DNA from: a virus
Reading direction: 5' to 3' (one strand)
IMG/VR virus record: IMGVR_UViG_3300048784_000146
Location: 1-32,761 of that record
DNA length: 32,761 nt
The notes beneath the pieces are model-generated. The model saw nothing but the letters and a program-made list of their open reading frames with translations, did not search any database and had not been told where the DNA came from. Numbering within the stretch: position 1 is the stretch's first letter; each line of letters opens with the position of its first letter. Both the position numbers and the translations under genes were made by a program. Shown here piece by piece: positions 1 through 32,761 of the stretch.

Positions 1-120
1 CGGAAGTCGGCGTCGAAATGGCTCACGGAGATTGCCGACAAGAGGAAGGCCACGCCGGATACCACACTTGCTCGTGGCCTGGTTGCGACAAAACATACGC
101 AGTTCTGTCGCCACCTGTAG
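1..120 (+). CDS. 3' end of a truncated gene, function unknown
   Basis: The first 39 codons of the window are open in frame 1 and end at a TAG at 118-120. The peptide is basic (KSASKWLTEIADKRK near its start) and ends in QFCRHL. The start lies outside the window. A good Shine-Dalgarno stretch (GGGGAGAG) and the next ATG follow within 11 bases, which fits the end of one operon gene and the start of the next. Too little is present to name a family. Confidence 0.5.
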   Translation, partial: RKSASKWLTEIADKRKATPDTTLARGLVATKHTQFCRHL

Positions 121-130
121 GGGAGAGCGA

Positions 131-301
131 ATGATATCCGTTCTATGCGGCAACTGTCGTCACTTCAACTTCCAACACGGCCCTCGCGGACGTGGCGCAT
201 GTGAGGTGAACGGATGGGGGCCAGGCGATGGTTGTCACGGCGAACCATATTCGTGCAGTTGCAAGAAGTTTTCGGGGCCACCTGTAGGGACGCAAGAATG
301 A
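131..301 (+). CDS. Small Cys-rich protein, putative zinc-binding
   Basis: A 56-residue protein. The ATG at 131 is preferred over an upstream ATG at 32 because GGGGAGAG lies a few bases before it and the upstream part would overlap the previous reading frame. It begins MISVLCGNCRHF, with a C-x2-C pair at residues 6-9, and has further cysteines around residues 24, 35, 42 and 44 (the last two as CSC). This is typical of small phage zinc-ribbon or treble-clef proteins; metal binding is inferred, not shown. Its stop overlaps the next gene's start (ATGA), indicating translational coupling. Function unknown. Confidence 0.6.
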   Translation: MISVLCGNCRHFNFQHGPRGRGACEVNGWGPGDGCHGEPYSCSCKKFSGPPVGTQE

Positions 302-522
302 GCCGCACGGTTTGGTTGAGTGACGGCTTGGCGACGAAGGCTCATTCGATTGATGGGAAGGCGAACAGTGATATGTGGGCTACGCCGTGTGGTCAGAAAA
401 TTCAAGTCAGGAAAGGTAACACCGTGGACGAAAGGGGGATCATCATCTCGTGGGATTTGCTGAATCCCGAGCGAATGGAGTTGTGCAAGAAATGCTTTCC
501 AGGGAGCCCCGCGAATGAGTGA
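298..522 (+). CDS. Small putative zinc-finger protein
   Basis: A 74-residue protein starting at the ATGA overlap with the previous gene. It has the layout of a small zinc-finger family common in actinophages: a His in the N-terminal part (KAHS), a TPCGQ turn near residue 30, and a C-terminal LCKKCFPG with a C-x2-C pair. The paired cysteines would form a single zinc site together with the upstream Cys/His. It overlaps the next short gene. Role unknown; such proteins usually sit in early or accessory gene strings. Confidence 0.55.
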   Translation: MSRTVWLSDGLATKAHSIDGKANSDMWATPCGQKIQVRKGNTVDERGIIISWDLLNPERMELCKKCFPGSPANE

Positions 523-613
523 CCGCGACCTGATTTGCAAAAACTGCGGCAAAGAGATAGATGCGTCAGGTGCACCAGTAGAGGGGCGGGACACCTCGGG
601 CGGTGCCGGATGA
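515..613 (+). CDS. Very short putative zinc-ribbon peptide
   Basis: A 32-residue reading frame starting MSDRDLICKNCGKEID, with one C-x2-C knuckle at residues 8-11. It starts inside the end of the previous gene (8-base overlap) and its stop overlaps the start of the next (ATGA), so it fits the tight overlapping chain of this region. With only one knuckle it could bind metal as a dimer. It may also be a non-coding gap, since it is very short. Confidence 0.35.
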   Translation: MSDRDLICKNCGKEIDASGAPVEGRDTSGGAG

Positions 614-747
614 AGCGCACGATCTTCGCTCTGACGCTGACGTTCGTGGCGTTCGTCTATGGGGCAATTCTCGCCTCGCATGAGTACACGCAACCACCCG
701 TCGACCACGCGCCTTACTACCAACTATGGGAATCGACCTACCGATGA
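610..747 (+). CDS. Small membrane-anchored or secreted protein
   Basis: A 45-residue protein starting at the ATGA overlap with the previous frame. Residues 1-22 (MKRTIFALTLTFVAFVYGAI) form a positively charged N-terminus followed by a hydrophobic segment, so it is either a single-pass membrane protein or a signal peptide with a short exported tail. The tail is rich in Tyr, Pro and His. It overlaps the next gene by ATGA. A holin or spanin role is possible given the Rpf-like gene two genes downstream, but there is no positive motif. Confidence 0.45.
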   Translation: MKRTIFALTLTFVAFVYGAILASHEYTQPPVDHAPYYQLWESTYR

Positions 748-1022
748 TGAGTGATCAAGAGTTACCTGGCATGTGGTCCCACACCGATTTCGAGGGCGGT
801 GACCCGGATGAGCGCTCTTACGCCGAACGCGGCTGGCCAGCCGTCTACCAGGTCGATTGTTTCCAGTGCTCGCTCTGGCGCACCTTCGATCAGGAATCCG
901 ACGCCCAAGCCTGCCGCGATTCGCATCGCCATCGCGGGGCCACCATTCGCAAGATTTGGCGCACCTACCTGGAGGAGAGAGGAGGTGAACCAACAGTGAC
1001 TGACAAGCGGTTGAATGCGTAA
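744..1022 (+). CDS. Putative zinc-finger protein
   Basis: A 92-residue protein. The ATG at 744 overlaps the previous stop (ATGA); another ATG follows at 747, and an upstream in-frame ATG at 726 is less likely because it lies within the preceding gene. The centre reads VDCFQCSLWRTF and then a Cys and a His-x-His (SHRHR), a C-x2-C...H-x-H spacing like small phage zinc fingers of the kind 'C..C.w....s...A......H'. The C-terminus is basic. It is probably a nucleic-acid-binding accessory protein; no specific target can be given. Confidence 0.5.
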   Translation: MMSDQELPGMWSHTDFEGGDPDERSYAERGWPAVYQVDCFQCSLWRTFDQESDAQACRDSHRHRGATIRKIWRTYLEERGGEPTVTDKRLNA

Positions 1023-1045
1023 CATCCCTCGGACAAGGATTTCAC

Positions 1046-1387
1046 ATGATAAAGAAGTTTCTCTACCTACTAGTTACTGTTGTTTCATTCTCGGCGTTTG
1101 GAAATGCAGCGGGGGCTGCTCACACCTTGGTCAGCCCCTCGATCATGCAACGGGTCCTACGGGTCCACGATTGTGAGGAACCGGGCAACTGGAACGTTGA
1201 CGGGCCACGCTACTACGGTGGTTTAGGTTGGCTATCGGCCACCTGGCTCGCTTGGCGGGCTCCCGATTTCCCACTTAACGCTGCGTTAGCCACTCCTGAA
1301 CAACAAGCCTGGGCGATGGACCACTTCGTTGCGAGCGCTGAGCATGGGTGGTGGCCCGATCAAGCGGGCTGCACCGGGGGGTATTGA
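1046..1387 (+). CDS. Secreted Rpf-like transglycosylase domain protein (putative endolysin)
   Basis: A 113-residue protein with an N-terminal signal peptide (residues 1-25: MIKKF, a hydrophobic core, then GNAAGAAH). Residues 39-109 match the resuscitation-promoting-factor transglycosylase fold, a lysozyme-like domain that cleaves glycan strands of peptidoglycan: DCEEPGNW (Cys43, Glu44 aligning with the Rpf C-E catalytic Glu), YYGGLGWLSATW (residues 56-67), LATPEQQAWA (81-90) and GWWPDQAGC, where Cys109 would pair with Cys43. The key Glu and both cysteines are kept, so it is probably active. It is short compared with host Rpf proteins and carries no LysM or other wall-binding domain. A SD-like AAGGA precedes the ATG. 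It is the only wall-degrading enzyme recognised in the window. Confidence 0.8.
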   Translation: MIKKFLYLLVTVVSFSAFGNAAGAAHTLVSPSIMQRVLRVHDCEEPGNWNVDGPRYYGGLGWLSATWLAWRAPDFPLNAALATPEQQAWAMDHFVASAEHGWWPDQAGCTGGY

Positions 1388-1415
1388 CGACTTGCTGTGC
1401 TTAAATGGGTTTGCA

Positions 1416-1664
1416 ATGAACGGGGCCGGTGGTGAGGAAATCTGGTGGCTAGACACGCCATGCAGCGGCAAGGGCGAACTCTTCTTCTCCCAGCACCCCC
1501 GCGACATCGAACAAGCGCGACTGATCTGCCACTCAAGTTGTTTGTCGCGTGAGCAATGTTTGCAGTACGCGCTCGATCATCACGAACAGACGGGTGTGTG
1601 GGGTGGCGAATCGGGTCGATCTCGACGTCGTATCGCACGTCTAAGGAGAAAACCGCCAGCGTGA
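1416..1664 (+). CDS. whiB-like: WhiB-family iron-sulfur transcriptional regulator
   Basis: An 82-residue protein with the complete WhiB signature: Cys16, Cys38, Cys42 and Cys48 (C...C-x3-C-x5-C) to hold a 4Fe-4S cluster, the aromatic run IWWLDTPC, the glycine turn GVWGG at residues 60-64, and a basic C-terminal tail RRRIARLRRK for DNA contact. WhiB proteins bind region 4 of the primary sigma factor. They are confined to Actinobacteria and their phages; mycobacteriophage TM4 carries one that alters host division and excludes superinfection. Start choice is uncertain: ATG 1416 has no SD, but an extended -10-like TGCTTAAAT lies at 1398-1406, so the message may be almost leaderless. An alternative TTG at 1392 has GGGGGG upstream. 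Confidence 0.85.
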   Translation: MNGAGGEEIWWLDTPCSGKGELFFSQHPRDIEQARLICHSSCLSREQCLQYALDHHEQTGVWGGESGRSRRRIARLRRKPPA

Positions 1665-1670
1665 TAAGAT
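1662..1670 (+). promoter_or_regulatory. Candidate extended -10 promoter for the fibre-gene operon
   Basis: TGATAAGAT lies at 1662-1670, across the end of the WhiB-like gene, and fits TGnTAnnnT. A start about 7 bases downstream would give a leader of roughly 24 nt containing CTGGAGG before the ATG at 1701. No clear -35 box is visible 17 bases upstream. Confidence 0.4.
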
Positions 1671-1700
1671 TCCTTCAGGCTACCCCTGGAGGCTAAGACC

Positions 1701-2732
1701 ATGACCGCAACCGTTGTTAAGTTCGGAAACGCGAAACCCAAGAACGTCAATCACAACTTCCCCTGTGTTTCGTACGTGCACGTTCCAGAAGAGAACGACC
1801 ACGACCCCGACATCGACATTGAGGCGCTGCGCTCACACGTAGCCAACGCCTACGCCTACAAGAACGGCGTGACGAACTTCCCCGGAGCCGAGTCGCTGCT
1901 TGAAGTCGTGGCCCCCGGTTCGATCTGGACGGAGTTGGCGAACGAGGACCCCACGTGGGTGGCCTCCGACGACGACAACCAACTAGCCGCAGCGTTCGCC
2001 GCCTGGTACAACTGCCCGCTGGGCGAGCCCGATGACGTCGAGGAAACGTACTACACCAATCGAGGAGCCCCGGGCGTCAAGATGTCGCCCGGACCCGTCG
2101 ATCTCCTGGTGAACTCTGGTTATGACCTCGTATCGAAGCAGACGGGTGGTGGCGGCATCTACACCGCGACCGGCACCGCGACCGCGACGTCCGCGACGTC
2201 GTTGACGAACACGGGCGCGGCCTTCTCCACCTCGCTGGTGGGCCAGATGGTCTGTACGCCCACGGTCTATGGCGTGATCGAATCCGCGACCGCTACGGTC
2301 CTTACCATTGACCGCTGGTACAACTACACCACACCGGGTGGTGCGGCGGGCTCCACGCCGGCCGGCACCACGACCTACGTAGTTACTCCCGGCAACGCAC
2401 CTGCTTTGTTTATGGGCGTATCTACCACGAACTCGGCGTCGAGTGCCACGGACACGACCATGGCGGGCGAGATCACGACTGCAGGTGGTGGCCTGATTCG
2501 CGCCATCGCGACGTACGCTCACACGGCCTCGGCCTCGACCTACACCCTGGCCAACACCTTCACCGCGAACGGCACCGACTCACTGCCCGCGACGGTCTAT
2601 CGCATGGGGTCCTTCATATCGATGGTTTCGGGCTGGGCGGGTTCGATGATGCTGGAAACCTTGCTCAACGCATCCGCGACCATCACGACCTCCGGTGACG
2701 CGGTTACGGTCACTGACACTGTAACGGTCTAA
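1701..2732 (+). CDS. Thr/Ala/Gly-rich virion protein, putative fibre or decoration protein
   Basis: A 343-residue protein with a good SD (CTGGAGG) in front of the ATG. Residues about 1-145 form a more ordinary acidic domain. From about residue 150 the composition changes to Thr/Ser/Ala/Gly-rich beta-type sequence (GIYTATGTATATSATSLT, then YGVIESATATVLTIDRWYNY), a style seen in phage tail-fibre and head-decoration beta domains. The C-terminus ends in alternating short beta stretches (VTVTDTVTV). It is the first of a run of such proteins (1701-9612) upstream of the terminase, so it is probably part of the virion surface. No enzyme motif is visible. The exact family is not recognised. Confidence 0.6.
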   Translation: MTATVVKFGNAKPKNVNHNFPCVSYVHVPEENDHDPDIDIEALRSHVANAYAYKNGVTNFPGAESLLEVVAPGSIWTELANEDPTWVASDDDNQLAAAFAAWYNCPLGEPDDVEETYYTNRGAPGVKMSPGPVDLLVNSGYDLVSKQTGGGGIYTATGTATATSATSLTNTGAAFSTSLVGQMVCTPTVYGVIESATATVLTIDRWYNYTTPGGAAGSTPAGTTTYVVTPGNAPALFMGVSTTNSASSATDTTMAGEITTAGGGLIRAIATYAHTASASTYTLANTFTANGTDSLPATVYRMGSFISMVSGWAGSMMLETLLNASATITTSGDAVTVTDTVTV

Positions 2733-2739
2733 CCCGCAG

Positions 2740-3009
2740 GTGGCCAACTGCGGGCAAACCGAGGACCGGCGCTCGGACGAGTTTTACGAAGACACCTGCG
2801 AGTTGCACCCCTTCGGGTGCCACACGCGGGTCGTCGCCCTCGGTGTGGAGGTCCACGACACGCCCGCCTACAAGCGACCGCCGACTCCCGGCGCACTTGA
2901 AGCCGAAGCGTTCGACCCCGAGATTGCCGAGACTGAGATGAAACTCCTCGCGTTGCGCGTGAATCGCCAACTCGCTCACGACGAAGCGTTCCAGCGGGGG
3001 GCGAACTGA
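2740..3009 (+). CDS. Hypothetical protein, Cys-bearing N-terminus
   Basis: An 89-residue protein with a GTG start at 2740, 7 bases after the previous stop, and its stop overlapping the ATG of the next gene. The N-terminal half has cysteines at about residues 4, 19 and 26 (ANCGQ, DTCELHPFGCH), which could bind metal. The C-terminal half is helical and charged (DPEIAETEMKLLALRVNRQL). It has no recognised domain. Its position between fibre-like genes suggests a virion or chaperone role, but that is only context. Confidence 0.5.
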   Translation: MANCGQTEDRRSDEFYEDTCELHPFGCHTRVVALGVEVHDTPAYKRPPTPGALEAEAFDPEIAETEMKLLALRVNRQLAHDEAFQRGAN

Positions 3010-3551
3010 TGTTGCACCTACCCCACGTCGAGGAGCACCGCTGGCACGACCGCGAGATCGAGCGCATCGCGAAGCGTTGTCGCGGTGGCGTGGCGATGCA
3101 GCGCGACTACTCGGTGGACTCGGGTGCCATCGCGATCACGGCGGGCACGGCGCTCTACATGCTCGGCGTCAAGACCGCGAGCACCTGCCCCATCGACATC
3201 ATCGGCATCATCTTCGGCGGCGACTCGCAGAACGCGGGCTCGATGAAGGTCGAGGCGGTGACGTGGACGAGTGACGGCACCGGTACGTCATCGACCCCCA
3301 AGCCCTACAACGGTGACGCGCAGTTGCTCACCACGCCGACCACGACCGCGAAGGTGAACTACACCGTGGCCCCGACCGGCACCATCACCGTCATTCGCAC
3401 CTGGGTCCAGTACGTGCCGGTGGGAACGTTCGAGTTGCTCCTGCCGCTCGGTCGCGAGTACACCATCCCGATCTCGACCTACTATGGTCTGCGCATCACC
3501 TCGACCACCGCATCATTCAACGCCAACGCTGCGCTGATCTTCGAGGAATAG
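3009..3551 (+). CDS. Putative virion protein, single beta-sandwich
   Basis: A 180-residue protein starting at an ATG that overlaps the previous stop by one base. The first 35 residues are charged and helical (VEEHRWHDREIERIAKRC). The rest is a compact predicted beta domain with short alternating hydrophobic strands (IDIIGIIFGG, MKVEAVTW, GTITVIRTWVQYV, YYGLRITSTTASFNANAALIF). The pattern is that of a small phage beta-sandwich attached to the virion. It sits in a four-gene overlapping run with the neighbouring fibre-type genes. No catalytic residues stand out. Family not recognised. Confidence 0.55.
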   Translation: MLHLPHVEEHRWHDREIERIAKRCRGGVAMQRDYSVDSGAIAITAGTALYMLGVKTASTCPIDIIGIIFGGDSQNAGSMKVEAVTWTSDGTGTSSTPKPYNGDAQLLTTPTTTAKVNYTVAPTGTITVIRTWVQYVPVGTFELLLPLGREYTIPISTYYGLRITSTTASFNANAALIFEE

Positions 3552-3553
3552 CG

Positions 3554-5725
3554 ATGTCGCTCTGGCGGCGTCTGGTGGCGTGGTGGTTCGCGGCTGACCG
3601 CAAACCCGTGTCGCACTATCGCGTGCCGCAAGACCACTTCGACAAGTGGGGCCAGTACATCATCAAAGACCCGAAGATCGCGCGGGCCGCTCGTTACGCG
3701 AAGAACCTCGGCGCGACGATGACTGCGGTAACGTTCGCCACGCCAGTGACGACAACTCCCACGCACACGATCACGAGTTTCACGATGGCTTTCACCGGGG
3801 TCACGAGTGGGCAACCCATCGTGATCTACGTCACGAGCAGTGGCGCATCGCCAACGCTCGCGCCGACCTTCAGTGACAATTTCAGCACGTCCTACACCTA
3901 TACCTTCCTCGGCCTCACTGGGCAGAGCGGGTTGAGTGGTCGCGCTCAGTTGTACGCCGTGGTCGCGACTGGCGGCTCGGGGACCTCGGGCACCGTCACT
4001 GTCGCGGGTCTATCAAGCAATTCAGGGTGGTACTACAGCGGTTGGGGCGCGTCCGCGATTGGTGCGTCAACGGCGGCGGGCATCAAGTGTCTTGACTCCT
4101 GGGCCTTGACCTATGCGCCGTCTGGTTCGGCTTCTGGACAGTGCCCACCCCTGGTCCCCGCGACGTCGAATGATGGCGTCATCATCGCGGCATTTCAAAA
4201 TACTGCCTCAGGTTCTATAACAGTGGCCCCGCCGAGTTCACCTTGGGGGCAAACGGCGACCGCCACTGGTGGGTCCGTTGGTGGAATTGCGACTCAGAGT
4301 GGGCCAACCATCAACGCGGCCATCAGTGCTCCTTGGTCGTTCAACGATGAATCCGGTTCAACCGACGACACGACCTACGCCACGGTCATGCTCCTGCCCT
4401 TGGGCCAGGCCCCTCTCACCGGACCCATCGGCTCCCTCGTCACCGGCGCGGCCTTAGCGACCCTCGCGGTCTCGCCCTACCTCGCGGGTGACGCACTCGT
4501 GCTCTTCGCTATCAACGAAAGCAACTCCGAGGATTTGTTGACGACCGTGAGTGGTGGCGGTGTCGGGTACTGGAATAGAGCGGTCTACTTGCAGGGAATA
4601 ACCTCGTATTCAATCGAAATCTGGTGGGGGGTGGTCACGACGGCGGGCGCGTCCACGATCACCGTGACGAACCCCAACACGACCTACACAAATCAGTATC
4701 TTGCGGTTCAAGAGTTCAGGGGCGCGGGCACCGGCACGTGGACTAATGATGGTCTGCCGGTCACTCAAACCGGCACGGCGGCGTCGTGGGCCACGACATC
4801 ACTCACACCCACGACTGGCACCGATATCTGGATTAGTTCCGCTGCCGGGGGCTTCTCCCTCACTGGCTCACTGACCAACGTGGTGTACCCGAACATTGTG
4901 GGTGGTGACTGGGGTTTGGCCACCGGCCTCGCTTATGGCGCGGTCACTTCAGCGACCTCGAACACCTGGACTCAGGGCTCCTCGCTGGCGTATCTCTCGC
5001 TCGCGATGCTCTTGACGTATCAACCCAACGCCTGCGCTCCAGTCGGTGAGTGGGTGACCAATGGGTCCCAAACGCTCGCGGTCACGATAGCCAACATCGG
5101 TGACTTGTTAGTCGTGGCTTGGGGCGATACCGGGGATAATGGCCCTCTGTTGAGCGTGTCGGGCGGTGGTGTGACGACGTGGATTAAGGCCAAGGCGGAG
5201 TTCAGCGCCGCCAATTACTCGGCGGAGATTTGGTACGGCGTCACGACATCGACCGGCTCCCAAACGATCACGGCCACCAACACCACGAGCACTTATGACA
5301 CCAACAGTGCGATAGGTGCCGTCGAGTACACGGTCGCCAGTACGGGTACCTGGTCGCTCGATGGAACGAACACCAACTCGGGCACCGCCACATCGGGCAC
5401 CTTCCCCTCAATCACCCCCACGGGGAACTTCGAGTTGTACTTCGCCGCGCTGAGCACGCTGACTTCTATGACTATCGGCCAAGGTGCGGGGGGCGTCAAT
5501 CTCGGTTTTCAATCTGCCATCGTGAACCTCACCGCTGAACGCCAAGGCTTGATCTTCACCACGAGTGCGAATAACAGCGTGGCGCAGGCCCCGACCTGGA
5601 CGGCGGCTAACCACCCTTACGCCGGGGCGTCAGCGGTGTTCAAGTTCACGCCGTCCTCGAAGGGCGCTCCCGTGCAGCCCAAGATTCCGACCTCCCAGGC
5701 GGCGCACACCGCGAGCCTTCAGTAG
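3554..5725 (+). CDS. Large multi-domain beta-repeat virion protein
   Basis: A 723-residue protein starting 2 bases after the previous stop, with GAGGA just upstream. Residues 1-55 are charged and aromatic (MSLWRRLVAWWFAADRK, DHFDKWGQYIIKDPK). The rest is Thr/Ser/Gly-rich beta sequence made of about three related units of roughly 200 residues. The second (about 287-490) and third (about 492-710) clearly align: GDALVLFA/GDLLVVAW, SGGG, YSIEIWWGV/YSAEIWYGV, STITVTN/QTITATN, GTWTNDG/GTWSLDG. The same unit appears once in the tail protein at 29756, which shares TWSLDG. This looks like a surface fibre or carbohydrate-binding array. The exact ligand cannot be read from sequence. Confidence 0.65.
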   Translation: MSLWRRLVAWWFAADRKPVSHYRVPQDHFDKWGQYIIKDPKIARAARYAKNLGATMTAVTFATPVTTTPTHTITSFTMAFTGVTSGQPIVIYVTSSGASPTLAPTFSDNFSTSYTYTFLGLTGQSGLSGRAQLYAVVATGGSGTSGTVTVAGLSSNSGWYYSGWGASAIGASTAAGIKCLDSWALTYAPSGSASGQCPPLVPATSNDGVIIAAFQNTASGSITVAPPSSPWGQTATATGGSVGGIATQSGPTINAAISAPWSFNDESGSTDDTTYATVMLLPLGQAPLTGPIGSLVTGAALATLAVSPYLAGDALVLFAINESNSEDLLTTVSGGGVGYWNRAVYLQGITSYSIEIWWGVVTTAGASTITVTNPNTTYTNQYLAVQEFRGAGTGTWTNDGLPVTQTGTAASWATTSLTPTTGTDIWISSAAGGFSLTGSLTNVVYPNIVGGDWGLATGLAYGAVTSATSNTWTQGSSLAYLSLAMLLTYQPNACAPVGEWVTNGSQTLAVTIANIGDLLVVAWGDTGDNGPLLSVSGGGVTTWIKAKAEFSAANYSAEIWYGVTTSTGSQTITATNTTSTYDTNSAIGAVEYTVASTGTWSLDGTNTNSGTATSGTFPSITPTGNFELYFAALSTLTSMTIGQGAGGVNLGFQSAIVNLTAERQGLIFTTSANNSVAQAPTWTAANHPYAGASAVFKFTPSSKGAPVQPKIPTSQAAHTASLQ

Positions 5726-5731
5726 GCGTCG

Positions 5732-8700
5732 ATGGCTAGGTTCGGGCGCACTCAGACCCAGGCGGTCTTCCGGTCGATAGCGCGTAAGCGGCAGCAACTC
5801 GCTCGCACGGCCACCGATTCTATTTCGATCAGCGACAGCGCGAGTCGCTCGCAGGCGCTCGCCCGCACCAGCACCGATTCGATCAGCGTTAGCGATTCGA
5901 CGTCGCGCACTACCGCTTTCGTTGGGCGCACGTGCACCGATTCGATCTCGATCAGCGACACGGCCTCACGCTCCGCAACCACGCGCACGCGCACCTGCAC
6001 GGACTCGATTTCGATCAGTGATGTAGCCTCCCGTACTCAATCGCTGGTTGGCCGTACTGGCGCTGACTCGATCTCGATTACAGACTCACCAGCCCGCACC
6101 TTCACCTACGTGCGCAACTGCACGGACACCATTTCCTTCTCTGACGTCGCTACTCGTGCGGCCCAGGCATTCGTGCGCTCAGCCACCGATAGCATCGCAC
6201 TTACTGATTCCCCGACCCGTTCCTTCACCCAAATTCGAACTGCCACCGATTCAATCTCGATCACGGACGTCGCCACGCGGTCAGCGACCTCCTATTCGCG
6301 CACCTGCACCGATAGTATTGCGCTTACCGACTCTGCAAGCCGCGCCATCACGCAGACGCGCACGGCCAGCGACAACATCTCAATCTCGGACACCACGACG
6401 CGGGCTGCGCAAACTATCGCCCGTACGGGCACCGATTCGATCTCGATTGGCGACGTTGCTATTCGCGCACCATCACTTACTCGCACGTGCACCGACTCGA
6501 TCTCCATATCCGACACCGCCAACCGATCAGCGCAGTCCTTCACGCGGACGGCTACCGATTCAATCAGTGTCTCGGACAGCGCATCGCGTGCGCAATCCAT
6601 CACCCGCACAGCCACGGATTCGATCTCCATTAGCGATGTGGCGACGCGCTCGGCGGTCACCTTCACGCGCACTACTACTGATTCGATCTCGATTTCCGAT
6701 TCTGCTAGTCGCTCCTTCACGAGAGTTCGCACCACCACGGATTCGATCACAGTCTCCGATGCGACCACCCGCGCATCAATCACCTTCACGCGCACGTGCA
6801 CCGATTCAATCTCGATCAGTGATAACGCCACGGGCGTCTACATTCCGGGCTCGCGAACGGCCACCGATTCGATCTCCGTTAGCGATTCGGCTTCGCGTAC
6901 TCAATCGATCACGCGCACCGCCATCGATGGTATCTCGATCTCGGACGTCGCCACGAGGTCAGCGCAAGCGTTCACTAGGACGGCCACCGACTCGATTTCC
7001 ATCAGTGACTTGGCATCGCAGGTTAGTCCCGTATTCCGCACCACCACCGACAGCATCCCGATCTCGGATGTGGTCACTCGTTCGGCACAATCCCTAGCAC
7101 GCACCACTACCGACTCGATCACAGTCTCTGACTCTAGCGCTAGAACCCAAGCCTTTACGCGTACCACTACTGACAGTATCTCAGTTTCCGACGTCGCCAC
7201 CCGTTCTTCGACATCCTTCACTCGCACCGCAACCGATAGCATCTCGATCAGCGACGCTACGACGCGCTCCGTACAGTCTCTCACCCGCACCACTACTGAC
7301 AATATCTCGATCTCGGACTCGGCATCGCGTGCATTCACCCGTACTCGTACTCTAACGGATTCGATCTCCGTCAGTGACGTGGCCACTCGCACGGCGCAAT
7401 CTTTCATTCGCATCGCCAGCGACGTCTTCTCCTATTCGGACATTGCCTATCGCGCCCCATACACCCCGCGTACTCAGACCGACTCAATACCGATTTCGGA
7501 TGTCGCTTCTCGGGCCTCTCTATCATTCAACCGCACCCTCACCGACTCCGCATCTCTTACCGACTCCGCATCTCGTGCTTACGCCCTATCACGAACGGCC
7601 ACTGATTCGATCTCGATCTCGGACGTTGCAGCGCGCTCTACCCAACTCCTTCTACGTACCGCCACTGACTCAATCTCGATCAGCGATACCGCGTCGCGTA
7701 CGTTTACACGAGTTCGCACTCTAACCGATAGTATCGCATTAACCGATTCCGCTAGTCGCACCATCAGCCAGACGCGAACGGCTACGGATTCCGTCGCATT
7801 GACCGATTCCGCTAGTCGAACACAATCAGCCTTCGTGCGCACCTGCACGGATAACGTCGCCATCTCGGACTCCGCCACGCGCTCGTTCACGCGCATTCGA
7901 ACGACCACCGACAACATCTCGATTACGGACGTCGCAAGTCGTGCGGTCTTCACCTTCACGCGTACTGCGACCGATAGTGTCGCCATCTCGGACTCGGCAT
8001 CACGCACGCAGACCATCACCCGCACGTGCACGGATTCGATTACTCTCACGGACTCAGCATCCCGCTCGTTCACCAGGACTCGCACCACCACTGATTCCAT
8101 CTCCGTTTCCGACGTCGCCGCCCGCTCCTCGCAAACGTTCACTCGCACCACTACTGACTCCATCTCGATCAGCGACTCGGCATCACGCACGTTTACGCGT
8201 ACTCGCACCACGACGGATTCGATCTCCATATCCGACGTCGCTACCCGTGGTGCCCTGCTATTCGCTCGCACCACCACGGACTCCATCTCGCTCACGGATT
8301 CGGCAACGGGAGGTGGCGTACGCACTCGCACGGCGACTGATTCGATTGCAGTCTCGGATGTAGCGACCCGTAGTGCGTTCACGCGTACTCGAACTGCCAC
8401 GGACTCCATCACGTTCTCCGATACTGCTAGTCGTTCCTTCCTCGAATCACGCACTTGCAGCGATTCCATAATTGTCTCGGATTCCGCATCGCGGACCTCA
8501 CCGCGCACGCGCACTTGCGTAGATTCCGTGTCAATCACGGATTCCGCTACGCGCTCATCACTGGCCTTCACTCGCACTGCTGTCGATTCGATCTCGATCT
8601 CGGATACGTCGAGTCGTAACGCCGCACGTACGCGCACCTGCACTGATTCCGTGACTGTCTCCGATAGCGCTAATCGCTCATCCTTGGCGCGAACTCGTAC

Positions 8701-9283
8701 CGCCACCGATAGCGTTACTCTCACGGACTCCGCTTCCCGCTCGTTTGGGCGTACCCGCACCGCCACGGACTCGGTATCGATCAGTGACTCAGCGCAGCGT
8801 ACGTCGCCTCGCACGCGCTCGTGTAGCGATTCAGTATCCGTGAGCGACTCCGTTACGCGGTCGCATCAACTCTTCGCCCGTACCTGCATCGACACGATTT
8901 CACTGTCCGATTCGGCCACTCACGCGTTCGTGCCCAACCGCACTTGTACCGACTCCATCGTGATCTCCGACGCGGCTCTTCGAACTTCGCCACGAACACG
9001 CTCTTGCGTGGACTCGGTATTCGTGGGCGACGTAGCGCAGCGCACGCAGCCATCCTTTACGCGGTCTTGCAACGACTCCATCCCGATCTCGGACGCGGGC
9101 ACGCTCATCTTCATCGTCGCCCCGGCGTGGCGTGATCTGAAGGTCGTGCATACTTGGGTCCAGTGGTCTGCGTACTCGTCGCTGGGCTGGGGAGCGGACG
9201 CCCAAGTGGGCTCACGTGTAGCGGCCAAACTGCAATCAGCGTGGTATGCTGGGGGCTTAAGCACATCATTGGGGACGAAATGA
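5732..9283 (+). CDS. Giant repeat protein with 54 tandem 20/21-residue repeats
   Basis: An 1183-residue protein: a 24-residue basic N-terminus, 54 tandem repeats (residues 25-1130), and a 53-residue tail containing WRDLKVVHTWVQW. The repeat consensus is R-T-x-T-D-S-I-S-I-S-D-x-A-S/T-R-S/T followed by 4 or 5 variable residues. The 54 units (28 of 20 residues and 26 of 21) account for every residue between the ends. The regular Arg/Asp columns and alternating Ile/Ser suggest a beta-solenoid or stacked fibre; one rung per repeat at about 4.8 angstroms would give a rod near 26 nm (inference). Position 3 is Cys in 16 repeats, crowded at the C-terminal end. It lies between the beta-domain gene and the terminase. 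No catalytic motif. Probably a fibre, whisker or spacer on the virion. Confidence 0.75.
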   Translation: MARFGRTQTQAVFRSIARKRQQLARTATDSISISDSASRSQALARTSTDSISVSDSTSRTTAFVGRTCTDSISISDTASRSATTRTRTCTDSISISDVASRTQSLVGRTGADSISITDSPARTFTYVRNCTDTISFSDVATRAAQAFVRSATDSIALTDSPTRSFTQIRTATDSISITDVATRSATSYSRTCTDSIALTDSASRAITQTRTASDNISISDTTTRAAQTIARTGTDSISIGDVAIRAPSLTRTCTDSISISDTANRSAQSFTRTATDSISVSDSASRAQSITRTATDSISISDVATRSAVTFTRTTTDSISISDSASRSFTRVRTTTDSITVSDATTRASITFTRTCTDSISISDNATGVYIPGSRTATDSISVSDSASRTQSITRTAIDGISISDVATRSAQAFTRTATDSISISDLASQVSPVFRTTTDSIPISDVVTRSAQSLARTTTDSITVSDSSARTQAFTRTTTDSISVSDVATRSSTSFTRTATDSISISDATTRSVQSLTRTTTDNISISDSASRAFTRTRTLTDSISVSDVATRTAQSFIRIASDVFSYSDIAYRAPYTPRTQTDSIPISDVASRASLSFNRTLTDSASLTDSASRAYALSRTATDSISISDVAARSTQLLLRTATDSISISDTASRTFTRVRTLTDSIALTDSASRTISQTRTATDSVALTDSASRTQSAFVRTCTDNVAISDSATRSFTRIRTTTDNISITDVASRAVFTFTRTATDSVAISDSASRTQTITRTCTDSITLTDSASRSFTRTRTTTDSISVSDVAARSSQTFTRTTTDSISISDSASRTFTRTRTTTDSISISDVATRGALLFARTTTDSISLTDSATGGGVRTRTATDSIAVSDVATRSAFTRTRTATDSITFSDTASRSFLESRTCSDSIIVSDSASRTSPRTRTCVDSVSITDSATRSSLAFTRTAVDSISISDTSSRNAARTRTCTDSVTVSDSANRSSLARTRTATDSVTLTDSASRSFGRTRTATDSVSISDSAQRTSPRTRSCSDSVSVSDSVTRSHQLFARTCIDTISLSDSATHAFVPNRTCTDSIVISDAALRTSPRTRSCVDSVFVGDVAQRTQPSFTRSCNDSIPISDAGTLIFIVAPAWRDLKVVHTWVQWSAYSSLGWGADAQVGSRVAAKLQSAWYAGGLSTSLGTK
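5804..9121 (+). repeat. Protein-level tandem repeat array, 54 units of 60 or 63 bp
   Basis: Each unit encodes R-T-x-T-D-S-I-S-I-S-D-x-A-S-R plus a variable end. Lengths alternate 20, 21, 20, 21 through units 5-16 and again through 37-43, so the true period is often 41 residues; 21-residue units tend to have Val after the second Asp and 20-residue units tend to have Ser. At DNA level the units are much less alike: the Ser codons at the same column switch between AGC/AGT and TCG/TCC/TCA. Confidence 0.9.
9242..9250 (+). promoter_or_regulatory. Candidate extended -10 promoter ahead of the terminase operon
   Basis: TGGTATGCT lies at 9242-9250 near the 3' end of the repeat-protein gene and fits TGnTAnnnT. 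A start about 7 bases downstream would give a leader of some 23 nt with the SD-like GGGGACGA before the ATG at 9280. No good -35 hexamer is visible. The spacing to the gene resembles the candidate at 1662-1670. Confidence 0.4.
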
Positions 9284-9612
9284 ATACCACATTGAAACTC
9301 CCGGCGCTCTCCACTGAGTATGTGTACTGCCAGGTGCAGGCCACCGACGTGGCTAACACGGGTAACCCATCCGGTAATCCTGTGCAGTTCGCTTTCATCA
9401 CTGATCTTCAAGCCAGCCCCACCGAGGCCACCGAGTGGTACTCGGGCTCTTGGGTGGAAGACGGTGGGCCCGTACTGTGGACGGCTCGTTGTTTAGTGGG
9501 GCCTAGTGGCGTGGTCACCTTCGAGCCGGGTACCACCTACGTGATTTGGGTACAGATTGCCGACTCACCTGAAACTCCGATCTTGCGTGCTGGGACCCTA
9601 ACCGTCGTATGA
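9280..9612 (+). CDS. Small beta-rich virion-associated protein
   Basis: A 110-residue protein. The ATG at 9280 overlaps the stop of the repeat protein (ATGA) and has GGGGACG upstream; a longer in-frame opening from 9154 lies inside the repeat gene and is not preferred. The sequence reads as a small beta-sandwich of Ig-like style: LKLPALSTEYVYCQVQA, NPVQFAFITD, WYSGSWVEDG, TTYVIWVQIADSP, ILRAGTLTVV. It sits where a small terminase subunit often lies but has no helix-turn-helix, so it is not called as one. It overlaps the terminase start by ATGA. Probably a structural or decoration component. Confidence 0.55.
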   Translation: MNTTLKLPALSTEYVYCQVQATDVANTGNPSGNPVQFAFITDLQASPTEATEWYSGSWVEDGGPVLWTARCLVGPSGVVTFEPGTTYVIWVQIADSPETPILRAGTLTVV

Positions 9613-11000
9613 CCACCGCACTCGCCTCCCCCTTCACTTTTGCTGCCGATCTCCTCGACCCACTGTTTACTGAGGAAGAGCGAGCGCGTGGATTGGAGAT
9701 TTGGCGCGAAGTACGCCGCCCTTCGCAGTGTGCGCCAACTGACCCCATCGACTGGTACCTGTGGCTCATCCTCGCCGGTCGTGGTTGGGGCAAGACTCGC
9801 ACCGGCGCTGAGTGGTTGCTCGATGAGATGACGGCCTTTCCTCACTATTGGTACGCAATGGTGGGTCCGACTACCGACGACATCCGCGACATCATGGTAG
9901 AAGGCGAATCAGGTTTGCTCGCCTGCGCCGATGCCCGCAAGATTCGTTACCACTGGAATAAGCAACTGGGGCATTTCAAGATTGTCGGTGGAGCGCGTGC
10001 GGACACCTTTACCGCTGAAAAACCGGATGGTGTGCGAGGGCCGAACCTCCGCGCTGCCTGGGGCGACGAGCCCGCGTCATGGCGTTACGGTCAAGAGGTT
10101 TGGGACACCCTACAGTTCGCCATGCGTAAAGGCAACGTACGCGTCTGCATGACCGGTACGCCGAAATCCACGCCCTTCATTCGCATGCTCATCCAGGCTG
10201 CGGACGTGATCACCAAGGGCCACTCGGACGAGAACCGCGCCAACCTCTCCGAGAAGTTCTACTCGCGTGTCATTAAGCCCTACGTGGGTACGCGTCTTGG
10301 TCGCCAGGAACTCGCCGCTGACATCCTGGACGACGTGGAGGGTGCGCTATGGACGCCCGCCACCATCGACGCCAATCGTGTACAGACGGTGCCCTCACAT
10401 CAGGAACTCGACGATGGTTTTTACGTGGACGTGGCCGATCTCATTGCGCTATTGATCTCGATGGACCCATCCGTATCGAACAACGAGAAGCGCAACGTCA
10501 ACTCTGGCAAGATTCAACGAGCCTCGGACGAAGTGGGCATCGTGGTCGCGGCTCTTGGGGAGAACGACCACGGTTACATGCTGGGCGATTTCTCCGGTCG
10601 CATGCCCTCTCATAAGTGGGCCAAGCGCGGGCTCGATCTCTACGACCAGTACGAAGCGGACCGCCTGATTGCGGAGGTCAATAACGGTGGTGATCTCGTT
10701 GAGAGTGCGATTCGCGCCGCGTGCAAGGAGTCCGGTCGCCCAATGCCGCTATACAACAAAGTACGGGCGGGCGGCAAACTCGGCTCAAAGGGTTCGCGTG
10801 CGGAGCCGGTGGCGCAACTCGATATTGACGGCTTGATTCACCACGTGGGTTACTTCCCCCTAATGGAGGACGAAATGACGACGTGGATTCCCAGGGCTAA
10901 GGGGCAGAAATCCCCGAACCGAATCGACGCCCGAGTGTACGCATTTAGTGAATTGATGTTGCGCAAGCAGGGACGAAAGTTAGGATACACGATTTCATGA
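9609..11000 (+). CDS. terL: Terminase large subunit (DNA packaging ATPase/nuclease)
   Basis: A 463-residue protein of the usual length for this family. The N-terminal ATPase has a Walker A loop AGRGWGKT at residues 56-63, a Walker B with acidic pair at WGDEP (Asp153, Glu154) and a coupling motif TGTPKS at 182-187. The C-terminal RNase H-like nuclease shows its acidic residues at ISMDPS (Asp286), AEVNNGG (Glu356) and NRIDA (Asp440). It cuts and pumps phage DNA into the procapsid through the portal encoded next. The ATG overlaps the previous stop, and its own stop overlaps the portal start (ATGA). No small terminase subunit was recognised beside it. Confidence 0.95.
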   Translation: MTTALASPFTFAADLLDPLFTEEERARGLEIWREVRRPSQCAPTDPIDWYLWLILAGRGWGKTRTGAEWLLDEMTAFPHYWYAMVGPTTDDIRDIMVEGESGLLACADARKIRYHWNKQLGHFKIVGGARADTFTAEKPDGVRGPNLRAAWGDEPASWRYGQEVWDTLQFAMRKGNVRVCMTGTPKSTPFIRMLIQAADVITKGHSDENRANLSEKFYSRVIKPYVGTRLGRQELAADILDDVEGALWTPATIDANRVQTVPSHQELDDGFYVDVADLIALLISMDPSVSNNEKRNVNSGKIQRASDEVGIVVAALGENDHGYMLGDFSGRMPSHKWAKRGLDLYDQYEADRLIAEVNNGGDLVESAIRAACKESGRPMPLYNKVRAGGKLGSKGSRAEPVAQLDIDGLIHHVGYFPLMEDEMTTWIPRAKGQKSPNRIDARVYAFSELMLRKQGRKLGYTIS

Positions 11001-13402
11001 GCGCACTAGACCGACTCCGAGCCGTGATCTCTGGCGAACAACGAGCGCTCAGCACTGCGCTCGAACGCCTTGACAATAACGGCGTGATTGAACGACGCGA
11101 CCCCCTGGGTGCGACGCAGACGATATCGCCTTACTCAACCATGAGCAAGACGATGGTAGCGGAATGGGACGCTGACCAGGCCATTAAACTCGCATACTAC
11201 GCCAACGTCTACGTCTACCGGTGCGTCTTTCAGTGCGCACAGGCGATTTCGGGTCTGCCGTTCCGAGTGGGTAAGGACCCCGAGAAGCCTGACGTATTCA
11301 GCACTGACGCACCGATGGCGGTATTACTATCACCCCCTCCCGGTGGACCGGCCCCCGGCGTATCGGCTCGCAAACTCTTCGCGTGGACGATTGCCCAGTA
11401 TCTGATCACGGGCAAGTACGCGTGGGAGATCGAATGCGAGGGCAAACGAGGTAAGGGGAAGATCGTCAACCTCTGGCCTCTCGTTTCGTGTGCTCTCTAC
11501 CCGGAGCCCACTAAAGGAGGCTCGGCTTATTTTGAAGGCTACGAATACGGCAAGCCTGGAGTAATGAACACGCAGATTAAACACTTCGTACCGGAACAAG
11601 TCTTTTACGGCTGGCGTCCTTCGCAGCACGACTACCGCCAACCGGAGAGTGCGTTAATGGCCGCACGGCTCAACATCTCGGTAGCCGTGATGCAGGACCG
11701 TTACGATTTCGCGTTCCTTCGCAACGACGCACGCCCCGCCGCCATCATCGTGCACGAGGCATTCTCGAGAACGGAAGAGCGCGACGCCTTCATGCGAGCC
11801 TTCCGTGGTGATTTTCGTGGACCCGATAACGCGGGCAAGGCGTTATTCGTACAGGCGACTGGTGAGGATGGCGCAGGCGTGCAGGGTGCGATGGACGTCA
11901 AGACCTTGGGGCTCAGCCAGCGGGATGGGCAGTTCATCGCTCGCTACGCGCAGAAGATCAATGACATCTGCGTGGCCTTGGGTACACCACTGTCCATCTT
12001 GGGCGATTCGACGAAGCGAACCTACGACGCGGCCAACGTCGAGCACCGCAACTGGTGGGAATCAACCCTACAGCCGTTGTGTTTCGAGATTGCGGACGAG
12101 ATCAACATGCAGATCGCCCCGCGAATGGGTAGTGAAGTAGGCTGGTTCGACTTCTCGCAGATCAAGGCGCTGCAATCGGATAGCCGCCTCCTGGCGCTGG
12201 GTCCGACCCTGCCACTTCTCGTGGGACCGGGTAAGCCCATCACGTACTCGGAGTTCCGCAACGAACTCGGGCTCACCGAGTTACGCCCCGCCGACGAGAA
12301 GAACGAGGAGATGGTCGCGACCTCCGCTGCTGCCCTAGCCGACAAAGCGGGCCCGCAGCCTCCCGCGCACTCGGCGCTGCCGCCCGATGGCACGCCCGAC
12401 AAGTCGCCCTCTGGCACGCAATTACACCCGCCCGTTAGTGGTCCCGGCTCAGGCTCAGCCACTGGCAAACTCGCACGCGAAGCGTTGGAGATCAGGGCCC
12501 GCAACAAGGAGACTCGCGCCATGCAGTGGCGCATGATTGACGCCACGGCTAAGGGACTAGAGCCCGTGTTCGAATCGACCATGAAGGCGCTGTTCGAGAA
12601 GCAAGCGGCCAGCGTATTCGCACGGTTGGGCGGTCGTCGAGGCAAGAGCCTTATGACGCGGGCCCCCGGCAAGGACGCTCTCGACGCGGCCAAGATCGCC
12701 TACATCGAGGAAGTGATGCGTAGCATCTTCGATAAGGAGTTCTGGAAGTTGGAGACTGCAGCGGCGATACGAGGCACCTACGGAGCGATTTCGGCTGCCG
12801 CCATCGCCGCCGCACGCCAGGACTTCCTCGAAGCCGTCGAAGCGGACGCCATGGACGACGTGTTCGACACTACCAACCCCTCGGTGGTCGATTTCATCAT
12901 GGCACGCGCCAATCAACTAGCGGGCCAGATCAGTGAAACCACGTACGATCAGATACAGGAGGCTCTGCGCGAAGGAGTAACGGCGGGCGACGACATCCCC
13001 GCCATAGCGGACCGCATTCAAGAGGTCTTCTCCGACGCTGATGATCTCCGCGCTACGACTATTGCGCGTACGGAGGTGATCTCCGCGTACAACGGCACCA
13101 CGGAGTTGCTCGGTACGTTGCTGCCTGATGACGTGGCCAACGGCAAGGCGTGGATAACTACGATGGACGGACGCGAACGCGACGCGCACGCCGATGCCGA
13201 TGAGCAACAGGTCGCTCTAGGTCAACCGTTCCAGGTGGGTGGCGAAGAGTTGCTTTACCCTGGCGACCCCTCGGGTTCGCCCGAGAACTGCATCAACTGC
13301 CGATGCGCCGTGAGTCTGCTTGCCCCGGAGGACTGGGATGGTGGACAGCAGCGTGCGGTGCAATTAGACCTGCGAGAGATTAGGGAAGGGCTGTGGCAGT
13401 AA
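10997..13402 (+). CDS. Portal protein fused to a MuF-type head domain
   Basis: An 801-residue protein, about twice the size of a typical HK97-type portal. Residues about 45-430 are portal: NVYVYRCVFQCAQAISGLPFR, GKYAWEIE, and the stretch DICVALGTPLSILGDS near 315-335. A Pro/Ser/Gly linker (about 445-490) follows. Residues about 600-790 are a MuF domain: TTIARTEVISAYN near 687, WITTMDGRERDAHADADEQ, and CINCRCAVSLL near 764. MuF proteins act at the head interior near the portal vertex; here one chain does both jobs. The start overlaps the terminase stop and the end overlaps the next gene by 10 bases. Fusions of portal and MuF exist in several actinophages, so this is real rather than an assembly fault: no stop or frame change separates the halves. 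Confidence 0.9.
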   Translation: MSALDRLRAVISGEQRALSTALERLDNNGVIERRDPLGATQTISPYSTMSKTMVAEWDADQAIKLAYYANVYVYRCVFQCAQAISGLPFRVGKDPEKPDVFSTDAPMAVLLSPPPGGPAPGVSARKLFAWTIAQYLITGKYAWEIECEGKRGKGKIVNLWPLVSCALYPEPTKGGSAYFEGYEYGKPGVMNTQIKHFVPEQVFYGWRPSQHDYRQPESALMAARLNISVAVMQDRYDFAFLRNDARPAAIIVHEAFSRTEERDAFMRAFRGDFRGPDNAGKALFVQATGEDGAGVQGAMDVKTLGLSQRDGQFIARYAQKINDICVALGTPLSILGDSTKRTYDAANVEHRNWWESTLQPLCFEIADEINMQIAPRMGSEVGWFDFSQIKALQSDSRLLALGPTLPLLVGPGKPITYSEFRNELGLTELRPADEKNEEMVATSAAALADKAGPQPPAHSALPPDGTPDKSPSGTQLHPPVSGPGSGSATGKLAREALEIRARNKETRAMQWRMIDATAKGLEPVFESTMKALFEKQAASVFARLGGRRGKSLMTRAPGKDALDAAKIAYIEEVMRSIFDKEFWKLETAAAIRGTYGAISAAAIAAARQDFLEAVEADAMDDVFDTTNPSVVDFIMARANQLAGQISETTYDQIQEALREGVTAGDDIPAIADRIQEVFSDADDLRATTIARTEVISAYNGTTELLGTLLPDDVANGKAWITTMDGRERDAHADADEQQVALGQPFQVGGEELLYPGDPSGSPENCINCRCAVSLLAPEDWDGGQQRAVQLDLREIREGLWQ

Positions 13403-14604
13403 GGTGGTCAGCGCTACTAATTGAAGAGCGCGATGACGATGATCTGCTGGATGAGCCATTCTTAGTACGTACCTCCAAGCGCCAGTACAATCCTGACGAA
13501 CCCCGCGATGAAAAAGGTGAATGGACCTCGGGCGCTGGCGCTCCTGGCGATGCTAAAGTAGAGGCCGACAAGGAAGGTGTCTGGCGAGGCAAGGATACCG
13601 AACTCAAATACGTCAACTACACTGGTGCCACTGGCAACAAAGATCACATCACTCGTACGGAAATGGGAACCATCCCACTCGCCGCTGTCACGCACTTAAA
13701 AGGTGTCATGGGCGAAGACCCGAAGGAGCACTACCAGAAACTATCGGGTGATGCCGAAGTAGGAAAAAAGCACTGGGACGAGTTCGTGCAAGACATTAAA
13801 GAGAACGGCATCAAAACTCCGATCTTCATTACCGTAGAACACGGACCCGGTAAAGAGCCGATGATCAGCGAAGGCAACCACCGCATGGAGGCCGCACGCG
13901 TGCTTGGACTGAAGACGGTGCCCGTGGAGATTCGATATTTCGGCCACGCTGAGGACCAAGGCACTGTCGCTGCGCGTGCAGGAATCGAACAGATAAAGAC
14001 GAGTAGTACCAGCACGAGCACTCTACCCGAAGGTGCGCACGACTTCATACAAAAACAGGTGAATGACTTCTACAAGGCGGGAGGTTCGATTAAGATATTA
14101 GGTAAAACGCTCAGTACGCCTGATCTCGTAGCAGCGCAAGACAACTTCAAAGAGCACTCCGATATCCTAATGGATCGAATAGACTACGCCCAAAGCGGCG
14201 GGGGTCCATTGGGTAATACTGACGGTACGGTTCTTGATCGAATGAGTATGGGTATCTCCTTTATGCAATTGGCTTTAGTGGACGATGCTATGCCATCGGT
14301 GGCTGTGGCGTATGACGCTGAGGGCAACGTAGCGGGTGCGATGTCGTTTAGTGTTTATACACCCTCGGGTACGGGACCAGTGCACATCGGATACTTGGGG
14401 TCAATGGGCACCACCCCTGGCACGGGTACTGCATTACAGGTGGCTGTGGCAAAAGTGGCAGCCACTGCGGAAAAGGACATCTCCAGTACAGCAACCGATC
14501 AAGCACTGTCTTATCACAGTTTGATTGGGCGAACGCTGGATGAGACTAATCACTCGTCATGGACCAAGGAGCAGGTGGCCGAAGTGGCCTCCTTGTCGCC
14601 GTGA
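13393..14604 (+). CDS. ParB/sulfiredoxin-like domain fused to a GNAT-like domain, putative head-carried effector
   Basis: A 403-residue protein with a GTG start overlapping the portal gene by 10 bases. Residues 32-44 are YNPDEPRDEKGEW, a motif also present twice in the next gene. Residues about 130-185 resemble the ParB/Srx fold: DIKENGIKTPIFITV, then SEGNHRMEAARVLGLKTVPVEI with the G-x-H-R-x-x-A-A signature (Gly161, His163, Arg164). Members of this fold include nucleases, ATP- or CTP-binding proteins and toxin modules. Residues about 295-360 look like an acetyltransferase core: VAVAYDAEGNVAGAMSF, then YLGSMGTTPGTGTALQ, the acetyl-CoA pyrophosphate loop. Between portal and protease one expects head-assembly factors; an enzyme here suggests packaging into the capsid. 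Activity is inference; the fold matches are by motif only. Confidence 0.65.
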   Translation: MAVRWSALLIEERDDDDLLDEPFLVRTSKRQYNPDEPRDEKGEWTSGAGAPGDAKVEADKEGVWRGKDTELKYVNYTGATGNKDHITRTEMGTIPLAAVTHLKGVMGEDPKEHYQKLSGDAEVGKKHWDEFVQDIKENGIKTPIFITVEHGPGKEPMISEGNHRMEAARVLGLKTVPVEIRYFGHAEDQGTVAARAGIEQIKTSSTSTSTLPEGAHDFIQKQVNDFYKAGGSIKILGKTLSTPDLVAAQDNFKEHSDILMDRIDYAQSGGGPLGNTDGTVLDRMSMGISFMQLALVDDAMPSVAVAYDAEGNVAGAMSFSVYTPSGTGPVHIGYLGSMGTTPGTGTALQVAVAKVAATAEKDISSTATDQALSYHSLIGRTLDETNHSSWTKEQVAEVASLSP

Positions 14605-14613
14605 CAAATCACC

Positions 14614-14622
14614 TGGTAAACT
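14614..14622 (+). promoter_or_regulatory. Extended -10 promoter giving a leaderless protease mRNA
   Basis: TGGTAAACT at 14614-14622 fits TGnTAnnnT. A -35-like TTGTCG lies at 14593-14598 with an 18-base spacer. The -10 ends 6 bases before ATG 14629, so transcription would start at or next to the A of that ATG. The GGAGGG in between is too close to ATG 14629 to act as a normal SD, but could serve ATG 14632. Confidence 0.55.
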
Positions 14623-14628
14623 GGAGGG

Positions 14629-17124
14629 ATGATGACTGACTACGACCCCGACGAAGTGTTCCCCTTCTGGCAGACGCCCGAGGGGAAAGCAATATTGAGT
14701 ACTAAACTGGACAAAGACGATAGGAGTGCTATGACCACCGAACATCGCGTGATGAAGTTCGAAGTGTTAGAGATGCGAGAGCCTGAGAACGGCATGCCCG
14801 CTTGGGGCTGGTTTCGCGTCAACAACTACAAGGCAACTGACACCTACGGCACTCGATTCGCTCAGGGCGGTTGCAAGGAGTACATGGACGCCTTTCCCAA
14901 TCGCCCCACTTTGCTGTTCGGCCACGGCATGCAGGGCGGCATCGATGCCGTACTCGGTCATCGCGTGGACTGGAAGGAGTCGCCGCAGGGGCTCGACATC
15001 AAGTTCGAGTTCGACGACTTCGATGCGGTGCCTCGCGCTAAGCAGGCATTTACACAGTTGCGTTCGCGTTCCCTCGATTCGTTTAGCGTGGGCTTTATCC
15101 GTGAGAAGGACCAACGCTCAGACGACAACGAATTCACCCTGATCTCGAAGTATCAACTACCGGAGGTAAGTATCGTGATCGAAGCCAGCAACCCTGGAAC
15201 GGGCGTCCTGCAATTGTCGGGTACGCGCAGCGACCAGGCCGACGCCATAGCCGATGTGATGTCGCGCCTTCATGCCGATCAACTCACCGTTGAGGAGGCC
15301 AATACTGAGATGCGTACCATCCTGGCTCGCGCCGATGACGCCAAAATGAAGGACTGCGCCACCTGTGGCGGTACGGGCAAGATTCATGACGGTAACATGG
15401 ACTGCCCCGATTGCGATGGCACCGGTAAAGTCGAGATGCGCGACGCACGCGTTGATCTCTACATCCCGCGCACCATCTGGCGACACCTAGCGGACGAAAT
15501 CCGTGGTGGGCTCGTTGAATATCGCGGCAAGTACACCGCCCAGCAATTGCGCGAACTCTTGAAGAAGGGTCACGCCATGAAGAACGAGAAGGGCGAACCG
15601 TCTTTTCCGATTGACGACGAGGAAGACCTCGATCACGCCATCATGGCTGTGGGGCTTGGCAACAAGAATGGCGACGCAATTCGCCACTTCATCATAGGTC
15701 GTGCGAAAGAGATGTCCCTCACGAGCAAGATTCCACCCACCTGGGCCGATGATGGTTCGCTTAAATCCCGCGATGCCGAAGAGGACGCCGAGACTCGCGA
15801 ACTGCTTGCCGATCTCGAAAGCCGTGGTACCTACCCAAAAGTTGACGGTTCGGGCAACCGGACCTACAACCCGGATGAGCCCCGCGATGACGCTGGCAAG
15901 TGGTCAGCCGGTGGGGGTGGCGGTTCGACCAGCAAGAAGGACCCCGGCAACGGAAAGACTTACCAACACGCTAGTGGCTCACTCAAAGGAGAGCACCCAC
16001 GCGATACGCTGCAAAAGGCTGGTTTCGTAAAGGTAAGCCAAGTTGATCACGACGCCCAGGGCACAAAATCCGACCCCGGCTATCGTCCCAGCACAGTGGA
16101 ACACTTCGTGCACCCAGCCAGTGGTGCCAAGGTAGACGTGATCACGACCTCGAATGGTGCAATCCACGTTGAATCCCCCGTATTCCGTGGTGCGGTAAAG
16201 TTGGGCGCAGTGAGTATGTCGGGTAGCGACGAAACCCCGCCATTCGATACTAAAGAACCCGTTAACGTGGACACCATGAAGGACGTGGCCATTAACTCAA
16301 TCCAGAATCCCAAGGGTTTCTACCCTGGAGCGGAGAACGACCGCACGTTTAAGGATGAACCCACGTTGACCGATGTGGCGAAAGAAGCAGCCAAACTCAG
16401 TAGCGGCAAATACGTGCAGACCGATAAGGGTGGCACCATCCACAAATCCGACGCGGCTGCACAAATGTACGGAGTTGGAAGCAAAGAACACGACGCTGCG
16501 ATAGCGAAGTTCGGTCCCGGTGACGCCACGGACAGAACTCCACCTAAGCCCACTTCCTTCACCACTGAGAATGGGAATAAGATCGAACCCGCCGATATTG
16601 CTGATCAGGCGAGCCGCACCAGTGACCACCTCGATGACGAGATCAACAAGGACTCCGCGCAGAGGTTAGCGGATGAACACGAGGACTTGGCCAATCAGCA
16701 CTATCAAATGTCGGAAGCCGCCAAGGGTTTGGGGCGCAATAAGGAAGCGGACGCCCACATGGACGCGGGCGACCACCACATGGACGCCGCCGATCAGTGG
16801 GAGGGCGTAGCCCACGCGCAAGAACAAGACAGCGATGAACAGCCCGACGCGTCTGAAATGGACGAGATGATCGAGGAAGCCAAAACTCAATCCGCTACTG
16901 CCATTGGCGCAAGCAAGGGAGCAGCCCCCGGCTATCGGCGTTCCATTGACATCGACCCGGAGACACGTGAGATTTTAAAAGAACTGCGCTATAGCCCCGA
17001 TCAGCCGCGTGATGAGAAGGGCAAGTGGACTATCGTGGACGGCGAATCCGTCTTCGTTCCCGAAGAGGATTTCAAACACATGCCGGTGGGTTCGCCCGAG
17101 GGCGTGCTAGGCTTAACCCAGTAG
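14629..17124 (+). CDS. Prohead maturation protease with long multi-domain C-terminal extension
   Basis: An 831-residue protein. Residues about 38-190 are an HK97-type (S78) prohead protease: TRFAQGGCKEYMDAFPNRP, LLFGHGM with His99, and RSLDSFSVGF with Ser153 as probable nucleophile. A zinc knuckle pair of DnaJ type follows (CATCGGTG at 243-250, CPDCDGTG at 259-266). Residues 310-372 are a helical module often attached to phage head proteins (FPIDDEEDLDHAIMAVG, RHFIIGRAKEM, IPPTW). The motif YNPDEPRDDAGKW is at 413-425 and YSPDQPRDEKGKW at 788-800, with about 360 unrecognised residues between them ending in a His/Asp/Glu-rich helix (660-730). Ordinary proteases of this type are about 200 residues. 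Starts at 14629, 14632 and 14731 (with AGGAG) are all possible; the last would drop 34 residues and keep the protease intact. Confidence 0.85.
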   Translation: MMTDYDPDEVFPFWQTPEGKAILSTKLDKDDRSAMTTEHRVMKFEVLEMREPENGMPAWGWFRVNNYKATDTYGTRFAQGGCKEYMDAFPNRPTLLFGHGMQGGIDAVLGHRVDWKESPQGLDIKFEFDDFDAVPRAKQAFTQLRSRSLDSFSVGFIREKDQRSDDNEFTLISKYQLPEVSIVIEASNPGTGVLQLSGTRSDQADAIADVMSRLHADQLTVEEANTEMRTILARADDAKMKDCATCGGTGKIHDGNMDCPDCDGTGKVEMRDARVDLYIPRTIWRHLADEIRGGLVEYRGKYTAQQLRELLKKGHAMKNEKGEPSFPIDDEEDLDHAIMAVGLGNKNGDAIRHFIIGRAKEMSLTSKIPPTWADDGSLKSRDAEEDAETRELLADLESRGTYPKVDGSGNRTYNPDEPRDDAGKWSAGGGGGSTSKKDPGNGKTYQHASGSLKGEHPRDTLQKAGFVKVSQVDHDAQGTKSDPGYRPSTVEHFVHPASGAKVDVITTSNGAIHVESPVFRGAVKLGAVSMSGSDETPPFDTKEPVNVDTMKDVAINSIQNPKGFYPGAENDRTFKDEPTLTDVAKEAAKLSSGKYVQTDKGGTIHKSDAAAQMYGVGSKEHDAAIAKFGPGDATDRTPPKPTSFTTENGNKIEPADIADQASRTSDHLDDEINKDSAQRLADEHEDLANQHYQMSEAAKGLGRNKEADAHMDAGDHHMDAADQWEGVAHAQEQDSDEQPDASEMDEMIEEAKTQSATAIGASKGAAPGYRRSIDIDPETREILKELRYSPDQPRDEKGKWTIVDGESVFVPEEDFKHMPVGSPEGVLGLTQ

Positions 17125-17160
17125 GGTCCACAACGGAAACCTCGACTAACAAGGAGCAGT

Positions 17161-17613
17161 ATGGCATACGATACCGCAAACGAGCGGGGTCCGTGGGCAT
17201 CCGGGACCGCTTACGCATTGTACGACGTAGTTGAATACGAAGGCTACAAGTACGAGTGCATCAATGCGTCAGGTTCCACCGGCAACGACCCGGCTGGTGA
17301 CACGGCGAACACGTACTGGCTAATCATCGGCGCTGAAGGCACGACCCCCGACCCCACCGGCCACGGCGTGGTCACGGTCAACGAGGCGACGTACCAAGCC
17401 GCAGTGGGCGATTTCATTCTCGCCGCGACCAACACGACCATTACGGTCCCTGCGCCCACACCCGGTGGTTTCTTCGATGTCGCCAGCATTGGTGCGTCGA
17501 TCACCGCCACGGTCAGTGGTGCAGTGATCAACGGTGGCGTGTCCACCACGGTCACCACGCAGTACACTCGGAAGCACTTTGTTTCTGACGGTCTGGCCTG
17601 GTTCGCCTTCTAG
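17161..17613 (+). CDS. Putative capsid decoration protein with chitin-binding-like (CBM5/12) module
   Basis: A 150-residue protein with a strong SD (AAGGAG) before the ATG. Residues about 11-55 match the small CBM5/12 fold: PWASGTAYALYDVVEYEG then YKYECINAS, a proline near 44 and YWLIIG at 52-57; the conserved Trp12, Tyr18, Gly28, Tyr31 and Trp53 are all present. The rest is beta-type sequence (VTVNEATYQAAVGDFILAA, TTTVTTQYTRKHFVSD). The place between protease and major capsid genes is the usual one for head decoration or scaffold proteins. A carbohydrate-binding module on the capsid would let virions stick to glycans such as chitin or mucus; that is inference. A strong hairpin follows the stop. 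Confidence 0.65.
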   Translation: MAYDTANERGPWASGTAYALYDVVEYEGYKYECINASGSTGNDPAGDTANTYWLIIGAEGTTPDPTGHGVVTVNEATYQAAVGDFILAATNTTITVPAPTPGGFFDVASIGASITATVSGAVINGGVSTTVTTQYTRKHFVSDGLAWFAF

Positions 17614-17638
17614 ATCGACCTCCCAACCAAAACACGGT

Positions 17639-17680
17639 CAACTCGGGCGTGCGCCAGTCGTGGGGCGCACGCCCGAGTTG
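17639..17680 (+). terminator. Strong hairpin terminator
   Basis: A perfect 17-bp stem (17639-17655 with 17664-17680, core CTCGGGCGTGCGCC) closes an 8-base loop. There is no run of T after it, as in many actinobacterial terminators. It sits directly between the decoration gene and the promoter at 17683. Confidence 0.65.
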
Positions 17681-17682
17681 TA

Positions 17683-17691
17683 TGTTAGTAT
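17683..17691 (+). promoter_or_regulatory. Extended -10 promoter giving a leaderless mRNA for the sugar cassette
   Basis: TGTTAGTAT at 17683-17691 fits TGnTAnnnT and ends exactly 6 bases before ATG 17698, placing +1 on the ATG. There is no SD. The -35 region is occupied by the terminator hairpin, so recognition would depend on the extended -10. Confidence 0.55.
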
Positions 17692-17697
17692 TGTCGC

Positions 17698-18009
17698 ATG
17701 GACATCACGATAACCGTAAAACTCGAGTGCGAGATGGAAGTCCTGCGCGATAGCGAGGCCCGCATCAGATTCGCCGCCTTCTGCAAGAATCGCATCCTGC
17801 AGGAATGCGCCTTGCGTGATCTCCCCTACGAGCCCTGGAACTTGCGAATCACGCAGACGACACGCGACCCCGAAGGCCCCGGCGTCACCATGCAGCCCGT
17901 CCTACTCGAATACGTGATATCGGAGGCCCAAGCCATCGAGGCTCAAACTCTTATGCAATACACCCGCACGAAGGCCGGTATCCCACCCCTGCAATACCCC
18001 ACCGATTGA
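17698..18009 (+). CDS. Hypothetical protein, first gene of the sugar cassette
   Basis: A 103-residue acidic protein starting MDITITVKLECEMEVLRDS. No SD precedes the ATG, but an extended -10 box ends 6 bases upstream, so it is probably translated from a leaderless message. It has a beta strand start, a helix with FAAFCKNRILQECALRD, a stretch TRDPEGPGVTMQPVLLEYVI and an amphipathic C-terminus. No known domain is recognised. Its stop overlaps the glycosyltransferase start (TGATG), so the two are translationally coupled. Confidence 0.6.
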   Translation: MDITITVKLECEMEVLRDSEARIRFAAFCKNRILQECALRDLPYEPWNLRITQTTRDPEGPGVTMQPVLLEYVISEAQAIEAQTLMQYTRTKAGIPPLQYPTD

Positions 18010-19064
18010 TGCGCGTCCTCGTCGTCAACGCTGATCAGGGCGGCTGTGGTTTCTACCGCATGATTGCCCCCGCGATGGCCGTCGCTCGCAATACTGACAT
18101 TGACGTGGTACTTGACCCAGGCGGTGCCGCTATCGAGGTTGGCTACGTCGATGGTCACGTACGGAGCGTGGGCCCTCTCGATTTCGATCTCGTCGTGTTC
18201 CAACGCCCCGTCGATCAGCACATCGCGGAAACGATAACGCTGATCAGACGCCAGGGTGTGGCTGTCTGCATCGAACTCGACGACGATTTCTGGCACATCG
18301 ACCGCCAAAACATCGCGTACGAGTCTTTTCACGAACCACGCCGCAACGTCAAGTACCTGGAGAGGGCGTGCCGTGAAGCGGACTTGGTGACCGTATCGAC
18401 GCCCGCTCTGCTCTCGGTCGTCCCTACGTCCACGATTCGCGTCCTACCCAACTTCGTCCCCCAGGAGTACCTGACACTGGAAGTAAATCCCGAAGCGCCG
18501 TGGGCGATGTTCGAGGACCGCGTGATTGTGGGCTGGACGGGCAACCCCGCCACTCACCCCGGTGATCTCGAAACGACGCAGCGTGCAGTGGTGCACGCCG
18601 TACGACAGACGGATAGCGTCTTCTTCGCCGTGGGCTCAGTCGAGACTGGCCGCATCTTAGGATTCGACCCCGAAGAATCAGCCTACTGCCCACCCGTCGT
18701 GCTAGAGAAATACCCCTGCACCGTGAAGGGGTTAGACGTTGGTATCGTACCCCTGCGGCTAACGCAGTTTAACGAGGCCAAGTCGTGGTTGAAGGGCTTA
18801 GAGTACGCCGCACTTGGGGTGCCGTTCATCGCATCGCCCACGGGCGAGTATCTGCGGCTCTTCAAGAAAGGCGCGGGCCTGATTGCCAAGAATCCCGCCG
18901 AATGGCAACGCCGTTTGGCATCGTTACTCGCTAACGAGCCCTATCGCGAGGAGGTGGCGCGGCGCGGATTCGAAGCGGTGAGCGAAATGACTTACGAGAA
19001 GAACGCGCATCGCTGGGCCGACGCGTGGACTAAAGCAGTGGATAACTACAAAAAGGGGCATTAA
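18009..19064 (+). CDS. Glycosyltransferase, GT4-like (GT-B fold)
   Basis: A 351-residue protein of normal length for a single GT-B enzyme. The N-terminal domain opens with MRVLVVNADQGGCGFYRM, a Rossmann strand with glycine-rich turn and the 'G.YR' phrase common in this group, and ELDDDFWHID at 89-98. The C-terminal donor-binding domain starts at VIVGWTGNPATHPGD (172-186) and holds LDVGIVPLRLTQFNEAKSW (242-260) and LEYAALGVPFIAS (264-276), where a nucleotide-sugar is usually held. It transfers a sugar to an unknown acceptor. A TTG three bases upstream is possible but ATG at the TGATG overlap is preferred. Set between head genes, it may glycosylate virion proteins, though modification of host surface or DNA cannot be excluded. 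Confidence 0.82.
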   Translation: MRVLVVNADQGGCGFYRMIAPAMAVARNTDIDVVLDPGGAAIEVGYVDGHVRSVGPLDFDLVVFQRPVDQHIAETITLIRRQGVAVCIELDDDFWHIDRQNIAYESFHEPRRNVKYLERACREADLVTVSTPALLSVVPTSTIRVLPNFVPQEYLTLEVNPEAPWAMFEDRVIVGWTGNPATHPGDLETTQRAVVHAVRQTDSVFFAVGSVETGRILGFDPEESAYCPPVVLEKYPCTVKGLDVGIVPLRLTQFNEAKSWLKGLEYAALGVPFIASPTGEYLRLFKKGAGLIAKNPAEWQRRLASLLANEPYREEVARRGFEAVSEMTYEKNAHRWADAWTKAVDNYKKGH

Positions 19065-19513
19065 TGCGCGTCATGACCATCGGTACTTTCGACGTCTTCC
19101 ACGAGGGGCATCGTGATCTGTTGAAACGATGCCAGGAATTGGCGAAGCACGTTATCATTGGCGTAAACAGCGATGCGTTCGTATGTCACTATAAGGGCGA
19201 ATTCCCGGTGGTCCCGCAGGAGTCACGTATGGCGAGTGTGGCCGCTTATGGGAAGGTCGTCATACATGACCCTAGTTTGGATTCTCACGGTAACCCCGAT
19301 ACTGGGGAATGGATTCTTGAAACCTTTGATCACGTCTTGACGGGTGCGGGCTCAAAGGTTCTAGTCATTGGTTCGGACTGGGCACGCCGCGACTACCTGG
19401 CGCAACTCAACATCACGCAGGACTTCCTCGACGAGGAGAACATCTCCTTGATGTACGCCCGTCGCCCGCTCGATGGGCCCAAGAGCAGAGAACTGCGACG
19501 TACGCATGAATGA
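19064..19513 (+). CDS. Cytidylyltransferase-like nucleotidyltransferase (TagD family)
   Basis: A 149-residue protein with GTFDVFHEGH at residues 7-16, the H-x-G-H nucleotide-binding signature of the glycerol-3-phosphate/phosphocholine cytidylyltransferase superfamily (His13, His16). GVNSDAFVCHYKGEFPVV and VIGSDWARRDYL match the substrate and middle motifs, and GPKSRELRR stands near the usual C-terminal S-x-x-I-x-R site in altered form. It would join CTP to a small phosphorylated alcohol or sugar. The ATG overlaps the stop of the glycosyltransferase by one base. Together with the two neighbours it could make and transfer a CDP-activated group. Substrate is unknown. Confidence 0.82.
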   Translation: MRVMTIGTFDVFHEGHRDLLKRCQELAKHVIIGVNSDAFVCHYKGEFPVVPQESRMASVAAYGKVVIHDPSLDSHGNPDTGEWILETFDHVLTGAGSKVLVIGSDWARRDYLAQLNITQDFLDEENISLMYARRPLDGPKSRELRRTHE

Positions 19514-20054
19514 CCTAATCGTGATCTCGACCTGGCACGGTCGAGAGGAGTGGGCGCGGGAGTGTTCGGAGTCGATTGAGCGTGATCACATCGTAGTGAC
19601 CACGGATGGCTTCGAACTCGGAGTATTAAAGTGGTGCTTCGATCACACCAGCGCCGAGCGTGTAGTTCTTCTGCAGGACACGAACGTAATCATCGATAAC
19701 CTGATCTTCGACCTGATCGACAACACTGAGGGTTCGATCTGTCTTAACCACAACGAGCGCCACTATGGCTGCTACACCGGGGTCTATGAGCGCCAAGGTG
19801 CCGAGGCACTGAGACTCCCTGCCGTACACAACAAGGCCGAATCCATCGAGCAAGAAACCGCGTGGAACGAAGCATACGCCGGGTGGGCCCTGGATTGCTC
19901 GCAACTGACCTGTTGGGGTGAGATCACGAACCCCTACCGGTGGGTCGAGGTGTGGCACCATCGGCGCTGGAACGTGGTTTACTCGACCCGTTTCCTGACC
20001 AAGTGGCAGTCGCAGTGGGGGCAAACCCCCCTCGAAGACCTCCGGGGTCCGTAG
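19506..20054 (+). CDS. Putative glycosyltransferase-like protein
   Basis: A 182-residue protein. The ATG at 19506 overlaps the previous stop by 8 bases. It begins MNDLIVISTWHGREEWARECSESI, like the first strand and helix of a GT-A (family 2-like) enzyme, then HIVVTTDGFELGVLKWCFDH and VVLLQDTNVII near residues 54-64, which stand where a D-x-D-type metal motif is expected but read Q-D-T-N. A later stretch is Trp/His-rich (YAGWALDCSQLTCWGEI, RWVEVWHHRRWNVVY). It is short for a full GT2 enzyme. Context with the previous two genes supports a role in glycan transfer. Could also be a non-catalytic relative. Confidence 0.55.
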   Translation: MNDLIVISTWHGREEWARECSESIERDHIVVTTDGFELGVLKWCFDHTSAERVVLLQDTNVIIDNLIFDLIDNTEGSICLNHNERHYGCYTGVYERQGAEALRLPAVHNKAESIEQETAWNEAYAGWALDCSQLTCWGEITNPYRWVEVWHHRRWNVVYSTRFLTKWQSQWGQTPLEDLRGP

Positions 20055-20259
20055 CGGTTTGGTTCGGGTGGCCCCTCCGTGGCCTTCCCTTGTCATTGAG
20101 CCGGTTTCCGGGCACTAAAATAGCCCCTCCCCTTGTCCGGAGGGAAAGACGCCAACGGGACACGCCCTATTCGGGATAAACTGGCCCGACAGGGAAAGAT
20201 CAAACGGGCCGATAGTGACCACCTGAGCAGAATACCCCTACTATCCAGGAGAAACGAAA
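20055..20259 (+). other. Intergenic leader before the major capsid gene
   Basis: A 205-base gap, the longest stretch between same-strand genes in the window. It holds two small hairpins, CCCTCC/GGAGGG at 20125-20144 and GGCCCG/CGGGCC at 20183-20210. A -10-like GGATAAACTGG at 20174-20184 shares the octamer TAAACTGG with the promoter at 14614. A TTGTCA at 20090-20095 precedes TAAAAT at 20116-20121, but with a 20-base spacer. AGGAG just before the ATG at 20260 is a clear SD. An independent capsid promoter is likely, but which box is used cannot be decided. Confidence 0.4.
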
Positions 20260-21579
20260 ATGCCAGAAACACTAAGCCCGGAGGCCGAGCGCACCGCCGA
20301 ACTCCGGACTTCGCTAATGGAACTTGGGGGCCGCATCCACGAGTTGCGCTCCAAGCCCAAGGAAGCGCGATCTGAGAACTGGTCGAACGAACTGCGTGAA
20401 GACGCCCACCTGCTGTACGCTCTCGACGCGGAGTTGCGCGTAGCCGAGCGGGCCGAGGTGGACACGTGGAATCTCGCCGCGTTGCAGATTCGCCAGTTGG
20501 CCGGTAACCGTCAGGGCGCAGGCCCCGAGGGCACCGAGATCAACCTCAGTCGGCGCGGTGAGTCCCGTTCCATCGGCCAACAGGTCGTGGAGAATGAGGA
20601 CTTCGTAGCGTGGTCCAAGCGCTCCAAGGGTTCAGGCACCTCCCCCGACATCGAGGTGCGTGCACCGACGATTATCGCGGGCGACCCGTTCCTGATCGGT
20701 GAAGGCACCTACCTCGACCCCAACGGCTCAGCCGGTCTGTGGGTCCCGCGTGGTACGCCGTACCTGCCGTCTTCGGCCATTGACCAGCGCCGCCTCTTCA
20801 TGCGCGACTTGCTCGCGACTGGTGAAACGACGCTGCAGGCCATCCCCTACATTCGTGAAGACAACCCGCGAGTGTACGAAGAAGGCGCGACCTCGGTTGC
20901 TGAAGGTACACCGAAGCCCGAAGTCTCGATTCTGTTCACGCAGGCGCTCGCGCCCGTGCGCAAGATCGGCGCGTGGGTCCCGGTCACGACCGAAATCTTG
21001 GAAGACGCACCTACTCTGCAGTCCTACATCAACAGCCGCCTCGGCTACATGATTAAGGTCCGCGAAGAGGAGCAGTTGCTCAACGGTTCCGGTAATGGTG
21101 CGGACATCCAGGGCATCATCAACGTTCCCGGCATTCAGACGCAATCCACGGTGAACTCCGAATTCCCAGCCACCATCGGCGCAGGCATCGGACTCATTGA
21201 GGATGTGGATGGTGACGCGGATGGCGTAGCGATGAACCCCATCGACTTCTGGACCATGGTGACCACTCGCCACACGTCCTGGCTCGACGCTGGACTCGGT
21301 GTTGCGGCCAGCGTGGGCTCAGGTCTGCCCTACGGTGCAGTGCCTCAGTCGATCTGGGGTTTGCCCTGCGTGCGCAGTCGTTCAATGGCTCTCGGTCAGG
21401 CACTCGTTGGTGCCTACAAGACCGGGGCGCAGTTGTTCGACCGCACGGCGGCGAGCATTCGAGTTGGCGATCAGCACGCTGACTACTTCACGAACAACAA
21501 GGTGGCGGTCCTGATCGAAGAGCGTTTCGCGCTCGCGGTCTACCGACCCGACTGGTTCGTGCTTTGCACGGTGCCGTAA
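20260..21579 (+). CDS. Major capsid protein, HK97 fold
   Basis: A 439-residue protein with a strong SD (AGGAGAAACGAAA before ATG). Residues about 1-80 are a charged helical, coiled-coil-like delta domain that acts as internal scaffold (EAERTAELRTSLMELGGRIHELR). The body matches HK97-type capsid proteins: the linker region near 130-170 (DPFLIGEGTYLDP), AIPYIREDNPRVYEEGATSVAEG, PVRKIGAWVPVTTEILEDA, then RVREEEQLLNGSG-like KVREEEQLLNGSGNG near 268-281, and RFALAVYRPDWFVL at the C-terminus. The protease encoded upstream probably trims the delta domain. A hairpin terminator follows 44 bases after the stop. Confidence 0.92.
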   Translation: MPETLSPEAERTAELRTSLMELGGRIHELRSKPKEARSENWSNELREDAHLLYALDAELRVAERAEVDTWNLAALQIRQLAGNRQGAGPEGTEINLSRRGESRSIGQQVVENEDFVAWSKRSKGSGTSPDIEVRAPTIIAGDPFLIGEGTYLDPNGSAGLWVPRGTPYLPSSAIDQRRLFMRDLLATGETTLQAIPYIREDNPRVYEEGATSVAEGTPKPEVSILFTQALAPVRKIGAWVPVTTEILEDAPTLQSYINSRLGYMIKVREEEQLLNGSGNGADIQGIINVPGIQTQSTVNSEFPATIGAGIGLIEDVDGDADGVAMNPIDFWTMVTTRHTSWLDAGLGVAASVGSGLPYGAVPQSIWGLPCVRSRSMALGQALVGAYKTGAQLFDRTAASIRVGDQHADYFTNNKVAVLIEERFALAVYRPDWFVLCTVP

Positions 21580-21623
21580 CTCGGTACTACTGATCTTCCA
21601 ACCCCCCTGGAAGAACCCAACGG

Positions 21624-21656
21624 CAAGAGCCCCGGCTGCGAAGGCCGGGGCTCTTG
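21624..21656 (+). terminator. Bidirectional hairpin terminator after the capsid gene
   Basis: A perfect 13-bp stem (CAAGAGCCCCGGC at 21624-21636 with its complement at 21644-21656) around a 7-base loop, followed on the plus strand by TTTGGGG. It lies between the convergent ends of the capsid gene and the minus-strand gene ending at 21675, so it can stop both. Confidence 0.8.
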
Positions 21657-21674
21657 TTTGGGGAAACTCGTATG

Positions 21675-22370
21675 TTAAAAGGGCGATTCTGCGAGCGCGT
21701 CTTCCATTGCGCTCTTGACCTCCTCCTCCCATGATGATTCGCGGTCGTTCTTCTCGTTGAACTCCTCCTCTTTCTCCGATACGAACTCGGCTTGCTTCAT
21801 GAGGATGAACTGTGCCTGGTCTTCGATCGAGTCGAATTCCGAGAGCGCGTACTCCTCGTCATGCTCGATGGATTCGAGGAACTCGTCGATGGCGGGCTGC
21901 TCATCGAACGGCGTGTCGTCGAAGTCCTCAATGGAGTCGAGGCAGTCACGCACGGTGGACGCCCAATCCTCAGCCGCTTCGGCCTGCGCACGCTGCTCCT
22001 CGGAAGCAGAAGTCTCGTGACCGAAACCCTCCTCCATCGAATCAGCGCTCTCCTCGTACATCGACTGCACCTCCTCGATGGAATCGGCCAGCGACTCCAT
22101 GATCTCCTTCGCCTCGTCGAGCGTAAACCCCGACTGCAGCGCACTGATCGCCTGCTCAGCCTGGTCCACCGCTTCGTAGATGGTGGACAACTTGGGGTTG
22201 TTCGTCATTTCGGACGACTTGAATGTGCGGCACGTGGTGTGCAACACTCGACGCCCGCCGTAGCGGAACTTAATCCATCGGTAGCCCTGTCCGGGCTCGA
22301 TTACCTGGTGACACTCCAGGCATCGCTCGCGGGTCTGCTTGACTGCAGCCTTAACGGTGGTGATTCGCAT
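21675..22370 (-). CDS. Zinc-finger protein with long acidic tail
   Basis: A 231-residue protein, last of three minus-strand genes. Residues 17-47 form a C-x2-C...H-x2-C site (Cys17, Cys20, His44, Cys47) within RCLECHQVIEPGQGY and LHTTCRTF, a treble-clef-like finger common in phage proteins. The other 180 residues are helical and strongly acidic (runs of Glu/Asp such as DCLDSIEDFDDTPFDEQ and SEKEEEFNEKNDRE), which could mimic nucleic acid or bind a basic partner. The ATG overlaps the preceding stop (TAATG) with AAGGAGA upstream. Role unknown; a DNA-mimic or host-takeover protein is speculation. Confidence 0.7.
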   Translation of the reverse strand: MRITTVKAAVKQTRERCLECHQVIEPGQGYRWIKFRYGGRRVLHTTCRTFKSSEMTNNPKLSTIYEAVDQAEQAISALQSGFTLDEAKEIMESLADSIEEVQSMYEESADSMEEGFGHETSASEEQRAQAEAAEDWASTVRDCLDSIEDFDDTPFDEQPAIDEFLESIEHDEEYALSEFDSIEDQAQFILMKQAEFVSEKEEEFNEKNDRESSWEEEVKSAMEDALAESPF

Positions 22371-23227
22371 TACTTGATCTCCTTAATTGAAGCCTTGGTG
22401 GGGCGCTTGTAAAAACCGAATGATTCATCATCGCTACTGCGTTGGACCTCGGCGCTGAATCGCACGATGTCGCCGCGTTCGGCGTCATCCAGGCTGCGCG
22501 GTAGGCTACCCCATACTTTGAACTCGCCGCACGGGGTGGTAACCAGCACGAGCATCTTAGTCACAAACGAGTTGTAGCCGTAGCCTTCCACAGTCTTGAA
22601 GGTAAGAATGCGACCTTCGATGTCCACGCGTCCAACGGGGCAAGCGACCTTGGGTACAGGTACGACTTCCTCACGCTCAGCGTCACGCACTACAGCCTTG
22701 CAGATCGCGTCGAACTGGCGGTCCGAGAGCGAGCCGTACTGGCGACCCTTGCGCAGGACATCCTGCACGAACGAGTTGGTGCTCGTTATTAGCGCGTCCC
22801 AATCGGCGGGGTGATCAGCCTTGTATGCGTTCCACGCCTCCAACTTCTTGGCCTCCTTACGTGCCGCCACCATGCGACCATGCATGGCCTTGAATTCAGC
22901 GGTGCTGTAGGTGAAGCGGCCATCAGCGCACTGCTCGCCTATGGCCAGGTGATCGCCCGTGGGCAGGTGCTTGACCACGACCACGTAACGGATACGATTA
23001 CCGCAGTGATCGCATTGATCGCCGTTGTGGTAGCGCGTGGTGGTACTGGCCGATACCAGGGTGAGCAACTGAAGCATCCTCATGTACTCGGGGTTGACAA
23101 CATCCGTCGAGCGCCCTTCGTCATCGAGCAGAAACTGCGGAGTGCCGCTGTAGTAGTAGCCGACAGCGTAATAATCCTCAGGGACGAACTCAGCCGGTCG
23201 GTGCTGGTCGGTGCGGGTGGCCGTCAT
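22370..23227 (-). CDS. Zinc-finger plus OB-fold-like phage protein
   Basis: A 285-residue protein. Residues about 70-105 hold a zinc site (Cys72, Cys75, His87 or His93, Cys100 in QCDHCGNRIRYVVVVKH and IGEQCADGRF). A helical stretch follows (110-190). Residues about 195-285 look like an OB fold: VDIEGRILTFKTVE, KMLVLVTTPCGEFKVWG, ERGDIVRFSAEVQ, FYKRPTKASI. Proteins with this layout are frequent in actinophages and usually lie in the nucleic-acid part of the genome; single-strand DNA binding is a reasonable but unproven role. It is coupled to both neighbours by TAATG overlaps and has a SD (GGAGG) upstream. Confidence 0.7.
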   Translation of the reverse strand: MTATRTDQHRPAEFVPEDYYAVGYYYSGTPQFLLDDEGRSTDVVNPEYMRMLQLLTLVSASTTTRYHNGDQCDHCGNRIRYVVVVKHLPTGDHLAIGEQCADGRFTYSTAEFKAMHGRMVAARKEAKKLEAWNAYKADHPADWDALITSTNSFVQDVLRKGRQYGSLSDRQFDAICKAVVRDAEREEVVPVPKVACPVGRVDIEGRILTFKTVEGYGYNSFVTKMLVLVTTPCGEFKVWGSLPRSLDDAERGDIVRFSAEVQRSSDDESFGFYKRPTKASIKEIK

Positions 23228-23586
23228 TACTTGGCCTCCAGTTCACGAGGCTCAACGACGTAACCATCAAAGGTCTTGCTGTTGTCACGCAGCAGCAGGT
23301 CCGGGTTCGCATCGAACGCGGCCTGCAACGATGCACCCGCTTGGTTGAGTGCCTTCTGCATAACCGCGTGCTGGTAAGCCGACAACTTCTCGGGGCACGT
23401 TTCCTTGGCCTCAGTGACGAGTGCCCTGCGGTACTCGCTCAGCAACTCGGTCACGTTGTCCAGGTTCGCAATCAGGACAACCGTATCCAAGCGCTCCGGG
23501 TATTCGGCACACGTGTCCATCAGTTTGGTCATTGAACGCACCTTGCGGTGCACCTTCAACTTCCTAGTCTTTGATACCCTACTCAT
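23227..23586 (-). CDS. Hypothetical helical protein, first gene of the minus-strand operon
   Basis: A 119-residue protein with a basic N-terminus (SRVSKTRKLKVHRKVR) and a helical body (LIANLDNVTELLSEYRRALVTEAKE, LSAYQHAVMQKALNQAGASLQAAFDANPDLLLRDN). The ATG at 23586 stands 11 bases after AAAGG; a GTG at 23595 would add three residues but is only 2 bases from that SD. It lies about 42 bases downstream of the predicted start of the TTGACA promoter. No known domain. The basic head suggests nucleic-acid contact. Confidence 0.6.
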   Translation of the reverse strand: MSRVSKTRKLKVHRKVRSMTKLMDTCAEYPERLDTVVLIANLDNVTELLSEYRRALVTEAKETCPEKLSAYQHAVMQKALNQAGASLQAAFDANPDLLLRDNSKTFDGYVVEPRELEAK

Positions 23587-23634
23587 CTTGTCCACTGCCT
23601 TTCGTCGAGCCGACCTATTCGGCCCGTCCCCCGA

Positions 23635-23663
23635 AGTCTACTACCCCCTTGTCCCACTGTCAA
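23635..23663 (-). promoter_or_regulatory. Canonical -35/-10 promoter for the minus-strand operon
   Basis: On the minus strand, TTGACA (23658-23663) is followed by exactly 17 bases and TAGACT (23635-23640). This is the best sigma-70-type promoter seen in the window. It fires towards the three-gene minus block and lies back to back with the plus-strand promoter at 23690. Confidence 0.8.
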
Positions 23664-23689
23664 GTACCCTCAGAGCCCGCCTGAAGCGC

Positions 23690-23698
23690 TGGTAGAAT
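23690..23698 (+). promoter_or_regulatory. Extended -10 promoter giving a leaderless mRNA for head-tail genes
   Basis: TGGTAGAAT at 23690-23698 fits TGnTAnnnT and ends exactly 6 bases before ATG 23705. No SD is present and no -35 box is visible. It restarts plus-strand transcription after the capsid terminator and the inverted block. Confidence 0.6.
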
Positions 23699-23704
23699 GG
23701 CCTC

Positions 23705-23950
23705 ATGACCCTACTCGGAAATACCGATATCAGTTCCGAGATCACCTCACTCCAAGCCATCGCTACCAGCCTTGAAACCATCCTGCAAGGAGCGCACGTG
23801 GTCACGGACCCCGGCCAAGCAGCCGAGTTTGGGCAGGCCACCATCCTGCTGGGTGATCTGGCAAACCTGGCCACAGCCAAGATGGTGGTAAGCGCCACCG
23901 ACCCGGAACTACCGCCAACCTATGGGCCCAACGGTGTGGAGATCACGTGA
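23705..23950 (+). CDS. Small hypothetical head-region protein
   Basis: An 81-residue protein (MTLLGNTDISSEITSLQ) with a mostly helical, Ala/Leu-rich body (EFGQATILLGDLANLATAKMVV) and a Pro-rich end. It has no SD and is probably read from a leaderless message. It is the first gene after the minus-strand block and is coupled to the next one by GTGA overlap. It may be a head or connector accessory protein by position alone. Confidence 0.6.
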   Translation: MTLLGNTDISSEITSLQAIATSLETILQGAHVVTDPGQAAEFGQATILLGDLANLATAKMVVSATDPELPPTYGPNGVEIT

Positions 23951-24369
23951 CCATCGAACTCACCGGGTGCCCGGTTTGTGGTGGGCCGGTGGGCGAATGC
24001 GGTGACACCCTCATGGCGTCGATTCCGCTGGAGTTTGGGGCGAAGCCTAAAAACAGTGGCAAGTTTAAGTCGGGTCGCTTTTACACGACCACTGAGCGCA
24101 TCATACGCAATAACCGCCTGGTCCTGGCCCAGGGTACGACCATTCCATGGGAGGACGCCGCCGAACTTGGGCTCGTTGAACCTTTGCCACTGCCACCGCG
24201 ATTTCAACCGCCGATTCCGATTGCGATAGTTCTCGACGAAGAACCCGATACACCAGCCGACGTCGAAGATGACGTTAGTATGGAACCGGTCACCAACCCC
24301 GAGGTGGTCAGCGTGGTAAAACGACGCAAGAAGACGACGCCGGGGGCCAAACTAGGGAGCGTGGAATAG
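23947..24369 (+). CDS. Putative head-associated protein with N-terminal zinc knuckle
   Basis: A 140-residue protein with a GTG start overlapping the previous stop. It begins with TGCPVCGGPVGECGD, a C-x2-C knuckle followed by a third Cys, then a central part (GRFYTTTERIIRNNRLVLAQGTTIPWEDAAELGL) and a Pro/Asp/Glu-rich disordered region with a basic end KRRKKTTPGAK. The central phrase resembles the short proteins that lie between the capsid and connector genes of many actinophages. Function not known. Its stop overlaps the GTG of the connector gene. Confidence 0.6.
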   Translation: MTIELTGCPVCGGPVGECGDTLMASIPLEFGAKPKNSGKFKSGRFYTTTERIIRNNRLVLAQGTTIPWEDAAELGLVEPLPLPPRFQPPIPIAIVLDEEPDTPADVEDDVSMEPVTNPEVVSVVKRRKKTTPGAKLGSVE

Positions 24370-25022
24370 TGGTCTTTTGGGGTAACCCTATCGGGCAATC
24401 TACGCCACCCGCACCAGTAGCCGCATCTGGAGCGATTGCCAGCGTCGTCCTGCAGGCTGATCTCGAACTCGAATTCGGACCCACGTGGCAGATCAATCAG
24501 GCACTGCTCGACCTCGCTACGCAGAAGGTAGAGGAGCATCTGCAGCGACCACTACGCAACGCGATATGGACGCATCGCTGTCGCATCATTTACGATGGTT
24601 ACGTAGACGCGGTGTTCGGTGCAGCCGGTAGTGTTCGCCCACCCGCTATTCCGATTCAGCAAGTCTTCTCTCCCGTGGGTACGCAAGTGGTGGACTTCGT
24701 GGAAGTGCGCTACGTTCCACCGGACGACATCATGCTCGGATTTTGGGGTTACACCTGGATAGAGCAGTGGGGCACGCTCACCTACCAGGGTGGCTGGACT
24801 CCTCAAACCATCCCATCCGAGTTGCGCACTGTGATCTTAAAAGTCGCTATTCGTATGTATCAGCGACAGACGCCCGGTTCACAACTCGACGTGCCGACTC
24901 CCGGTGTGGGCAATCCGCGTATGGGGGATGTCGCATTCTCGACTGATATGCACTACGGCGGTCTGTTCGATCAGTCGGACCTTCACGTGATGAAGGGCTA
25001 CCGCTACAAGCCGGTGCTGTAA
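24369..25022 (+). CDS. Head-tail connector (adaptor) protein
   Basis: A 217-residue protein with a GTG start at the overlap with the previous gene. The N-terminal helices (LELEFGPTWQINQALLDLATQKVEEHLQRPL), a central beta insert and the C-terminal helix LRTVILKVAIRMYQRQTPG follow the pattern of gp6-type adaptor proteins, which form a ring under the portal. Position after the capsid gene and before the stopper gene is the standard one. Assignment rests on order and helix pattern rather than a strict motif. Confidence 0.7.
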   Translation: MVFWGNPIGQSTPPAPVAASGAIASVVLQADLELEFGPTWQINQALLDLATQKVEEHLQRPLRNAIWTHRCRIIYDGYVDAVFGAAGSVRPPAIPIQQVFSPVGTQVVDFVEVRYVPPDDIMLGFWGYTWIEQWGTLTYQGGWTPQTIPSELRTVILKVAIRMYQRQTPGSQLDVPTPGVGNPRMGDVAFSTDMHYGGLFDQSDLHVMKGYRYKPVL

Positions 25023-25393
25023 TGACCATCCCTGGCGCTACCACCTCCGTGACGGTGACTCGCGTGATCAACGCTGACCCCAACAGCGAGATGGACCTCG
25101 ACTCCGAAACGGACTACGCGCCACCCAGTGTGCAAACGATAACGGTCGCGCAGGCACTGCGTGCAACATTCACGCTTGGCTCGGGGGAGCGGCAGTTCGC
25201 GCCGGGTGGCGAACGCGAACGCACGGTCTACAAGTTCGTGACCGATACCATCCAGGGTGACACCATCCTGGGCGACGACATCTTGACTGAGGGCGACGGC
25301 CAAGCGTACACGGTCCTGTGGTCGCAAACTCGCAATCTCGCCAACTTGCGCTACATCACCGGGGAGTGTTACCAGGAAACGGGCGCACTCTAA
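25022..25393 (+). CDS. Head closure (stopper) protein
   Basis: A 123-residue, beta-rich protein starting one base inside the adaptor gene's end. It shows the small-barrel pattern of phage stopper proteins: TTSVTVTRV at the start, ATFTLGSGERQF, DTILGDDILTEGDGQAYTVLW, RYITGECYQ. Such proteins plug the head after packaging. Its size and its place between the adaptor and the gp10-like gene fit. The call is mostly positional. Confidence 0.6.
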   Translation: MTIPGATTSVTVTRVINADPNSEMDLDSETDYAPPSVQTITVAQALRATFTLGSGERQFAPGGERERTVYKFVTDTIQGDTILGDDILTEGDGQAYTVLWSQTRNLANLRYITGECYQETGAL

Positions 25394-25761
25394 TGGGACT
25401 CTCCTTTCGAGGCATCAATTCCGTCGTCGTGCTCGACCCCGTACCGTTGGAGTTGATGTTGCACGGCCCTAAGGGCATGGTCGCCAAAAACACCCTTAAA
25501 GTCGGCACCAGGGCGGCGGGTATTGCGCAAAAACTCGCGCCGGTCGATACTGGCCTCCTGCAGTCGTCCATTCCTGGCGATTCACACATGCAAGGTGAAG
25601 ACTTTTACCTGGGCTCGCACGTCACGTACGCTATCTACAATGAATTCGGCACGTGGTTTATGCCTGCCACACCCTACCTACGACCTGCAGCCGCGCAGGC
25701 GGTGGGTGCGCCCTCGGAGGACCTGGGTTCCTTGGTCACGCTTGAAGGAGAGTCCGACTAA
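25393..25761 (+). CDS. HK97 gp10-like tail completion protein
   Basis: A 122-residue protein. The ATG at 25393 overlaps the preceding stop (TAATG) and is preferred over an upstream GTG-type start in the same frame. It has the hallmarks of the gp10 family: KLAPVDTGLLQSSI, YLGSHVTYAIYNEFGT, and FMPATPYLRPAAAQAV. These proteins finish the head-tail joint. Neighbours on both sides agree. Confidence 0.85.
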   Translation: MGLSFRGINSVVVLDPVPLELMLHGPKGMVAKNTLKVGTRAAGIAQKLAPVDTGLLQSSIPGDSHMQGEDFYLGSHVTYAIYNEFGTWFMPATPYLRPAAAQAVGAPSEDLGSLVTLEGESD

Positions 25762-26186
25762 TGCCCCTGATCGGTGCTAACTCCTACACGGATATGGAAG
25801 GCGCGTTAAAGGCGTGGCTACGTTCGCTCAATATCGAGAATCTTGGAACACAGGTCTATCTCGGGTTGCCCCGCGAGGGCCCGTCGTCGTGGCCAGCCGT
25901 CGCTTTGTTTCGCATCGGGGGCGGACCCCCGGACGGGGCTGACTACCCCGCCGATCTCGCCCACATGCAGATCGACGTTTGGGGTAGCACTGGCCAGAAG
26001 GTAACGTGCGCTGGAGTCACGCAAGCCATCATATCCGCTCTATTGGATTTAGCGAGTGGTACGCTTATGGACGAGAACACCAGGGCCCTTGGAGTGACGA
26101 GCGTTTCGTCGATTTACTTACCGGACAAAGAGGACGGAAGGCCCCGGTACTCGGTTAGTTGCATCATCCAGGCTCAAGCCGTTTGA
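25761..26186 (+). CDS. Tail terminator protein
   Basis: A 141-residue protein with AAGGAGAG before the ATG. It shows the alpha/beta pattern of tail terminator proteins: an N-terminal helix (DMEGALKAWLRSLN), LPREGPSSWPAVALFRIGGG, AHMQIDVWGSTGQKVTCAGVTQAIISALLDLA, and the closing strand YSVSCIIQAQA. It sits directly before the tube protein gene, as in most siphoviruses, and would cap the tail at the neck. Confidence 0.75.
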   Translation: MPLIGANSYTDMEGALKAWLRSLNIENLGTQVYLGLPREGPSSWPAVALFRIGGGPPDGADYPADLAHMQIDVWGSTGQKVTCAGVTQAIISALLDLASGTLMDENTRALGVTSVSSIYLPDKEDGRPRYSVSCIIQAQAV

Positions 26187-26204
26187 CCATAGGAGGTCAT
26201 TGAA

Positions 26205-26783
26205 ATGTCAGAACCGAATCCGTCCCAAGTAACCGTAGGTGCGGGTACACTGTGGACCGCACCCATCGGCACCCCCGAACCGGCAGTGGGGGTGCTCTCA
26301 CCAGTGACTTCGCCCGCGACCACGGTTTCGTGGCCCAGCGCGTGGACGCAATTGGGCTACACCGCTGAAGGTAACGAGTTCGACTGGACGCCGAAGATGG
26401 ACCCGCTCGAAGTAGCCGAGTCTCTTCTGCCCGTTCGATATGTTGCGTCAAGCGCCGAGGCGAAGATTGCTTTCGCTGCAGCCGAGATCACCGCTAGCCA
26501 CATCAGCGCCGCGTTCAACGGTGGTACCGTGACGACCGCATCCGGAATTACGACCTTTACACCGCCCGTCCTTGGCTCGGAAGTTCGATTGATGATCGGC
26601 TGGGACCGCATCGATGGGCTAGAGCGCATCATCTGGCGGCAGTGCATCCAGACCGGTGACGTGAAGCAAACGCACAAGAAGGCCCCCGCGATGAACACCA
26701 TCCCGATGGAGTTTATGTTGGAGCAGCCCGCGACCGGTTTGTCGCTCTTCGTGCACTACTTCGACGCATCCTTGGCGGCTTAA
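26205..26783 (+). CDS. Major tail tube protein
   Basis: A 192-residue protein with a strong SD (AGGAGG), fitting a highly expressed product. Its beta-rich sequence with GAGTLWTAPIGT, WTQLGYTAEGNEFDWTPKMDPLEVAESL, a central helix (AEAKIAFAAAEIT) and a C-terminal strand pair follows the tail tube fold used by siphovirus tube proteins. It would form stacked hexamer rings around the tape measure protein. It overlaps the next gene's start by one base. Confidence 0.8.
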   Translation: MSEPNPSQVTVGAGTLWTAPIGTPEPAVGVLSPVTSPATTVSWPSAWTQLGYTAEGNEFDWTPKMDPLEVAESLLPVRYVASSAEAKIAFAAAEITASHISAAFNGGTVTTASGITTFTPPVLGSEVRLMIGWDRIDGLERIIWRQCIQTGDVKQTHKKAPAMNTIPMEFMLEQPATGLSLFVHYFDASLAA

Positions 26784-27235
26784 TGCCAGTACGTCAGATA
26801 ACTATCGCCAAGCGCGAGCAAGCGGCCACTCCAGACCCGTTAATCCTGGAGATCAACGGCGAGCAGTTCTTATGTCAATCCACGATCTCGGATTTCGTGA
26901 TTATGGAACTCGCCGCCATGGGGGCGACGCAAGGACAAGACGCCGATATCATGGACACGTCATCCGCTTTCATGGGTTTCTTAGCCGACATCTTCGTGCC
27001 CGAGGACTTGCAGCGTTTCAAGTCTCTCGCTCGTCGCGAGAAGTGGTCAGTCGAGGACCTATTGCCCTTGGTACAAGAGGCGGTGGAATGGTACACGGCG
27101 CGCCCTACTGGGCCGCTCTCGTCCTTGCCTGGTGGGGAGCCGACAACTACGATAGCATCGAAGGTTGTCGACTTAGCAACTGGCACGGTGACAGCGGCAG
27201 ACGAGATGAGCCTAGAGGACCTGATTCGCGCCTAA
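26783..27235 (+). CDS. Tail assembly chaperone (G-type)
   Basis: A 150-residue acidic helical protein between the tube and tape measure genes, the fixed place of the tail chaperone. It has a beta start (PLILEINGEQFLCQSTISDFVIMELAAMG), then a helical body (FMGFLADIFVPEDLQRFKSLARREKWSVEDLLPLVQEAVEWY). It keeps the tape measure soluble during tube assembly. A second reading frame (-1) is open beneath its 3' part and runs on to 27414, giving the usual G/GT pair. Confidence 0.8.
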   Translation: MPVRQITIAKREQAATPDPLILEINGEQFLCQSTISDFVIMELAAMGATQGQDADIMDTSSAFMGFLADIFVPEDLQRFKSLARREKWSVEDLLPLVQEAVEWYTARPTGPLSSLPGGEPTTTIASKVVDLATGTVTAADEMSLEDLIRA

Positions 27236-27414
27236 ACGCGAGGCAGTTCCTTAATCTTGTATGGTGGTACTTCACGAAAGACGTACCTCTAAACATGTTG
27301 TCGGAACTGCGTGACGAACTGGCTGAACCACCCCAACAAGAAACCATGCGCGAGCGAGTCACTAAACTGACCATGGCGGGTGGGACGTCGATTGCGATTG
27401 GAGGTGCAACCTAA
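26783..27414 (+). CDS. Tail assembly chaperone GT product by -1 frameshift (predicted)
   Basis: The -1 frame is open from at least 26872 to 27414 and has no start or SD after the G stop at 27235, so its last part (FLNLVWWYFTKDVPLNMLSELRDELAEPP) must be reached by frameshifting. The only in-frame X-XXY-YYZ heptamer seen is GGGTTTC at 26974-26980, which is far from the G stop; no classical site is visible near 27100-27235, where a shift would be expected. The site is therefore unresolved, while the GT arrangement itself is well supported by gene order. The stop overlaps the tape measure start. Confidence 0.6.
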
Positions 27415-29759
27415 TGGCTACCGTCATCGGTGACGCCTTCATTCGCATTCGACCACTCACCACCGGCTTCGCCGCTGAGACTGCAGCATCCGTAGACGCC
27501 GAGGTGGGTGGTGCTGGCGTCCTAAGTGGGAGCCTCGCTAGTGACGCTAAGAAGAAGGGTGCCCAACTAGCCGATTCCACTGTAGTAGGGGCAGAGAACA
27601 GCGGGGCCGGTAAAGGTTTCTTTGCACGCATATTTGGCGAGGGGGCAGTCACTGATGGCGAAGTCGCGGGGGCCAGTTTCGTAGGTGCAGCAGGGTCGAA
27701 GATCACGGGTGGGCTCAGCAAGATTTCCAAGATTATCTCGCTCGGGATGTCCGACAATCCGTACATAGCGGTAGGTGCGGCAGTGGTCGTAGCCGCTGGC
27801 GCTGTAGCGGGTATGGCCATCAAAATGGCCACCGATATGCAGAAGGCGAACGTACAGATCGCCAACAACGCCGATATCTCGATACGCGCAGCGGACAAGA
27901 TCGGCAAGGCTTTCGAGGGTACAGCCTTCAAGAGCGAAGACAACGCCAACACCATGGCCACCGCGTACGCCGCCGTAGCGGGCCAAATGGGACTCACTGC
28001 AGGGCACGCCCTCAACGCTAAACAAGCCCTCGAATATATGACGTTCGCGCAGCGTTTGGCGGAAGCATCGGGGGATGACCTCGGCACCAGCACCAATTCG
28101 CTGTCGGGTTTTATGGCCACCTTCAAGATCAGACTAAAAGACGTAGGCGGGGCGTCGAACACTCTATTCAATACGTCGAGTCTCGTCAAAGTCGGACAAG
28201 AGGCGCTCGTGCAGCAGTTCCAACGAATGCGCTCGCGTATGGGCGATCTCATTGGTGGGTACAAGGACTACGCCGCCATCCAGGTGGATGCGGCTAAGCA
28301 GGGATTTGCTGGTCGTACCGCTCTTCTCGAACAATCGTCCGCTGCACAGACACTGTTAAAACCGCAACTCGCCATAGTCGCCGCCCGCGTCGCGGAAAAT
28401 AATGCCCTATATGGGCTTACTCCTCGCATGCGTGAACTCGCCAAGGAGTACGCCAAGGGAGCATTCAGCAGTGGCGTATTAGCCATCCAAACGCAGGGAA
28501 TGACTCTTCTACAGCGTCATCAGATCGCCGCGTACAAATCAGCCAGTGACCAACTCATCACTGCGCGTCTGTCCCAACACGCTCTTGGGGTGGAGACTCT
28601 CAACTCCCATCACGCCTTCGTGGGTTGGAGTTCGGTCATTGACCAATTGCACGACAAGTTCGAGAAGATGAATCACATTCAGCAACTCAACTACGCGACC
28701 ACTCTATTCGGCAGTGGAGCCGCGCACCAGATGACCGCCATCATTCTGGCTGGTGGTAAAGCGTACGAGCGCTACTACGCCATGGCCAATAAGAGTAACA
28801 CAGTCAATAAAGCAGCCACACGACAGCAACACACGCTCGGCGCGGAGTGGGCAATCTTTCGTTCTGGCATCCACGACGCGATGATCGAACTAGGGCAGAA
28901 GTTGATGCCCGCCTTCGATAAGGTAAAGATTGCGGCAGCCAAACTCATAGCGTTAATAATTCGCGACTGGCCCAACGTACAAAAGGCGTTTGAGGAATGG
29001 TGGACCGTGGTAGGCCCGATCTTTAAACAAGCGTGGGACACGATTAAGACATTATACGACATTCTTATGGACTTGATCGGTTTCATTACCGATATCTTCA
29101 CTGGCAGGTGGACCGCCGCGTGGGGCGAGGTCAAAAATATCTTCTCTTCTCTTCTCGGGTTCGTACGAAACTTTGTTACCAACTTCGGTAACTACCTACT
29201 AGGACTATCAACCGTGGCAGGCAAAGTGGGTGCGTTCTTTGGTCGTCTCATCCTGCGCGGGTTGCGAGCACTGCCGGGTGCGTTGGTCCACCTATTGACG
29301 CTCGCCTTCGATAAACTAAAAGACGTGAAATGGGGCAACGTGTGGCACGGCATGCTAATCGCCTTCGAGTACATCATGGGCAAGATCATTGAGGTCTATG
29401 ATGACACAGTAGGGCGAATCCCTGGTATGCACATTCATAACCCGTGGGCAAACCTCTTCAATTCACAACCCAACATTGGCGGCAAGAGCGGACTCGTGGG
29501 TTCCTTTGCCATAGCGTTGGCTAAATTCGACAAAGCACACGGTTACACCACCCCCGCGCAAATACAAGCGGCAGCGTACTATTTGCGCGACAAGATGGGC
29601 CACACATCCGGCAGCGTTACCCAAACCAATCACGTGACCATAAACGTGAAGGGCGGCGAGCATTCAGGGAAGGACATCGCTAAGCACGTGACCGAGGCCA
29701 TTCGTAAACACGACGACGAATTACTGCGCCAGGTCAAGGCGTACGGAGGTGGCCGGTGA
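27414..29759 (+). CDS. Tape measure protein
   Basis: A 781-residue protein, the longest of the tail module, starting at TAATG with GGAGGTG upstream. It is helix-rich with a Gly/Ala segment, a hydrophobic span near residues 121-141 (IAVGAAVVVAAGAVAGMAI) and others in the 500-640 region (LIALIIRDWP, LYDILMDLIGFITDIF, LLGFVRNFV), as tape measures have for DNA delivery across the membrane. At about 1.5 angstroms per residue it predicts a tail near 115-120 nm. No peptidase or lysozyme domain was recognised in it. The C-terminus ends in HVTINVKGGEHSGKDIAKHVTEAIRK, the normal tape measure tail. Confidence 0.9.
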   Translation: MATVIGDAFIRIRPLTTGFAAETAASVDAEVGGAGVLSGSLASDAKKKGAQLADSTVVGAENSGAGKGFFARIFGEGAVTDGEVAGASFVGAAGSKITGGLSKISKIISLGMSDNPYIAVGAAVVVAAGAVAGMAIKMATDMQKANVQIANNADISIRAADKIGKAFEGTAFKSEDNANTMATAYAAVAGQMGLTAGHALNAKQALEYMTFAQRLAEASGDDLGTSTNSLSGFMATFKIRLKDVGGASNTLFNTSSLVKVGQEALVQQFQRMRSRMGDLIGGYKDYAAIQVDAAKQGFAGRTALLEQSSAAQTLLKPQLAIVAARVAENNALYGLTPRMRELAKEYAKGAFSSGVLAIQTQGMTLLQRHQIAAYKSASDQLITARLSQHALGVETLNSHHAFVGWSSVIDQLHDKFEKMNHIQQLNYATTLFGSGAAHQMTAIILAGGKAYERYYAMANKSNTVNKAATRQQHTLGAEWAIFRSGIHDAMIELGQKLMPAFDKVKIAAAKLIALIIRDWPNVQKAFEEWWTVVGPIFKQAWDTIKTLYDILMDLIGFITDIFTGRWTAAWGEVKNIFSSLLGFVRNFVTNFGNYLLGLSTVAGKVGAFFGRLILRGLRALPGALVHLLTLAFDKLKDVKWGNVWHGMLIAFEYIMGKIIEVYDDTVGRIPGMHIHNPWANLFNSQPNIGGKSGLVGSFAIALAKFDKAHGYTTPAQIQAAAYYLRDKMGHTSGSVTQTNHVTINVKGGEHSGKDIAKHVTEAIRKHDDELLRQVKAYGGGR

Positions 29760-31336
29760 TCATAACTCCAGTGGGCGGCGTAGTTCTTGGCCAATCGGGG
29801 GTCGTACCCCTGGCGTCCTACATGCAGGCCACCAACGACGGTGATCTCGTCCTGGTAGGCGTCACCCTGGTGGGCGGCACCGGCCACACTGTGAGTTCGG
29901 TCACTGATGCCAATGGCAACACCTGGGCCATCGTGGGTCACGTCGATAACGGTATCGACTACGTGGCGCTCTTCGCGTGTTGGGCGATCACGACCCCTGG
30001 CGTTTCCGCGTTGACCGTCAACACCACTTACACAGGCGGCATCACCATCCAAGTTGCAGAGTTCACCACGGACGTACCCGTGACGTGGAGCCTCGACGGC
30101 TCAGTGAGCGACACGTACAACGCCAGCGCTGTGGCAGACGCGCCCTACCCCACCCTGACGCCCTCCATCGCCAACGAACTGTTCGTGTCGGTGGCGATAC
30201 TGGAGGGTGGCAACCCATCGATATCGGACACCAACCCCTACGAGGGCTGGAGCGCGTACGCGAATCAGATATTCAACTACAACATCAACGTGGGACCGGC
30301 CAGCGTGCCCTACACTGCCGTAGCCGCCTACGGCGAGGCAAACGGTTCCTACGCCATGGTGTCAGCGCTGATCAAAGCCGTACCTACTGGCGCTACACCC
30401 ACTGGCCCACTCGCACCTACGTTGACTTCGCCACTCCCCGATCAGTCAATACCCGCAGCGAGCGGATTCGACTTCATGTGGGACTACAACACGCAGGGCG
30501 CACCGCCCGAGACTGGCTATCAGTTTAGGCAGAAGGTGGGGGCGGGCTCGTACTCGTACTGGAACGCGGCCACTTCCTCTTGGTCGTCCACACCGGTTAC
30601 TAACAGCCCCAGCAATAACTCGGTAGCCCCGATACCCGCGAGTCAATTCGTGAACGGAACGACGTACGACTGGTCCGTAGCCTCCGTGGACTCTAGCGGT
30701 GTCGGCCCCTTCGCTGCAGACGGGTCCTTCGATTGCGCGGCTGGTCCAACCGTGAGCGTGACCGCACCCACTGGCACCTACTCGGCCAGTTGCTTCCCTA
30801 CCGTCACTTGGTCAGTCACTTACACGGGTGGCGCAACGCAGGCGTCCTATCGCGTAGTCACTTACACGCAGGCACAGTACGCTGCCCCCGACTTCGTACC
30901 CGGAGTAAATGCTGGCGTGGACGATTCGGGTTGGCTCACCGGTACGGCCACCTCGTACACACTGGCCAACGGACTCCTGCAGGGCTCGGTTTGTCAGTCC
31001 TACGTCTTCGTCATCCAGACGCCCGGACTGCAACAGAACGACGCGTACACCTCCTACACCATCAACGCCACGACGCCCAGCGCACCGACCATCAACGTAG
31101 CGGCGGTGACCACTCCGATCTCGGGCGTGCCAGCCATCGCGATTACGGTGCATGACACCAATACGGGTGGCGTATCCGCGACGGGTGTGGTGATCTTGCG
31201 TAGTGATGGTGTGTACGTGACGGGCGCGACTCCAGCCAACCCTGCGGCGATCACTGCCGGGGGTACCATCGTGGTTTACGACTACGAAGCATCTGGCCAA
31301 ACCTCCTACACCTACGAAGCGTGGTGCATACACTAA
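29756..31336 (+). CDS. Tail protein with virion beta unit and fibronectin-like domains
   Basis: A 526-residue protein with a GTG start and GGAGG upstream, overlapping the tape measure end. Residues about 1-205 are one copy of the beta unit found in the 3554-5725 protein: GDLVLVGVTL, VSSVTDANGNTW, TYTGGITIQVAEF, TWSLDG. Two fibronectin-III-like domains follow: PTLTSPLPDQSIPAASGFDF with TYDWSVASVDSSGVGPF (about 220-325), and VSVTAPTGTYSASCFPTVTW with YVFVIQTPGLQQNDAYTSYT (about 330-440), and then a last beta domain. It is placed before the tail-tip genes. It probably decorates or extends the tail tip. Confidence 0.65.
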   Translation: MIITPVGGVVLGQSGVVPLASYMQATNDGDLVLVGVTLVGGTGHTVSSVTDANGNTWAIVGHVDNGIDYVALFACWAITTPGVSALTVNTTYTGGITIQVAEFTTDVPVTWSLDGSVSDTYNASAVADAPYPTLTPSIANELFVSVAILEGGNPSISDTNPYEGWSAYANQIFNYNINVGPASVPYTAVAAYGEANGSYAMVSALIKAVPTGATPTGPLAPTLTSPLPDQSIPAASGFDFMWDYNTQGAPPETGYQFRQKVGAGSYSYWNAATSSWSSTPVTNSPSNNSVAPIPASQFVNGTTYDWSVASVDSSGVGPFAADGSFDCAAGPTVSVTAPTGTYSASCFPTVTWSVTYTGGATQASYRVVTYTQAQYAAPDFVPGVNAGVDDSGWLTGTATSYTLANGLLQGSVCQSYVFVIQTPGLQQNDAYTSYTINATTPSAPTINVAAVTTPISGVPAIAITVHDTNTGGVSATGVVILRSDGVYVTGATPANPAAITAGGTIVVYDYEASGQTSYTYEAWCIH

Positions 31337-31337
31337 A

Positions 31338-31856
31338 ATGACTACCGTACTCAGCCCCAGCGTAACCTCGGCAGCAGTATCACTCACCGGCCAGACCCTC
31401 GCTGTAGCGGACGCATCTCTTCCGCTATCGTCAGGCTTCTCGATGTGGATACCCAGCAATCCCTCAGGCGCTATTCAACTGCGGCTCGCATCACGCGCCA
31501 GTGGTGCGAACTCGGTAGCCTCAGGCGGTGACGCCGTGTGGGTGATCGACCGTCCCGAAGATCAGGGCATCTTCCAACCCTTTGGGCGCAAGGACTCCGT
31601 GGTTGTGCGTGGTGATATTCGCGACGAGCAGTTCGATCTCGACCTGGTATTCATCGGCAACGCGGAGTGGAACGCGTTCGACGCGATGCGCAACCTGCAG
31701 CAGACAGTGGCTCTTCGTTCGGATATGACTTCGGCGGTCAATTACTACGTGCTCGGTGGTACACGACCCGTGATGATCTTGCGTGGTCAACGTTTCACTA
31801 GTCCCATTCGCCAGGTGACAATCACCTTTACCCCGGTGTTGAAACCCACCTCATAA
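31338..31856 (+). CDS. Minor tail protein, distal-tail-like
   Basis: A 172-residue protein one base after the previous stop. The middle part, WVIDRPEDQGIFQPFGRKD, VVVRGDIRDEQFDLDLVFIGNAEWNAFDAMRNLQQTVALR, and the closing strands RPVMILRG and QVTITFTPVL follow the pattern of actinophage minor tail proteins that link the tube to the tip hub. It is placed between tail fibre-like and hub genes. Family name is uncertain. Confidence 0.6.
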   Translation: MTTVLSPSVTSAAVSLTGQTLAVADASLPLSSGFSMWIPSNPSGAIQLRLASRASGANSVASGGDAVWVIDRPEDQGIFQPFGRKDSVVVRGDIRDEQFDLDLVFIGNAEWNAFDAMRNLQQTVALRSDMTSAVNYYVLGGTRPVMILRGQRFTSPIRQVTITFTPVLKPTS

Positions 31857-32761
31857 TGTACCCGGTTAGCCAGCGATTCAAAGAGACGTTCTACCGGACG
31901 CACAAGCGAATAGTGGTAGTGAACGTCTGCAACTTCGATGGTTCGGTGGTGCAGCAACTGCGCACCGTGGTGGACGGCAACGTGACGGTGGACGAAACGC
32001 AAGCCACGCGCCGCACTCTGTCGCTAACCATCGAATCGCAAGGTCATAATCTCGACAACCTCATACCACGAATCAAGACGGACTTGCTTAATCCCGCTGC
32101 TTCGCACGAGATCAGGGTCTATCGAGGTATCGACTATCAAGACGGCACCACGGAAGTCGTGCCCCTGGGCGTCTTTCAGATGTCGAAGCCACAAGTCACT
32201 GAAAAGACCGCGAAAAGCGGTGACGTCAGTTTTGAGATTGTAGTCACTGGGTACGACCGTTCATCGTGGTTGGCGCGTCTGCCGTGGATAACGCCCTACA
32301 CCATCGTACAAGGCACGACTCTTAGCGCAGCGGTGACTGCTGCGGTGCAGAACCGCATGGCCAGCGTAGGGGCGACCTTGCGCATGAAAATCGTTAACAC
32401 GCCCAACACTTTTGTGCAGTACACCACTTGGGGGCTCAGTACCGGCAGCGCCGACAACCCGTGGACCGACCTGACCAAACTCGTGTCGGGGTTCGGTTAT
32501 GAACTCTTCTTCGACGTCGAGGGGACACTGGTAATGCAGGCTATTGCGTCATCCGACAAACTGCAGCCCGCGAACGTCGCACAGTTCGAAGAGGGGGTGA
32601 ACTGCACAACCACCGCCATTCAATTAACGCTTGATGTGACCAAGGAGTACAGCGGCGTAATCGTGATCGCACGTGGCAAGGGCATCGCGGTGCCCCCCGT
32701 ACGTGCGGAGGCTTGGGATACGAACATTAACAGCCCCACCTACTACCTCGGCCCCTTCGGC
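31856..32761 (+). CDS. Minor tail/tip hub protein, 5' part (cut by window end)
   Basis: The ATG at 31856 overlaps the previous stop (TAATG); 302 codons are present and open to the last base. It begins MYPVSQRFKETFYRTHKRIVVV and then LRTVVDGNVTVDETQATRRTLSLTIES, the 'G-x-V-T-x-D-x-x-x-x-x-R-R' pattern of the DUF5047-type minor tail proteins of actinophages, followed by VPLGVFQMSKPQV, EIVVTGYDRSSWLARL and DLTKLVSGFGYELFFDVEG. These act as hub or baseplate parts at the tail tip. The remainder lies outside the window. Confidence 0.75.
   Translation, partial: MYPVSQRFKETFYRTHKRIVVVNVCNFDGSVVQQLRTVVDGNVTVDETQATRRTLSLTIESQGHNLDNLIPRIKTDLLNPAASHEIRVYRGIDYQDGTTEVVPLGVFQMSKPQVTEKTAKSGDVSFEIVVTGYDRSSWLARLPWITPYTIVQGTTLSAAVTAAVQNRMASVGATLRMKIVNTPNTFVQYTTWGLSTGSADNPWTDLTKLVSGFGYELFFDVEGTLVMQAIASSDKLQPANVAQFEEGVNCTTTAIQLTLDVTKEYSGVIVIARGKGIAVPPVRAEAWDTNINSPTYYLGPFG

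Follow-up and report, generated by a model that had tools for sequence, protein, structure and literature searches.

The 32.8-kb record of an uncultured virus analysed here (32,761 nt, referred to at its full length as the window) carries a siphovirus structural block in which four overlapping ORFs (17698-20054), built around a GT4-type glycosyltransferase, lie as a single unit between the prohead protease and capsid genes. We put at about 70% the probability that this cassette serves to glycosylate virion proteins of the phage itself while particles assemble. The observations that carry this reading are gene order, membership of the GT4 and nucleotidyltransferase families, conservation of the slot in related phages, co-divergence of the GT4 with the capsid, and exchangeability of the accessory genes. 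A handful of mycobacteriophages are reported to have glycosylated virions, which protects their particles against antibodies (PMC12363180). If our reading is true, with a head-linked GT4 present in many uncultured lineages, the modification would be commoner and would have a recognisable genetic signature, and new protein-glycosylating enzymes would be indicated.

A sugar-gene cassette between the protease and capsid genes

The structural block runs from terminase (9609-11000) and portal (10997-13402) through a prohead serine protease (Peptidase_S78) fusion (14629-17124, + strand; PF04586, 1.8e-5) and an HK97-type major capsid protein (20260-21579, + strand; PF05065 (Phage_capsid), 3.9e-30) to neck and tail genes 3′ of the capsid gene, with the protease and capsid genes forming the left and right borders of a conserved slot. 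The cassette within it, all on the + strand, comprises a 103-aa conserved orphan (17698-18009), the GT4-type (GT-B) glycosyltransferase that is its conserved core (18009-19064), a cytidylyltransferase-fold nucleotidyltransferase (19064-19513) and a 182-aa orphan (19506-20054), joined by overlaps of TGATG (18007-18011), TAATG (19062-19066) and 8 nt (19506-19513). The GT4 ORF has an ATG at 18009, the TTG listed as its start being at 18006. An earlier note on this DNA had described a three-gene sugar cassette ahead of the capsid gene; the overlapping unit and its position are real, and the small ORF at 17698-18009, missed in that description, makes it a unit of four genes. A nucleotide-level search of 50,697 phage records found no relatives of the cassette, and a defence role was rejected, PADLOC giving no match.

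Between the protease gene and the cassette sits the gene of a 150-aa, S/T-rich, CBM5/12-like protein (17161-17613, + strand; PF02839, 4.5e-6), with homologues at the equivalent place in two related phages, L005 and L008; its Thr-rich product could be a virion or head decoration protein, a glycan acceptor or a glycan binder. A perfect 17-bp hairpin (17639-17680, no strand assigned; MFE -41 kcal/mol, z -5.2), with the CBM5/12-like gene on one side and the cassette on the other, is likely a terminator isolating the cassette from the upstream gene; its T-rich tail is on the - strand, and termination on the + strand is presumed. The earlier note had also given the cassette its own leaderless promoter. 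A candidate -10 element, TAGTAT (17686-17691, + strand), indeed ends 6 nt upstream of the cassette's first ATG (17698), where a Shine-Dalgarno is absent, and TANNNT stands 5 nt (L005) and 7 nt (L008) upstream of the orthologous starts, against a background in the window of 8 in 368 ATGs (2.2%). A sigma-70 scan called no promoter before 17698, and we regard a leaderless start under the cassette's own promoter as plausible. Late expression is not assured, because such a promoter is possible.

Other features of the block include a ParB-like gene (13393-14604) that separates the portal gene from that of the protease. The protein with the protease domain (14629-17124) also carries, further along, a DnaJ-type CxxCxGxG zinc motif (PF00684, below cut-off). 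A block of minus-strand genes (21675-23898) lies between the capsid and neck genes; a Pfam search of this block gave no match, and one of its genes is kept in L008 (43%).

The glycosyltransferase is conserved in the slot and co-diverges with the capsid

That the central gene encodes a GT4-like transferase, as first proposed from the letters and their translations, is upheld by a score of 31.2 bits against PF13524 (Pfam cut-off 25; 2.5e-7), a match to the PHROG glycosyltransferase phrog_7162 (3e-40) and a match of the family profile to the GT4 structures 3c4q and 3c48, 'predicted glycosyltransferases' (E 0.001). K258, S259 and E265 are invariant across 13 head-linked copies, E265 standing at the second Glu of a candidate EX7E-type donor-binding motif in the C-terminal domain, in which the first Glu varies.

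The same GT4 occupies the protease-capsid slot of L005, L008, L049, L054, L068, L069, L079 and L099. Of these, L049, L054, L068, L069 and L079 came from searches with the GT4, so they add no independent support for linkage. Among nine lineages reached by capsid-seeded scans that made no use of the GT4, six have it in the slot (L005, L008, L099, L142, L143/145/146 and L144), and L142-L146, which were added by the capsid-only scan, hold the GT4 alone. The other three (L149/L007, L147 and L148/L150) had no GT4 in the record; the L147 contig starts within the capsid gene, and L148/L150 is distant (36%). This brings the lineages with the same GT4 in the slot to 11, six of them from GT-independent scans. 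In L099, L144 and L145 the start of the GT4 and the stop of the protease overlap. Identities of GT4 and capsid across 13 loci were correlated (r = 0.75), with a value as high in 1 of 20000 permutations, and a quick GT4 tree placed the window, L005, L008 and L049 together with a support of 100.

Profile searches with the GT4 returned 80 viral and 38 cellular loci. Head linkage of the entire family was considered and rejected, as most other members adjoin GT2, methyltransferase, WhiB or DUF932 genes; that the family outside the window's capsid lineage is mostly found beside GT2, WhiB and DUF932, and seldom beside head genes, counts against virion glycosylation. The WhiB genes beside other viral loci point to actinobacteria as hosts of the wider family.

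The genes that accompany the GT4 vary. The slot of L008, whose capsid is 64% identical, holds the small ORF, GT4, nucleotidyltransferase and 182-aa protein; in L005, where capsid identity is 75%, the cassette is interleaved with a methyltransferase gene and with another gene, of 211 aa. By tblastn and Pfam, the nucleotidyltransferase and 182-aa protein form a module shared by the window, L005 and L008, and a PF13578 methyltransferase with an unassigned 211-213-aa family forms another in L005 and L049. An unassigned GT-like gene, methyltransferase and NAD-epimerase occur in L069 and L099 (the last two also in L079), and PhyH with a methyltransferase in L054. Identifiable cargo of the slot is nearly all sugar-related (methyltransferase, epimerase/dehydratase, PhyH, nucleotidyltransferase), and the accessory genes are exchangeable sugar modules. 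The 211-213-aa family (L005:7168-7803, L049:7727-8368), in the same slot and alongside the methyltransferase, has HTKGV and FFGGNWWW motifs and a distant relative in Synechococcus phage S-SRM01.

The nucleotidyltransferase and the two orphans

The third cassette gene scores 45.4 bits against PF01467 (cut-off 21; 1.2e-11), which places it in the cytidylyltransferase-like superfamily. Its HxGH motif reads HEGH in the window and L005 and HSSH in L008, its GSDW motif is similar to the GDDW/GHDW of TagD, and the best PDB matches of the family profile are ethanolamine-phosphate cytidylyltransferase (4e-15) and TagD (8e-12). The earlier note had called this protein a TagD-like cytidylyltransferase supplying a CDP-activated group. 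Superfamily membership and the HxGH motif uphold a cytidylyltransferase-like protein; all NCBIfam equivalogs fell far under cut-off for the window protein, with 31.5 against a required 165.4 bits for TIGR01518 (TagD), and single-sequence scores ranked heptose-1-phosphate adenylyltransferase above TagD. An ISTT-type motif is expected at the C-terminus in the cytidylyltransferase family; it has the form ISST in L005 and SST in L008, and the window copy shows a degenerate version. With equivalog scores far below cut-off, this motif degenerate and NCBIfam favouring another enzyme, 'CDP-activated' is only a guess; 'TagD-like' is likewise a guess made at the level of the family.

The 182-aa orphan (19506-20054) has homologues of 45-47% identity in L005 and L008. 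Neither this protein nor the nucleotidyltransferase found a relative when used as a single query in viral scans, and a scan with the 182-aa family profile recovered L008 and L005 again and nothing further. It had been described as a GT-A-like protein, a fold for which we find no family, profile or structure support: Pfam, PHROG, NCBIfam and PDB gave no match, hhalign against two other cassette families gave nothing, and the AlphaFold model from three sequences reached a pLDDT of 44, its PDB matches being set aside. After the second predicted core strand the sequence has 'LQD', with no clear DxD. By tblastn the 182-aa family was found in no locus lacking the nucleotidyltransferase, whereas L070 and Atuin have the latter without the former. 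This co-occurrence suggests that the 182-aa protein draws on the activated group that the nucleotidyltransferase makes. The pair is a candidate for an undescribed donor and transferase. The 103-aa orphan, with homologues of 33-36% identity immediately 5′ of the GT in L005, L008 and L049, matched nothing in the Pfam, PHROG or NCBIfam libraries, and its AlphaFold model (pLDDT 83) matched no PDB or viral fold significantly.

Flagellin-linked cellular relatives

A flagellin homologue lies within 6 kb of the GT4 in 29 of the 38 cellular loci, in many at less than 400 nt; FliS and a sigma-28-like gene are frequent neighbours, and several arrangements occur. These flagellin-adjacent loci belong to Geodermatophilaceae and form one clade, separate from the phage copies in the quick tree, so they represent one evolutionary association. 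L013:4862-10331 and 28 other cellular loci are the closest cellular homologues, beside flagellin, FliS and the sigma-28-like gene. We consider the Geodermatophilaceae enzymes candidate flagellin glycosyltransferases, and their neighbourhood, as a single association, hints at a protein acceptor; as support for our reading the link amounts to one clade in one bacterial family on a quick tree.

Probable virion glycosylation and its alternatives

Virion glycosylation, which the earlier note had proposed with CDP activation and two transferases, is the best-supported reading of the cassette on slot conservation, capsid co-divergence, the flagellin-linked relatives and the parallel with cluster O mycobacteriophages; the CDP group stays a guess, and the second transferase is unsupported. 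The GT4 would draw a sugar from the nucleotide-sugar pool of the host and attach it to Ser/Thr residues of a head protein, or possibly of a tail protein. Another activated group, in the form of a phosphate donor of sugar, alditol or amino-alcohol type, would come from the nucleotidyltransferase, and the 182-aa orphan might, at a guess, add it. In this scheme we infer the protein acceptor, the virion target, late action, the roles of both orphans and the nature of the donor. Mycobacteriophage virion glycans are reported at C-termini (PMC12619734); the window capsid protein and the tail-tube protein encoded at 26205 have no Ser/Thr-rich C-terminus, which counts against our reading. More tentatively, and with odds somewhat against it, the protease-capsid gap might be a dedicated glycan-diversification locus, in which a fixed, capsid-glycosylating GT4 and exchangeable modules alter the coat on the particle surface and lead to different glycans on related capsids; the GT4 would then attach the first sugar, and the nucleotidyltransferase and a new transferase family represented by the 182-aa protein would add a phosphate-linked group.

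The acceptors might instead be tail fibre or receptor-binding proteins, a sub-case that overlaps in confidence with the main explanation, both being virion glycosylation. The earlier note had pointed to the Thr/Ser-rich proteins at 1701-9283, and their richness is real (20-39% Ser+Thr, compared with about 9-20% for most other window proteins); the flagellin-linked relatives also favour a protein acceptor. Nothing ties these proteins to the cassette, however, and the conserved physical and evolutionary link is to the protease and capsid genes, with none found to fibre genes; fibre acceptors seem unlikely. One of these genes (5732-9283), upstream of terminase, encodes 1183 aa with 39% Ser+Thr and nine stretches matching phrog_12240, a family with no assigned function. 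A neutral slot, a landing site for cargo whose position has no functional meaning, would agree with the variable accessory genes, the absence of cargo in L149, and the hairpin and possible promoter bounding the cassette, but it sits poorly with the same GT4 in 11 lineages (six found independently of it) diverging as the capsid does, and with cargo that is nearly all sugar-related; we give it little credence.

Enzymes acting beyond the virion are also improbable. Were the cassette to act on the envelope of the host, be it on teichoic acid, glycolipid or glycan, as a superinfection block or an aid to release, a TagD-like nucleotidyltransferase would fit alditol-phosphate polymers and an own promoter could be accommodated, and phage GT genes for serotype conversion exist, as PMC12619734 mentions. 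Yet none of the four cassette proteins matches a membrane-anchor or lipid-carrier family, and a GT4 fixed beside capsid genes and co-diverging with the capsid is not what one would expect of an accessory gene aimed at the host. DNA-decorating GTs of phages are known (cited in PMC12619734), and glycosylation of phage DNA against restriction would be a further role; a thymidylate synthase/dCMP-hydroxymethylase (PF00303) homologue is found in 0 of 10 related records, all of them fragments, the cassette sits in the structural operon, and the methyltransferase, PhyH and epimerase modules speak against this role too, which we hold to be very improbable indeed.

Comparison with known systems

The closest parallel in arrangement is with cluster O mycobacteriophages (Corndog, Catdawg and Firecracker; compared here through the Firecracker and Catdawg records), which like the window have sugar-transfer genes in the head operon near the protease and capsid genes. 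Their O-methyltransferase and three transferases lie between portal and protease (PMC4351075), and PMC11600133 reports capsid and tail tube to be the targets of these enzymes; the cluster O cassette occupies the portal-protease gap and has no nucleotidyltransferase, whereas that of the window occupies the protease-capsid gap. Glycosylated virion proteins have been identified in Che8, Corndog and Myrna, according to PMC12363180. Che8 (cluster F) likewise encodes its own transferases, gp108-110, and its capsid glycosylation is reported to require gp110 (PMC12363180). Their genes lie at the extreme right of the genome, unlike the head-linked GT4 of the window.

Recognisable homologues are found in Arthrobacter phage Atuin, whose gp165 (GT) and gp171 (nucleotidyl transferase), at 40% and 34-35% identity, share one region with two more transferases and a UDP-glucose dehydrogenase; Atuin differs in being a 194-kb phage with this region amid non-structural genes (HNH, Mre11, RNA ligase, RecA). 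The flagellin-adjacent GT4 of Geodermatophilaceae belongs to the same family at about 32-37% identity and also lies beside the gene of a self-assembling protein polymer, but is cellular and falls in a separate clade. TagD and ethanolamine-phosphate cytidylyltransferase share with the window enzyme the nucleotidyltransferase fold and the HxGH and GxDW motifs; in contrast to TagD, the window enzyme is below the equivalog cut-off, has a degenerate ISTT-type motif and belongs to a cassette without a CDP-glycerol polymerase.

BLAST of the window GT4 against Che8 gp108-110 and the Firecracker and Catdawg GTs gave no similarity at E 0.01, and the likeness to cluster O lies in gene arrangement and presumed role rather than in ancestry, because the GT4 is not recognisably related. 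Head linkage and joint inheritance of a GT gene, as seen in virion-glycosylation systems (the Che8 GTs lie elsewhere), are both present here, and the cassette, judged by its genes and their order, appears to resemble the known phage virion-glycosylation arrangement in a new variant, built on a GT4 unrelated by BLAST.
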